Source: Asparagopsis taxiformis (taxonomy: Eukaryota; Rhodophyta; Florideophyceae; Bonnemaisoniales; Bonnemaisoniaceae). Taken from it: DNA of 64,000 nucleotides. Shown here one piece after another: positions 1 through 64,000 of this stretch. Where the stretch lies: positions 78,060-142,059 of the forward strand of contig JALQPE010002763.1 in the NCBI GenBank assembly GCA_030407315.1, read 5' to 3'. Below the pieces are notes generated by a model. The model was not told the DNA's origin. It did not search any database and was given only the letters and a program-made list of their open reading frames with translations. How positions within the stretch are numbered: the first letter of the stretch is position 1; the number at the start of each line of letters is the position of its first letter. Made by a program: the position numbers and the translations under genes.

Positions 1-1
1 T

Positions 2-2611
2 GCGCAGGGCTTCGGAGACGTAAATAACCCGGCGTTCGAACATTGGTCAGCTATCCCAAGTCGATTTGCAACTGAAACTAGTCCGCCAGACTCGAAGAAT
101 ATGCAGGGATGCACTGTGGACGTCCTATTCGCTTCTGCGTTTCGAAAAGCTTCGGTGGACACCAAACTTGTCATTCTAGAGCTCACTGCAATGTGGACGA
201 TGTGGAAACGTAGGAAAGGAGATGGTGGTATAAGTCTAAAGACATGCGCGCAAAAGTGGTGCTACAGCATGTGTGAAATATATGACATACTTGAGAAAGC
301 TGTACGGAAAGAAAACTCCTGGCATTCCTCACCTCATCCATGTTTCAGGAAGTTACATGAAGTACCGGAGCCAGGTGGACGAACACGAAAAACCATACGA
401 TATCGCATTTTGACTGTCCTCAAAGATTTCTATCCTTCCGACGCACCAACTGGGAGAGGTATACGTGCAGCATTGACGCGGTCTATGATGAAAGAAATCC
501 GTTATGTGGTTTTCAACGGCCCAATTCTATCGGATGACTCTCTCGACCATTCCGTCGCGCCTGAAATAGGTGTGCAGGAAAGGCGGACTAGGCGAAAATC
601 CTTGGAAGGGAATACTGCACCTCAACCACGACAACAATCCGCATCGTATGGTGATACTTCAAATGCTGCCATTGATCGCTCGGACGTGGTACAGAGTCCA
701 AATGTACTTACCCAACAGCAGACACAGGGCAGTCTGGAAATATCGGATCGTGTTAACGCTGAGGTCGGTGCTGCAACACAGGTTGGTGAAGAGGCGACAG
801 GGAAAGCGGCAGATTCCGAAAGCGCAAAGCAGGTTACAACGGACCGCGCAGTGCCTACTGCGCCTACCGAGAACAATTCTTCGAAACCTGGAGATTGTGA
901 AGTTGGGGATGTGTTGCAGAAGAACGTAGGAACTCAAGAGCTTGAACCAACTGGTGCAAATCGAGGAAGAAATGACCACGGTGATGAAAATGACCTGCAA
1001 CAATCACCTAGCCCAGTGGCAGCCGGAAGTGCCACGCTCAGACCAGAGCAGGGTGGAAAGTCGCCGGCGAATATGTCAGTTGGTCATCCAAGAACTGGTC
1101 GAGATGGTGAAGGAGGTCCTGAATCTAGGAAGAGCGATGGGTCTGGAACGAAAGATGTCCGCGAAGAATGTCCCGAACATTCTTCTGGAAGGACAACGGA
1201 GGACCCGATGAAAGGTGTACGAAATCAGGGTGATGGCACTGGAGACGCTATGTTATCTACAGCGGATGTCGGCCTACCTGTTTTACCTGAGCTGGAGGAC
1301 ACGGAAACACCTGTTACCAGTTCTACGCCTAGGAAGTTGATGAAAGCCAAGCACAGCAGTGGTTTCGTGCCCTTAAAGGCAAAGCCGAGGAATACGGAGA
1401 CGCCGCCAATGATTCTACGATCCAAACGGAAATTGGTGGATGTCACCCCTCAAGAGGTTATTGACCTGGTGGGAGAGGATACCAGCAGGCCGCGGCAGAA
1501 GAAGAAGCAAAAGATGCGTGAAGACGCAAATTTGCAATCCGGCAAAGACGCTGCAGTCCACGCGGTTCAAGGAGGTCAGTATTCGGACAGGCAACAAAAT
1601 GATGTCCCTGACAAAGATGTGGAGGAAGGTATAGAAGCGAAACTGCCTGTTATCATTCATCCCGACAGTCGAATGAAATACTATGTGAATGGGAAACTGG
1701 TCGATACGCTTCGAGCCGAGGTCGCTGAAGCAGCAGCGAGTGCCTATTCGGCACAAAATGTTTCCGCTGAGTTTCTCTCGAGGGCTTATTTCCGAGAGAA
1801 ACGAAATGAAATAGACTTGGTTGGGTTTACAATTCTGGACGGAATATTCAAGTCTTCTACTACTGCAGATGCGATCCACGAACTGCTCCTTCATTTTTCT
1901 GCGTTGTTTGAGGAACGTCTCGAGGATGCCAAGAAGAACTCTGAATCCGGTGACACCCGCAGAGATCCGGACTGGACACCGTGGTGCATGGCTATGATGG
2001 ATGGGAAAAACTCTGATGAAGAAGGTGAGAAGGGCAGAGGAATCTTTATAACAAAGCGGAAGAGCTTATGTGATGACCTCGAGGATAACAATAATAATCT
2101 CTATCGGAAGAAGATGATTGTTGAGCTCGGTCTAGGTATTTGTGCGGAAGGTTTGGAATTGAGGACTAGTGGGAAGGACCCGATGGCCTTCCCCAGCACT
2201 GGAACTACTTTAGTGCTGACTGGAGAGCGGACTAAACCTCGTGCTGGACATACAGACTATGAAGTGGGAATCGATGAAGTTAACAGTCCCCCTTCTCCGC
2301 CATCCTACTTCATGATGTCAAGCGGCGCAGATGGATTCGGCCTCGTGCTTGCACCCTACAGTCATGTCTGTTTATCCCATCCCAACAGAGAGTTATACAG
2401 AGTTCCAATGAAGAGGTGTGAAGTACCACCATATTCTGTTCTTGTCTGCCGAGGGGATGTTTATCACCACGAGGAAGGATTTGAGAGCAATAAGGGTCTT
2501 CAATACAAGTTCCCGATCCGATCTCACATATTCCTCAAAACTGAGCAGCATCAAAGTGAAGAAGGAGAATATGTCGTTGGACATTGGGAGGGCAATTCGA
2601 AATTGAAGTGA
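2..2611 (+). CDS. ParB-like / 2OG-Fe(II) dioxygenase-like fusion, 5' end outside window
   Basis: The reading frame is already open at base 2, and the residues before the first ATG (101) align with the middle of the ParB-domain protein at 3761 (AQGFGDVNNPAFEHW against AKGFRTVNNKALEFW). The true start, and probably a ParB domain, therefore lie upstream of the window. A long polar, low-complexity linker with basic clusters (RSKRKL, KKKQK) follows. The last ~300 residues look like a 2OG-Fe(II) oxygenase beta-helix: HTD at 717-719 (numbered from ATG 101), a distal His in GDVYH at 789, and Arg807 in PIRSH at the place of the 2OG-binding basic residue. The spacing matches the paralogue at 5.6-6.7 kb. 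The substrate is unknown; DNA or chromatin is inferred from the ParB part and the neighbouring methyltransferase. The dioxygenase call rests on motif spacing only. Confidence 0.7.
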   Translation, partial: AQGFGDVNNPAFEHWSAIPSRFATETSPPDSKNMQGCTVDVLFASAFRKASVDTKLVILELTAMWTMWKRRKGDGGISLKTCAQKWCYSMCEIYDILEKAVRKENSWHSSPHPCFRKLHEVPEPGGRTRKTIRYRILTVLKDFYPSDAPTGRGIRAALTRSMMKEIRYVVFNGPILSDDSLDHSVAPEIGVQERRTRRKSLEGNTAPQPRQQSASYGDTSNAAIDRSDVVQSPNVLTQQQTQGSLEISDRVNAEVGAATQVGEEATGKAADSESAKQVTTDRAVPTAPTENNSSKPGDCEVGDVLQKNVGTQELEPTGANRGRNDHGDENDLQQSPSPVAAGSATLRPEQGGKSPANMSVGHPRTGRDGEGGPESRKSDGSGTKDVREECPEHSSGRTTEDPMKGVRNQGDGTGDAMLSTADVGLPVLPELEDTETPVTSSTPRKLMKAKHSSGFVPLKAKPRNTETPPMILRSKRKLVDVTPQEVIDLVGEDTSRPRQKKKQKMREDANLQSGKDAAVHAVQGGQYSDRQQNDVPDKDVEEGIEAKLPVIIHPDSRMKYYVNGKLVDTLRAEVAEAAASAYSAQNVSAEFLSRAYFREKRNEIDLVGFTILDGIFKSSTTADAIHELLLHFSALFEERLEDAKKNSESGDTRRDPDWTPWCMAMMDGKNSDEEGEKGRGIFITKRKSLCDDLEDNNNNLYRKKMIVELGLGICAEGLELRTSGKDPMAFPSTGTTLVLTGERTKPRAGHTDYEVGIDEVNSPPSPPSYFMMSSGADGFGLVLAPYSHVCLSHPNRELYRVPMKRCEVPPYSVLVCRGDVYHHEEGFESNKGLQYKFPIRSHIFLKTEQHQSEEGEYVVGHWEGNSKLK

Positions 2612-2667
2612 TGAAGGGCATCTGTCCAGCCGTGTTGAAGCCTTAGTTGGGTATGAATCCGTAGAGT

Positions 2668-2673
2668 AATAAA
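2668..2673 (+). promoter_or_regulatory. AATAAA polyadenylation signal
   Basis: A canonical AATAAA lies 57 bases after the stop codon of the upstream ParB/dioxygenase gene, a normal distance for a eukaryotic 3' UTR. No other candidate is nearer. Confidence 0.5.
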
Positions 2674-2925
2674 CACAATTCCAATAGAACATGATAAAAG
2701 AGATACTGCATGGATTCTTTATATAGTCAGATCAACTTCACAAATGTAACAAACACCACATGCAGAAAGCTATTCTCCACAGAAAGCTCTACCTACAGGA
2801 GCTGCAAATTCTAAACCTCTTCAGTAGATGCAAGAAACGATAGCAGATAGTAAAACCTGGTATTATATTACATCGTTCACTATCCCCGGTAAAATTTTCA
2901 GTTCCTGAGAACAGGAGTCTGGCCG

Positions 2926-3312
2926 GGTATAAAGTTGGGTGGGTGTAGACCAAGTGCACCAACCCCACCCCATTGCCTGGGGGTACTGGCGGATAACCTC
3001 AGCCAATGGGCGTTGGTGCACCTGGCTTTTGGGAGGCCAAAATAATACCGGGTATTATTTTGGGTCGGTATAGACCAAGTGCACCAACCCCATTGGCCGG
3101 GGTAGCCGGATACCCTCGGCCAATGGCGTTGGTGCACCTGGCTTTTGGGAGGCCAAAATAATACCGGGTATTATTTTGGGTCGGTATAGACCAAGTGCAC
3201 CAACCCCATTGGCCGAGGTTGTCCAAACTACCACCGGCCAATGGCGTTGGTGCACCTGGCTTTTGGGAGGCCAAAATAATACCGGGTATTATTCCTAGTT
3301 TCTCAAGCCAGG
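2926..3312. repeat. Palindrome cluster A: three ~117 bp hairpin units
   Basis: Three tandem units of about 117 bp plus a leading partial copy. Each has the core AATAATACC-G-GGTATTATT at 3041-3059, 3157-3175 and 3275-3293. In the first two units the core extends to 13 bp arms (CCAAAATAATACC / GGTATTATTTTGG). Further arms pair outside it: GGCCAATGGCGTTGGTGCAC on the left is complementary to GTGCACCAACCCCATTGGCC on the right with one mismatch, so each unit can fold as a ~100 nt hairpin. The cluster lies between two tandem ParB/dioxygenase genes. The rest of 2612-3760 shows nothing else I can name. Confidence 0.9.
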
Positions 3313-3760
3313 TGCAGTGCACTCATTGGCCGAAGCCCACTTATTCGTGGTTCATGTTGAATACAGACGCATTTGGTATGTACGCATCAGCTCCACGAGT
3401 TGGTGCAAAATGCTGGGAAGTATGTGACTTCAGCATTATGTAGTTATTACTTGAGTGGTTTTGGGGTAATCACCATGACCAACTCGTACCTGTTTAGCCA
3501 CTTTGAGTATGAACTCGTCGTATAGCGATTGTATTTGGCCGCAGAAATTAACTGAATTTCGAGTATTACTCTTGATCTGAGTCAAGTGGTCTAGAAATAA
3601 ACAAAAAATTGAAATCAGAGTTGAAACGGATTGTTCACGTTTGATCCTTTATCAGACTGCAGTAGCGAAATAAATCTATCTTAATCGTCTCTGTATCGTC
3701 GTTATCGGGGTCGTACACTCAATCAAGCTTCTCTCCATTCCTGCTTTCCCTCATCCTTCA

Positions 3761-5584
3761 ATGGCTCCTCGCACTCGCTCCAAACCCTCTGCCCCCGCCC
3801 CTGCTCGCGCTTCGACTCGCGGTCGGGCCTCCGCTCGCTCTCGCGCCCCTTCTCGCTCTCGCGCCCCTTCTCGCAGCCCTGGTCACGATAACTCTGTCAC
3901 CGCCGAGGTTCAGTTGTCAGACTGTCCCAAAGCTGACCACAGGCTGTCTCCCTTGGATTTGCACAGACCCCCCCTATTCTCTCGTCATATTAGGGAAGGG
4001 AGAGTGCTTGAGCTGAAGGAGAAGTTCTTGAGGGAAGGATTCACCTCCTCAATCTCCCGAATCCTTGCCTGCAAAATGCTCCTTCCTAGTGAAGGCAGCA
4101 CAACCCCCACCCTTCAAACGTTTTACATCGATGGTGGCCATCGCGTTGCGGCTCTCCAGAAGTGCATTCGTGAAGACCCGGAAGGGCAACATCCGTATGC
4201 TGCTTCATTCAGGAACATCGATGTGGCTTTGATCAGGCGCCCAGGGACAGAAGAAGTTTCCGATGAGTACTTCACACCTTTTGAAGTACTCGGGCTGTCC
4301 ATTCAAGCAAACACACTCACACATGATGTTGCCCTTGTTTCTTTGGCAGACCGAGTGTGTTCTGTGGTCCAACTGCTCACGACCAAGGACATGCTGGGTG
4401 AACCGAATCGGAAGTGCATTCAGGTCATCATGGACAGCCAGTTGTCGATATCGAAACTGGGCTACCAAGCCATCAACAAGCACGTGACTGCTGCGAAAGG
4501 CTTCCGGACTGTGAACAACAAAGCGCTTGAGTTCTGGAGTTCCGTACCGAGCATGTTCACCAAGGAAATTCTCGCTGCGGAACAGGAAAGGGCCGTTAAA
4601 GAAGGCCGTGACATCAACGACGATGTCTTCAAGCAGTCCGTAGACATGTATGGCTGCAACATGGATCTCGTTTTCATGGCAGACTTCCGTCGCGGCTCGG
4701 AGTATCAGCAAAGGTTCATCTTGCTCATAACAGCTCTCTGGACACGCATGCGAGATCTGCGTCAGTTGAGTAGGACGACAAGAGGATTTGGTAATCCTTT
4801 CGTTCGTGTTTTGATTGAAGTTTTCAAGATGTCCGAGCCGGTTGCTGCTCACAAAATGATGGAGCCTCCGCTCGAACATTTCTACTCCGAGCTCAAGAAC
4901 ACTGGGTCAGGAAAGGAGACTGTTATTGCGAACAGTATCGCGGAGACCCTCCTGCACTTCAATACCGACGACAACAGCGGTACGAAGCATGCTCTCGTCT
5001 CCGACGAAATGTATGAGCAGCTTCGCTTTTCCACGGGCGTTGTGGACATGGAAGAAGACCAAAGGGTCATTGTTCACAATGAACAGCCATCTGAAGATGC
5101 GCCGAAGCCATCTACGCCCCAATCAGATGAGCCTTCTACCCCTTCTACCCGTTCTGGTCCTACTCCTCCTGCCCCTTCTACCCCTCCTGCTCCTCGTGCT
5201 CATTCTACCCCTTCTACTCCTTCTACCCCTTCTACCCCTTCTACTCCTGCTCCTACTACCCCTCCTCCTCCTGCCACTTCCGTTCCCGCCCCTTCCACCC
5301 CTCCTGCTACCCCTCCTCCTGCCGCTTCCGTTCCCGCCCCTTCCACCCCTCCTGCTACCCCTCCTGCTCCTGCCACTTCCGTTCCTGCAGTTGAGCAGGC
5401 TCAAGGAACCCCTGATGCCACTGTGGCAGGTTCTGAGAAGCAATTGGGATCTGTTCTCCTCCGTCTCCCTCTCAATGCACCACCGCTTGCGGTGAATGAG
5501 CCAGTCGAGACACTTCGCAGGTCGAAACGGCAGAGAACGGAGAGTCTACGGGTTGGCGACACAGTCAGGCAGAGTCGGAGGTAG
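3761..5584 (+). CDS. ParB-like domain protein, amino half of a split ParB/dioxygenase gene
   Basis: 607 residues from an ATG in good context. Residues 1-40 are a basic R/S/A/P-rich tail. A ParB/Srx-like domain follows (about 60-140), with the signature IDGGHRVAAL at 123-132 (G126-H127-R128 matches the ParB G-x-H-R loop). Residues ~150-430 are a helical region shared with the other ParB genes here. Residues ~445-565 are a Pro/Thr/Ser-rich linker encoded by a pyrimidine-rich minisatellite (5130-5390). A basic patch (RRSKRQR) comes just before the stop. TAG at 5582-5584 ends the frame, but the same frame continues into a dioxygenase-like half, and the paralogue at 2-2611 has both halves joined. 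It could be a nonsense allele, a read-through stop or a real short protein. DNA binding is inferred from ParB homology. Confidence 0.75.
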   Translation: MAPRTRSKPSAPAPARASTRGRASARSRAPSRSRAPSRSPGHDNSVTAEVQLSDCPKADHRLSPLDLHRPPLFSRHIREGRVLELKEKFLREGFTSSISRILACKMLLPSEGSTTPTLQTFYIDGGHRVAALQKCIREDPEGQHPYAASFRNIDVALIRRPGTEEVSDEYFTPFEVLGLSIQANTLTHDVALVSLADRVCSVVQLLTTKDMLGEPNRKCIQVIMDSQLSISKLGYQAINKHVTAAKGFRTVNNKALEFWSSVPSMFTKEILAAEQERAVKEGRDINDDVFKQSVDMYGCNMDLVFMADFRRGSEYQQRFILLITALWTRMRDLRQLSRTTRGFGNPFVRVLIEVFKMSEPVAAHKMMEPPLEHFYSELKNTGSGKETVIANSIAETLLHFNTDDNSGTKHALVSDEMYEQLRFSTGVVDMEEDQRVIVHNEQPSEDAPKPSTPQSDEPSTPSTRSGPTPPAPSTPPAPRAHSTPSTPSTPSTPSTPAPTTPPPPATSVPAPSTPPATPPPAASVPAPSTPPATPPAPATSVPAVEQAQGTPDATVAGSEKQLGSVLLRLPLNAPPLAVNEPVETLRRSKRQRTESLRVGDTVRQSRR

Positions 5585-6670
5585 AAGAGAGAAGAGCCCC
5601 TTCCGAAGCGCAGAAGACTGGAAGTTAACCGTACGGTTAAACGTTCAACCGAGGAGATTCCATTGTTCAGCGATGAGCAGGAAAATCCCCTCCCCGACAG
5701 GGTAGTCGATGAACGGATTATGGATATTCTCCCGAACACCATACCGTCAGACTCTAGGGTCAAGTACTATATCGACAGCAAGCTGTACGAAACAATCCGA
5801 CAGGAGATTTTGAGTGCAGCTGCTGCCGATATGAATTGTATAGCGTGCAGTGGTCCAGCTTGCTGTGCAGAGAAGTTCTTTGCAACAGCTAGGTCAACTC
5901 TCAATCTCTTGGGTGCCCATGTACTCAGTGGTATCTTCCGTTCTTCGACTGTGGGCAACGCAGCACATGAACTGTTCACGTTCTACGCCCAGAAGTTCAA
6001 ACCTGTTCATTCTTCTGCTGAAGACAGTTCCAATGATCCCTGGCATCAGATTCGAAACAAGGGTGAGGTAACAGCAGAGCAACAGGCCTCTCGTTTGGGA
6101 AGGTTCTCTATCTCAAGGAAGAAGATTTGCGACGATCTCGAGCAGATGGATGAACATCAATTCAAGAACAAGATGATTCTCGAGGTCGGCAAAGCAATCT
6201 GTGCCGAGCTAATGTACTTGGGCCTAGGAATCCATGAGCCTGTGGCCTTTCCTAAAACCGGTTTACGTCTTTTGCTGACCTCTGATGGTGCTCCAGATCA
6301 AGACTTGCACACAGACCTACCGGTGGTCATCAATGATTCCGATTTCCCACCTGGAAGATCGTACTTTCTGATGGCAAGCGCGGCTGATGGGTTCTGGCTT
6401 CGTGGAGCGTATTTCAGCCACGTCTGTTTGACGCGTGCAGACGCTGAGAAGTACAAGACGCCTGTTATGGACATCTACGTGCCACCGTATTCTCTCTTCA
6501 TCGGTCGTGGTGACTTCTACCATGGAGGCAAAGGATTCAGTAGTTCAGCGGAAAATCGCCTAACATATGGTCTTCCGGTTCGTTCTCATCTCTACCTTTT
6601 AAGTGACGAAGAAGAATTGGCGGATGCTATCGAAACAGTCAACTACTGGGATGCACCTAGTGCGCGATAA
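5585..6670 (+). pseudogene. 2OG-Fe(II) dioxygenase-like half, in frame behind a TAG
   Basis: Directly after the TAG at 5582-5584 the same frame stays open to 6670. It starts with a basic, NLS-like stretch (LPKRRRLEVNRTVKR) that would be an odd start for a separate protein. There is no ATG until 5720, and TTG at 5663 is not a credible eukaryotic start. Counting from codon 5663, the putative Fe(II) ligands are H216 and D218 (LHTDLP) and H287 (GRGDFYHGG), with R307 (PVRSH) as the likely 2-oxoglutarate anchor. These positions match the 2-2611 paralogue one for one. The catalytic residues remain intact despite the upstream stop, so the break may be recent, conditional or a base-call error. The family call is by motif pattern and needs a profile search. 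Confidence 0.65.
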
Positions 6671-7001
6671 TCTGCAAGAATACTGCTTTGCCTCTCCCTC
6701 TACAGGCAGCATCTGCCAATCCTAAGCTAGCTTCGGTAGTATACTTCCTTTACCACAACTAAATCTACTCCTATTCATGACTTTGAAAATATTAGCACGG
6801 TCAGTCTACTGCACTATTAGAGTTCCTCTACCTCTCACCCCGCATAGCTTCTACACCCTACATCGTACAGACTGATCTCTTTTCCTTTCCTACATGCATG
6901 GCACAGTTTTGCAAGACTGCCACAATTCCACATCACTCGAGTAACCAAGGTCTTGAATTGTTCTTCTTAGTATACTAACTATAGTTGAGATGCAAACCTG
7001 G

Positions 7002-7213
7002 CAGCCAATGGAATTGCTGCACCTGGCTTGCCATGCCAAAATAATACCGGTATTATTTTGGCATGGCAAAGCCCAGGTGCAGCAATTCCATTGGCTGCCG
7101 CTGCGTTCATGACAGCCAATGGCAGAGCTGCACTTGGGCTGGCCACACCCAAAATAATACCGGGTATTATTTTGGCATGGCAAAGCCCAGGTGCAGCACT
7201 ATCATTGGGCGTG
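7002..7213. repeat. Palindrome cluster B: near-perfect 96 nt hairpin plus a second copy
   Basis: The first unit (7002-7097) is a nearly perfect inverted repeat: left arm CAGCCAATGGAATTGCTGCA, and the right arm ends with its exact complement. Only two one-base bulges are seen over ~47 bp. Its centre is the perfect 18 bp palindrome AATAATACCGGTATTATT (7040-7057). The second unit (core 7153-7171, with the extra central G) has less perfect arms. The arms resemble, but are not identical to, those of cluster A. The cluster lies between the convergent 3' ends of the split ParB/dioxygenase gene and the ParB/methyltransferase/SET gene. The remainder of 6671-7357 shows nothing else I can name. Confidence 0.92.
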
Positions 7214-7357
7214 GGCTGACTGGCACCGCTCAGCAAATGAAAGTCTGTTATTATCGCTCAGGTAGATTGTAGTACTACAACGTTGTACGAGTTCAGATGC
7301 AAGACTTTTTATTGCTGATGGTACTCTTGATATCTGTAATTGGACGCCTAAACTGTC

Positions 7358-10300
7358 CTACTTCTCTGCAGTCCAGTAGCGCGATCCATAGTCAACGAAT
7401 ATCTCTTCCCCAGCTCGAACATCTACTACAACCTGCGCTAGGATGAGATCAGGTTTTGCTACTGCATACTTGAAGTCGCAAGTAGGATTGACGTCTTTGT
7501 GAACTCGGAACTCTGCATTTTTTCTGCGTTGCACATTTGCAACTCTCTCCATTCCGTCAATGGTCCTACTGTCGTTGAGGTAGCTGCAGACATTGTATTC
7601 CGCTGGTACAAGATATATCTTGTCGACCGGTGCTTCTTCTCCGATGACACTGGTCTCCATCTCCATGTTGAAGTTTTGGAATCTTTCACCAGTACAACCG
7701 AACCCGTCCGGTCCGTACAAGCGACTGCGTTGCGGTTCATTCTCCCCAATCTTCCCGTATAAAATTGTCCCATTATACCATCCAACAACAGAGCCCCTCT
7801 CTAAATCTTCTGCGGCAAAAACCCCCAATCCTCCCTCTCGAACTGTCGATGCAGCAACAATAACGTTGTGAAAGGAGGCATCTACTGCAAGCATCATCTC
7901 AGGGTCAACGGAGAAAACCTTGCCTAAATCTTCTACGCCCCATTCATTCATTGGGACTTCGGCAAGTCTTCGGAGCATGCTTTGATCCCGCGCAACAGAG
8001 GAGACAAATCGCAACATATGCAGTGGTAGTGAAGATACCGACGGGAATCCATCAGGCGCATCACTTCGATGTCGAAGTCTTTCACTTCCTACATTGCTCC
8101 TTATCGAGTAATTCCATTCTTTGTTAGCGAGAATACTCGATATGTCATTTTTGGTTGCCTCCCCAAAAACTCCATCTCGACCTTGCCTAACAAAGCAATC
8201 CAGCAACAACGGCTGAGCTGATCCATGGCATGTGGCGTCTTTTTCACATCCAATAAACTTGCGATACAGACCATCTCTCATTGTCATGCAAGCTATTGCA
8301 GTAGAATACGTTCCGGAGAATAGATCTACCACAATGTCTCCTGGCTTTGAAAACCTTGAAATAAGCTCTCGAAGTATGGACAGAGGCTTCTGCTCCGCAC
8401 GTAGCCTTTTGTCTTCGAAGTTCAATGACTCACCAGGTCCGAGCTTTGGGCAGTTGTCGATTGCGTTCACGTACCCTGGATGTCGTGAAAGGTCACGGTT
8501 ATGCAAAGAATAATCAACCATTTCAAACGCGGCAGCTCCCATCCCACGTTTGAAACTGTGCACAACAAACTCGTGAATGTTGTGTAATGAACACGATTTG
8601 TTCATTGGGTTTTGGATGAATACGTAGGGACGACGGCTTAGAATGAGAGGAACATCGTCTGTACGCATGGATTGTTCCCCGCTTTCTGCATTTTGAAGAG
8701 CTTCTCCCCACCCAACCAACTGTTTGATACTGGAAAATATCAGGGCATGTCCTCCAGGGCGCAGCATTCGAGAAATGTCCTTTCCAGTACGAAACATTTG
8801 TGCGCTATTGATGTCATCATAGTCTGAATTGGTCTTGCCTTTCTCCCTCCGCGTGTTGAAGGGTGGATCGGTGAGCACAAGTTGTGCTTGTCCATCAATA
8901 GTATTCCCTGAAAGCATGCCAATGGAATCAGTGTTAACCTGGTGCACTAACCTCGAGGCTGTACAGTTGTAAGCCACGCAAAATCTCTTCATGACCTTTT
9001 TCAATTGCACAATATGATCCGGTACCCCCTCTTCCTCACCCACTGCCTCCGCTGACGGTGTATCCTCCGCAACATCTTGCATAACCGTGTCCATTGCGGA
9101 CGAAGCCCTCCCATCCATGCTGGATGTATACTGGGATCCAGAGTCATTGGTAGGTTTCCTTCCACCTGTACCTAAACGGCGAGTGCTGTGCTGCATTGAT
9201 TCATTCGACTCAAGACGATCTCTTTCTCGAGAAAGAGATCTGGATGCTGCGTTGCGCTGTTCAGTCTCGTAGAGAATTTTCAAGTCGCAGACATCAACTG
9301 GCTTCACACGCATTTCACGGTTCCAGTTCTTCCATACCTTGAGTCTTTCGTGACCATCCAATGCGATGGATTGTTCTATTCTTGCTTCGATGAAGGCGTT
9401 CAATCCGAACCGGTCAGGCTGATGGAAAAATTTAGTGCGCAGCCCTTCCATCTGGTTCGTACTTGATCCGAATACATCAATGCCTATCATACAGTCATAC
9501 ACAGACACTAGTACGGCTTCTGTCAAAGACCTCAACCTTGCATCAACAGAGATATCCAAAGTGCCTGGATAACCTGCATTCTCGCGGAGTTTCACTACCG
9601 GGGACGGAAGCAGAAGATCTGAGTAGTGGTCAGGATGTGCCCACCCGTCAGTACGATTAGCAAGACAGATGAATTGGAATTTCTCAGAGTCGAAAACCAT
9701 GTATGGGCGACACATCATGTAGGCGCTTTCGAAGCCCAGAATCATCGCTGTTGTATCCCAGGCAGACATGACCCTTTCCAAAACGACACCCACAGACTCT
9801 CCGTTTGCTCTTGTGCGCTGGAAAGGGGCGAATGTAGAAGTCTCTGTATCCCTCCCAGTTCTACGACGCTTCCTACCCCGGCGAATGGGTGCATTTCTGC
9901 GTCTAGTGAGGGCAATGTGCACAAATGAAATCATAAACATCAGCCTTCCAAATACTTTGTCTTCTTCTGTTAATGTTCTACCCTGTGCACTTCTTCCAGA
10001 ACGAAAATACTCACAGGTGAGGACTTCGCGACACAATGGAGAAGCAATTTCACCACTTGTAGACATCCCAAACAACTGCTCGCCGACTGATGCTCTTTTC
10101 TCGAGAGATGTGGGAAACTCCTTCATCGCAAAATTGTTCTGAACTTCCACCGGCCTTCCCCATACAATACAGAACAACTGCCACAGACAGCGAACCATTT
10201 TGGGATTGGGTTCTTCTATGCGACTGTAGGGGCGAAGCACACGAAGAATTGACAAGCAACTCTCGTACTGTGGCTGCCTCAGCACAGTTTCTGCCAAATC

Positions 10301-10867
10301 TTCGCGCTGAGATCCCACGGCGAGCCATCGCCTAATGGATGGCATATTCACGTCGCGAATTGTAACCATGCTTGAGCTTCCTTGTTTTTCACCTGCGTTT
10401 CGCTCCCAGTACCCATCTCTAAGATCCAAAGTAAGATTCAGGTACTCAATGAAAGTCATCCTCTTCTGCCTGGATGCCATATCGTTCGCGTTTGATGCTT
10501 TCACACTATCTAGAAGGAAAGCAGCACTTGTAATCGGAGATATGTCGACTTCTTCTTCAATCATAGGAACAGTGAAATCACGCGGAAGCTCACCGTTCTC
10601 TATGAGCTTGATTACAGCTTTCGAACGATGCGCACCATCCAGCACCTCTACCTCACCGGCAATGATCCGACCGGTAATTGGGTTGTTGTCATTGTAGCCG
10701 TAAACCTGAATGCTCTCGGCAATAACATCGACGTGCCTGTAGTCGATTTCTCGAATCTCGACATATCTTTTGATCTTGAATGGGTCGATGTGCAATAGCC
10801 CATTGCGCCGCTCACCATGAAGGGGACGCCCAGAGGTGCTCGCTGGATTTCTCTTCTCAGAGGCCAT
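7358..10867 (-). CDS. ParB / beta-class DNA methyltransferase / SET-domain fusion protein
   Basis: One uninterrupted 1169-residue frame from an ATG. Residues ~22-110 are a ParB/Srx-like domain (VLDGAHRSKAV at 75-85). Residues ~130-530 are a helical region also present in the ParB/dioxygenase proteins. Residues ~540-615 are a polar linker. Residues ~640-905 are a DNA amino-methyltransferase in circularly permuted beta order: catalytic DPPF at 667-670 (N6-adenine or N4-cytosine class), then the AdoMet motif VVDLFSGTYST at 846-856. That motif departs from the usual DPFxGSGTT, so AdoMet binding should be tested. Residues ~1000-1169 are SET-like: GGLGVFAAEDLERGSVVGWY (1012-1031), then a Tyr/Asn/Asp stretch and AGEEIFVDYGSRYW (1152-1165), matching the C-terminal SET motif; the NHxCxPN motif is replaced by RKNAEFR. 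Predicted role: a nuclear DNA and lysine methylation enzyme recruited by its ParB domain. Beta-class DNA methyltransferases are mostly bacterial or phage, so an acquired origin is plausible. Confidence 0.82.
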   Translation of the reverse strand: MASEKRNPASTSGRPLHGERRNGLLHIDPFKIKRYVEIREIDYRHVDVIAESIQVYGYNDNNPITGRIIAGEVEVLDGAHRSKAVIKLIENGELPRDFTVPMIEEEVDISPITSAAFLLDSVKASNANDMASRQKRMTFIEYLNLTLDLRDGYWERNAGEKQGSSSMVTIRDVNMPSIRRWLAVGSQREDLAETVLRQPQYESCLSILRVLRPYSRIEEPNPKMVRCLWQLFCIVWGRPVEVQNNFAMKEFPTSLEKRASVGEQLFGMSTSGEIASPLCREVLTCEYFRSGRSAQGRTLTEEDKVFGRLMFMISFVHIALTRRRNAPIRRGRKRRRTGRDTETSTFAPFQRTRANGESVGVVLERVMSAWDTTAMILGFESAYMMCRPYMVFDSEKFQFICLANRTDGWAHPDHYSDLLLPSPVVKLRENAGYPGTLDISVDARLRSLTEAVLVSVYDCMIGIDVFGSSTNQMEGLRTKFFHQPDRFGLNAFIEARIEQSIALDGHERLKVWKNWNREMRVKPVDVCDLKILYETEQRNAASRSLSRERDRLESNESMQHSTRRLGTGGRKPTNDSGSQYTSSMDGRASSAMDTVMQDVAEDTPSAEAVGEEEGVPDHIVQLKKVMKRFCVAYNCTASRLVHQVNTDSIGMLSGNTIDGQAQLVLTDPPFNTRREKGKTNSDYDDINSAQMFRTGKDISRMLRPGGHALIFSSIKQLVGWGEALQNAESGEQSMRTDDVPLILSRRPYVFIQNPMNKSCSLHNIHEFVVHSFKRGMGAAAFEMVDYSLHNRDLSRHPGYVNAIDNCPKLGPGESLNFEDKRLRAEQKPLSILRELISRFSKPGDIVVDLFSGTYSTAIACMTMRDGLYRKFIGCEKDATCHGSAQPLLLDCFVRQGRDGVFGEATKNDISSILANKEWNYSIRSNVGSERLRHRSDAPDGFPSVSSLPLHMLRFVSSVARDQSMLRRLAEVPMNEWGVEDLGKVFSVDPEMMLAVDASFHNVIVAASTVREGGLGVFAAEDLERGSVVGWYNGTILYGKIGENEPQRSRLYGPDGFGCTGERFQNFNMEMETSVIGEEAPVDKIYLVPAEYNVCSYLNDSRTIDGMERVANVQRRKNAEFRVHKDVNPTCDFKYAVAKPDLILAQVVVDVRAGEEIFVDYGSRYWTAEK

Positions 10868-11598
10868 CGAGAAATAGATTCTTCACCTCAATCAGCCACC
10901 AGCAGAAAACAATCTTCTCTCCTACCTGCCGTTAAAAACCTTCGGCAACAATCTTGATAAACCTTAAATGCACAGTTAAAGAGTTAACCTGAATATTTTC
11001 AGGTATACTTTGGCTAGGTAGGGTACGTAATGAGGAATAATTAGGTTCTTCGGCGGCCTTTCAATACAATTATTTCGCCAACGGACATTTCCATTTTTGT
11101 TTTGAATTTGAAGTCCCCTCGAGAGATTGAGTTTGAAATCTGCCATCGGAGATTTCAAAACCAATCTCTTGAGAGGACTTCATCTTCTGTTCGAACTTGT
11201 AGACTCGTTCTTACAACCAGTATATAAATATACACATTGATTTCACTGCATCATTCTCGATCCCTGCGTCTGTTTATACATACACGTCTAGGTTCCGTTA
11301 TATTGCCACAGCGAAAAATACACCCAATCTACTGGTAATGGCTTCGAGCAGCTCGGAATAAGATCTTTATTATATGGTGATGAATGTTCAAGAGAGATGA
11401 TCATCACGATGTTGGTCTCCCATGTCGCTTGGGACAGGTGTTAGTAATTTATAACCGTTACGAGTTATGCAAGTATAAAAATAGTAACCTACCAATTTTC
11501 TCTCTATCATTCCACACGGATACAAGCTGTACAGTTTCGTCATCTTTCCTGTTTCCTCAGTCGATACCTCTTCCATTCTTTTCCTGGGAATACCCATT
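10868..11598. promoter_or_regulatory. Divergent intergenic region between the ParB/MTase/SET and 462-residue genes
   Basis: These 731 bases separate two start codons pointing away from each other, so they should contain both promoters. A TATATAAATATA stretch lies near 11220 on the + strand. A strong foldback at 11110-11181 is described separately. I see no palindrome core of the AATAATACC type here; those occur only at gene 3' ends. Confidence 0.5.
11110..11181. repeat. Imperfect 32 bp inverted repeat (hairpin) in divergent promoter
   Basis: The left arm starting GAAGTCCCCTCGAGAGATTG and the right arm ending AATCTCTTGAGAGGACTTC are complementary over 32 positions with about four mismatches, around an 8-base loop (GCCATCGG). 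Transcribed, it would form a precursor-like stem; as DNA it could be a dimeric binding site. It could also be a small foldback transposon. Confidence 0.75.
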
Positions 11599-12987
11599 AT
11601 GCAAGACCCAACAGACTTTGTCTCCGAAGGATCAGTCATTGAAGTAGAATGGAGTTTACGAACGAGAGGAAGGAAACAGAAAAAGGTTTGGTGGGGCGCC
11701 AAAGTTTTGAGTACTGCCAAGCCGGACGCGTCCGGAGAACATCGTTTGACTGGAAACTTGTTTGTTACGCTGCAATATCAATCTGAACACGGTTTCGACC
11801 AGTCAGTCTCTACAGCAAAATTATTCAAGAACAATTCGCTGCTGGACATTGACTCTGGAAACATGCTACGTTGGAGGTTTGGAGAGCAACTAGCACTAGA
11901 GCAGACGATCTCGTCTGCGGGTGAAGACAGTTTCCATAAAAAAGACTGCAAACAAAACTTGTTGAGTCGATCCAAGTCCGAGCCGCGCTTAGTTTGCGAT
12001 GAGAGTCCTCCTGGTCCTAACATCAATGAGGACATATCCAAGCTGTTTCAAAAGGTATCCTACCTCGAAAGGCAGATTCTCAACTGTCGCGGTTCATCAA
12101 GCGCTACTGGACCCATCTTCGGAAACATTGTGTGCGACTACCTGTTCCAGAGAGTTGGCTTAAAACTGGACAAACCCCTGTCCTCCAAAATCACGAAGTC
12201 TGAAACAGGCCGGGAAGTGAGCTCCTTGGTGCAAGACTATGTGACGGCAAGAGCAGATTGCTCGCTTGAACAGTTTTTACAACTTTCCAGGCTATGCGAA
12301 GAGAAGAACAACCCAAACACAATTTTCCTGCCGAGCGTCGAGGCGGTTCGAATTTCAACTGGGAGAGATAAAGAGCTATCGATCCACTTTGGAACATACT
12401 ATGACCTCTGCAATACTTTAGCTCCTTCCATGTCTACATGCACGAACTCTACTATCCTCAAGTGGAAGAAAACACGACACGATTCTGGGTCTTCTGTCAT
12501 TAGAGTTTTGGGAACTCTAGCAGACAGTGCTTCAGAAGATTTTATTCCATCTACAAAGGCTGTTCTTGTTGGTTCCTCTTTATACAGGAGATCTGAAAAC
12601 ATGAGTAGTACTGTCGTTCTTACTCGAGAATCTGATGAATACGACTATGTCAATTGCAGCTATTCGTATCCTTTGGAAGCTCGCTTCCTCTCAAGTCGAG
12701 AAATGCAGGAGAACTTTGAGCTGCCGGACAGCAAAAATTTCAAACTGGCCAACTCGTTCTCACTGACCTGGAAACCTGTTCAAGGCCCTCGTCCATATGG
12801 AACTTTCGAGCGCGTTCTCAAGAATGTTGTGTTGGGAACTGCATACTTGAACCTCCCAGCATGCATTTTCAGTGGACACACCATCTGCAGCGAGCTAGAC
12901 ACAATTGGACATGACGTTATCGTTGGACAGAATAGTTCCCCTGTCGATGCACCTCATCCTACCGTACACGATGTCGCCTCCGAGTAA
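11599..12987 (+). CDS. Unrecognised 462-residue protein, possible Tudor/SH3-like N-terminus
   Basis: Complete frame from an ATG. The first ~100 residues (IEVEWSLRTRGRKQKKVWWGAKVLS, then a strand-rich stretch ending MLRWRFGE) look like a small beta-barrel of the Tudor/PWWP type that reads methylated lysine or arginine. This is a tentative resemblance in pattern, not a match. Residues ~130-250 are helical. The rest is strand-rich, with no motif I recognise, no signal peptide and no membrane segment. It is divergent from the ParB/methyltransferase/SET gene and convergent with the 507-residue gene across palindrome cluster C, so it belongs to the same island. A reader of the mark written by the SET domain would be a natural partner, but that is speculation. 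Confidence 0.6.
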   Translation: MQDPTDFVSEGSVIEVEWSLRTRGRKQKKVWWGAKVLSTAKPDASGEHRLTGNLFVTLQYQSEHGFDQSVSTAKLFKNNSLLDIDSGNMLRWRFGEQLALEQTISSAGEDSFHKKDCKQNLLSRSKSEPRLVCDESPPGPNINEDISKLFQKVSYLERQILNCRGSSSATGPIFGNIVCDYLFQRVGLKLDKPLSSKITKSETGREVSSLVQDYVTARADCSLEQFLQLSRLCEEKNNPNTIFLPSVEAVRISTGRDKELSIHFGTYYDLCNTLAPSMSTCTNSTILKWKKTRHDSGSSVIRVLGTLADSASEDFIPSTKAVLVGSSLYRRSENMSSTVVLTRESDEYDYVNCSYSYPLEARFLSSREMQENFELPDSKNFKLANSFSLTWKPVQGPRPYGTFERVLKNVVLGTAYLNLPACIFSGHTICSELDTIGHDVIVGQNSSPVDAPHPTVHDVASE

Positions 12988-13094
12988 AACGTTTTCTATC
13001 TTTTCTAGATGGGTCTACAAGACTGTTCAGAGTTAGTCAACCTCGATTAAGTCGATGGTATCCATCGATACATGCTCCGTATCTTTCTGGCCTG

Positions 13095-13310
13095 TTCCTT
13101 CGTCCAGGGACTGTCTGCATTCTGTAACAATGATTGCCCTCCACTTGGCAAAATATCCCTGAAAATAATACCGGGTATTATTCTTAGGTTTCGTCCAGGG
13201 ATCGCCTGTAGTCGGTACGAATGATTGCCCTCCACTTGGCAAAATATTCCTCAAAATAATACCCGGTATTATTTTCCGCACTACTCTGCCAGGTGGAGCT
13301 ACGGCATTGG
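13095..13310. repeat. Palindrome cluster C: two units with the same core
   Basis: Two tandem ~91 bp units. Cores are AATAATACC-G-GGTATTATT at 13164-13182 and AATAATACC-C-GGTATTATT at 13255-13273. Flanking sequence (TGCCCTCCACTTGGCA on the left, TGCCAGGTGGAGC on the right of the second unit) forms outer arms different from clusters A and B but again complementary. The cluster lies between the convergent 462- and 507-residue genes. The rest of 12988-13594 shows nothing else. Confidence 0.9.
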
Positions 13311-13594
13311 ATGGGACTGCACAGGCCCCGAAGCTACTAGAGGCGTGCTCAATGACAGGGTAAAACTCTTAACCGTAGTAGACATGACGCTTTCTAGTCG
13401 CAGAGTGAGCTGAAAAATAAGAACGATAGCTATTGTTTCCAGTACACCATGTAGTACGTAGCATGCTAGGGTGCACCTTTTCCACTCATATCCTAGACAG
13501 TTTCATATCTAAAGGTTTCTATTTCTCCTCAGTCTGCCTCGTCGTAATTATTTTACTTCAAAGGTTATGAAACTTTACTTATCCGCTTCCATTA

Positions 13595-15118
13595 TCAATC
13601 TTCCTCATCAAGGAAAACTTCAACGTAGCTTTCACTCCCATCTTCTTCATTTCCATGTCCGCTATCCTCCTCAAACGCGGTACTACGCTGTTCCAAGTGT
13701 TGTTCATCGAATTTTTCGTTAGTAATTGTCAGTACATCTTCGCAGAGATGCCTCTTACAGATTCGGTCACTCGGCAACATCGCCTTTCCTAATTGTTTGA
13801 GCTCGTCTTGTACACTTTCTTCGAAGGTCTGACCTGATTGTACCTTGAAAATTCCTAGAATCCCGGAAGCGATTGCATAGACAAATCTGAGTGAATTGCA
13901 GGAACGTCGCAGGAAAACCATTCTACTCGTGCATTGAAGGAAAGCAATTGCAGTGTTCAGGGCTACCTCCAGGATATTGATTCTCCTTCGAATCATCCTT
14001 TTGGCCACACATCCCGATATCTCGACTTCGTACTGAATGATGACAACCATCTCTTTCCGCTCAGCGATGAATTGTATCAAGATCTCGGAATTCTTGTCAT
14101 CCACAACTTTCCGTTCCTCAGGCCTTAGATTTCCGTTGGTCACACGGGTATCGGGGATAACATCCATATCTCGAATGAGATCGTGAGTTGGAAACTCGAA
14201 AGTGATAGAGGCGTCCGTTTCCAAGACTAGAGCGAACCCCAGTTCGACAAGGAATCGATGGCGCACCTGCTCTCTAGACTTGTTCAGGAAACCGAGCACC
14301 TTTGTCAGCGCAACTTTCGTAACAGCCAAAGATATTTCACGCTTGCTCAACTGTCCACCATTTCCATCTGTTTTCCTCCGCTTCCTAGCCCCTCCGTCAA
14401 TGCTTCCTGCAGGCTGGTTTCGGCCATCGCCAGTGGCACCATAAACAACTTCTTCGATTATTTTGTCCGGAATGTACTTGTTCTCCTTCCAGACGTTGAA
14501 CGCATTCGAATCGCGTCCAGAGCTCGAGCCTTCCACTGTACGGCCTGTACCCGACTTTTCCTTCTGAATGTTCCGCAGGAGAGACATCACCACTTGGAAT
14601 CGAAGCTCGATGTTGTTCTTCCCGGTGTTGGATTGGAACACATCCCTCTTGTCATTGCTCTGCTTCGCAAACATCATTGCAGAGAGCAACCTGCAACCAC
14701 GGAGGTCGTAGATTCCTTGGTTGGTGTAAATTGTCGCCCCAGCATCAATCTTGTCGACCAGCAAAGGTACAACAGTTCCAAATACTGCACACAGAAAATT
14801 GTAAGAAAACGATAGTTCTGCTGACTGCGAGATGCGCAAACGGTCCCTGTCCTTGTCAGTCATCCCCTTCTTCGAATTGCCCTGACTCTGCTGTAATAAA
14901 CCATCACAGATGTCTTTCACACCCTGTAATTCCGTTACTATAAACTCGACGCGACTCATCAGCTTTTCGATTTGCTGGCGTTGGGACGTTCGATCATCGT
15001 CGATTTCATCCATCCTCTCCCCAATACGACGAACTTCCCCAGTCACTGTCCTGAATCCCTCTCGAATAATCCCTGCTAGGCAGTCATTTGGATTTTCCTC
15101 ACGACGCTGAGATTCCAT
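13595..15118 (-). CDS. Unrecognised 507-residue protein with coiled-coil N-terminus
   Basis: Complete frame from an ATG. Residues ~1-80 are charged and heptad-like, consistent with a coiled coil. A hydrophobic stretch (FLCAVFGTVVPLLV) lies near residue 110 but is too polar around it to call a membrane helix. A basic NLS-like KRRKTD lies mid-protein, and the C-terminus is strongly acidic (EEDSGHGNEEDG...). I do not recognise the family. It has no signal peptide. It shares its 3' intergenic region (palindrome cluster C) with the 462-residue gene, and on that ground is grouped with the ParB island. A nuclear structural or regulatory protein is possible; nothing in the sequence proves it. Confidence 0.6.
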   Translation of the reverse strand: MESQRREENPNDCLAGIIREGFRTVTGEVRRIGERMDEIDDDRTSQRQQIEKLMSRVEFIVTELQGVKDICDGLLQQSQGNSKKGMTDKDRDRLRISQSAELSFSYNFLCAVFGTVVPLLVDKIDAGATIYTNQGIYDLRGCRLLSAMMFAKQSNDKRDVFQSNTGKNNIELRFQVVMSLLRNIQKEKSGTGRTVEGSSSGRDSNAFNVWKENKYIPDKIIEEVVYGATGDGRNQPAGSIDGGARKRRKTDGNGGQLSKREISLAVTKVALTKVLGFLNKSREQVRHRFLVELGFALVLETDASITFEFPTHDLIRDMDVIPDTRVTNGNLRPEERKVVDDKNSEILIQFIAERKEMVVIIQYEVEISGCVAKRMIRRRINILEVALNTAIAFLQCTSRMVFLRRSCNSLRFVYAIASGILGIFKVQSGQTFEESVQDELKQLGKAMLPSDRICKRHLCEDVLTITNEKFDEQHLEQRSTAFEEDSGHGNEEDGSESYVEVFLDEED

Positions 15119-15436
15119 CTTCCGTCAAACTTCTCCTCTCGTTCCAATCGCAAAGTGTCACTCCAGACGATTTTCCTGCAACAAGAATGCTAGCAATAGT
15201 AACAAATAATGCCAACTACTCTACTCATATCCTCGGAAAACGACCGATTTTCTCCTACCTTTTTTGTAACGGTCATTTCCATGTGACCATGCATCCTCTA
15301 CACTTCTCACTACTAGTAGCTTCAGAATAGTTTCCTCTCTTCTCTACTTGAACTCACATGCGAACACATTGTACAACCCTATCCTGGACAACTATTGCAA
15401 CATTGAATCTCAGAAAATACCAATCACCAATTACTA

Positions 15437-15785
15437 TCAAGGCAGTACTTGCAGGCAGTACAATTCACTGCCGGAGCCAGTATATTTTACTGCCTGATTC
15501 TAATGCCAGGTCATTTGCCAGGGCAGTACTGTACGGCAGTACATTCCATTGCAGAAATCATCAAAAATCACTGCATTGCACTACTGCCCTGTGGTACCAG
15601 CAAAAATTACTAGAATTTGCTATCGTACAGTACTGCATTCTGCTACATACCGTACTGCCAGGAAATTTTGTATTTTACTGCCTGCGGCACTAGAACTGAA
15701 AAAATTAAAATAGTAATTTTACTGCCTCAGCCACTACATTGCTCAGGCAGTGATTTTTACTGCCTCAGGCAGTAACTTTACTACA
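15437..15785. repeat. Foldback cluster built on GGCAGTA / TACTGCC
   Basis: About 350 bases contain at least ten copies of GGCAGT[A/G] or its complement TACTGCC in both orientations, with longer paired arms such as CAGGGCAGTA...TACTGCCCTG (centred near 15560). It is A/T-rich between copies and non-coding. It could be a miniature foldback element or a cluster of short inverted binding sites. It is unrelated in sequence to the AATAATACC clusters. 15119-15436 shows nothing I can name. Confidence 0.8.
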
Positions 15786-15801
15786 TTTTTTTATCTCAAA
15801 C

Positions 15802-16662
15802 TCAGTAGTGACCAGCCCCACTCCGGGTAACTTTGCCAGAAGAGGCGTACGGGTCTACAGCCGACTCGACAAGCTGAGCATTAGCTCTTTCGGCCTCTGC
15901 CCTTTCGGCTTCTGCCTTTTCGGCTTCCGCACGAGCGGCTTCGCGACGCAACTCTTCTTCCCTACGCTTACGAGCGTCCGCCAAAATCTGCTGATTGCGG
16001 CGACCATAGTCCTCGTAAGGATTCGCAGAAGCGTCACGACCAGAAGAGGTACGAACCGCAGGAGCGGAGGGACGAGCCAACGACGGCCGGGAGCTTGGCG
16101 AAGGCCTAACATTCGACTGCCTCAATGGCTTGGGCGTAGCGCCCCCCTCGGCAATAACTTCAACGACCTCTTCGGCAGCAGCCGACATAGCTCCTTTTGG
16201 AGACGGCCCGGTGGCCTTAACGGGTTCGCCTTCACGCGATGGCGGATTGGCCGATAACGGCTTGGCAGTGGCCACGGGTGTAGACGGCTTCGGGGAAGCA
16301 GGGGATTCGGTTGGACCGACGTTGCCACCTTGTGCACTTGCCCTAGCGGGAGGAACCGACTTCTCGGAGCGCGAAGGAGTCCCGACGACTTTGCCGGAAG
16401 GCGAGGCTGTCTCAGCCGAAGCCTTGGCGGCAGTCGAACGAGTTCGCGTTTGCGATGAAGCCGCGGAGGCGATCGGCGCGCTTGTCGCGGGAGGCGAAGA
16501 GGACTTGGCCGGCGTTGGCGTGGCCCCGGTGCGGGAAGAGGACGCCTGGTGGCGAGTGGTTGGGCGGCGAACGCTTAAACGCGTGGTTGGACGGTTGGGT
16601 GAACCCATATTGTCCCCTTCCTCTTCGGAGGATTCGAATTGAATCGGAGCGCGAGGGGGCAT
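15802..16662 (-). CDS. Low-complexity Ala/Pro/Ser-rich protein, possibly retroelement gag-like
   Basis: 286 residues from an ATG. Residues ~1-215 are disordered, rich in S/T/P/A with scattered Arg. Residues ~225-265 form a strongly helical E/A/R-rich segment (REEELRREAARAEAEKAEAE). No cysteine knuckle, protease or enzyme motif is seen. Base use is CG-rich like the retroelement genes to the right and unlike the genes to the left, so I place it with the mobile sequence. It could be a capsid-type protein of a truncated element or a disordered host protein. Confidence 0.45.
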   Translation of the reverse strand: MPPRAPIQFESSEEEGDNMGSPNRPTTRLSVRRPTTRHQASSSRTGATPTPAKSSSPPATSAPIASAASSQTRTRSTAAKASAETASPSGKVVGTPSRSEKSVPPARASAQGGNVGPTESPASPKPSTPVATAKPLSANPPSREGEPVKATGPSPKGAMSAAAEEVVEVIAEGGATPKPLRQSNVRPSPSSRPSLARPSAPAVRTSSGRDASANPYEDYGRRNQQILADARKRREEELRREAARAEAEKAEAERAEAERANAQLVESAVDPYASSGKVTRSGAGHY

Positions 16663-17666
16663 CTTAAAAAGCCAGTAGAGGCGAGGAAGGACGTTGCTAA
16701 AAACCCTGAAGCGGGATAGACAAAATGGCCTATTGGCTTAAATCTCCAAGAGGGAGCCGCGGTACGCAACCCTGAATGGGATTCGCAAGGCGATTGGCCG
16801 GGAGATGAATTCAAAGCCTCGAGTTGGCACCGCTCACGCGATCGCGCGGTAAACTATCTTGCAGATGGATGCAAAACCCTTTGAGGGATGACGGAAGGGA
16901 CACGAACTCTCGTACACTGTGGACACCGAAGGGGTGAGTACGCTCTTTCGCGTGGGATCGATAAGAAACCTGCAACAGGTGTTGATTCCAATGGGAAACG
17001 GTCGGTGGACCGCCGGAAGAGTCGGATGGACTAAACGAATTTATCGAACACGCGCCGCGCGCGGGAAATTTTGAATTGCACAATGCAACGGCCACAGCCA
17101 AAAATTGTAATTTTTATTTGATCAAATTTTGTCGGGACGACAAATCTCTCAGGAGGGGGCCGTGTCGTACCGCCTGGCGGTCCTCGCCGATCGAGGCGTG
17201 TCGCTTCCCTATTGGGTACCCACTTAAGGGATGTGCCAATCACAAGGCACCAGCCAACTGGTGTGTTTCCTATACTTGGGACAAGCTAAGGCTGACAAAT
17301 AACCCTATCCGGGCCCATCGGCCCCGGCCAAGACCCCACAAGGGGCAAATTTCTAACTTAAGCTAACCAGCTGTACATTACAATGTAAGCCTAACTGGCA
17401 ATAACCTCGCGGGTAGGCGAGTGCCGTTAACTGGGCTCTGGTTGGTCAATAACTGGATATTTATTCCTAACCACTAACCCTAGCTTACAGTAGACTTAGT
17501 ATAAAACCGCCACTGGAATAGCCAGTAGGCACGGTTTCTAGAGTAACGTAAACTCAAGTGGAATTACGACCCACAGGAACAGTGTTCGCATACCTATTTT
17601 TCAACCCCTCTCCGGGAAAACCTTAGGGTTAGCCAACAGCTCGACGGATTACGTCATCTTGCTCCA
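16663..17666. other. Non-coding, LTR-like or untranslated retroelement sequence
   Basis: No supported gene. Short recurring phrases (AACCCTGAA-GGGAT) occur at 16700-16910, and TATAAAA at 17500-17506 on the + strand. It lies where an integrase and 3' LTR of the neighbouring Ty3 element would be expected, but neither is present. I found no copy of the 22.7 kb LTR-like sequence here. Confidence 0.4.
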
Positions 17667-18335
17667 TTAATACGCACCTCGCGTGAGCGCTATAATCGCA
17701 CAACCCCCTCCGGGTAGCGATACCTTCTCTCTTACGAGACTACCCGCCGGGTACCTATAAGGTTCATCTGCTCTACCGCTTCCTCTACCGAGGCTCGGGA
17801 CACCTGTCGGGTGGTTTGCCGCTCTAGCGGATTTTCTACCTGCTACATACTCGACGTCGAATTCGAACTCGGCGAGTCGCAACCGCCAGCGCGCGAGTCG
17901 TCCTTCCGCAGAGGTCATGTTTAAGATCCAGCGCAGCGAATTGTGGTCCGTACGAACCGTGAACTTCCGTCCCTCTAGATACGCGCGTAATAGCAAAACT
18001 GCCCATACTACTGCGAGGCACTCGCGTTCCGTCGTCGAATAGTTGCCCTCCGCGTCGTTAAGCGTACGCGACCAGTATCCGACTGGATGTAGTACGTCGT
18101 CGTCCGCGTCTAACTGCAGTAACGCGCATCCGATTTGTCCCTGCGACGCGTCGGTATCGAGCACGTACGGGTGCCCTTCGCGCGGTAGGCGGAGAATAGG
18201 CGGAGACAGCATCGCTCGTCGCAATGATTCGAACGCGCGCGTTTGCTCCGGCGTCGGCGCGGGTAAGCTGTCTCCTTGGTCCTTCTTCAGCAGCTGCGTA
18301 AGCGGCGCTGCTACGAACGCGAATTTTTCAACGAA
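17667..18335 (-). pseudogene. Ty3 RNase H region of pol, in frame after TGA
   Basis: The frame continues from the RT through a TGA (18336-18338); the residues right after it (FVEKFAFVAAPLTQLLKKD) are typical of the RT-RNase H connection, so this is one broken pol gene. Visible RNase H residues are D in VLDTDAS, E in TTERECLA and D in VRTDHNSL. The final D of the usual NxxADALSR motif is absent (RAANHPTGV), so the enzyme would probably be inactive. The frame ends at 17667 without integrase. Confidence 0.8.
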
Positions 18336-20285
18336 TCAGCGGTATACGTTGCACGTCCCCAGGAAGCTGCGCAGTTGCGTTTTCGTCGTCGGGTACGTCG
18401 CATCGCGTAGCGCGTCGCATTTCGTCGTCGGTACGGATAGCTTCCCCGGCGAAATAGTATGTCCCAGATAGTCCACTGAGCGTTTGAAGAACTCGGTCTT
18501 CGCGAATTTAAGCGAAACGCCAGCGCGTCCGAGGATTCCCAGTATCTCGTCGACGTGATGCCCGTGCGCATTCACGTCGGCGGAGAAGATGATTACGTCA
18601 TCCAAGTAGACAAGGCAATGCTGCCATTTCACGTTCGCGAGCAAGATATCGAGCGCGCGTTGAAACGTCGCGGGCGCGTTCGATAGTCCAAAGGGCATGC
18701 GGCGGAAACGATACGTACCGACATGCGACGTAAACGTAGTCTTATCGCGGTCGGCGTGCGCTACCGGGATTTGCCAGTATCCCGAATTGCAATCCAGCGT
18801 AGTGAAAACCGTCGCGTTACCGAGCGAGTCGACGCAATCGTCCATGCGCGGAATCGGATACGCGTCCTTCACGGTAGCGGCATTTAGACGGCGGTTGTCG
18901 ATGCAGAAGCGAGAAGTCCCGTCCTTCTTGGGTACGACTACGACCGGGCTCGCCCACTCCGACGTAGCGGGTTCGATCACTCCAGCGCGGAGCATCTTTT
19001 CCACTTGCGTACGGATAATTTCGCGCGACGCGTGTCCGGCGCGGTACGGCGGTTGGTTGACGGGGGTCGCCCCCGGAACCAGTTCGATACGGTGTTCTGT
19101 CGCGTGGATGGCTCCAAGCGTGCCATTCCACATTCGCTCGTGCTTTCGCAGCATCTCGATAATTCGCGCGTGTAGGTCGTCGTCTACCCGCTCATCGCGT
19201 AGCGTCGTGCGTAAGAGGTCTTCCCAATGCGGCGTCGCTTTCGCAATTCCGTCGGCTTCGCACGGGTCCGGCGGATCCGTCGCGTTGCGTGGCGTCGCAT
19301 CGTCGGGCGGTCGGTCTTGCGGAATCGGCGCTTCTGGTGCAAATTGTAGGCAACCCACGGGGTTGGGCACTGCGGCGCCCATCTTCATGCCTTTGGGCAA
19401 GACCTGTAGGCGAGTGCCGGCGTTGTGCACTTGCACACTGAAGGGCACGTTCCTTTTAACCTGCGCTTCACCATTGGCTAGACGCAGCAACTTCTGCCCG
19501 TAGAGGTCGGTCGCGGGTATCGTGATGCAGCGTCCGTCAGCGCCCGTGGTGACTTCGATAGCGCGCGTCGCGTGCGGCGGAATCGACGTGCGACGCGCAA
19601 CGCAGATTGGCGCGAAATCTGTTGGTCGGGTAGTCTTGGGGGTCGGTGCGCGGCGCGGTTTCGTCGGCGTGCGCGGGAGCATCGGAACGTGGTCTCCATA
19701 GCAGGTTCGCAACGCGCGCTGCGGCCCAGTATAGATCATCCGAACCACACGGTCGATGAAGTCTGCTCCCAGAATGCAAGGGACGGATAAGCGCGGCATC
19801 ACCAGGAAAGTTTGAAGGTGCGCGCGGGCACCCAGAAGAACGCTATGTCGCAACGACGCGTTCGGCGCGAGGCGTCGCCCGTTCGCGTCGATAATCGCGC
19901 AGCGCAGCGTCGGCGGCGTAGCGTGGCGCTTCCAGTGGGCGCCTAGTACGTTTTCGCGAATGAGGCTCCGGCCTGCGCCAGTATCAATAACGGCGGTCAC
20001 CGCGGTGGCTGTGCGTTGATTATATCCGACGCGGGTCTCGAGTTTGTAGTTCGCGGTAGGGGTCTGAAACAGGACCACTGTTTCGGGTGGTAACGGAGGC
20101 GGTTTTTCGCGCGGTGGTTGCGTCGTCGCGTGTCCGTTGGGTGAGGAGGAGCCGGCCCACCCGTTACGGCTCCTCGTAGGCGTTTCCCGGGTCTTCTGCG
20201 AAGCGAACCGAGTGGGGCGTAAGCTGCTCGCCGTCATGCGCTTCGTCTTCGCGCGTGCGTTCGCTTTCGTGCTCGCGTGCGTCAT
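18336..20285 (-). CDS. Ty3/gypsy pol: aspartic protease and reverse transcriptase
   Basis: 649 residues from an ATG. A retropepsin-like active site AVIDTGAGRSLI is centred on D101-T-G. The reverse transcriptase runs from ~410 to 640, with VVVPKKDGTSRFCIDNRRLN, FTTLDCNSGYWQI, RMPFGLSNAPATFQ and the catalytic YLDD at 560-563. This is the chromovirus/gypsy-type order. The frame stops at an opal codon just after the RT thumb, where homologues continue into RNase H. The start may be artificial, since pol is normally reached from gag by recoding. Confidence 0.88.
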   Translation of the reverse strand: MTHASTKANARAKTKRMTASSLRPTRFASQKTRETPTRSRNGWAGSSSPNGHATTQPPREKPPPLPPETVVLFQTPTANYKLETRVGYNQRTATAVTAVIDTGAGRSLIRENVLGAHWKRHATPPTLRCAIIDANGRRLAPNASLRHSVLLGARAHLQTFLVMPRLSVPCILGADFIDRVVRMIYTGPQRALRTCYGDHVPMLPRTPTKPRRAPTPKTTRPTDFAPICVARRTSIPPHATRAIEVTTGADGRCITIPATDLYGQKLLRLANGEAQVKRNVPFSVQVHNAGTRLQVLPKGMKMGAAVPNPVGCLQFAPEAPIPQDRPPDDATPRNATDPPDPCEADGIAKATPHWEDLLRTTLRDERVDDDLHARIIEMLRKHERMWNGTLGAIHATEHRIELVPGATPVNQPPYRAGHASREIIRTQVEKMLRAGVIEPATSEWASPVVVVPKKDGTSRFCIDNRRLNAATVKDAYPIPRMDDCVDSLGNATVFTTLDCNSGYWQIPVAHADRDKTTFTSHVGTYRFRRMPFGLSNAPATFQRALDILLANVKWQHCLVYLDDVIIFSADVNAHGHHVDEILGILGRAGVSLKFAKTEFFKRSVDYLGHTISPGKLSVPTTKCDALRDATYPTTKTQLRSFLGTCNVYR

Positions 20286-20382
20286 CGTCCGCAGAAACTT
20301 CGAAAACCTGAACGTTGCGCTGCAGGTTCAGTTCTTCGGGCGTTAGGCGCGCGTGACTATGCATCTCGCGAATCGCGGCCTG

Positions 20383-22134
20383 TTACTCGGACGAGAGCAG
20401 CGGGCAGCTTACCATGGGGTGTCCGAACTTCCGGCATATCAGGCAGCGGAACGCCGCTGTGCGAGACGTGTCGGCCGGTGCTGTCTGTCTCATGATAGGC
20501 GGTGGGTAAGTTGCACGCGGTATGTGCGCCGTGTACGGTCCCGCGCGATCGCGTTCTCGGTCATCATTATGCGCAAAGCGTCGCGAGCGGTCGGCGGGCG
20601 ATGCGTCGCGAGAGCGTGGCGTGCGATAATTCGACGAAGGGGTGCCAAGCGAGGTTGGACTTCGCATGGGGCTCGGGGTCGAGAACTTCCGTTCGCGCGG
20701 AGCGTGCGGCGTCGCGGCGGAGGTTGAGACGTTTGGCGATGAGAAGCCTGATGGCGGGGTATGCCCCACGGTCAGCGCTTGCATCTTCGGTGTCTCGTCC
20801 TCCTCCACGTAGTGCGCAGGAGTTCGCCGTAATAGCGGTCGCGCGCTCGTCGTCGGCGTCATCGCTCGGTGCGTGTCCCCGTGGCTCTGCGCCATAGAGA
20901 CTAGCTCTCGAAAGGTGTATCGACGCGGGTCACGAGACAGCGCGTCCCGCACGAGGTGTTGCGCGTAGGGGCGTAGACCATCGACGAAAATAGAAACAAG
21001 CGTTCGCTCGCTAAATGCATCGCCACAGCGCAGCGCGCGGCGTCGTAGTCTCGTAGCGAATTGCGTTTCGGTTTCCTTCGGGTCTTGCGTTTGTTGCGCC
21101 ACGTCACGATACGCTTGCGCGACGTCGCCTTCGCGCGCATAGGTTAGCAGGAGCCACTGAACGGCTTCCGCGTAGCACGTAATCGAATCGACGCCCGCGC
21201 GCGCTCCTCGGAACGTTCGTCCCACGTACGTTTGGAACGTGTCGCGCGCCTCGTCGGCCAGGAAATACTTGAGAATCGGCAGTGCTGCGCCTTCGGATAC
21301 GCCGGTGTTGTCGCATGCGCTCTTGAAATACTTCAAGAACGATAGCACGACGATTCCGTCGGTGCCCGTGAAATTCTCTCCCTGCATCGAATGGCGCACC
21401 ATCTTCGCGGTGTTAGCCAATTCGCTCGCGATTTCCCGATTAAACGCGCGGTCCGTATTACGCAAGCGGTACGTGCGATACGAAAGCGCGCGCGTGAACA
21501 GCTCGTTCAACGGCTGGATCTCTACCAGCCCGGGATGCGCGGGTCCGTCGTCGCTATTCGAACGCGGGTGATCGTCGAATGACAGGTCCTGGCGCGCCAG
21601 TTCCAGCCATCCTTCGGGATCCGCGTTGCGCGCGTAGTTCGTCGGAGTGGCGCGCGCTGCGGTTCGCGTTCGGTTTTCGCGCGTAACGACGTTCGCACGG
21701 TCGGTATTGTGCTCCTCGCGGGAGTCTATCGTAGTAACGATTAGGTTGTGGACTTGCGCCCTCATCTGAGCCGTCAATCCACGTGATTGGCCCTTGATGG
21801 CGCGGTCCACCGCAGCTCGTACTTCTGCCTGGAGCATGCATTGGAACGTAGGGTCGTCCACTACTTGTCGAACCAAGCTCGGAAGCGTTGCGGACGGCGT
21901 AGCGTGCACGTCGGTAACGCGGAATTCGGCCTCGCGCTTCGTTGCGGCGCCATCGTCGGAGGTTTGCGCGTCGTCGTCGATACTCGCGAGCGCTTGCGTC
22001 GGTAACGGCGGCCACGGGGAAGCGGTAGGGTCAAGGATATGTGAAGCGACCAGTGCGTCGACTGCGTGAGTTTGCGACGCGACTGGCGGCGGTTCGGTCG
22101 GCGCGTTCGATCGCTCGGGCGCGGATGGATCCAT
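20383..22134 (-). CDS. Ty3/gypsy gag with CCHC zinc knuckle
   Basis: 583 residues from an ATG. A disordered N-terminus is followed by a helical capsid-like region with the retrotransposon-gag pattern, including RDVAQQTQDPKETETQFATR. A basic/proline-rich tail ends in one zinc knuckle, CLICRKFGHPMVSC (C-x2-C-x4-H-x4-C), a few residues before the stop. After the TAA, the same frame remains open for ~70 more codons (to 20164), overlapping the start of pol, which suggests recoding or decay. Confidence 0.85.
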   Translation of the reverse strand: MDPSAPERSNAPTEPPPVASQTHAVDALVASHILDPTASPWPPLPTQALASIDDDAQTSDDGAATKREAEFRVTDVHATPSATLPSLVRQVVDDPTFQCMLQAEVRAAVDRAIKGQSRGLTAQMRAQVHNLIVTTIDSREEHNTDRANVVTRENRTRTAARATPTNYARNADPEGWLELARQDLSFDDHPRSNSDDGPAHPGLVEIQPLNELFTRALSYRTYRLRNTDRAFNREIASELANTAKMVRHSMQGENFTGTDGIVVLSFLKYFKSACDNTGVSEGAALPILKYFLADEARDTFQTYVGRTFRGARAGVDSITCYAEAVQWLLLTYAREGDVAQAYRDVAQQTQDPKETETQFATRLRRRALRCGDAFSERTLVSIFVDGLRPYAQHLVRDALSRDPRRYTFRELVSMAQSHGDTHRAMTPTTSARPLLRRTPAHYVEEDETPKMQALTVGHTPPSGFSSPNVSTSAATPHAPRERKFSTPSPMRSPTSLGTPSSNYRTPRSRDASPADRSRRFAHNDDRERDRAGPYTAHIPRATYPPPIMRQTAPADTSRTAAFRCLICRKFGHPMVSCPLLSSE

Positions 22135-22711
22135 CTGCGCGGTTGCGTTCGATCGTCGCCTAGGGAAAAGGGAAAAAGGGATGATGGGGAAGGAGAAAGG
22201 GGAATTCGGCGCGCGTCAAAATCTCGCGTCGGCGCGTCGAAAAATTGGTAAGTAAAAAGGGAAGCGCTTCCCGAAAATTGTCTGCGTATCGGGCGCGCGT
22301 AGTAAGGGTGAGGGGGACGAGTTCGCTCGCAGGAGGGCTTCTTCCTCGCTCGGAACGCGCCAAGACGGGTCTCGATCGTCCGCGAACCCAATATTTTCGG
22401 CACCGCCGAACCCGCGTTAGGGTTGCGAACTAGCGCGCGCACGCGCTGCGTCTTCGATCGCGTCGTTCCGCGCTGCGAATCGTCGTAGTAGAGATAGGGT
22501 AGTTGTACAAACCAGAGAGGCTATAGCACCGCTTCCGGGATAGCGATACGCGCGCACGCGTCAATCGCCCTCGCTGTCGCGCACGACGAACGGATAAAAG
22601 AGGAATTAGAGTAAGCGATAGGTTTGGCGTCCCGTGTTTTCCCCAAGCGGAGTTTCTGTGCTTCGCTGAGTTCGCACGTCGGTTCGCGCAATTCTAGGTC
22701 GAGAGACCAGT
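22135..22711. other. Non-coding leader between gag and LTR-like repeat
   Basis: No supported gene. On the minus strand this would be the 5' leader of the Ty3 element. Next to the LTR-like sequence it reads ACTGGTCTCTCGACC, whose TGG could be a primer-binding site, but the following bases do not resemble a tRNA T-arm complement. Confidence 0.35.
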
Positions 22712-23513
22712 TGTAGGACCAGCCGGGGTGGCGATCGCTAAGGGAGTTCTAGAATTGCAGCCGTGTCAGGGCGAGGTGAACCGTAACGCGCTGGTTGAAC
22801 TTGCGTTCGCGCGTCGCTCGGTCGCGCTGGCGAACGGGTGGTACAACGGCGGAACGCGTAGGGAACGATCGCAACACGGGATTCGCGGGCCGGCGCAAGC
22901 CGTGATCTCAGGGTGAGATCACCGAGTAAACTCGAGCACAACGCGATCCACACAGGGGTCGTAAATCCCTGGCCTGGTGGCGTGCGACGCAACGCGCGCT
23001 ATCGCGGTGCGACGCAGTTCGACGATCGGTTTACGCGCAGCGCGCACGCGAACGTCGGCGATCGTGAGCAACCCGCACGCAACGTTCCAACGCAATCGGT
23101 CCTCGCGATTCGCTAAACGCTTAACTCGTAGCTGCGAAGATGCTGGCTGTTTATTGGTAAAGTGCGAAGCAGAACGACCATTAATAGCTAACTACTCAGG
23201 ACAGGTTGTCCTTGCGCGGCCGGCCGGCGGCCGCTCGCTCGCACGCAAAAAGGGAAATATTTGGGAAAAAGACTTTCGTCATAAAAAACCCAAAAAGGGA
23301 AAATAAAGGGGGAAATTCGCAAAAGGCGCTACACATGGCGCCAAGCTCGCAGGTTCGTTCGCGCGCACGCGTTCGCTCGGGCGCGCCGTGACACGTAATC
23401 GGATCGCTACGCGTACGCTCGCTTACTAACTAACTAATTTGCGGATGCATGCGGACTCAGTCAGACGCAGTCGTTGCGAGCGCGCGCGCGTTGACCGAAT
23501 AAATTGTACCACA
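22712..23513 (+). repeat. LTR-like sequence, left copy (TGTAGG...CACA)
   Basis: 802 bp beginning TGTAGGACC and ending GTACCACA, with AATAAA shortly before the end. It is nearly identical over the first ~600 bp to the inverse complement of 27741-28546, then more diverged. TG...CA ends and the late AATAAA fit an LTR read on the + strand. The flanking five bases (CCAGT, ACCCT) do not form a target duplication. Confidence 0.7.
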
Positions 23514-24721
23514 ACCCTCACTGGAAGGAAGGCGAGGGCCTCAAACCCGCTCAACCTGCCACGCGCCCGTTCGGAATTCGCAAGGCCACGCACGCCAGTT
23601 TTCGCCGCGCCACGCAAGAGTTCTACGCCTACGCTATGATATTCTCGTTGTCGACCCGCCGCGCGTCTACCGACTCACCGCACTCGGGCTCTAGAACGCT
23701 TCATGAAACCTGTACGAGTCTGGTTTCCAGCGGATGTTCTATTGACTCTGAATGGTGGAGCGAGCTGGAATCAGCGATGAGATTTCGCGCGAAAACGGGG
23801 AACGACGTTGGAATCGAGAGTGGGGGCTGGCCCGGCTGGTCAACAATGTAGCCGTCCCATGGAAATTGCCCCATTGGAAAAGTACTCAGAGTAGGGACAG
23901 CCGCATTACGCTGCCGTCCAAGCCCACTCCCGCGCCGTGACGAAACGTTCCCTGCTGTCGCCTTTTGATTGGGCGACGACACACGCCGACTACCGCGAGG
24001 CGCGCGAGCTTGGTGGAAAGACGCAACCCCCTGGAAGGACGCGGGTCTCCACTGGGAATATAGCGGCACCCACGTGCACGCTTACCCCTCTCCAGCGGAA
24101 GCGAAATGAACGAGAGAGGCTCCTAGAAGATGTAATCCCGCATAAGCCTCCTAATAACACCAGCCGCCCCGTTTTAGACGCGATAGTTGCGTGCGCCACG
24201 ACCGACCCGCGTCCATCCGAAGCGAGCAAACGAGCGACCGCGTTAGCGAAGAACCAATACGCGACGCAAACGAACACCTGCCATGGCGTCGGACGAATGC
24301 GCTGCGAACTAACCGCCGACGAAAGACGCTGCGTACGACAAACCGACGAAGCGCATACGCCCCGACAAAGTTCCCTCGGACGCGCTGTCCGCTCCCTAAC
24401 CCTTCTTTCACCCCCATTCACACTTTGCAGCATACGCGCCACACCTTCGCACGCGCCCGTAGGACGTCGTCGTCCGCGTGTCCCCCGAGCGCCGACGTGA
24501 TCACCCAGCAAACACGGCCTCAAACGTTGGACGCGCACGCCGCGACGGCCGAAGCCCATTATGACGCGGCAACCGCCCCATATGTTCGACCGTGCGCCGA
24601 GGCAAACGCGAAGCTACAAGGCGTGTACCCCGAAGGAAAGGCGACTTAGAACAGGAAAGGCAAGGATACGTTTATTTGAGGTGGCCTGGAACGTCAGCGA
24701 GGAATGTACGGATGATAACTA
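23514..24721. other. CG-rich non-coding retroelement remains
   Basis: Several frames are open by composition alone, but none shows a protein family or the codon pattern of a real gene. The stretch lies downstream of the second gag-like gene, where a pol gene would be expected; no RT, protease or integrase motif is visible on either strand. Confidence 0.4.
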
Positions 24722-26830
24722 CTACGGATTCGCATGCGCGTCGTCGTCGCGGCGCGTACGACGACTGGAAGTGCTTCCCACCGCATTGCGCGCGCGAGCA
24801 CGGCTTGAGGCTGTGTCTGCTTGGTGACCGCGTCGACGCTCGGGATTCAACACCCGGACGACGCGCCCGCCTTGCACCCCGAGGCGCAAAGGCGGGATAC
24901 CAGGAGGCGCCGACGTAGCCCCCGCAGCGCTAGAACGAGTCATTGGACGCGCGCCGCCGCGACTCACTCCAACGCCCCGCGCCGCCGACGTCGCTCCGGA
25001 CGCCGTTTCATCCCGCATCGCCTCCTGTCGTAAACCGCTAACCGACTGCGTCTCGCCATTAGACGCGACCACTTCAGCCGACACGGCGGGCGACCGCTGA
25101 ACCGAGTCGATGATATCATTCAACGCGGCGCCAAGTCGATGCGTGCGCTCGATCGTATTCTGAATCTGGCGGACCGTCTCCTTCTCGCGCGCCTGATATT
25201 CGCGACGCACAGCCGCAACCCGCCCTTCGTCCCGCCTACGCTCGTCGGTAAGGCTAGCATTGGCAGCCGCAAGCGCACGCTCCGCCGTTTCTTGAGCCGC
25301 ATTTGCAGCTTCGCACTTAGTTTGGAGCGCCGTGATCATCGCCCGATTGCCGTCGACTTCGCCTTGATGCGCCGCCGTGCGTTCTTGCAGAACCCGAACT
25401 TCGTGACGAAGATGATCCAGCCGCGCCGCGTCCTCGCCGGCCTTCCTCACCAACGCCTCGTCCTGTACGCGTGCATCTTGTAGAGCCCTTTCAGCCTTAC
25501 GCTGCGACGCTATCGCCTCGGCGCGAATCTTGGTTGCTTCTTCGGCGCGCGCCAGAGCGTCGTCACGAGCTTGAGCTACCACAGTCACTCGCGACAGGGC
25601 CTCGTCGCGGCTCCTTTCAATCGACTCCAGACGCGACGCCACTGCTTCACGGGCCCGTTCGGACGCAGCGGCCCGCGACAAGGCATCATCACGCTCGCGT
25701 TCGGCGGCGGAAAGCTGCCTTCGTAACGCGCGAACGCCCGCCTCGTCCGTCGACTCGCCCGCCTCGGCGGCCACTATTGCCGTAATTGGACCAGCCCCGC
25801 CTGACGCCACAACCTCGACCGTCGCACCCGCGCCGCCCGGAGCCCGATTCGCATTCTTCAATGCTTGCAGCTCGTCATAAACCTTGACGTATTCCGCGCG
25901 CAGCGCCGCGTCAAGCTGAGTGACGTCAATCGGAGCGCGAGGAGCCTCGGAGAATAATGAATAGCGACCGTCGCGAAAGCGTCGTCGCTCGGTAGCTAAC
26001 AGCGCCGCCATGCCAAGATACTGCGCGTACTCCCGCGAGTCGGTCGCGCGCATGACGTGTAATTCGTTGGAAGATAACGCGGACAACACGGAATCGATAG
26101 TCACGACGTCGCCCGCCTCTAAGTTCGCGAACGCGTCGCGCGACGGGTTGCGTGGGGACTTCAGAAGGATATGTGGAATTTCAGTATGGCGATGCACGCC
26201 TAGCGCACCATGCGACCAATCGACGGCACCGCGCTCGGCATTCCAAGGTAACCATTGACCGCCCTCCCTGAGATCTACGCCCGGCGCCACTTCGAACACA
26301 GGAGTCTCGTCCCATGCGCATGCGCGATGCTCCCTCAAGAGGCTTTCCAGATGCGCTGTCGAATACGTGCCGCCGTGTACGACCGCCGACGCGCCGATAC
26401 GCTCGATGCCCGCGATAAGTTGGTCGCTCAGTCGCAAGATGCGCCGCTCGACGTACGCAACGTGCAGCCAAGCAGCAGCGACCATCACGACCCATTCGCT
26501 GAGGGCTATCGCCCAGAAATACGAGCGCGTCTCGACGGATACGTTCAAACCGAGCAAGACCGATGGCGCGTAGTGGAAAACACAAGGGAGCGGCACTGAC
26601 AACGACGCGGGAGCCTCGGGCCAGTCACGCGCGTCGTAGCGCGAGAAGAATGCGCCAACGCGATCTTCCGGGAATTCGCGAAACTCGACGTCGCGATACG
26701 TAACAAAGTAGCCGCGCGACTGACGCAAGCGCAATTCACGGCGCGATTCAGACCGCATGGCCGCTTCCAGGAACCACGGCACGCTGGTCTCGCCTTCGTT
26801 GTCGACGTCGTTCCACGGCACGCCGCCGTC
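24722..26830 (-). pseudogene. Gag-like coiled-coil protein, second part, in frame after TAG
   Basis: About 700 residues continue in the same frame as the 244-residue part after a TAG at 26831-26833. The first codon usable as a start is GTG, so a separate protein is unlikely. It has one membrane-like or buried hydrophobic stretch (FWAIALSEWVVMVAAAWLHVAYV, near residue 105), then a globular part. A long alanine/arginine/glutamate coiled coil follows from ~350 to ~580, and a basic G/S/R-rich tail. No zinc knuckle or enzyme motif is seen. CG-rich base use and position next to an LTR-like repeat suggest a structural gene of a retroelement. Confidence 0.5.
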
Positions 26831-27565
26831 CTACAGGAAGCCGGCACTGGGCGCTGCCGCCCAAGGGTCAATGTGAACAAACTCGTCGCGGCGCATGGTA
26901 CGAAGTTTGGCCAAGTGGCGCACGAGTCGCTCGTCAGCCGCATCCTCCAGGAAATACGCGTCGCAGGGCAAGTTCGTCGGCACAGCCAGATCGCAAAGCG
27001 CAGCGTCGCGTCGCGCATCCCACACCGACTGCGCGTTTCGATGGCCAGGCAGTACGGCGTACCGGTTGACGTCGGCAATGCGGTCCCAGAGGAAGCGGCG
27101 CGGATAAAACTGGAGGCGACTTAGCTCCGACCAAGTCGGGAGCGTGCGAGGAAGGAAGCGAAACGCCACGGGATCGTCGTATCGCGCGCGAGGCGCCGGA
27201 GCGGGAACATTCTGCGCGGCCGAAGGGAGCGAAACCGACGCAGGCGGAGGAACAGCACGAAGAAGGATACCAGTACCAGAGCGAACCCCGGTCGCGGAAG
27301 TTGGCGTCGCGGTAGCGTCCACGGTCGCGACGACGTCGGAAAGCGTAGCGCCGTCACCCCCGCGTCCGCTCGACGATGCCGCCGCGCCCACGTTCGAGGA
27401 GGAAGCCTGCGCCATGGACATGTAATAAGGGCTCTCGGGGCTCGATGGAAAAGGAATCGAAACGCGCGCGTTGGACGGAGAAGCATGGGGTGTAGGCACA
27501 GTTTCGTTGCCAGGAGGCGCGCCGGCTCGGATCCAGCCGGGAAGCGACTCGTTGTCTTGCGCCAT
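26831..27565 (-). CDS. Gag-like protein, first part (244 residues)
   Basis: Starts at an ATG (27565) 175 bp downstream, on the minus strand, of the inner end of the right LTR-like sequence, as expected for the first gene of an element. Residues ~1-130 are disordered (S/P/A-rich), then a compact region (FRFLPRTLPTWSELSRLQFY...). It ends in TAG, after which the same frame continues for ~700 residues. I do not recognise the family. Confidence 0.5.
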   Translation of the reverse strand: MAQDNESLPGWIRAGAPPGNETVPTPHASPSNARVSIPFPSSPESPYYMSMAQASSSNVGAAASSSGRGGDGATLSDVVATVDATATPTSATGVRSGTGILLRAVPPPASVSLPSAAQNVPAPAPRARYDDPVAFRFLPRTLPTWSELSRLQFYPRRFLWDRIADVNRYAVLPGHRNAQSVWDARRDAALCDLAVPTNLPCDAYFLEDAADERLVRHLAKLRTMRRDEFVHIDPWAAAPSAGFL

Positions 27566-27740
27566 CGGTAAACGAGCACGCGCACGACGGAGACGAGGAA
27601 GCGAGCGCGAGTGGCACAGTGGAACAGAGAGAAGGAAGGATGGAACAAAGAGAAGACGGAGGAAGAGAGCAGAGGAAGAACAGGATGATACGCACGAGAG
27701 ATGAAGCGCGAGGACGCGCTTCGGAGTTAGTCGGGGGGAG

Positions 27741-28546
27741 TGTGACGCAATTTATTTCGTCGACGCGCACGCGTTCGCTGCGATTGCGTCGGGATGAATT
27801 CGCGTGCATCTACCTTAGTTAGTTAGTAAGCGAGCGTACGCGTGGCGTTCTGATTACGTGTCACGGAGCATCGTTGCGAGCGCGTGCGCGCGTACGTTGC
27901 CACGACACCGCGAGCCCGGCACCACGTGTAGCGCTTTTTACGAATTTCCCTTTTATTTCCCTTTTTGGGTTTTTTATGACGAAAGTCTTTTTCCCAAATA
28001 TTTCCTTTTTGCGTGCGAGCGAGCGGCCGCCGGCCGGCCACGCTAGGACAGCCTGTCCCAAGTAAGTTAGCTATTAGTGGTCGCTCTGCTTCGCACCTTA
28101 CCAATAAACAGTCAGCATCTTCGCAGCTACGAGTTAAGCATTTAGCGAATCGCGAGGACCGATTGCGCTGGAACGTTGCGTGCGGGTTGCTCACGATCGC
28201 CGACGTTCGCGTGCGCGCTGCGCGTAAACCGATCGTCGAACTGCGTCGCACCGCGATAGCGCGCGTTGCGTCGCACGCCACCAGGCCAGGGATTTACGAC
28301 CCCTTTGTGGATCGCGTTGTGCTCGAGTTTACTCGGTGATCTCACCCTGAGATCACGGCTTGCGCCGGCCCGCGAATCCCGTGTTGCGATCGTTCCCTAC
28401 GCGTTCCGCCGTTGTACCACCCGTTCGCCAGCGCGACCGAGCGACGCGCGAACGCAAGTTCAACCAGCGCGTTACGGTTCACCTCGCCCTGACACGGCTG
28501 CAATTCTAGAACTCCCTTAGCGGTCGCCACCCCGGCTGGTCCTACA
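27741..28546 (-). repeat. LTR-like sequence, right copy, inverted relative to the left copy
   Basis: 806 bp. Read on the minus strand it starts TGTAGGACC and ends GCGTCACA, with AATAAA near the end. A gag-like gene follows in the same direction, so it could be a 5' LTR. The flanks GGGAG (left) and TGGAG (right) form an imperfect 5 bp target duplication, which would fit a solo LTR instead. No tRNA primer site is recognisable next to it. Confidence 0.7.
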
Positions 28547-28769
28547 TGGAGTCCTTATTTTGATAGGACTTCCCACTGTCGACCAATTGGAATGCTTCTG
28601 CAAGCTTTATGGAATGTTCCATAAAGCCTTTAAAGTCACTGGAAAGGACACTTTGTGAAAATTCTAGATCGTTTGGAAGTCTAGATTATAGTGCATGTGG
28701 CCGTATTGCCTTTAAAACGTGCTTCACCGCAACGTTTTGTGACGTTTCAATAACCCATAGAAGCCCATT

Positions 28770-29243
28770 TTATCTCAGTAGTGTGTGATAAGACACAAAC
28801 AGGGATTGCATGCGCGAAACTGGAGACGAGTCTTGCATGTTCATTCGCAGTTTCTTACTAACCATAATATCCAACCCATTTAACGTAATTGATTCCTTAC
28901 ATTCTTCTGCCTTCTTTTCCAGAAATGCGCGTAGTGTGGCGTCAGTTAACTGTCTGTAAGACAGAGCATCAGGGATAAACCCAAGAGCCATTTCAGATTC
29001 CAAATACTCTGGATCTACGCAAAACTTCAAGTCCACCGGCCTGGCTGTTTCCACAGACATCGTATCGTCGTTTGACATCTGCACGGCCCTGGCTATGACC
29101 TCGTTTGCGTACTGATCGTATAGGCGAAGGAATACGCGAATAGAGCTGGCATCCTGTTTGACCAGTCTGGGATGGTCTATTGTGGGAGATACAGCCACTG
29201 TTTTGCGAATAGATACGCCGGATGACTCTTCCATTTCCGACAT
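28770..29243 (-). pseudogene. Gag-like N-terminal fragment of another retroelement
   Basis: The best ATG is at 29243 (MSEMEESSGVSIRK); the frame is open further upstream but without an ATG. The protein (~157 residues) has the look of a retroelement gag N-terminus: a conserved stretch IRVFLRLYDQYANEVIARA, then helices (KFCVDPEYLESEMALGF...). It ends abruptly and no capsid C-terminus, knuckle or pol follows, so it is probably a truncated copy. The family call is by resemblance only. Confidence 0.45.
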
Positions 29244-29342
29244 TTTCCCGGGGCGCCTACGGAGTGGGGTAATAGAATAGGGAGTTTCGAGGGTCCAAGT
29301 TGACGTAGAGAATGCAGGGCGTCGGTTCCTGCTCGCAGTCAA

Positions 29343-31946
29343 AAAGACCGATCGCAGCTAGAACTGCTAAGTGATCACTGTGGTTGTTGAAGATGCGATA
29401 GCTTTTTTTTCATAAATGCGCATCGAGAGATCGCACTTAAGTACTTATTCTAGAGTACCAAATGAATGTGCCGCCACTGACGGCACTACTAGTTGGTGTA
29501 CGTGAAGGGAGTTGACTGATACATTGGCTTGCAGGGTGTCGTCACTGTAGGTAGATACAAGCGCTACAGCAATGACAGAAAGTCAATATCGTTCTTGCCA
29601 TAATTACTTCAAGCCGCTGCGTCTATTACCGTTACAATAAAATGCAAGCTGGCTACACGCTCCCCGCCCCTCGGCGACAGGGGGAGTGTCTGGGCGCTAA
29701 CTCACTCTATATGTCGCCCAGCGACGACTCGCTCACAAAGCATCAGGGCGCTAACTCATCGGACGCAATAAGAACTGCTCCTTACACGAGAGACCATTAC
29801 ACTGACAACATGTCAGATCCGTCAAACAGTAGTATTTATGATAGAATACCGTGATCTCAGTAAACGGCCGACGGTAAGGAAGAATCTCCTTATAACACCG
29901 AGGATAATCTAACATTAACCAAAACGGAGTATTAAAGGCACTCTCCAGTGCAGAGCACTGCTAAAGTTCGTGGGTGTCTTATAATTACTGCTCGTACTGT
30001 ACACTGAGACACACGAGTAATACACTGATACAACCTGTATTTTATACCGCCGCCGTATCAGACCACACAATAAACACATGACATTACGATCCTCAACATC
30101 ATCAGAAAGGCTATGCTCGCCATTCTAATTTAACCATCATTAACAATCATGGACTAATTCTGGTGAGCCCTCTCATGGGATTGCTTTAAATTTTTAAAAG
30201 ACTTTAAGGGGATTTCTACTCCATTCAGCCTGTTGGGATATCCATATAACCAGGTGACATGCCAACTCTAGTGTCTGCGCTGGCATAACATTCTTTCTAG
30301 TCTAACACAGCCCTCATATGATGCCACTTGTACTATAGAAACTAGAGTAGCGGTGAAATTTTATTCTGCCATTTCCTGGTAGTTGGGTTCCATCCAGTGC
30401 CGTAAATAACGACAGCTACGGCTCCCTGCTCTGTTCATCTCGTCTGATTGCAAGAAATTTGCATACGCTCTATCGTGCTGGTCACGTCTCTCTTTGGATC
30501 TTCAGTATCCTCATGAAAGACTGTAGCGCTTCAGAAGAAATAGTGGTACTTCATTGCTGGAATGAAAGACTGAAAAGTAGACATGGCTCGACCATGTATT
30601 ACGTCTCGTTGCGTCCATCAAGGCGCATTAATTTTCTGAACAAGTATCTTTTTCCATCGTTCTGTTGAGATACTTTGAAGAATCAAAATGCTTTCGAATC
30701 ATTTCTGTCCTGTAATCTGAGAAAGTCAGCATTTCCTTGAATGTCAACGATGCAGCGGACGAGCTCTGTTACCAATCTAACCTTCTTCAAATCGCATTAC
30801 TTCTTGACATCAGATAATTCCATTATCTTCCTGAAGAAAAGTGACCTGAGATTAAACCGTCATGGCACCGTTTTCCGCATTGTTTTGGTTGGTATGTTCT
30901 GTAGTACACGTGCATTCAATCGCAACAATGATCCAGTAGACCAATGGGTCTAACATCAGAAAAGGTTTTCGACCCGGTTGCATTTGCACTGGAAGCAATA
31001 CTTTTCTCGAGAATATATCTTGTTTTGCTTCTCTTGTATGGTTGTGTTTTTGAAGTATCGCTTTTTTTCATGCCGTGGGATTATGCTGAGGCATCTTTGC
31101 ATTGTGGAAAGTGCCCATCAAACAAATTATAGAAGGTCTCTCGGCACAATCTGTAAAGTTGAGAAGTGACGGAAACAAGAGAAGAAATCGGAGATGACTT
31201 GCCGTTCTCAGAATATCATGTTTAAGAAGTTGTACTCTTTCGCCCATAGAAATCCTCATAAGCCCAGGAAAGAATCCTGTCTCAATATAGTTGGCCATAG
31301 CGGTTCATTTGAAGGAGAGTTTAGTTCGTCACGCTGTCAAACACAAACAAAGAATGATACTCACTTTAACTTTGCTTTGCCTAGTGCGAGAAGAAGCGTG
31401 ACAATATCATAACAAATATCAGTAGAATGGTTCATCCTTGAGAATTTCAGTAGAGCAGTCCTTTCGATAAACTAATCAGCCTGAAACACATCTCGACTGA
31501 AAATGCATCACTAGCAAATCCACGTAGGATCGCTCCATACAACTTGTTTGTAGTTTATCTTTTCATTTCGCATATGCAATCTCATTATCTCTCTATGATA
31601 AAATCCTCTTCCCTGAAAGTTGTTTGGTCGATGCTAGAGAAAGCGCGGATAATCGATGCTTGTGAACATTGTTGAAAAGCAACTACAGCCAAAAATCCCT
31701 GAAACTTTTCTGGGCCCCCATACGTTTTGAAGGGATGGACACAACGCCTCTTTTAGAATACGCAGGAACTTTCACGATGTGCAGGTGTAGCATCTTTCCC
31801 AGATTTCCAGGACTGTAGCTTTTCTTCACTATAAAAGCAAAGTTTCATCTGCCTGAGACGTTAAATCCTTCAATCTTCCTCAAACTGAACACATCAACAG
31901 AAAACAAACCATTCTTCATCGATACAGATTCAACAGCACACCCGCA
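29343..31946. other. Gene-poor stretch; LTR-like features near 29.7-30.1 kb
   Basis: I see no supported gene in these 2.6 kb. On the minus strand, upstream of the gag-like fragment, GTATAAAATA lies near 30040 and a TGT...ACA-bounded block could be an LTR (about 29687-30110), but no second copy exists in the window to confirm it. 30.2-31.9 kb holds only short random frames. Confidence 0.4.
31830..31837 (+). promoter_or_regulatory. TATA box for secreted protein gene
   Basis: TATAAAAG lies 117 bases before the ATG at 31947, in line with the TATA spacing of the related secreted genes in this region. Confidence 0.6.
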
Positions 31947-32468
31947 ATGAAAGCAGCAACTCTTTTCGCCACACTTCTCCTATTTACGGTATCATTCGCT
32001 GCTGAAGCAGCTCCTGATGTTGAAGCAGTTCCAGCAGACAGAGTTGACGATGCAGGGCTTTCTGAGCCTCAAGTTGAAGATTTAGATACCATGGAAGCCG
32101 ATGCTGAAGTTCCCACCGCCAATCGCAACACATATTGTCCAGAAGTATGTGTAGTACGTGGTCGTGCATTCAGCCAATGTAGATATTTGGCAGGATGTAC
32201 AGTTGCGAGATGTTTCAGGCCTCGACATCGATATTCTCGTCGTTCACTATTCAAGTGTACGCAAATTCGGACTCGTCCTCCGACTACTACTACTACGACG
32301 ACGACGACGACGACGACTAGGCCTCCCTGTCCGAATATTTGCCGTTTCGGTCGTGGTTCCAGACGTTTGGCAGTGAGAGAATGCCATTTCTACAGGTACT
32401 GCAAGGTCGGTCGCTGTGTCGTCCACAGTCCGTACTACAAGCAAGGATTCTGGTGTACGGATCATTAG
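31947..32468 (+). CDS. Secreted protein with two 6-cysteine modules and a poly-Thr linker
   Basis: 173 residues. A clear signal peptide (MKAATLFATLLLFTVSFAAEA) and an acidic propeptide-like stretch come first. Then two modules with the cysteine pattern C-x3-C-x(9-15)-C-x(5-6)-C-x4-C-x(6-15)-C are joined by a run of about twelve threonines encoded by an ACT/ACG microsatellite (around 32283-32320), likely O-glycosylated. The same module occurs in the genes at 45403 and 54414. Even cysteine number and secretion suggest three disulphides per module. An extracellular role (matrix, defence or adhesion) is inferred; no known family was recognised. Confidence 0.85.
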   Translation: MKAATLFATLLLFTVSFAAEAAPDVEAVPADRVDDAGLSEPQVEDLDTMEADAEVPTANRNTYCPEVCVVRGRAFSQCRYLAGCTVARCFRPRHRYSRRSLFKCTQIRTRPPTTTTTTTTTTTTRPPCPNICRFGRGSRRLAVRECHFYRYCKVGRCVVHSPYYKQGFWCTDH

Positions 32469-32596
32469 AATGGTATGACCATTGTTCATTTAACAGTCAC
32501 GTGGTAGATTGCTTCTGCTGCCCTGTTTTAATGAGATATATGCGTACGGGAACGGACGCATGTATGTTTCTGCATTTCGTGCAAGAGGCATAATAG

Positions 32597-32602
32597 AATA
32601 AA
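32597..32602 (+). promoter_or_regulatory. AATAAA polyadenylation signal
   Basis: AATAAA 129 bases after the stop codon of the secreted 6-cysteine protein. 32469-33468 otherwise shows nothing I can name. Confidence 0.5.
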
Positions 32603-33468
32603 TTAGGTTAGAATGATAAATTGTTTCTCTTTTGTTGGAATGGAAAATGATTCATCAGTGAGGCATGGATTACTTAGCAGAAGATGGTTCTGCCGCCATG
32701 TTCGTGATTGAAGCGCGTTATTACGAGAGGGAAGTGAAATAAATGCGAGGTAACTCATGAGCTATATGACATGTGGTTCATTTAAGCATTGAATAATTTC
32801 CTAGGATGACTAGAAAAAAATTGGAAACGTTGGTGGTCAGAGCACTTCCAAAGATCACTCTGTTTGACTTTTTTAATAGTGCAACTTCACCGAATAAGGA
32901 TCCAGCTATATGACGAGTAACAATGATGAATTATATGAAGGTTTCTAGTGCATAGTTGCCGATGTTTATACGAACACCAACGACAATCTAGAAAATGCTT
33001 CCAAAGCATTTGTCCAAAAATGAGTAAGTACATGTATAAGACAAGCAATCAACCCGTATCTGAAAGTATGTTGAAGTCGTTCTTAGCCATAGTCTTGATT
33101 CGAACTGCTGACAGCCATTGCGACGAGTTCCACATTGTTTTCAATCTGATTTGCTCTCACGATGGCATTCTCTATTTTCTCTGTCATGGATAGCAATGAT
33201 TGGATTTCGACCCCTGCATCTATGCCGCACGTTTGAAACGCCGAACAGAACAAGGAAGCAAAATACTGTCAGCTCGTTTCAAAGTAGTTACGATGACGCA
33301 TCATAAATCCCTGAAGCTTTTAGCTATTCACCCACTCGCACAAAGCTGACACAACAGTTGCAAACGAATACAACTTTTATCTCATACACCATCGATATTC
33401 CGACTAACCCTAATTCCCACTATATCTGATTCTAAAATATGACTCCCAAATTCCAACAACTCAAATCT

Positions 33469-34404
33469 TCACGTACAGGCGCTCGGCTTCAAGTTTCGTA
33501 GCCTTCCGCGCACGTCACCAGGAGAGCACCTGTTTCCAAAGCATCTCACCAGCACAATGCTGAACATTTCGAACTTGGAACTTCGTCCCGAGATGCAAAT
33601 CTGAAATCGTTCTCCACTTCCCACTGTTGTGATCAGGTAATGCCCATTATGGTCAATTGTCTTCAGCATGTCCGCCATTCGGTAGCGTCCAAGATTCTGG
33701 AAGCCTTTCACATACGATTTCACCAGTCCGCGGAAACGACCATTCTTGAATGGCCTGAAACCCTTGCTTGACTTGATCCATACGTCATTGTGTTCCTTGT
33801 TGTGAGGAGATGCCGTTATTGCTGTGGTGTAATACTGTCCACCTTCTGTTAGGCGGATGTTGAAGCACTTGACCCCTCGACGTCCAGCCCCAATAATTGC
33901 TCTTGAATTTCTTTCTTTCTCGAACACGATACCCTTATAACCACCTCTGCTCACCGGAGACCATCCTTGTTCCGGCTTCGAATTACCCAAACTAATTACT
34001 ACTCTGTCCGTTCCAGTGAATGTACATCCTTTGCGAGCTTTCGTAGGCCTCCGGACGCGCAGTCGACGACGATGCCTCATGGCCTTTCGGTATGATTTCC
34101 TCTCAGTGCTAGCCATGGCTAGTTGTGGTTGCAGTTGATGACATACCCCTTTTAGAAAGGATCCCGAACATGCCATTGATAGGGATTTATCGGCGTCCAT
34201 TTCACAGAACTCACAAGCGCTCCTCAAACATGCTAAAGATTGCATCTCTGCAGCAGTTCGACTGCGGCATACTTGACTCATGCGAGCGACATCTTCAAGA
34301 CACTCATTTCCTTGATTGATGCATGATACAGCATAGAATGACCTCGCCGACGAGAGGGAGGATAGTGAAAGCGTAGCAATGGCCAACCACACGAAGATCT
34401 GCAT
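33469..34404 (-). CDS. Secreted 8-cysteine plus carbohydrate-binding-like protein, paralogue 1
   Basis: I choose the ATG at 34404 (MQIFVWLAIATLSLSSLSSA), not the in-frame ATG at 34479. It begins a signal peptide at once, and places the TATA box (34511-34516) 107 bases upstream, as in the paralogues. The mature protein has an 8-cysteine domain (C-x6-C-x10-C-x12-C-x4-C-x2-C-x11-C-x8-C), a basic linker (KAMRHRRRLRVRRPTK), and a ~165-residue strand-rich domain with GGQYYTTAITASPHNKEHND and ICISGRSSKFEMF. The EHNDVWI phrase is reminiscent of CBM6-like sugar-binding beta-sandwiches of marine bacteria; that is an inference. Most diverged of the three paralogues. Confidence 0.85.
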   Translation of the reverse strand: MQIFVWLAIATLSLSSLSSARSFYAVSCINQGNECLEDVARMSQVCRSRTAAEMQSLACLRSACEFCEMDADKSLSMACSGSFLKGVCHQLQPQLAMASTERKSYRKAMRHRRRLRVRRPTKARKGCTFTGTDRVVISLGNSKPEQGWSPVSRGGYKGIVFEKERNSRAIIGAGRRGVKCFNIRLTEGGQYYTTAITASPHNKEHNDVWIKSSKGFRPFKNGRFRGLVKSYVKGFQNLGRYRMADMLKTIDHNGHYLITTVGSGERFQICISGRSSKFEMFSIVLVRCFGNRCSPGDVRGRLRNLKPSACT

Positions 34405-34510
34405 TCTGTCCCGAAGGAGATGAAGCATGTGCTGAGACGATTTCCCAATGCGCTTGTTCAAGTAGTAGATATCTGTCAAATTCGAGGCCGCCTTCTCTCT
34501 CCATTAAGCG

Positions 34511-34516
34511 TTTATA
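34511..34516 (-). promoter_or_regulatory. TATA box of secreted paralogue 1
   Basis: TATAAA on the minus strand, 107 bases before ATG 34404 but only 32 bases before the alternative ATG 34479. A transcript starting ~30 bases downstream of it would scarcely include the upstream ATG, which supports the shorter protein. Confidence 0.5.
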
Positions 34517-36326
34517 TGCGCAAGGCAGTAGCGATCAACTTCAATTGTTTTCCAAATGTAGCTTGAGGAGACCTCAGTCCACCGATATTTGCCATTCGCA
34601 TGCCACCTAGAAATTGGCTATGTTGATGGGCAAATCCAGTCTATTGGTCTCTGTCGATGATCCGGGAAGCAAGCACTCTCAGGATTCGGAAAGGCATTCA
34701 CAAGAAGCATGGCGACGCGTAAATCATGTTTTGCAGTCGAGTTGTGCGATATGGGACTGCACGGAGGGTATAAGATTGTTGTTACCCAGTTGGAAAATTG
34801 GTTTTTGATCTTGTGCTACTTCGACTGTGCCCTTGACTACTGCAATATTTGTTTGGTATCGATGTTGGCTTGTATGGGTAGTAATGTCTAGAATCATATG
34901 TCCGTTGATAAGCAATCGGATTGGGAACTGGCACAACAAATGTCGAGAGCAATTCTACGTGTTGACAATGGCGCAGTAAGGATTAGATCCTAGTCCGCCG
35001 TTGTATGATGTTTGAACAAGTGCAATTCTCATAGGGTGATGTTTTGGATACTGCAAGGGTGCCCTTGAGGGTACATGTTCGTTAAGCGAATTGACTTGCG
35101 ATGCAACCCTGTATCATCCTGTATCATTGAGAGTGAAGATGAGATCGCCATGTGGATGAAGTTATTTGAAAGCCACGTTTGATTAGAAAAGGGGATGATG
35201 TGACCTCGGTCATTGCACGATTCCAGACACCCCTCCAGCAATAAGGGCAGTTCGCGGGTGCGCAGACTTTGTGTGGTTGGGAAGCCAAGCTCGATTCAAT
35301 AACACGTGGCTGCAACTGTTAACGGAACAAATTTACGTCAACGTACAATTTGTCGGCGTGTGTCAATACAGTCAGTCAGGCGACCAAGTGAGACACTCAA
35401 GACCGCTCGTGTAAGACAGCTGTAGCAGAATTCAGCTGTTGCAGCTATACGTTTCCACTCAACTTGTTGAGCTACTCATGTGATCAGATGTGAAGCGGGA
35501 AGGATTGATTAAATTCAGCATCTAACGCTGCCAAATTGACTACATTTGAGTCGAGAAGCAGAAGTTTGAGAGTGCTGCTCGGTATTGTCTAGTTGAGAGA
35601 GATGCTTGTTTCAGATGTCTCAGGAGGACGGGTATTCTGCGAATGATTGCATGAGCCGATGAGATATTTCGTCGGTGATCCTATGAAAATTGCCGGGCAC
35701 CGCTTTGGTGAGTTGGAGAGTTGCCAGTCAATTCCAAGCTCGTGAAGTCATCGACGAGGTTGATCACGCTCAACACACTATGTAACCCAATTTGAAATAG
35801 TTTCATGGTTTTCCAAAACTAAACTATATTTAAATAATATTCGTTTTTGTCCATATTTCATAATGCCGTTGCCGAAGCGACAAGTGTCGCTGCACAGACA
35901 ATAGCACGGCATCTCTGGGATCAATTTATTTAGGTTTCTTTACTGTAATCTGTTCCACGGGTGCCCCAATATTTTGGAAACGCGCCCCTGTTCAGCGACG
36001 CAAGCCAGGTGGAACGTCAGAGGATCAAATCGATCAAGCAATATCGCCATGATGTGATTGTTCAGCTACCAACGTCACATCATTATAACAACACAAAGCA
36101 ACAATGGATTTAACAATGAAACCTTTCACGCACTGACTCAACCTAGTTCTACTATCAAGGATGAGTCGATGATACATCATACAGACATATCCTCAGTACG
36201 TAATTTCTTAAACAAATGGGATACAGCATTTCTACACATGTACGCAATCATTCAAGTATTGCGCCCGGCGTTCCCCAACTGGCAATTATGCCACAAAGAG
36301 TAATCCACCAAGACGCCATATCATCT
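34517..36326. other. Intergenic, no gene seen
   Basis: Only short random frames on both strands; no repeat or RNA gene recognised. Confidence 0.5.
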
Positions 36327-37214
36327 CTAAGCCTTCTGGCGTCGGCGCTCAGCACGCATCCTCTCTTCCAGTGCCATGAGTCTGTTCTGCAGCGCTTTTT
36401 CCACGCTGATTAGGTCTGCATTCTGCCTAGCGACCAGTGCACCAGTTTCCACCCTCTCTGTCCTCGTCTTTGTCAGTTTGGCCCAATACGATTCACGAGT
36501 AGTAAGCTTCTTCAATGCAGAATCTTTGTCACGCGGCTCATCGCCATTATCCAATTTATTCAGCCTCTTCACCAGATCAGCTTCACGCTCTCCAGCTTCC
36601 CTGTTTAGTTTCTTCATCATTGTATTAGATCGAATCCTCTGTTTTCCAACTTCACTAATCAATCTCCTGCAGGCAGCAATTTCACGTACATCACGCGCTG
36701 CTTTGCTGCCCTTCGCATACCTTGCATCCCTTCTAGCTGTTTCAACTTTCTTGGTTGCAATCAACAGCGGCATGCTGTCGTTATATTTCTCCACCCACGC
36801 TTTGCAATTCTCAGGCGTAATTGTACTGTCTGCATACAACACACGTAGAGCATCAGTGAGATCATTCCAGCGAGCTCTCTGAGCTGAAGTTGTTCCAGAA
36901 AGCGCAGTGCGCAGACGCTTCCAGTCTGCTCGTGGCGGAGAAGAGCCCTTTTTCCATTGAGAGTACATCTCCTTTTCGCGAACTGTGAGCAAACCATGAA
37001 CGAGCTCCTCTGGAGAACTGATCGCTACATCGACATCGTCTCCAAGAGCGGTCGCTAACGAACTGCCAGAAAAGAGAAGCGCTGTTGCATCAGCTGCGAA
37101 ACGTGCCCATTCTGAGTTCTTTGCCGACTCGCGTGGAATCGAAAGTCTCTTAGAGTGGGAGTAGGACAAGTCTCCGTCAGGTTTAGAGCGACGAGCCGAG
37201 GTTCGTGACGTCAT
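36327..37214 (-). CDS. Hypothetical 295-residue charged coiled-coil protein
   Basis: Complete frame from an ATG. A basic, disordered N-terminus (MTSRTSARRSKPDGD) is followed by a helical domain to ~residue 160, with alternating charged segments to the C-terminus predicted as coiled coil (ALQNRLMALEERMRAERRRQKA). No signal peptide, membrane segment or enzyme motif. The balanced codon use resembles the secreted genes rather than the CG-rich retroelements. I do not recognise the family; a retroelement structural protein or a host scaffold are both possible. Confidence 0.6.
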   Translation of the reverse strand: MTSRTSARRSKPDGDLSYSHSKRLSIPRESAKNSEWARFAADATALLFSGSSLATALGDDVDVAISSPEELVHGLLTVREKEMYSQWKKGSSPPRADWKRLRTALSGTTSAQRARWNDLTDALRVLYADSTITPENCKAWVEKYNDSMPLLIATKKVETARRDARYAKGSKAARDVREIAACRRLISEVGKQRIRSNTMMKKLNREAGEREADLVKRLNKLDNGDEPRDKDSALKKLTTRESYWAKLTKTRTERVETGALVARQNADLISVEKALQNRLMALEERMRAERRRQKA

Positions 37215-37790
37215 GATGGTAGGAGTTGTTCGGGGTGCAGATGAGCGGGAGTTGTGATGGGCACGATTCGATTTGAATTGTAAAAATGGGTTGGGATGGA
37301 ATGGTCAAATGGCTGCGCAGATGCAGGTGCAAGTGGTCGAGAAATGTGGAAAGCGGCGCGGCGTAGTTGGCGGTAATACGACAACGCTACTCGTTGGCCG
37401 ATATTATGTCGCGTTGACTGTCTGCTCATGGTTGGTTGCGCGCTGTTCTTGTGTGTTCCAAAAGAGTCGACAGCGTGACCCAGCGATATCGTTCGCCCGC
37501 CCCATATTGTTTGTCTCACAGTTGTATCTCGCAGGAGAGGCAATCGCCTGAATCGGGAGAAGAGACGGCTTCACAGACTATGACAATTGGGACTAGCCAA
37601 TCCGGATTCCCAGCTCCTGCCAAAATTACGGATAAAATTGCAATGGTGTGTGGTGGCGGTTCAAGCGCTGCCGCTTGCGATGCACTGATATACACGTCGA
37701 GTGCATATGTGGACTTTGCGTGCCTCAAGGTCTTATCATTTGTTGTCCGGAGATTCAAAAAAGTTTCCTTCTTTTCCCACCACTACACTG

Positions 37791-37861
37791 TATTACGGCC
37801 GGGAATTGAACCCGGGTCTCGCCCGTGGCAGGGGCGTATGCTACCACTATACCACCGGCGT
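37791..37861 (-). tRNA. tRNA-Gly(GCC)-like, acceptor stem mismatched
   Basis: Read on the minus strand: D-arm GGTATAGTGGTAGCAT, anticodon stem CGCCC / GGGCG around the loop CTGCCAC (anticodon GCC), and T-arm CCGGG-TTCAATT-CCCGG, all as in eukaryotic tRNA-Gly with intact A and B boxes. The 5' acceptor half (ACGCCGG) would need CCGGCGT, but the 3' half reads CCGTAAT, leaving three mismatches. It may be a decayed tRNA gene, a tRNA-derived SINE head, or a tRNA edited at its 3' end. No poly-T terminator directly follows; the nearest is tens of bases away. Confidence 0.7.
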
Positions 37862-38339
37862 CGGACCAGGTCGTGGGGAAGCATTACCTGCACGGGTCGG
37901 ACAGGGGTGGCCTTCAAATATTACACATGTAAGGCATGAAATATCTGCATTTTGTCACTTCCATCGCCCAACTTCCCTCTGTAGCGCCTTCGCGTCACTC
38001 CTTCCAAGCTAGACCAAGCGAATACCCGAGATGTTCATTGCTGCCAATGGAATACGTCTTGGTTCCCAAATTGATAGACCTTATATTCTATGATACGCAT
38101 TACACTTGCCACCATAAATTTTTCATCTTCAATCGTGGAAGCTCAACTCTGGACTACTCGTTCATTCGTACACGACGCTTTTGCCCCCAACTCTATACTA
38201 TCACTGCCAACACATCACAGGTGAAGTGTATTTTTTGTGCTTATTGCACTTTACATCTGCTCTTATCCTCCAACACAACCACTACTTTATCATTTCCTTA
38301 CTGTAACCATAGAAAACATTGTTATATTCCACTCGAGCA

Positions 38340-39248
38340 TCAAACACATTGCGTGCGAGAAAGGTTTTGCATCTGACTGGCGACGTCTCTTGGGCCGCAG
38401 TTTCGTCCAATACACTTCACAAGAACTATTTTGAACATCTCAAACAGAGAGCTTCTACCAGAGATGCAAATATCCAACCTCCCATTGTTTTCAATGTCTG
38501 TGATAAGATAGTGTCCATTGTGATCCACATTCTTCAGCGTATTCGCAATACTGTTTCGACCGCGATTTTGGAAGCCCTTGAGCCATGAATGAGTCCTTGG
38601 GCGGAAATTTCCATCCTGGAACAGTCGGAACCCCTTATTGGAGCGGATCCACACATCATTGTGCTCAGTACTGTGCGGTGCAGAAGTAATTGCAGTTGTA
38701 TAATACTGTCCACCTTCCCTCATCCTGATCTTAAAACACATAATTCCTTTTGTTCCAGCTCTAACAATCGATCGTGTCCTTCTGTTTCTCTCAAAAATGA
38801 TTCCATCCATGCCTTCTCTCCTGGTTCTCGTCCAACCTGAAGCCATTCTGACGCGTCCAAGATCAATCACAACCTTATTTACTCCTGTGTAAGTACAGTC
38901 TGAATTATCGTTCATCGCAGTAGGCTGGGGATTTCGAGTCTGAGTCTGTGCAGGAGCTACGGTTGTTGGCGATGTCCCAGTCCTCATGCAGGTGTTGATT
39001 AAAGCACTGTTTTCACAAGGGAATCTCGTGAATCGAACTCGATTTTCTCGACAGAACGAACAAGCTCTGGTGAAGCATTCCGGAGATTGGGAACGTGCGT
39101 TTCTGAATGGAGCACATCGCCCACTTCTTCCCGCCAAGACCCGTCCACAATCCCGTCCAAGAGCGATGCACTTCGCAGCATGAAATGGGCGTGCCGTTGC
39201 GAGAGCAATCAAAAAGAAAAGGACCGTGACAAAAGTGGGGACCTTCAT
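38340..39248 (-). CDS. Secreted 8-cysteine plus carbohydrate-binding-like protein, paralogue 2
   Basis: 302 residues from an ATG with an immediate signal peptide (MKVPTFVTVLFFLIALATA). The 8-cysteine domain has exactly the spacing of paralogue 1, followed by a T/P/Q linker and the strand-rich domain: VVIDLGRV, IIFERNRRTRSIVRAGT, GGQYYTTAITSAPHSTEHND, WLKGFQNRGRNSIA, DHNGHYLIT and CISGRSSLFEMFKIVLV. Six further cysteines in this domain are shared by all three paralogues. Likely an extracellular binding protein (cell wall or matrix polysaccharide, inferred). A TATA box lies 96 bases upstream. Confidence 0.88.
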   Translation of the reverse strand: MKVPTFVTVLFFLIALATARPFHAAKCIALGRDCGRVLAGRSGRCAPFRNARSQSPECFTRACSFCRENRVRFTRFPCENSALINTCMRTGTSPTTVAPAQTQTRNPQPTAMNDNSDCTYTGVNKVVIDLGRVRMASGWTRTRREGMDGIIFERNRRTRSIVRAGTKGIMCFKIRMREGGQYYTTAITSAPHSTEHNDVWIRSNKGFRLFQDGNFRPRTHSWLKGFQNRGRNSIANTLKNVDHNGHYLITDIENNGRLDICISGRSSLFEMFKIVLVKCIGRNCGPRDVASQMQNLSRTQCV

Positions 39249-39343
39249 GTTTTTTGTTTGATGAGATTAGCCCTTTATGGTTCTGTGGATGATGTTGATG
39301 GTGATGTGAAGGAATTGATGTCGATTATTCTCCAAAAGGTTTA

Positions 39344-39351
39344 CTTTTATA
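39344..39351 (-). promoter_or_regulatory. TATA box of secreted paralogue 2
   Basis: TATAAAAG on the minus strand, about 96 bases before the ATG at 39248. Confidence 0.6.
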
Positions 39352-42300
39352 GGTAAAGACTACCTAGTTTTCGTCTGGTCCTACCTGCGCAAATGTGTGG
39401 ATAAGGCGCTAGGCTTGTTGGTTTCGCGCCTTGTCAAGGTCGGGAAGCAGTCAGGGTGTAAGTCCGCTTCAGCAAAGTTTCATAGATCATAATAACATGG
39501 GAGTGCATATGGCGGCAGTTCGTTGAATAAGGGACCAAAGTTATCGCCTATCCCGCGTCGTTCCTGATATCTTCTCTCCATAGATGCAAGGAATTGATAG
39601 CAATTCATTGCTGGGTTCGAAATTTCTACAATGTAGACACCGAGTCAAAGCTGATGGTGTCGGAGAAGGAGCTGACGGTGTCGCCGACAGGAGGAATCAC
39701 TTAATTCAGGGTAGAAAAGTTAAGGATGAACATATGTCTATTCAAAGCGCCATTCAAGAAAGGGTATAGCAGTTTGACACCACGGCGAAGTGACTGCAAA
39801 AGTGGGATGAAGCTGTTCCGACAGGATGACTCAGCATCGAGTAGGAGTAGACGTCAAGTTGAGCGAGGAAGGGCGCGTCAAGAAGCGGTCAGAAGAGCAA
39901 GTGAGAGAGATGATTGGCCTTGTCGACGGCCTACCAGTTATGTACATATATGAATACGTCAGCTTCGACGATGACATTTAATTTTGAAATTGGAAGAATT
40001 TGTGGATGCGATGCGCCATACGTCCACAGGGATACAGGGCCCTGGCCTTCACACCTGGGGAGAGAAAATGCGCTGTGCTGGTCATGTAAGGGATTTGAAT
40101 TACATCGTCGACGGTCATGATGACCGCGGCAGAAAGTTGCGTCATGGGTTGCGAATGTGCAACAAGAACAAGTGCATCAATAATTCAATTCTTCAGTTTG
40201 GTGTATTCTACGCCTGAATGCTTTGCAAGTGAGTGTCGGACTCGGAGAGTGCACATTTTAGTGCAGTATTGATCACAGATTACCTTTCATTCTTGTTTGT
40301 TCTTCGTTGAAGAAGAAAAGCAAGGAGGGTACTTGTAGCAATTTGGTGGCAGTTTTAGTGGTAAACTGGGATGGCATTATTAATAGTGTGCTCGAGGCTA
40401 ATATACAGATTAAATTACGGTTTCTCTCGTTAAACAACTGGGGTTTTGCAATACTAGAGGTAGCTCAATTATCCAAGTCATTATTAATTGTACGTCGGAT
40501 CGAGCAAATCCCAGAACCAAGGCGGCACTTCAATTGCTCACATGCACGTCTGCAGCCGACGGTTGCAGTCGGTACAAGTACAATGCGGGGCCACAAGTAG
40601 AGCGCAATCAGCAAATGATTCGAAATTAACGTCATCACACGCAATGTAGCTTGCAAGCTTGTCGAGATGTATTTATTGCGATAGCGGGTCCAGAGTGCAC
40701 AGAAGATGAGCAAAGGCAACACACGCAAATGTAGAGCATCGCAAATCAGGCGCGATGTAATCTTTGGCGACTCGAGAGCAGCACGTTTGTGACTGAATGG
40801 ATGCACATGGGCGCGTCGAGCTAATCAGTTGCTGACTCGGGAGTCAAACTACGTCATTCAACCAAGCGGATGGGATGCCATTCGATAACTCGGGAGCGGA
40901 TTTACGCGGTGAAAGGGAAAGCAGTCTGGCACTAGCAGGGAGAGCATGATGAGACGAGTCAGATGAGGTGAGATGTATTTGCTGCAATGACACAGCGCTG
41001 CACAATGTTTTTCAAATCTATAATAATTTTGAAAACGCAAATGAAGAGTTAATTTGTTAATTGCTACACATGGGAAGCAATGCATCTACTCATTATTTGT
41101 CAGTCATCTCTTGCGCAATACCTTGTCACGAGTCTTTCAACGACTTGCTGCATCCAACTTGACCTGGTCGATGCAACGTCTGATCTACAATGGCGCGGCG
41201 CAGCGCAGCGCAGCACCGATCAATCAGCATTGCTGCCCGTTAAACACGTGCACATCGGTGAGGAGCACCGCTCTGCTTCAACTTTGTGCCTTCCGCTAGT
41301 GCAGCGCAATGATAACGCCATCATGCTGACCAGTTGACCGCGTTGGTCAGCTTATCCGCGGACGGACATCGCTTCCGCGCACGCACGTGTCCCACCCAGC
41401 CCGTCATTCTAGCTCGTGCTCGTTGCCGCCGTCGAAACTTTCCAACCAAACATCGCGTGCAAAGGCTGCACGCCGCCAACGCCTGCCGTGTCTTGACGTG
41501 GCACCCATTTCGCCGTCGTTCGACTCGTATCCATTGCAGCTCATTGGCTTGAGTCCGCAATACGTGTACCAATGTAGTGCCGCGTATAATTCTGTTCGTC
41601 GCAGCGAGTGTATGCTCCGTGCTCAGCGGCTCCCGTCTCCTCGTGCGTTGCGTCTGCGTGCGCATTGTGTACCAATGTGCAAACAAAGTTAGCACTATCC
41701 CATTGTCGCTCAATAGTATTTCAGCATCAATGAGCTCCTGACCGCCCGATTTCGAAAAATCTCTACCAATTGGGCATGTGGCGTGCCGCTGTCACGTCAG
41801 ATTTGCTGGATTGCTAAGACACGTGGTTTGCGCTGTTCGCTCAGCACTCATGTTTCTTGCCGCGTAGAAACTACGCCTTGATCAACCCAACCCATATTCT
41901 TCCGCCTTGTCGAGTAGTATGACATGTAAACAAATGCATCTCCCCAGTCCATGTGTCGCCCGCTCTTTATTAGTGAACATCACTTGCAGCTAATTCCTCA
42001 GTTTTGACACAAACCACTTTGTAACTTTCCTATGCCGTCGGTGACCACACACGTATCTACTCACCATCGCAGTACCAACTATCTCTAGAAGTGTTTCGTG
42101 CTACCGCCAGTCGTATTGACCTAAGTCACCATTGCATCAGATACTGCGACTGTTCCAGTTTAATGAAACTTCACTTGCGTCTTTCCACCTTGGTATCGTT
42201 GTGCTACACGTGCTCTTTCGGGCCTCAATGGTAGAATTCCATTGCAACAATATGCTTACTCAAACAAAACAGTGTTTTCAACGTCACTTTTCTTCAAGAA

Positions 42301-43212
42301 ATGACCAACTTTCAAACTTGCTCATAGTCTTCGTCATTCTCAGTTTATGCCTACACATTTTCCCTCTGGCAGAGATAAGACTACAAATTGGCGTATGCCA
42401 AACCTCACTCACATCTTGCCACGTTGTTTATCCATTCCCGATTCCGTCCATCATACTTATACATCGAGACTAGTATCGCTCTAGTTAACCTATTACAGTA
42501 TATGCTGAATACAACAATACATCGACTGACATTCAAGACTAGGCCTATGACCGACGAACCACCCATTCCCCCTTATCACCACTACACGCGTCTGCGGAAT
42601 ACAACAAGCGAACGGCCGAAATATGGCGTACTTTAAAAGTCCAGTACCATTGGAGAAGCGAACAATTCTACAATTTCATAACCATCCAAACTGCTTCACC
42701 ACTCCCATTTCTATTCTGCCGTCCGCACGTAGACAGCTGTTTGCAGCCACAGTGAACACGTATTGCTCTCATTTGCTATATTCCGTTGTTAACTTTGTGA
42801 CAAGAATAGACCCAATGGTTAAACAACATGAATGACGTTTGTCTCGAGCCATAATCCACCCCGATTTCCTCTCTACGTGGGGAGAAAGAGGGGTAAAATA
42901 CAGGCATAGATGGTTTGATCACTTAGTGGTATGAAATTCTTGCCATTCATTCTGCAAGGAAAGCGTACCCCGTTTTGTAACTTGATATGCAAACGCTTTC
43001 AGTTGCCCTTGGTTTGATTGCGATACTTTGTCAAACATCATCGCAGATGTGCTTGTTTCAATGCGTAAAGCTCAAATGAGAGCGCCCGACTGCATCTCAT
43101 AGTACTCGCCATATGTCGGCAAGTGTAAGTTTTTGATAACGTACCATTTTCTCTGCTACGTGTTTATGTTTAACGGAAGCCTCTACAAGGGAAAGAACGC
43201 CGGATGTCTGGG
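39352..43212. other. Intergenic, no supported gene
   Basis: Nearly 4 kb with only short frames. The longest (41321-41713, minus) lacks family features and codon pattern. A short GCAGC microsatellite-like patch lies near 41205. Nothing else recognised. Confidence 0.5.
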
Positions 43213-43220
43213 TATATAAG
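43213..43220 (+). promoter_or_regulatory. TATA box of secreted paralogue 3
   Basis: TATATAAG, 113 bases before the ATG at 43326; the downstream leader is rich in CACTCA/ACACAC repeats. Confidence 0.6.
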
Positions 43221-43325
43221 TCCTCTCATGCTCTGCCTGTTAGCTCTTATCCATTCACTCAACAAACGAACACTCACTCAACACACAGATCCTTCCCATC
43301 TTTCACACACTACACAACCATCAGA

Positions 43326-44207
43326 ATGAAATCGATCTGCATCGTCGCCATTTTCCTGATTTTCTCGACCATTGTGTCAGCCAAGCCGTTCGATTCGGCG
43401 AGATGTCTCGCTCTTGGTCGAGGGTGTGGACGAAACCTTGCAGAAAAGAGCGGAGTCTGTGCAGCAGGAAGACCTCGCCAGGACCAGTCTGACAGATGTC
43501 ACAGTCAAGCATGTGCGTACTGCCGTGAGAATAGGAATGATAGGAACAAATTCCCATGTTCAGAATCTAGGCGTTTCAGATGCTCTGGAATGCAGCCACC
43601 TGCTCCGGCACCTGCACCGGCACCAAGCATGCAGAACAATGGAAGATGTACATTCATTGGAACCAACAAGATTGTCATCAACCTCGGAAGTGTTCCTCGC
43701 GGTCGTGGCTGGACTCCTGTCAGGAACAGTGGAATGAGTGGTATTGGTTTTGACGTAAATCGTCGATCGAGAAGTATTGTTCCTGCCGGAACTCAGGGTG
43801 TGATGTGCTTCAATCTGAGGCTACAGAAGGGAGGTCAGTACTACACAACTGCTATCACGGCAGCACCACACAGTACCGAGCACAACGATGTATGGATTCG
43901 TGCAGAAGATACAGGTTTCAGACTGTTGAGGCGTGGGCAATTCCGAAGCGGCGGAAAGAAATGGCTGAAGGGCTTCCAGAACCGTGGACGCAATCTCATT
44001 GCCGACCAGCTGAAGACTATTGATCACAACGGGCATTATCTGGTGACTGACGTAAGAGGTGGTCAACAATTCCGGATTTGTCTCTCTGGAAGAAGCTCGC
44101 GATTCCAGATGTTCAAGGTGGTACTCGTCGAATGCTTCGGGAACAGGTGTGCGCCAGGGGACGTCAGAGGTCAGATGCAGAACCTGTCGCCATCGAGATG
44201 TGTCTGA
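43326..44207 (+). CDS. Secreted 8-cysteine plus carbohydrate-binding-like protein, paralogue 3
   Basis: 293 residues from an ATG with a signal peptide (MKSICIVAIFLIFSTIVSA). The 8-cysteine domain matches paralogue 2 closely (CLALGRGCGR, CRENRNDRNKFPC; last spacing x7 instead of x8). A short PAPAPAP linker follows, then the same strand-rich domain (GGQYYTTAITAAPHSTEHND, CLSGRSSRFQMFKVVLV). Opposite orientation to paralogues 1 and 2. An AATAAA at 44388-44393 is a possible polyadenylation site. Function inferred as extracellular binding. Confidence 0.88.
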   Translation: MKSICIVAIFLIFSTIVSAKPFDSARCLALGRGCGRNLAEKSGVCAAGRPRQDQSDRCHSQACAYCRENRNDRNKFPCSESRRFRCSGMQPPAPAPAPAPSMQNNGRCTFIGTNKIVINLGSVPRGRGWTPVRNSGMSGIGFDVNRRSRSIVPAGTQGVMCFNLRLQKGGQYYTTAITAAPHSTEHNDVWIRAEDTGFRLLRRGQFRSGGKKWLKGFQNRGRNLIADQLKTIDHNGHYLVTDVRGGQQFRICLSGRSSRFQMFKVVLVECFGNRCAPGDVRGQMQNLSPSRCV

Positions 44208-45402
44208 GCGTACTAGGGTAGTGTGAATGCTTTGGTCATTGGACCAACGATGATCTGTTCTTATGATGAGGTTGCGCTGTACCATTCAGGTTTCCAATCA
44301 TTACATGCTTTGTAGATAGCTACTGCGGAGTTCCACAAGAAGGTTGTGTGCCATGATAGCGCCATTGGCAACCATGTAGCGAAATGAAATAAAATGTATA
44401 GGAGGACTTTATGTGTTGCATGAAATTGCGAAGGATTGAAGTATAACAAGTATAAGAATGAGCACCATCCCCATGAGGTACGGAAATGGTTGTCTAGCTG
44501 GAGGATCGGAAGGTTGTTGATGGACGAAAACGTGTAATAATTTATGGTTGTGGCGATGCTCTAATGTATGTTGTGCTCAATCACGTGTTTACCTATAATG
44601 CGGCAGGAAATAATGCTTTCCGACACAAGGCGCGACACAGCGTCGTCATGTTGTTGCATATTACGCAATGCTCGACAACTGTAAAGAGGGCAAAAGACAC
44701 GTTGGGGAGAAGAAATTCAGTGTAGGAGAAAAGGCGCCACGTCGATTGATTCTACCCAAGTATTGCGTGTGTAACAAGAATGCTCTCGATTTCAACGATG
44801 TTGACGTGTGGACGCGAGGCGTTTAAAATTTGGAAAAGATCAGGAGGGAAACTGCGTGTCTCTGGGGCAGACGGTTCGTCTGTTACTTTAAACACCTCAT
44901 GACTCGTAAAGTATGACGTTAGCCGAGCGAGCGAAGTTTGTAACTGTTATCTGTGTACTCAACGTGGATCGCTGAAACAAGATGATGTCTCATGAACAGT
45001 GAAACTAATTTTAGGCCTATCATTTGGATCTGGATCCTTGAAATCCTGATTTGCTTGCCATAAATTTGCAAGTAACTACGTTCCACTTGGACGTGAACAA
45101 AATTATCGAGCTCAAACGCGTGGTCTGTTAGCTTCGTGCTGTTACAGCAGCCCGGCATGGGTTGCTCAAGTCGTGAGCAAGACGCCATCAACATGACAAA
45201 TGACTTTGTAACCGACTGCATCCATGGCCCAACCCGTGCCCATTGTTCCTGCACAACTGCTTCGACCCTCAGCAATCGATCCGACGATGCACTCCCAGAA
45301 ACTGCAGCCAAAAGTCCGCCAGATCACTGAGTATGCGCTCGCATCTACACACTCTCGCCCACTAAGTTTGCCCAACAAGCCATTGACTTGAATTTTGAAA
45401 CA
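44208..45402. other. Intergenic, no gene seen
   Basis: Apart from AATAAA at 44388-44393 I see nothing I can name. No clear TATA box precedes the gene at 45403. Confidence 0.5.
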
Positions 45403-45822
45403 ATGGTTCCCCGCTTCTCGATCCTCGCCCTGTTGCTCGTCCTCCTCTGCGCGACGGCGATCAATGCGCAGCCGTGTGGGCGCCGAATCTGCCGCACAAG
45501 CAGGCGCGATATCTCCCGTCTGCGTCGTGAATGTAACTCCATGCGCAGACTGTGCCGGGTGCGTCCTTGCGAACGACGTGGAAGCGCCGGTTTTATCTGC
45601 AACCTAAGGCCGGATGTCACGCCCCCGCCGCCTGGTTCGACACCGCGTGCTTGTCCGGATCGATGCTTCGGCGGACGCATGGAGCGTTCCATGGAAAGAG
45701 CCAGGGCTTCGTGTATGGGCTTATCCAATATTTGCCGCGTGAGACGATGCATGAGATCGCCCAATGCTTCTGGGAGACCTCGTTCCGGCTTTTCATGCTC
45801 TCCGAGACGCAACAGATCGTAA
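45403..45822 (+). CDS. Secreted protein with two 6-cysteine modules
   Basis: Start placed at ATG 45403 (MVPRFSILALLLVLLCATAINAQ), which begins a signal peptide; the frame is open five codons further only from a TTG. About 139 residues. Two modules share the C-x3-C-x(n)-C-x6-C-x4-C-x(n)-C pattern of the genes at 31947 and 54414, joined by a PPPPGSTP linker. The first module starts CGRRIC instead of CPxxC, so its first spacing still keeps three residues between cysteines only if the second Cys is counted at C-x4; this is a slight departure. Very arginine-rich, which could mean binding of acidic (sulphated) polysaccharides, an inference. Confidence 0.82.
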   Translation: MVPRFSILALLLVLLCATAINAQPCGRRICRTSRRDISRLRRECNSMRRLCRVRPCERRGSAGFICNLRPDVTPPPPGSTPRACPDRCFGGRMERSMERARASCMGLSNICRVRRCMRSPNASGRPRSGFSCSPRRNRS

Positions 45823-48474
45823 CGGCGATCAATCGCTTTTGGGATCATCCAGTGTACTCGGTGTTTGTGCTAGCTATGTTGCTGTAGATGTTGAACTTTT
45901 AATAATGTCGTGTCTACAATGTAAACATACTTGTCATGTCGCCCTTCATTGACAAGATCTAAATTCATGCTTGGCGTTGGTGCGCGTGTAGTGAGAACAA
46001 TCTAAGCCTTGTTATCCGATTATTGACTTCGATGTTCGGAAAAGTCAAATGCTTGGTCACTAAAAATCGATGTGTGACAGGGTTACCTTGCTCGGCCTTT
46101 GCTTCAAGAACTCCGTGTAGATATGGCCCAGAATTCGTCTGCGATAAGCTTAAGTCACGCTCGGCGGCAGTAGTGAAATGAGATGAATATGCCTTTTTGC
46201 ACGCACAGCATCTTGACAATGAATTCATACCTACATCTCATCATCGCAACTGACCCCATTGTCGTTCAAAGACTACACAGATGTTCGATCCTCGTTCACA
46301 TGAACTCTTCGACTCACGTTATTTCGATCATAAATTTGTCATATTCAAGTATCCCTGGAACACAATAGAACCAACAATGCCATAGCGAACACGGCCATTG
46401 AGAAATCACAGGCACATGGGCGCTTTGCATACCGAGCGCCTAGCACTCAATCTATTTTAGACTTGCAGAGCAACTTTTCGTCTCCAAGCATCTTGGGATG
46501 GTAGGCGACTCTCCGTTTGTCGCAGATTCTGTATAGCGGTATGTGTCTTCCAATGTGCGCAATCTTACTTGAAACGTACTATGAAAAGCGATATTCACAC
46601 CAGTTGCTAAAATTAGTCTGCTATGTGACAATGGTTTTGCTGTAGTCCAAAATGCGCACACAGAAAAAACCTAGACTCCACGGGTGCGCTGGGCGGGTGT
46701 AGGATTTGCGAAGATCTCTCCGCACACAAGAAGAACGCAGTGGATGACAAAAGAGGAAAACAATTAAGACTATATGGCCGACGTACCATCGATGGTACCG
46801 TTGCATCTCGAAAATGTACAAATCATGCAGCAGCTAGCAAACATTGGATGTGAGACGACTCCATTGAACTCTAACGGCGTACATCTCTACGAGACAATGA
46901 AAACAGCCTTCTCATTTTCATCACGAACAACTTTTGAGGATGATCCATGCGAAACTTAATTAGGTCTTGGGGATGGCACACCGGCATGATGGAGAATTTC
47001 ACTGAGGAAAAATGTTCCCAGTCCTCAACCGTTGAGGACTTGAAATTTATTTCCACAGTCAAAGCACCCCATACTTTGGAAATCATGGCTAGTACTTGAA
47101 ATGAGATCTGGTGGTCTGAGCAAGTTATTATCGTTCAAACTTTTAACGATACATCGGCGTGTAAATTTCCAATAGCGTGGCGCTTTCCGTATCCATTTCG
47201 TTATATTTCCTCCACTACCTCCTCTCTTTCCAAACACAGTTGTGACTGTACACCATTCTCCGCTCGAGATGCCCGTCGCAGATCCTTTTCAATCATCTAC
47301 TGGTTGCGACACAGATGTCGCTTTCATAAGAAATCTGGCGACGAAATCCAGAAAGGGATCATAGAATGGCGATTATTGATTCCAGTTTGTGCAAGTTTTT
47401 GTCTTGTGATATTTGCATAACAAGCTGGATTAGAAACACAGCTTCGAGGCATTCGTATTGCAGCAACGTATTCTGGATGTGTAATCACGAGTCACGTAAT
47501 AATTGTGTGCCACGGATTGTTATATTGCGAATGGAAGCAATAATCAGGCTTGTGATATTCGTCCAGAAACACTGTGTACTGCTATTGCAGAAGGGATTAA
47601 TATGGCTTAGCATAGTTTGTGAGGATAACAGACTTCAGCACAACGGAGAACTCGATATCGCATTTTGTCATATTTTACAGGGGTGAAGAGTTGGGGTTGG
47701 ACGCAGTGCATGATTCGATGTTGACTGTCAACGGGAAAAGAGAGAATGTGTTCTGCAAGATGCAGTCGAAAGAAGCTGTTGAAAATAATGTCCGTTACAA
47801 CGTGTTCTTCTTGGTTCCTGGAGAAACGGGTGGCGAGGAAGCGTAAGATCTTGGCAAAAATACAATTGCTGGTGCAAGTTGAACATGTTGCTCAACCTGT
47901 TGGGGGAATCAATTGACATGCGGACAGCACGCAACCTTCGAGGGGTAATTTTGGAGCAATCATTCGAGTCGACAGTAATCCCCTCATCCCATGGATCGTT
48001 GCACAATGCCTCTACCTCTTTGCAAGTTAGCTCCGTCAAAGCACATAAGCCATGCTTTTATCGATTCGAAAGGTGATCATGAAATACATTGGAATTGTTG
48101 CAGGCGCGTTGCAAGTTGCGAAGAGAACGTTTTGAGATATGGCCGTACTGAGCATGACAATTTGTAGTCCGGCGACGGTCCGACTATTCCTCGCAGCTTC
48201 ATCGCATCGCCGTTCAACGCGTGTGACGCGGATGTTAACTCGACATACAGAGTGAAAGTATTTTCAGCCGCAATAGCTTTGGCTTCGACAACAACAGCGA
48301 GAGTTTGTTCGCTGATGCGCGAGATGGGCAAGAAACCCTGTTTTTCGAATAAAATATTAGCCGTTTGCAAATCCCATTACGCACTTGAAATTGCAATACG
48401 CGAAGCAAAAGTTCGTCCTCAAAAGATGGATCAAGTACCGCTTTCGATTTCAGCCCTTCTTCAATCCTGCAACA
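45823..48474. other. Intergenic, no supported gene
   Basis: 2.6 kb upstream of the NB-ARC gene. Only short frames; no repeat, RNA gene or clear TATA box recognised. Confidence 0.5.
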
Positions 48475-51400
48475 ATGGCTCAAAACTCTCCAGCAATAAT
48501 CCGTAAGCCGCCAATATTCGTCGTACCAACAACCGCAGCTGCCGTTCTCAACTTCTCTCAAAAGTCCGACACGCCCGAAAGCACAGCAAAGCACCATCTC
48601 CTCTCCTCATCCCCACGTTCAAATGCCATTGCACTCGTCGGAATGGGGGGCTCAGGAAAGACTACAACACTCATATCCCTTGCACGACTCCCTGAAATCC
48701 ACCAAAAGTTCCCTGATGCTATCTATTTCATTCAACTCGGACAGCATGCCTCCATCGCATCATTTCTCGATCAGCTACATGATCTCGTCCAACGTACAGT
48801 TCCCGTTTGGCTGCACAGATTTCAGCAACTTGCTGCAAAGCATTCGTTACATGTCCAACTCGTGAATGAACTTGTGGATCATCTGCAGCAAATGCGTTTC
48901 TTGCTTATATTTGACGATGTATGGGAGATTACCGAAGATGTTTTTCTTCTTGTAACAGAGATATGCGCCCGTGTTCGACAAATGAATTCAACCTCTTTCA
49001 AAGTTCTCACATCGACGCGAGCATGGAACATTGGTCGTAGACCAATACATGATAAAGCCATAGATGTGAATCCACAACAAGGCATAAATGATATGGCGCG
49101 TCGCATTTTATTTCACTATGCAGATATGGGTGTTCAATCATCGCATGCCCATACACACATCACCAAGCAGGCCATTGATGACATCATCCAAAAATGCGCC
49201 GGACTTCCGTTGGCGCTCAGCGTGGCTGGAAAGAGCGTACTACGTATTATGGAGCGACAACGATCCGGGTTTCGCGACAATGCCTGGGTGCAGTATCGTG
49301 ACAGTTTGAAGCGAAATATGTCACAACTTGTTGAGGCCCCTTCATGGCGACATGATGGCTTGTTTGTATCTTTAAGATCCAGTTTGCAGATTCTGCACAG
49401 TAAATGGCTTGTTACTGGCATCGATGTATATGCCGTATTGCGATCATTTAGTGTGCTACGAAAGCAGATGTGGATGCCGCTGTACGTACTTCAGCGAATG
49501 TGGCAAGTGCAGCTTGGGGACGCAGAACAAGTGTTGGAGGTACTGTCGGAAAATAATATTTGCTCCTTAGTGATGGACGAGGGTAGTGCTGTGGTTGGTG
49601 TGAGAGTACATGATTTGGTGCATGAATTTTGCAAGCGTATGGCAGAGAAAGAAGAGGGTGAAGCCTATTGGCATAGAAAGCTTGTGAATGGTTATTGCGC
49701 TTGTAGGGAATTGTCTCTTTGTAGTGATGGAGGTGTTTCAGAACGACCCTGGTGGAAAATCAGCAATGTAGATGGAGGAGGTAAGTACATGGAAGATAAC
49801 ATAATTCGTCACTTACTCCATGGCGGCCGACCAAACGATGCGTTGCGACTATTGACGGACTATCGCTGGGTGCAATATGTGAATAATGATGAACAACGCA
49901 TGGCATTTCAGAAGGTGATATCTGATTTGCAGATGTTGAAAGAATACATGAAGACAAATATAGGAGGCGGGCTAGGACAGCAAACCACTCGAGACTTGGA
50001 CGTGTTGATAGAGACAATGCAACAAGGTATGGTGCCGTATTGCATGGATAACCGTGAGCAATGTACTTTCCAGCTCTACGGTCGCTTGACATCGTTGAAA
50101 CGTCGATCCGAATTGTTGCAGAGGGTTTTGTGGAGCATAGAACGGTATGCGAAACGTCCATGGGTGCGCGCAAAGGCTGGGGTGCTCAGTAGTGTGGAGG
50201 GAAATCTGAAGCGCGTATTGCCGACAGGGCGCAGTATATCCGTTATGAATCTTGAAGAAGACCGATTAGCGGTTGGCAACTATAGTGGCGAGGTGAAAAT
50301 AGTGAATCGTGAAGACGGGTCACAACTTGACAAGTTTGTGGGACAGGATGAAACTGTTGGCGTATGTGTCGATCAAAAGTCTAACGTTGTGTATTCATGT
50401 TGTCATGTTGGCGTGATATCAGCTTGGAAAAAAGGCGATGTTCTGTGGACTGTTCAGGTATGCAATGACGAGCAGGAAGGGACTTCACCACAGGTGAATT
50501 TGGATGAGGAACGCGAATATTTGGTTAGCATGGAGCTGCTGCAAACTCGAGGAGTTCTTGTTTGCGGCTCTAGCAATGGATTGTTGAGGATATTCGACAA
50601 AGACAAGTGCAGGTTATTGAAATCGTTCAAGGCCCACAATAGTGTGATTTCTTCACTGACAGCTGCAATTTCTGGGAAGATTTTTGTTTCCGCTTCGTGG
50701 GATCAAACCGTCCGTGTATGGGATGGCAATTCGTTTGAACAAATCGGAGACCCCCTGAAAGGACACACTTCCGATGTCGCATGTGTTGCGTTAACGCGTG
50801 ACGAGTCGATGCTAGCATCCGGATCATTCGACAAATGTATCTGTCTATGGGATGTCGACAAGCGTGACCTGCTGTGCGAACCACTGACTGCGCAGAGAGA
50901 ACGAGTCCTCTCTGTTGTATTCAACAGCGACGGTACTTTGCTATACTCCGCCGGGTATCGAAAGATATGTGTTTGGGATGTACATTGTCCTCACAATGGT
51001 GTTTCGCTCATGCATACGTTTGTCGACAAACGAATGAACTGGGTTACTTCGCTCTGCATCAGCGCTGATGATTGTGAACTATTCGCCAATTCAAAAAACA
51101 GTGAAGACGTTTTTGTGTGGAGAGCGCAAATAAAGGAGCAGGAAGCGGAACAAGTTGGAGAACGGCAGTATCTACGCAATGTCGAGAAATTTGGCATATC
51201 TGATGACGGTGAAACGATTGTGATATTGAACAAGAACTCAGAATGGGCCGAACTCCGAAGTGTCTCAGATGTATCGAATGGCATTGATCAAGTAATTACA
51301 AGGCTGCACGTTCCTGCTCAAGACAACCCCATCCGTCGAATCGCTGTGTCTAATAACCAAAGACTTATCGCGTATACGTATTGGAATGATCCTCAGTGCG

Positions 51401-52629
51401 TTGTACACATTGCTGACGTTGAAAATGAGGCAAAGTGTTTCCTCACTGCGCTGTCTGACTGGATACAGGATTTGAACGAAAGTTGTGGTACAAATCTAAT
51501 TGATAGCTGCGTGCAATCTATCAGCTTCAAATCCGATAGTAGTTCTCTCACAGCGTATGCTCGCGCACAGACAAAGCCCAGCCTTGATTGGGTTCGGAAA
51601 TCGGTATGTTGGAATGTGACGAGTATCAAAGATCTGTCATCAACGAATGTTTCATTACAAGTGGCTCAAAACGCTGCACTGGATAATCCTCGACCCATCA
51701 AAAGACCACGATTGCTCTGCCAAAGAAACTCGGCTGACGTGTATCAAGCCACTGTTTGGCTTGACAATGGTAAAAATATTCTGCCTTTGGCCACGTTGGA
51801 AGATAATCCACAGACAGCATGTTATGTCGCAAACACGCATCGGTTGTGGATATCAAGACTGGACAAGAATTTGGATAACTTTGACAATAATGGCATCGAG
51901 TACGTCGATCTAATTTCAGAAGATTCTATACTCAGGCAAGGAGAAGCTCCAAGGTTACCTGTTCTACCGCAGATAGCGGAGGAAGGTATTGATGCGAACA
52001 AGAACACAACGGAAGATATTCAAGAAACCTACACTGTATTTATCAGCCATGCAGGGCCTGATAAAGCAACTTTGGCAGAGTTGATATGCGCACAACTGAC
52101 AGCGTTGGGGATATCTGTATTTCTAGACAAGCTTGGGTTGCGACCTGGACAACATGCGCCAAGGAAAATGTTACACGCGATGCGAACAGCGAAGATTGCA
52201 ATCGTGATACTTTCTGCAGAATTTGCTGCGCGTAAATGGACGCTAATGGAATTAAGGTGTTTCTTGGAACGTTTTGAGAAATCGGAACGTGATGTGATAA
52301 TCATCCCGGTTTTCTATCGACTGTCGCTTGCAGATTGTCGGAGCGCTGAGGCGTTATTTAAGATGGTGGACGAGAACGGGGAAAAGGTGTTCATGAAAGA
52401 GGGCTTTTTGGAACGACTGGCCGAAGAAGGCGGGTCGATCCAGGATGTCTTCAGATCGCTGCAGAAACTTCGAAGCATTACAGGTATCGAAAATGTTGAA
52501 GGTGCAACAAATGGGACTGGACGCGAAGAAGAGGATAAGCGAATGAGACTGGGAGTAAGGATCGTTGCGGCTGTTCAGGAAGCGTTGGCGAGGATTACGC
52601 AATGGATGGGAAGAGGCCCAAGCGGTTGA
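48475..52629 (+). CDS. NB-ARC / WD40 / TIR immune-receptor-like protein
   Basis: The start is ATG 48475 (ACAATGGCT context); the frame extends 30 codons upstream only to a TTG. About 1384 residues with no intron. NB-ARC NTPase: P-loop GMGGSGKTT at 56-64, Walker B LLIFDDVW, and GLPLALSVAGKSV. A winged-helix/linker region follows, then WD40 repeats (~585-900 and probably to ~1150; e.g. VSASWDQTVRVWDG, LASGSFDKCICLWDV). A C-terminal TIR domain begins near 1186 (YTVFISHAGPDKA), with SAEFAARKWTLMELRCF; E1259 sits where the NADase glutamate of TIR enzymes lies. WD40 replaces the plant LRR sensor, and TIR is at the C-terminus, the reverse of plant TIR-NLRs. By family knowledge it should oligomerise on activation and signal through TIR NAD+ cleavage or contacts. 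Confidence 0.92.
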   Translation: MAQNSPAIIRKPPIFVVPTTAAAVLNFSQKSDTPESTAKHHLLSSSPRSNAIALVGMGGSGKTTTLISLARLPEIHQKFPDAIYFIQLGQHASIASFLDQLHDLVQRTVPVWLHRFQQLAAKHSLHVQLVNELVDHLQQMRFLLIFDDVWEITEDVFLLVTEICARVRQMNSTSFKVLTSTRAWNIGRRPIHDKAIDVNPQQGINDMARRILFHYADMGVQSSHAHTHITKQAIDDIIQKCAGLPLALSVAGKSVLRIMERQRSGFRDNAWVQYRDSLKRNMSQLVEAPSWRHDGLFVSLRSSLQILHSKWLVTGIDVYAVLRSFSVLRKQMWMPLYVLQRMWQVQLGDAEQVLEVLSENNICSLVMDEGSAVVGVRVHDLVHEFCKRMAEKEEGEAYWHRKLVNGYCACRELSLCSDGGVSERPWWKISNVDGGGKYMEDNIIRHLLHGGRPNDALRLLTDYRWVQYVNNDEQRMAFQKVISDLQMLKEYMKTNIGGGLGQQTTRDLDVLIETMQQGMVPYCMDNREQCTFQLYGRLTSLKRRSELLQRVLWSIERYAKRPWVRAKAGVLSSVEGNLKRVLPTGRSISVMNLEEDRLAVGNYSGEVKIVNREDGSQLDKFVGQDETVGVCVDQKSNVVYSCCHVGVISAWKKGDVLWTVQVCNDEQEGTSPQVNLDEEREYLVSMELLQTRGVLVCGSSNGLLRIFDKDKCRLLKSFKAHNSVISSLTAAISGKIFVSASWDQTVRVWDGNSFEQIGDPLKGHTSDVACVALTRDESMLASGSFDKCICLWDVDKRDLLCEPLTAQRERVLSVVFNSDGTLLYSAGYRKICVWDVHCPHNGVSLMHTFVDKRMNWVTSLCISADDCELFANSKNSEDVFVWRAQIKEQEAEQVGERQYLRNVEKFGISDDGETIVILNKNSEWAELRSVSDVSNGIDQVITRLHVPAQDNPIRRIAVSNNQRLIAYTYWNDPQCVVHIADVENEAKCFLTALSDWIQDLNESCGTNLIDSCVQSISFKSDSSSLTAYARAQTKPSLDWVRKSVCWNVTSIKDLSSTNVSLQVAQNAALDNPRPIKRPRLLCQRNSADVYQATVWLDNGKNILPLATLEDNPQTACYVANTHRLWISRLDKNLDNFDNNGIEYVDLISEDSILRQGEAPRLPVLPQIAEEGIDANKNTTEDIQETYTVFISHAGPDKATLAELICAQLTALGISVFLDKLGLRPGQHAPRKMLHAMRTAKIAIVILSAEFAARKWTLMELRCFLERFEKSERDVIIIPVFYRLSLADCRSAEALFKMVDENGEKVFMKEGFLERLAEEGGSIQDVFRSLQKLRSITGIENVEGATNGTGREEEDKRMRLGVRIVAAVQEALARITQWMGRGPSG

Positions 52630-54339
52630 CACGACTTGTGTACATTTGCGTTCTCTTGAAGGGTCATGTCTGGTTGCATGTGACATGGCAGGTCGCATTC
52701 GACGAAGGAGAGGAATTGGTCTGGTTGGGCTAGCGGCGGCCTGGGCCGCCCAATCGCCCAAGTTGAGCGGCAAAGTCAGAGGTGGCTGTGGGGTATTGAA
52801 ATCTTGATTACAAAATCTTTTGAATTATGACCGACTTGAAATCGTCGCGGTGCAGAGAAAGCATTTCTATTTGTAGACTCATATACCAAAAAGTACGTAC
52901 GCAGTGACGTGAGTAAAGGCAACCACGCACAATTAGGCGAGAAATAATGGCGTGTCTACACACCCGCGGAGATAAGTTAGTGTTATATTGAAGAAACAGC
53001 GATTGGTTTTCAAGTGATACATGGAGAAAACAAATGAGGCGGAATTCATTCAGGACTTGAATTGTCATCTGTTGCATCTGATGATTCGGGGAGATTGTCG
53101 CAAACAGTCAGGGACAGCAATAGAGAAAGGGTGACGCATGGGCTTGTAGAGATTGCGCGGTTTGGCTGACGACGAATCTACAGTTCCACTATCCACTCAT
53201 TTTCAACCAAAATACTGGGAATAATGATGCGGATGGCTATTCATCAAATTGCCCGCAAGGTCGTATGGGTCTCCTCTCTCCTGTTTGCTCCTGCTGTCCA
53301 TGAAGGCTTTTCATGATGTAAATTTTGTATGCATATCTATTGACCACAGAGAAACTGGTTGTTCTAGAAGCGAAATATTGCGCTCAACCAATCCTCCTTG
53401 ACCAATCAACCTACGACTCCAGCTCGCCATTCTATCTGGTGCTCTCCGGAAAATAAATTCCTGGTTTGCTTGCCGAGCCTGACTAATCTGCGACCAATTG
53501 AATTGAATAGATTCATCATTTTCTATTTCGTGCGCTGTGAACGTTCAGAAAACTAGGCTCTATGATGATTGCTTACATACCCTTGTCAATGCTGTCCAGG
53601 ACCCAAAGGCGATGATCAGCTTGAATTTTTACATCGCAACGTTGCACACACTAACATCCTACTCAGAAATATCATGCCCTCCATCTTCCTCAACTACTGG
53701 TTATCTTTAGATGATAACTTTTCAATGATACGCTGAACCCCAGCTCTTTCATCTTGTTCTCCTCATATCATATCTCCTGCCAGAGCGTTATGTTGAACAC
53801 ACTTTACATTTGACACCAGATAGAAACTACAACCAATTTCTGAGATGCCGCTAGATTAACACATCTTTCCAACAACGCATAAAACAATGCAGCAGATAGG
53901 CTCACAACATGCAATCATCCAAAGTCTACATTCTGCTGACCAAATAGCTACACATTACAACTTTTCTAAAGTCATCACTTCACCCGCAAATCAGTCTTTA
54001 GATTTTCTCAACCACCATTGTTTCACGTTTGGCAAACTTCATTAGACATTCAACATCACTGGACACCGCATCTCATTTCTTTGCCAACCAAAACGAATGG
54101 AACAATATCAGAATCTTGCTGTCAGGCGAATGACACTTACTCAAAACATAGTTTACTTCACAGTTTTCTCATTTGTGCGGATCGTGGTACCACTGTTCCA
54201 TCCATTCTACATCCCCCTCCACACTATCCTCGATACTCACTGAACCAATTCCAGCTATGCAATTCTCCAAATCTCCAGCCTCTGTTGTTTGAAGCAACAA
54301 AACGGGAGCACAGTTTCTCATACTCACTTTCCCGATATG
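52630..54339. other. Intergenic, no supported gene
   Basis: Only short frames on both strands; no repeats or RNA genes recognised. Confidence 0.5.
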
Positions 54340-54347
54340 TATAAATA
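54340..54347 (+). promoter_or_regulatory. TATA box of three-module secreted gene
   Basis: TATAAATA, 74 bases before the ATG at 54414. Confidence 0.55.
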
Positions 54348-54413
54348 CCACCGCTATCGCTCTTGTATCGCATTCTGCAAACCGTCATCCCATCATCTGC
54401 ATAAACATCTACC

Positions 54414-55034
54414 ATGAAGCTGTTCACTCTCATTGCATTCTTCTGCCTTACGGCATGTGTGTTCGCCGAATCTGAGCCTTCAGTCGTCCGTTCCGGTCCA
54501 ATTTGCCCCGGAGTATGTACATCAGAAAGAGCTGCTTGGGCACAATGCAGAAGCGTGATCCGCGTTTGTGAAGTTGTACGCTGCCCTCGTACTCGTAAGT
54601 TTAAGTGTGTTCCTCGAGTGACACCGACTCCTACTTCAAGCTCTACTCCGAGTGCTACACCAAGTGTTACTCCAAGCTCCACACCAAGCGCTACTCCCAG
54701 CCCTTCTTCAACACCGTCACCGTCTCCGGCAGTGACGATCCCTATGTGCCCTAACGTGTGTGTCTCGCGCAGAACGGCCGACAGGCAATGTTGGCCGCTT
54801 CGCAGAATCTGTAAGGTGGTAAGCTGCGGTGGCCATCCTAGAGAGTTCAAGTGCGCTCCGATTGCGACCCCTACGCCAACCGCGACAGTACTGCCGAGAT
54901 GCCCCACTATTTGTAGATCTGGTGTTCAAGGCCGTCTGAGTGCCATCCGCGATTGCAGAGGTTTGAGTCCGTTCTGTGTTGTATCTGGATGTGGCAGGGA
55001 CGGATTCTGGTGTGCTCGCAACGATGACATTTGA
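54414..55034 (+). CDS. Secreted protein with three 6-cysteine modules
   Basis: 206 residues from an ATG; signal peptide MKLFTLIAFFCLTACVFA. Three modules (CPGVC..., CPNVC..., CPTIC...) each have six cysteines in the order C-x3-C-x(9-13)-C-x6-C-x4-C-x(6-8)-C, separated by a long S/T/P repeat linker (TPSATPSVTPSSTPS) and a shorter TPTPTAT linker, both likely O-glycosylated. It is the longest member of the family that also includes the genes at 31947 and 45403. No known domain was recognised. Confidence 0.87.
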   Translation: MKLFTLIAFFCLTACVFAESEPSVVRSGPICPGVCTSERAAWAQCRSVIRVCEVVRCPRTRKFKCVPRVTPTPTSSSTPSATPSVTPSSTPSATPSPSSTPSPSPAVTIPMCPNVCVSRRTADRQCWPLRRICKVVSCGGHPREFKCAPIATPTPTATVLPRCPTICRSGVQGRLSAIRDCRGLSPFCVVSGCGRDGFWCARNDDI

Positions 55035-55731
55035 GGAGGTTGAGTGGAACGGCACTGATCTGCCAAAGCGACTTTAAATGTGAGGTGAGATTAGTTGCTG
55101 TTCAACTTAGAATGGTATGGTGCCCATTGAAGGAATCGAGATGAATCTTTCTATTGCACTGATCATCGTGTTTTTGGCTTTGCTGGCTGAAGATGTGATA
55201 GTTGTAAGGAGTAAATGGATTAGAATGTTTCATCAATAATGGAATGGTAAAATATAGGCAGCGAGTGGTATGTTACCGCGAAATTGTTCCGGGAAATAGT
55301 TTAGGTTGAGTGCATTTTCTATGGGCTCTAGTCTAGTATCACTGAGACAAACAATGTTCTGACTCTGGACTGTGGTCTGATTTGGTCGGCAGCAGAAGGC
55401 AATACACGTATTTTACACTCGGGACATTGAGCAACACGTCACCAAAGTTTTGATTATTTCTATGACATTGTATCATTTGAATTGGTGATCAAGCCAATAG
55501 GAATGGATGAATAGGGGCTATATCGCACAGGAACGCGACAAGTGGATGAAGGCAGACGGCTATTGGTTGATATCGTTCTATTGAGGAGGAACAGACGAGT
55601 GGACCAGAGCTGTGCCGGATGGGCATGACACTGCATCAAACGGCAACTATTTCATTTGGGAAAGATTGAATGGTTAGGGGCAGCTTGTCCTGGCTGTATT
55701 CCAATTCCCAGCCGGTTTTTTTTCCAGATTT
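55035..55731. other. Intergenic up to the Harbinger element
   Basis: No supported gene. The first bases of the element's inverted repeat (GACGATTTCTGGTG) follow at 55732. Confidence 0.5.
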
Positions 55732-56478
55732 GACGATTTCTGGTGTTGCCATATGGGAATATATGGAAATTGCATGGAAATGTTTGTGGCGCATTTTGCT
55801 CAGCAGGCGGTGCCAGTACGGAGCCGAGTTTTGGCATACGTACGCCTGGGGGGAACTGGGTTACGATCTTACAGCGTAAATGTTAGGGCTAGAGAAGTAG
55901 AAGTTTTGCTCGAAAGTTTAATTGTGTGACGTAACGGCCTCGCTCCTAGTAACGCGCTATGGTAAAAGACAGTTGTCCCCGAATCGAGATCCTGAGATAT
56001 GCTGCTGCACTGCGCGAGATTTTGCACTCATCAATCTCATTTGGCTGTCTTTGCATGCGAACGCCAAGACAGATGAAAAGCTGCGGCCTCAGCTTAGCTG
56101 CAAGCAATTAATCAATTTCGAAAGGCAGTCAGTTGAAGTGAGATATGCCTTTGCAACTAGCACTGCCTGCTTGTCCAGCACTCCGAGAAGCCATGGTTGT
56201 GAAATTCATCGACGATGACGTTTGGTGTGCGCCGTGCAGAACGCAAACCTAACGTCATCTGCGATCAATTTGTAATCCTTTGCAAATCGTACCGTTGCTC
56301 TCTATATTCTGTGCAGTGGTTCTACAGCAGTGCAGGTATTCTTCATCGGAATGAATGCAGTTCCGTGAGAATAGCAACACATCGTGGGATATTCTATAAA
56401 ATGAATGAGCAGAAGTGTCATCAGTGCTATAAATCACCCTTATGCAGATGGGTGATAGCATGGTTGTATGGATGCGCG
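55732..56478 (+). repeat. Left terminal inverted repeat of the Harbinger-type element
   Basis: Starts GACGATTTCTGGTG; its inverse complement is at 63216-63961. It contains an internal 46 bp palindrome (56214-56259; GATGACGTT...AACGTCATC), a candidate transposase or Myb-protein binding site. Open frames inside it are mirrored in the right repeat and are not genes. Confidence 0.9.
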
Positions 56479-56577
56479 GTTGGGATACATTGGGTATAAA
56501 TGTTTGAAAATGAAGACCCTGGTCGTGAACGAAAGAGCAGTTGATGAACAGGGGGAAGAAAAGTGTTCTATCAAGAA

Positions 56578-57699
56578 ATGACCCGAGTTCGTACACAAAG
56601 ACAACATACCGTTTCCCGTTCGAGAACGAAGACGGGGACCTGCCTTTTGGCCGTAACAACATGTAGTGTCATGAAAGCGCCTATGATTTCGGCAATGATG
56701 TTGAAGGCAGCTGCAGAAGAATACTCTGATTACATGCTCCGTCTTGAGCGAAAGGCAAAAATATATGCTGGAAGATTCGACTTACATGAGCTTGACGACT
56801 TCGAATGCTTGCGAAGGTTCAGATTTGGAAAGGTGGAGTTGAACAGGATTCTATATGCAATGGGCTGGCAGGGAATTATTCTGAAAACGGAGAGAGGGGA
56901 GTACAAAGCCACTGGAACAGAGGCATTCTGTTTGCTGCTCCGACGTCTCAGCTCACCTTGCATTTGGAGAGATCTCGAGGAAGAGTTTCATAGATCTTCT
57001 ACAGCGCTATGTGAGATATTCTACTTTGCTCTGGAACTATTTCATGAAGAATTCAAAACTTTGGTGACCTCGTTCTGTTCTTCGTTCATACAGGAAAGAA
57101 GTAATATGTATGCTTCAAAGGTTCATGAATCTGGGGCACCACTAGATAGCTGCGTGGGTTTTATAGATGCCACTAACATATACATATCGAGGCCGAAGGG
57201 AAGCATGCAAAGAGCAACTTACAATGGCCACAAACGACGAAATTGTATTAAATTTCAAGCGATGACGCTTCCAGATGGGCTTATTTTCAACGTATTTGGT
57301 CCTATCGAAGGCCGCCGTCATGACATTATTCTGTTTCGCAATTCAGAACTTGAACAGAGTCTTCAGCAATCGCTTATGGTGCATGGAAGGCAATTCTACG
57401 TTTATGCGGATTCAGCATACGTTTTGAGGCCTTATATGATGGTAGGATTTCGGCAGCCATATATCTTTGAGGAGGAAGCACTATTCAACAAAAGAATGGC
57501 TTCCGCGCGCATATCTGTAGAATGGGCGTTTCATGAAGTTAAGAAATACTTCACGCATTTAGACTATCCACGCAAATTGCGAGTGGGAATGTCTCCGGTT
57601 GGACTTTGGTACATATGTGCATGTGTTTTGACTAACTTCCATACCTGCATATATGGATCACAAACAAGTCTATACTTCGATTGTAGCCCCCCACCATAG
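56578..57699 (+). CDS. PIF/Harbinger DDE transposase
   Basis: The frame is open from GTG 56563; the first ATG is 56578 and another plausible start is ATG 56671. From 56578 it is 373 residues, a normal length. A helix-turn-helix-like segment (FRFGKVELNRILYAMG) precedes the DDE nuclease: D197 in GFIDATNIYISRP, D278 in VYADSAYVLRP and E315 in ISVEWAFHEVKKYF. The frame is intact, so the enzyme could be functional. It cuts and re-inserts the element, normally with the Myb-like partner encoded at the other end. Confidence 0.9.
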   Translation: MTRVRTQRQHTVSRSRTKTGTCLLAVTTCSVMKAPMISAMMLKAAAEEYSDYMLRLERKAKIYAGRFDLHELDDFECLRRFRFGKVELNRILYAMGWQGIILKTERGEYKATGTEAFCLLLRRLSSPCIWRDLEEEFHRSSTALCEIFYFALELFHEEFKTLVTSFCSSFIQERSNMYASKVHESGAPLDSCVGFIDATNIYISRPKGSMQRATYNGHKRRNCIKFQAMTLPDGLIFNVFGPIEGRRHDIILFRNSELEQSLQQSLMVHGRQFYVYADSAYVLRPYMMVGFRQPYIFEEEALFNKRMASARISVEWAFHEVKKYFTHLDYPRKLRVGMSPVGLWYICACVLTNFHTCIYGSQTSLYFDCSPPP

Positions 57700-57824
57700 A
57701 AGAGTACATTTCGATGAGTGATTAGTACAAATCTGTGCTGGTAGACAAAACTAATGGAAACATAGTGAAAATGTAAAGCTCTAGCATCACAATCTGACGT
57801 CCATGATGAAATTTTACTTTCCAT

Positions 57825-59570
57825 TCATTTCATAGGCTTGATGGATCGGATCACAATACCGCTATACTCAAATTGTTTGCCTTCCTTCAACTCTATTGCT
57901 CCTCTCCCCGGCAGGAATCCCATTCGAAAGTTGGGAACAACCTCATCCTCGTCACTGCTTTCAGAATTAGTGGATGACTTTCCCAGCGCCTGGCCCGAAT
58001 GAAGTTCGGGCACGCGTTTGGTTTGTTCAGGGAGCGCTGATGATGCAAAATTTGATGACAAATCCATTGTAATTCGTTGCTGAGGACGAGATGATATATC
58101 TGGAACAAGCGCACTGACGTCTTCTTGACTTCCCGTACGCTGCGCAGCAGTGTCATCGGGATGTTCATTTGTGATCGATACAGGTGTTTCCGCATCTTCT
58201 CGGGTAGGCCGAGTGAACAGAGACCGAAATTTTGATGAACTTGCAGCTGCCGTATTGGTGAAAGGTGCCTTGTTGTTAAGTTTGCGGTCAGCAAGATCCC
58301 GGAAAAGAAACATATCCTGGAACAGAAGTTCTGTCTCAAATTTTTCTACAATTGCAGCTCGGAAGCAGGTTCCGCTAAACTATTACGTCGCGCAGCAACA
58401 ACAACATTTCTTGCTGCAACATAAGCATCGCGTGTTTCGCGGTGTTTTCGCATCCCTTCCTCATTAAATCGCAAGGCAGCTTCTAGGCGTTGCTTGAAAC
58501 GAGGAAGCAGGCGATCCAAAGCCCAAAAACATCGACGTGTGGCCGTTTTAGGACGTACCTTGCGGTTGATATCCGATAAATACATGATAGTGGATAAAAG
58601 AGTATGGTATTGAAAGTCGTCCAGAACAATTTTGACAACTGGGAAGTGGAGGTCCATCTGTACACGGGGAAGATGCTTGAGGGCTTTGAGCTTTTCATCT
58701 CTTCCAGGAAAAGCATATGCCAATGCAGGGCTTTTAGTAATGGCAATTCGCAATTCACCGTCCGTTGGTTCAATAGCTTGTCGGGAACATTCTCGAACGA
58801 GACCAGCCCATTGACCTCTTCTTCTTGTCGAATTTGGGTCAAGAATCCATGACTTTAAATCATTACTAGAATTTCCCGGCTCCCAGTTTAAAACCAAGCC
58901 ACGCATATATAGTACTTTATGTACAATTGGAGAGGATGAATCTTCAATGAAAACTGGTTTCCAGAGATGATTTGTAGAATATACTCGAAGAGAATCCATT
59001 CCAAGGGTCGCAGTATAAGGCCTTTCTCGGACGCTACTTGCATCTTCGTATTGAATGACGACATTTTCGACGTCGATTTGAATATTGTCGACAATTTCGG
59101 TGACCACCCTGCATGTGAATCGCCAGCCCCAACGGGCGACACGACTAGAAGTTAGTGGCGCGTCATTGGCATAAAATGCGGTATCATCAGCAGCAGTGGA
59201 AGGATCGGAGGAATCAGCCGAGCGCACAGAGGACTTTGCATCACGGACAGCTTCATCTGTGGCGAGCTTTGCTGCTTTGAGGCGACGCTCACGAAGTTCA
59301 AGGGCGGTCTGGTCACCGTCAGTGACTGGGGAAGCGACGACAGTGACGTCATGCATAAAAATGCGTGCAGGAGCAGAGCGCTAAGTCTTCCACGGCACTT
59401 CAAGGCGTAGAATCCCGATGTACCTGCAGTTACAGTGACGGGAGATCGAGACCTACCGTTTTTGAACTGAACGGCCAGTGCATCCGGACGGAGCACAAAT
59501 GAGTGAGTTCGAGAGCTCCGCGTCAGACGCCCACGAAAGCTGATACCGACCGTGACCGGATCAGCTCAGT
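57825..59570 (-). pseudogene. VPS13-like gene 5' fragment, broken
   Basis: Two long frames (59356-58346 and 58313-57825) encode pieces of the VPS13 N-terminal (chorein) region: WGWRFTCRVVTEIVDNIQID, VENVVIQYEDAS (equivalent to the HIRYED motif), LGMDSLRVYST and VHKVLYMRGLVLNWEP. Upstream, further VPS13-like phrases (FVLRPDALAVQF, YIGILRLEVPW) are spread over different frames, with a TAG at 59381-59383. Between the two long frames a one-base shift reconnects to EKFETELLFQDMFLFRDLAD. VPS13 is a bridge-like lipid transfer protein thousands of residues long; only ~550 codons are here. The outer boundary is approximate. Confidence 0.72.
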
Positions 59571-59988
59571 TCTGGATCCGTCACGCCTGACACTATCTTC
59601 GTCACGTTATTCTCATATTCACCACACAGATTGGTACAACCACATAATCGCTGCTGCGTTGTACCTATCCGCAACTTAAGATAGCTACATGCCTAACCGC
59701 TAATCCTTCTTCACATTTCTTATCAGTCCACTCCAAGCGCTCAGTCTCCCAGTCCTTCTTTGGCCACAGTGCCAGAGCTAATACCCAAGACGAGGCCCGA
59801 AGCAGCAACCCGGCGGTGGCCACCGCCGGTACAATGCGCGATCCATATACAACTTTGGCCTCTTTGGGCAGACGAGCAAACTCTGGCCTCCGCGTCTCAT
59901 CACTTACCGATGGCGACTGTAATCAGCCAAAAAAAAGCTTTCTCGCAAGAATTCCTTCGCCTCATTTAGTCGCCAACGCACAGCTAGG

Positions 59989-61085
59989 ATCGGTTCTCTC
60001 TTCCGCTCAGAACATATAACTCTGGTTCGTCTCTATTTCGATCGCGCTGCAGCCCACGACACTGTTGATGAACTTGGGGAGCTCGGCCTGTGACAATTCA
60101 AAAACCTCAATGAAAATCAATCTTCATTTCAGCGTACCTTCTCCGATAATGTTCGCCGCTGTGATGACATGCTGCGTGTCATCTGCTTCATCATATCAGA
60201 GATTGACCGAACCCCCAATTTAATTCAGGCCCCCTCTTCCTGAAATGCTCCAGGCAACATGCCTACTTTCCGTCTTGACGATCTTAATGCACACCTCGCA
60301 AGTCTTGAGCATTCTTTGGTAGAAATGAACGGGAACACTGAAGCCCTTACCTCCCAGTACAACGAAACCGTTGAGTTGCGCTGTGTCCTAGAGCGTACTG
60401 CAGAGTTCTTCCGATCTGCTCGGCAAATTCAAGATCCTTCGCTTCCTAACTCTGCTACAACGAAAGTTCCCGGTTCTGGACTCATTTCAGATGTGATGAA
60501 CAAGATATCTGCGCTATCAGATACTCCTACCATTGTTGTAGATGACTATGCTGATGCATCTCCGTCTTCCTTTGGTGCCGGAATAGGTATACATCAAACG
60601 AAGCGTAGCCAGTCAAGCCTCCTGTCTTTCTTTACAGGTACTATCTCAAGGGAAAAATTTCCGCATTTGAGCACATTCTGTTCCGAGCAACTCACAGGAA
60701 TTGTATTGTGCGTTATGCCGATGTCGACGAGAAACTTATTGATCCCGATACCAAGGAGGAGACTGAAAAGAGCGTGTTCATGGTCTTCTTCTCCGGTTCT
60801 GCGGTCAGAATGAAAGTAGCAAAGATTTATGACGCGTTCAATGCGAACTGCTACTCTGTCCCAGAGGATCATGCAAGCCAGATGGCTGCTTTCAACAAAT
60901 GCAAAAATCTTCTAAATGAACTTGAGGCAATCATGTATTCCAGTTCTTCTCACAGACTCGACATCCTCCGAGATGTTAGTCAAAAGATTTGTCATGGCGT
61001 GAAAAAGTTAAACGAGACATGGGTATCTTCAACACTCTTTTCATTTGAATTTGTTCACCTATTGCAGGAGTGTAAATGTCCGTGA
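59989..61085 (+). pseudogene. V-ATPase subunit a (V0) gene 5' fragment, broken
   Basis: Translation from an ATC at the expected start gives a typical subunit a N-terminus (SLFRSEHITLVRLYF, DTVDELGELG, QFKNLNENQSSFQRTFSD, VRRCDDMLR). TGA codons interrupt it at 60091-60093 and 60241-60243. It continues (LEHSLVEMNGN, ELRCVLERTAEFF) and needs a one-base shift at an A-run near 60653 to reach FEHILFRATHRN and then EKSVFMVFFSGSAVRMKVAKI. It stops at 61085, before any of the membrane half. The lost start, two stops and a frameshift make it a non-functional fragment. Subunit a normally anchors the proton pump in endomembranes. Confidence 0.85.
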
Positions 61086-61513
61086 CGACCTGGATGATGA
61101 GGAGAGGCGCAATGAAGCACTGCCGATTTCGTTCATCACTGCGCGACATGTTTTTACAGCTTTAACGTAGTGCGTTTAGTATGGAAAAAAATGGATGGAT
61201 ACGCTTCTAGCTGAGTTCAACATCTTTCAGGTTTATGAATATGTATGTGAGCTTCCCTTCCCCTCTTGAATACGGATCCAAACTCAATATTTTATCTATC
61301 TGCTATAAGTATAAGTTATGGCATTTCACAAAACATAAGCCTGAAGTTGGTTCGTTTTCTGCGTTTGAATGGAACTACATCCAAGAACTACAGTCATGAC
61401 AAGAGAAATCAAAACATGCTGATGAAGGGTGGTTCCAAGAAGGGTTACTTAGGTATCGAAGGGATCTAAAACGGTAGATGCGATGTAAGAAATCCAAAAA
61501 ACCTTCATTAAGC

Positions 61514-62699
61514 CTACAGCTTGCGCATAAGGATATCTCGGAAGGCCTTACGATCTTCGGCATCCGCAGCTTCTCGCGCTGCCTGAGCAGCAGCTCTCAG
61601 CTTTCTCTCGTCAGCTTCAGCTTTTTGCTGAGCTACATGTGCTGCAAGCTTCTCTTTCTCTAGCTCTATTTTCTTATATTCTAGATCTATTTCTGCTTCT
61701 GATTTCTTGCCACTTTGTTGCTGCGATTCATGTTTTGCTCTCTCGAACTGCAGGATGTCCCTTTCATGCGCCAGCCGGTCCTCACGATATTTTCTTTCCG
61801 CTATGTTATTTTCAGCTTCCATTGAGAGTCTCTTTGCATCTCTCTCGTCTTGTATTGTTGACAGTCTCAATTGGTTTGCTTGGAAGTTTTCCATACTTAT
61901 GAACAGTGAGGAAAACTCGTCTTGTTCCCTTCCCCGTTTCAATCCTCTTCGGCGAGTTATATCGACCTCATTGTCGACAATTATTTCTTGACTTGGAGGG
62001 CCGGCAGAATGCTCTCCGATTGAATGGTCCCGTGCCATCATGTTTTGGACAGCCTGCGAGCGTCTCGTTATCGCCATTGCACAAACTTCTGAGCCTCCAG
62101 CTTCAACCTCTTCTCGACACCTCTCTTCCCGTTCCTGCCTGTCTTTCCTTTCCGCCTTTTTCTGGTTGATATCATCTCGTTTTTGCTGCACAAACTGAGA
62201 TATTTTTCAATCGTTAAATCGTCGCTGTCTACCGGGTTATCTCCTTTCTCGAAGCGAGACATGTTGTTATTAAACCTATCTCTGCAATGAGTCGTATCCG
62301 TTTTCCACATTTCCAGTCTTCTATTTCGGTTTCTACCTCTGAAGCTTGACCTCATCTCGAGGTCTTCCTTGATAGTCTCTCTGAACAACTCAGATCCATG
62401 AGGCTTTTTGCCACTCCCTCAAATGCAGCAATGACTCTTCCACGGTTTGCGACATGTGCTTTCTGGTGCAACACTTCCTCCATAAGTATAACATCCAATT
62501 CTGTGCTGAAACGCCGCTGCTTTTTACGCTTCTGCTTATTTCCAACGGTTCGTAGCGATTCCACATCGCTTTCGTCGTTTACAACCAAAACCTCTTCTGC
62601 TTCCCTTGGAATCACAGCTCCAGCATCTGCACAATGTATAGTTGAATTTACAGTCCTGTTTGCAGCTGTAGATTCACTGAGACTGCTTACGAGGAACAC
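61514..62699 (-). pseudogene. Myb/SANT-like second protein of the Harbinger element, two frameshifts
   Basis: Three overlapping minus-strand frames make one protein. The first carries a trihelix/SANT-like start (RRFSTELDVILMEEVLHQKA). The second (from ~62388) has FRETIKEDLEMRSSF and IEKYLSLC. The third (from ~62191) is a long charged coiled coil ending RKAFRDILMRKL. Frame changes fall at T5 runs on the + strand (near 62405 and 62203); in both cases a sixth base would restore one frame. In this superfamily the Myb-like protein binds subterminal repeats and brings in the transposase. No ATG starts the first frame at 62699 (GTG), so the 5' end is unknown and may involve an intron. Confidence 0.65.
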
Positions 62700-63215
62700 A
62701 CTTTGGTCTAATGCTTCCGTTTGAGGACAATGGAGTCGGTTCGGTTGCCTGACAGATACAGTTCCATCATTAGTATGTCCAGCACTTCTTCATCCATAAA
62801 CAAATATGGTTCACCATAGTATCCCGCATATTGAACAGTTGTCTTTCCTCTTGATTCATTCAGTACTACAGGATTGGTACAATACGAATGTCCTTCACTT
62901 CAATCTGTCCTCCAGGTTCTTCGTTTACCAAGTCGGAAACCTTAATTTGGCGTTTTCCATAGTTTTCCATCTCCTTCACCGTCATTAGCATGTAAATGTC
63001 AATCCACGCCTTCCTTTCAGTCCCCTCCAACGCAATTCAATGGTGCCCTCTACAACCAGATATTCTTCTCTTCCATTCGTTTGCCTCTTATAACTTTCCG
63101 AATAACGAGCGCTGTATTGGATTCGGGATCTGAAAGTGTATTTGCAAACATGTTCCTATGTGCTATTGAAAATTATGGGTTCATCTGGATTCTCCCTCAT
63201 TCTACCCTTTCCAAA

Positions 63216-63961
63216 CGCGCATCCATACAACCATGCTATCACCCATCTGCATAAGGGTGATTTATAGCACTGATGACACTTCTGCTCATTCATTTTATAG
63301 AATATCCCACGATGTGTTGCTATTCTCACGGAACTGCATTCATTCCGATGAAGAATACCTGCACTGCTGTAGAACCACTGCACAGAATATAGAGAGCAAC
63401 GGTACGATTTGCAAAGGATTACAAATTGATCGCAGATGACGTTAGGTTTGCGTTCTGCACGGCGCACACCAAACGTCATCGTCGATGAATTTCACAACCA
63501 TGGCTTCTCGGAGTGCTGGACAAGCAGGCAGTGCTAGTTGCAAAGGCATATCTCACTTCAACTGACTGCCTTTCGAAATTGATTAATTGCTTGCAGCTAA
63601 GCTGAGGCCGCAGCTTTTCATCTGTCTTGGCGTTCGCATGCAAAGACAGCCAAATGAGATTGATGAGTGCAAAATCTCGCGCAGTGCAGCAGCATATCTC
63701 AGGATCTCGATTCGGGGACAACTGTCTTTTACCATAGCGCGTTACTAGGAGCGAGGCCGTTACGTCACACAATAAACTTTCGAGCAAAACTTCTACTTCT
63801 CTAGCCCTAACATTTACGCTGTAAGATCGTAACCCAGTTCCCCCCAGGCGTACGTATGCCAAAACTCGGCTCCGTACTGGCACCGCCTGCTGAGCAAAAT
63901 GCGCCACAAACATTTCCATGCAATTTCCATATATTCCCATATGGCAACACCAGAAATCGTC
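63216..63961 (-). repeat. Right terminal inverted repeat of the Harbinger-type element
   Basis: Inverse complement of 55732-56478; one difference seen (GTTTATTG here against GTTTAATTG on the left). The internal palindrome is at 63435-63480. Bases 62700-63215 inside the element show no supported gene. Confidence 0.9.
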
Positions 63962-64000
63962 TATTGAATGTCCTACTACGCGCGAGTATCATGACAAGAT

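Follow-up and report, generated by a model that had tools for sequence, protein, structure and literature searches.

The window analysed here, a 64,000-nucleotide stretch of the genome of the red alga Asparagopsis taxiformis, contains the right-hand part of a multi-copy, autonomous-looking DNA transposon of the CACTA/EnSpm type. This element, ~23.7 kb long, extends from C2634:70129 to window position 15810 and harbours a ParB-type gene cluster in its right-hand part. Besides genes for three ParB-like fusion proteins, it has arrays of a long dyad, and our analysis leads us to lean towards the view that these constitute a sequence-specific self-marking or anti-silencing system, similar to VANC. 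The features of the window are the following.

1..2611, plus strand: orfB, 3′ part of a ParB-like and putative 2OG-Fe(II) dioxygenase protein; frame open at the window start, HxD...H...R pattern common with orfC
2923..3300, no strand: array A, tandem ~116-bp units with three full cores, in the gap from orfB to orfC (core and repeat search)
3761..6670, plus strand: orfC, second ParB-like and putative dioxygenase protein; 939-aa frame with a predicted intron, aligned to orfB
7000..7215, no strand: array B, made up of two units whose cores measure 18 nt and 19 nt, in the gap between the convergent orfC and orfD (core and repeat search)
7358..10867, minus strand: orfD, 1169 aa, with ParB (~10430-10825), N6/N4 DNA methyltransferase (~8231-8884) and SET (~7385-7831) domains (Pfam, PHROGs)
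11599..12987, plus strand: orfE, 462 aa; no family matched, found in other element copies
13099..13310, no strand: array C, a pair of 91-bp units in the gap between the convergent orfE and orfF (core and repeat search)
13595..15118, minus strand: orfF, 507 aa; at least 85 intact copies
15440..15810, no strand: right end of the element, with terminus ...CTCAGTAGTG and subterminal repeats (TACTGCC/GGCAGTA); 250 right ends match it genome-wide
15811..16662, minus strand: right flank, with an ORF split by the insertion (flanks rejoined)

The termini of the element are CACTAC...GTAGTG, accompanied by subterminal repeats. Over the 141-Mb assembly, on which all genome-wide counts were taken, 286 left ends and the 250 right ends were found with up to 3 mismatches allowed, and many element copies are intact. 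Of 11 element pairs, all but C75 showed a 2-bp target site duplication (TSD), giving 10 positive pairs (the sample comprised 10 of the 12 pairs in the terminus lists, C147 and C603 being left out, and the window copy). The range given for CACTA/EnSpm (CMCT) transposons in an excerpt of PMC12730594 is 2-5 bp. Removing one copy of the 2-bp TSD joins both flanks into a single stop-free frame of 951 aa, and so restores the ORF of the empty site. The transposase candidate, orfA (1233 aa), displays at the motif level the C2C and H4H signature (CHSC at 620, HARGMH at 651). Termini, subterminal repeats, TSD and transposase motif all agree with the CACTA/EnSpm class, while no known-transposase profile was matched: orfA hit no Pfam family, either with the whole protein at E≤1 or with its core at E≤10, and had no match in PDB. 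The preliminary description had suspected a mobile or selfish element, and the termini, TSD and copy number confirm it. A bacterial source was rejected in view of gypsy-type ORFs, seen by eye in the window, and of the 141-Mb assembly. As to the host, 11 of 13 phycobilisome matches fall on one contig, C469, presumed to be plastid rather than cyanobacterial contamination. Protein searches with orfD, orfB and orfA each returned one entry, 100% identical (in two of these searches, scoring was limited to the 7,988 and 7,992 candidates with most words in common).

Among the genes of the cluster, orfD has at least 40 full-length intact copies genome-wide. Its methyltransferase (PF01555, E 1.2e-13) and SET (PF00856, E 2.2e-5) domains both exceed the Pfam cut-offs, and the TDPPF and DLFSGT motifs were recognised by eye. 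Its ParB domain is matched by ParB-like phage profiles of PHROGs (E 6.3e-5 with the whole protein, 2.9e-6 with the domain alone). orfB is cut by the window edge and starts upstream, at C2634:77146; its full length, 1174 aa, was read in another copy (L025:602-4126). The single 939-aa frame of orfC follows from a predicted GT-AG intron of 90 nt (5581-5670), whose donor sequence did not recur exactly in three further copies examined (L021, L034, L035). The two proteins share an alignable region with IDGGHR motifs, at 36% identity. ParB was not recognised in this region by Pfam, NCBIfam or PHROGs for orfC, nor by Pfam or PHROGs for orfB, which gave weak sub-cut-off matches, DndB (E 0.19) among them. 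In PDB, no ParB chain was matched by a profile built from the four ParB-like regions, and hhalign between the orfB/orfC-type region and the orfD ParB domain gave an E of 0.005 but a probability of 7%. Thus, of the ParB-like domains announced in the preliminary description, the one of orfD is upheld by the PHROG profiles, whereas those of orfB and orfC matched no library and were placed by alignment only, weakly so in hhalign. Bacterial ParB carries a GERR-type CTP-binding motif; in the alignment, the corresponding position reads DGAHR in orfD and IDGGHR in orfB and orfC. No profile match to a DNA-binding helix-turn-helix was obtained in the ParB-like proteins, and the AF2 models were of too low confidence to be of use, with pLDDT of 39 for the model consulted on this domain and 36 for that of the putative dioxygenase. 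The putative dioxygenase label of orfB and orfC derives from the conserved HxD...H...R pattern; neither TET/JBP nor another 2OG-Fe(II) family was matched in searches of Pfam, NCBIfam and PDB.

Next to these three ParB-type genes lie the seven palindromic cores that had been reported with them, and both counts hold. The core, AATAATACC-S-GGTATTATT, occurs in six exact copies (3041, 3157, 3275, 7153, 13164 and 13255); the seventh, at 7040, misses its central base (18 nt versus 19 nt). Chance palindromes were rejected, as none of 100 dinucleotide-shuffled sequences contained the core, even when up to 3 mismatches were tolerated. All cores sit 3′ of genes, in the gaps 2612-3760, 6671-7357 and 12988-13594, and none in the divergent gap 10868-11598. 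Their confinement within the window to the 3′ gaps of the cluster was likewise correct, no exact core being present in 15811-64000. Over the whole element, arrays occupy all four 3′ gaps and the divergent 5′ gap has none. The genome-wide search proposed earlier, asking for a link between core and ParB genes, yielded 2,333 exact cores; the core is thus widespread, but all 45 listed sites examined, and 10 of 10 fetched loci, were associated with element termini or genes. Of the 378 matches to the core with a non-A 5′ neighbour, 100 were listed, and the 45 sites are those of them on contigs up to C314; a site was scored as tied to the element when it lay within 25 kb of a listed terminus or within 15 kb of a listed orfD copy, or when the locus was fetched. 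At 18 of the 45, the core starts 2,610-2,637 bp from the start of the right terminus.

At its full extent the palindrome is a 93-bp dyad of three boxes with the core in the middle, CCAATGG-8-CACCTGG-14/15-AATAATACC-S-GGTATTATT-14/15-CCAGGTG-8-CCATTGG. Half-sites of the form CACCTGG-N12..19-AATAATACC number 3,397 genome-wide, versus 0 for the reversed pattern, and the 100 listed were all N14 or N15; CCAATGG-N8-CACCTGG was found 2,243 times, again versus 0 in reverse. The score of 27 out of 31 arms (distinct and ungapped, one-base-shifted arms being counted separately) reached at least the 99th percentile of shuffled sequences. Averaged over 14 array consensuses, pairing between the two arms fell from 0.90 in the core to 0.55 in the boxes (a figure lowered by one-base spacing variants) and 0.39 in the spacers, for 0.25 in unrelated sequence.

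One may ask whether such arrays are functionless, satellite-like by-products of slippage at palindromes. Tandem palindromes expand easily, and unit number does vary: array A has 1 full core in some copies (L030, L032) and up to 25 in another (C19:27340-30161). We hold this to be very improbable, since boxes and spacings are common to arrays whose remaining positions have diverged, and cores are intact in derivatives (see below) whose orfD remnant has fallen to ~50% identity, with stops.

The position of the arrays in 3′ gaps also suits a terminator role, and the unit at 7000-7099 is 94% self-complementary along its length, as expected of a hairpin. Arrays serving as terminators, insulators or 3′-end elements read by host factors, with CCAAT and CACCTG as the host-factor sites, would explain why they are found at all four 3′ ends and not in the divergent 5′ gap, why there is also an array 3′ of the extra ORF in the short derivatives, and why that one unit forms an almost perfect inverted repeat over 100 nt. 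This explanation is nevertheless improbable in our opinion. A sister family has in the same gap a different palindrome lacking CCAATGG, which fits poorly with a single host factor recognising the two, and the 1 to 25 range of full cores per array also argues against it. Spacer pairing, compared to the core, is below what a hairpin needs, albeit above the value for unrelated sequence. An RNA hairpin as the main selected form is disfavoured by this difference in pairing, and keeps some plausibility because of the 94% self-complementary unit.

The sister element, family 2, encodes a ParB-methyltransferase-SET homologue 43% identical to orfD. Palindrome types 1 and 2 were never found within one family (21 loci, L016-L036, were scanned together with L061 and the window). 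Between the two families, identity of orfD is 43% in ParB and 35% in the middle part, versus 59% in the methyltransferase and 56% in SET, so that the recognition part diverges more than the enzymatic domains. Type-2 palindromes were listed on 8 contigs; among the 150 methyltransferase matches scored, C3 and C10 only had one, and C4, C7, C8, C9, C11 and C12 had none, which counts against the self-marking reading. A diverged ParB-dioxygenase gene at L019 was rejected as a relative sharing the same core: at this locus a family-1 derivative has inserted into a family-2 element, with the split exactly at the right terminus (L019:4707). Tentatively, and with slightly more doubt than belief, we propose that two sister CACTA transposons in one nucleus may possess orthogonal, self-addressed systems, each with ParB-type readers fused to a methyltransferase-SET writer and to dioxygenase erasers and recognising private palindromic operators, reader and operator co-evolving by replacement of the whole palindrome while the place of the array between the same genes and its ~112-118-bp period are kept. 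ParB-like methyltransferases of families 3 and 4 showed no tandem repeats in the stretches L062 (5.5 kb) and L063 (6 kb), which cover little 5′ sequence; this lack of arrays in the stretch read speaks against ParB-like proteins as the binders. By eye, a retroelement-like ORF lies on the 3′ side of L062.

Two short derivatives of 11.8 kb have no intact ParB genes and still carry arrays. orfF is the only element gene intact in both, the orfD and orfE remnants having stops. The extra ORF of these derivatives gave no Pfam match with a 60-aa piece. Another element protein, most likely orfF or orfE, could bind the arrays much as TnpA does in maize Spm, with the ParB enzymes being recruited by it or acting elsewhere. 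We consider this unlikely, while recognising orfF as a serious rival: in keeping both orfF, at a dN/dS of 0.17 and 0.25, and the arrays, the two derivatives speak for it, and their retention of orfF rather than of a ParB gene counts against ParB binding. The low dN/dS of orfF may however predate the deletion, because orfF lies in the better conserved right end. Moreover, orfF gave only sub-cut-off Pfam matches and no DNA-binding family among the family searches, whereas ParB is the only DNA-targeting-type domain identified among the accessory genes of the element. orfE matched nothing in Pfam, NCBIfam or PHROGs. That orfF is a TnpA-like regulator is a guess.

Our preferred reading remains that of a self-marking system. 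Mobility, copy number, dyad symmetry with fixed spacing and the tie to the element family at every sampled site were observed, as were the different palindrome in the corresponding gap of the sister family and the arrays kept by the two derivatives. From there, we propose that element-encoded proteins, most likely the ParB-like fusions, would bind the dyad arrays as dimers, although orfB and orfC match no ParB profile and no DNA-binding domain was identified. Once bound, the fusions might add DNA and histone marks along the element or remove them, and such marking would keep it transcribable and mobile, or else limit its activity. With ParB-fused enzymes and private candidate docking arrays, the element may therefore mark its own DNA, and evade or control silencing. 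Such a mode of action would resemble that of VANC of the Arabidopsis VANDALs, but with built-in enzymes; VANC itself is not known to contain any of the domains concerned (ParB, methyltransferase, SET, dioxygenase).

For few systems only has it been worked out at the molecular level how transposons escape or modulate silencing by their host. The locus supplies candidate targets, namely a 93-bp operator centred on the core, of which there are more than 2,000 exact copies, and the different operator of the sister element is a built-in specificity control. The derivatives keep the operator without intact ParB genes. Self-addressing becomes directly testable at this locus. The system could also yield orthogonal, sequence-specific epigenome editors.

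Bacterial ParB-parS and Noc combine a ParB-type domain with clustered palindromes, and the present element has both. A true bacterial-type ParB/parS segregation system is hardly credible for all that, being contradicted by the dispersed eukaryotic transposon context, the lack of a partition context and the presence of DGxHR instead of GERR. The ParB/parS likeness first put forward is thus retained for the orfD domain and the clustered palindromes, not for the GERR motif. Maize En/Spm, with its TnpA, has CACTA ends and subterminal repeats in both orientations, as does the present element; unlike these subterminal repeats, the arrays described here are internal, are long dyads and have a motif different from the subterminal one.

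Comparison with the VANC/VANDAL system, as portrayed in an excerpt of PMC5735166, shows in both cases transposon-encoded protein(s) and private tandem motifs in non-coding parts, which differ between related families. VANDALs are MuDR-type and not CACTA, and their motif is short (YAGTATTAY) and arrayed in one orientation, in contrast to the long dyad (PMC5735166). The TET/JBP-carrying fungal DNA transposons, EnSpm included, share with the present element the CMCT type and a 2OG dioxygenase, putative here, which in them is thought to counter silencing (PMC12730594, excerpt). The present putative dioxygenase differs in being fused to a ParB-like region and in matching no profile, so that TET/JBP membership is not established.

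The claim that no eukaryotic equivalent had been described was too strong, because algal transposons with ParB-methyltransferase proteins have been described before: PMC12477816 reports one in the brown-algal transposon Sola1-1_Ec32 (Ectocarpus), already proposes self-binding and self-modification by it, and refers for green and red algal counterparts to Iyer 2011 and Petroll 2025. The excerpt of that article gives no target site for these proteins. Petroll 2025 and Iyer 2011 aside, we found no literature description of operator arrays, of their switch or of ParB-dioxygenase fusions. Sola1-1_Ec32 and the present element both are DNA transposons of more than 20 kb with a ParB-like domain and an N6A/N4C methyltransferase in one protein of ~1100 aa, here orfD; as far as the excerpt goes, the present element is distinguished by the fused SET domain, the two ParB-like putative dioxygenase proteins and the candidate target arrays.

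The gene cluster at the left of the window turned out to be part of a 23.7-kb transposon, as judged from its termini, repeats and target duplications, which bears out the "mobile or selfish element" that the preliminary description had offered as one option. Its main features are as follows.

C2634:70129 (L016:1969) to window 15810: 23.7-kb element, CACTAC...GTAGTG ends
Left half, in order: left end and subterminal repeats; orfA; array 0; orfB; array A; orfC; array B
Right half, in order: orfD (opposite strand); orfE; array C; orfF (opposite strand); right subterminal repeats and end
Left of the window: orfA, 1233 aa, C(2)C and H(4)H motifs
Window 7358-10867, minus strand: orfD, ParB - N6/N4 methyltransferase - SET protein (profile matches)

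Subterminal repeats TACTGCC/GGCAGTA are numerous at the element ends. The window spans C2634:78060-142059 of the assembly. In the 141.5 Mb of assembly searched, 286 left and 250 right ends were found at up to 3 mismatches, and 10 of the 11 left-right pairs examined carried a 2-bp target duplication, the pair on contig C75 being the only one without. With the element and one copy of the 2-bp duplication taken out of the window's own site, the flanks joined as a 951-aa stop-free frame, which shrank to 678 aa if 3 bp were dropped instead. Profile searches gave no match for orfA; its two motifs are those given for the CACTA group in PMC12730594. All scored copies of orfD (40) and orfF (85) were full length, stop-free and 99-100% identical, a sign that the family's spread is probably recent.

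The three ParB-type genes announced for the cluster were all present, orfD being recognised by profile matches, orfB and orfC by a common ParB-like stretch with an IDGGHR motif, which had no match in profile searches. The GERR motif typical of ParB was absent from the ParB-like regions in an alignment of the cluster's ParB-type proteins. A conserved HxD...H...R pattern leads us to read the C-terminal domain of orfB and orfC, from motif only, as a putative 2OG-Fe(II) dioxygenase. An in-frame stop within orfC would be excised by a predicted 90-nt GT-AG intron (5581-5670), giving 939 aa.

The seven reported copies of the palindromic core AATAATACC-S-GGTATTATT were recovered in three gaps within window 1-13310, six of them exact and one lacking the central base; the rest of the window held no exact copy, and shuffled sequence gave none. 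Alignment of the arrays showed the core to be the middle of an extended dyad, CCAATGG-8-CACCTGG-14/15-AATAATACC-S-GGTATTATT-14/15-CCAGGTG-8-CCATTGG. Among 215 dyad arms, 31 were counted as distinct (less than 75% ungapped identity); the gap was exactly 8 in 28 of these and the spacer 14 or 15 in 29, and 27 reached the 99th percentile of shuffled arms. Genome-wide, CACCTGG-N12..19-AATAATACC had 3,397 matches (N14 or N15 in all of the 100 listed) and CCAATGG-N8-CACCTGG had 2,243, against 0 for either reversed pattern. Pairing between the two arms was 0.39 in the spacers versus 0.90 in the core, a pattern more in keeping with a DNA dyad bound by protein than with an RNA hairpin, despite the 94% self-complementarity of the first unit of array B. 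Arrays occupy all four gaps at gene 3′ ends; the only divergent gap, between orfD and orfE, has none. Array 0 consists of two 105-bp units, one half-core being altered, in the window's element, and of about eight units in the copy on contig C19.

A core spread widely independently of ParB genes would have spoken against such a system. The assembly holds 2,333 exact copies, and a tie to the element was found for 45 of the 45 sites examined (contigs up to C314, among 100 listed with a non-A neighbour), an outcome that favours the link in this sample. For eighteen of them a right terminus is 2,610-2,637 bp away, the distance of array C. Ten loci (11 of the 45 sites) were chosen, before the left ends were known, for lacking a clear explanation by right terminus or orfD copy; all ten contained genes of the element or remnants of them, the least strong case being L036, with a 64-aa remnant of orfD.

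The genome contains at least 150 N6/N4 methyltransferase loci. One large group, with open frames near 1,186 aa (example L061), encodes a ParB-methyltransferase-SET protein that shares 43% identity with orfD; its gene converges on that of a ParB-dioxygenase relative. In the gap between the two, a different palindrome, CAGCAAAGTCATCGTWACGATGACTTTGCTG, forms a tandem array with a 112-bp unit; if up to 2 mismatches are allowed, the genome has 9,734 copies of it. At C3, C10 and L061 the array begins 1,152 bp beyond the methyltransferase domain; none of the 150 scored methyltransferase matches lies on the six other contigs with listed sites of this palindrome. The two palindromes were unmixed within one family (window, L016-L036, L061), and locus L019, which has both, has them separated at an element end. 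Nested in orfC of the C19 copy (L024:9803, near 26.8 kb) is another element, which its end, CACTACGGTGTTG, and GACAGTA subterminal repeats mark as a sister of CACTA type whose subterminal motif is its own. It is probably of this second family because second-type arrays lie about 3.4 kb inside. In a comparison of the two orfD proteins, divergence is greater in the ParB (43% identity) and middle (35%) parts than in the methyltransferase (59%) and SET (56%) parts. One host factor reading both kinds of array is hard to reconcile with palindromes that differ between families, and a family-specific binder would be the simpler reading.

Two further methyltransferase families have a ParB-like DGxHR motif and, by eye, a Cys-rich C-terminus instead of SET:

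C197, L062:2186-5014: family 3
C609, L063:360-3563: family 4

The methyltransferase search of the genome gave several loci of equal score for each. Tandem arrays were absent from the 5.5-6 kb read, and arrays thus accompany the SET/dioxygenase type, not every ParB-methyltransferase.

Two short derivatives of the window's family, both 11.8 kb with a 2-bp duplication, were analysed:

C103:10067-21753
C192:106371-118236

Neither has a match to orfA, orfB or orfC, and their orfD and orfE are remnants with stops. Three arrays persist, which, the ParB genes being lost, is consistent with binding in trans. Extra minus-strand ORFs between two arrays (e.g. 165 aa, ...IVFIHAQYGLGNRLRALGS...) may be captured cargo. 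In both, orfF is kept intact (dN/dS 0.25 and 0.17), which makes it the leading rival binder; that orfF or another element protein reads the arrays nevertheless seems rather unlikely to us. We lean towards an element-encoded, mainly ParB-led self-marking system. Most likely, element proteins would bind the arrays and then modify the element's chromatin. This could be anti-silencing, dioxygenases stripping marks and methyltransferase/SET adding permissive ones, or the net effect could be self-restraint.

Other features were seen in the window. A GC-rich gypsy-type retroelement (by eye; 17848-23457 and 27748-28556) adjoins the transposon, with one stretch 89% identical in L017 and an inverted pair of ~800 nt, 92% identical. 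Three paralogous ORFs (33469-34479, 38340-39248, 43326-44207), whose DNA matches in pieces at 66-68% identity, are by this similarity a local family; by eye, they begin with signal-peptide-like stretches and are Cys-rich towards the N-terminus. A 1414-aa ORF (48385-52629) combines NB-ARC-like, WD40-like and TIR-like parts (by eye). A 752-nt inverted pair (55732-56483 / 63211-63961, 99.7% identical) flanks a Harbinger-like ORF (56563-57699, by eye); this may be a further mobile element of young age. Of 13 phycobilisome matches in the assembly, 11 lie on one contig, taken as plastid, which makes a red alga the probable host.

Among titles and abstract openings of the best literature matches, no paper was found on the operator arrays, on fusions of ParB with a dioxygenase or on the difference between the palindromes. 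PMC12477816 describes a brown-algal transposon of 21.5 kb that encodes a ParB-methyltransferase, proposes the protein's self-binding to that transposon, and cites green and red algal ParB-methyltransferase cases as well as giant EnSpm elements of red algae that carry accessory genes. The array-binding system proposed here would have its closest working analogue in VANC, the anti-silencing protein of Arabidopsis VANDAL transposons.
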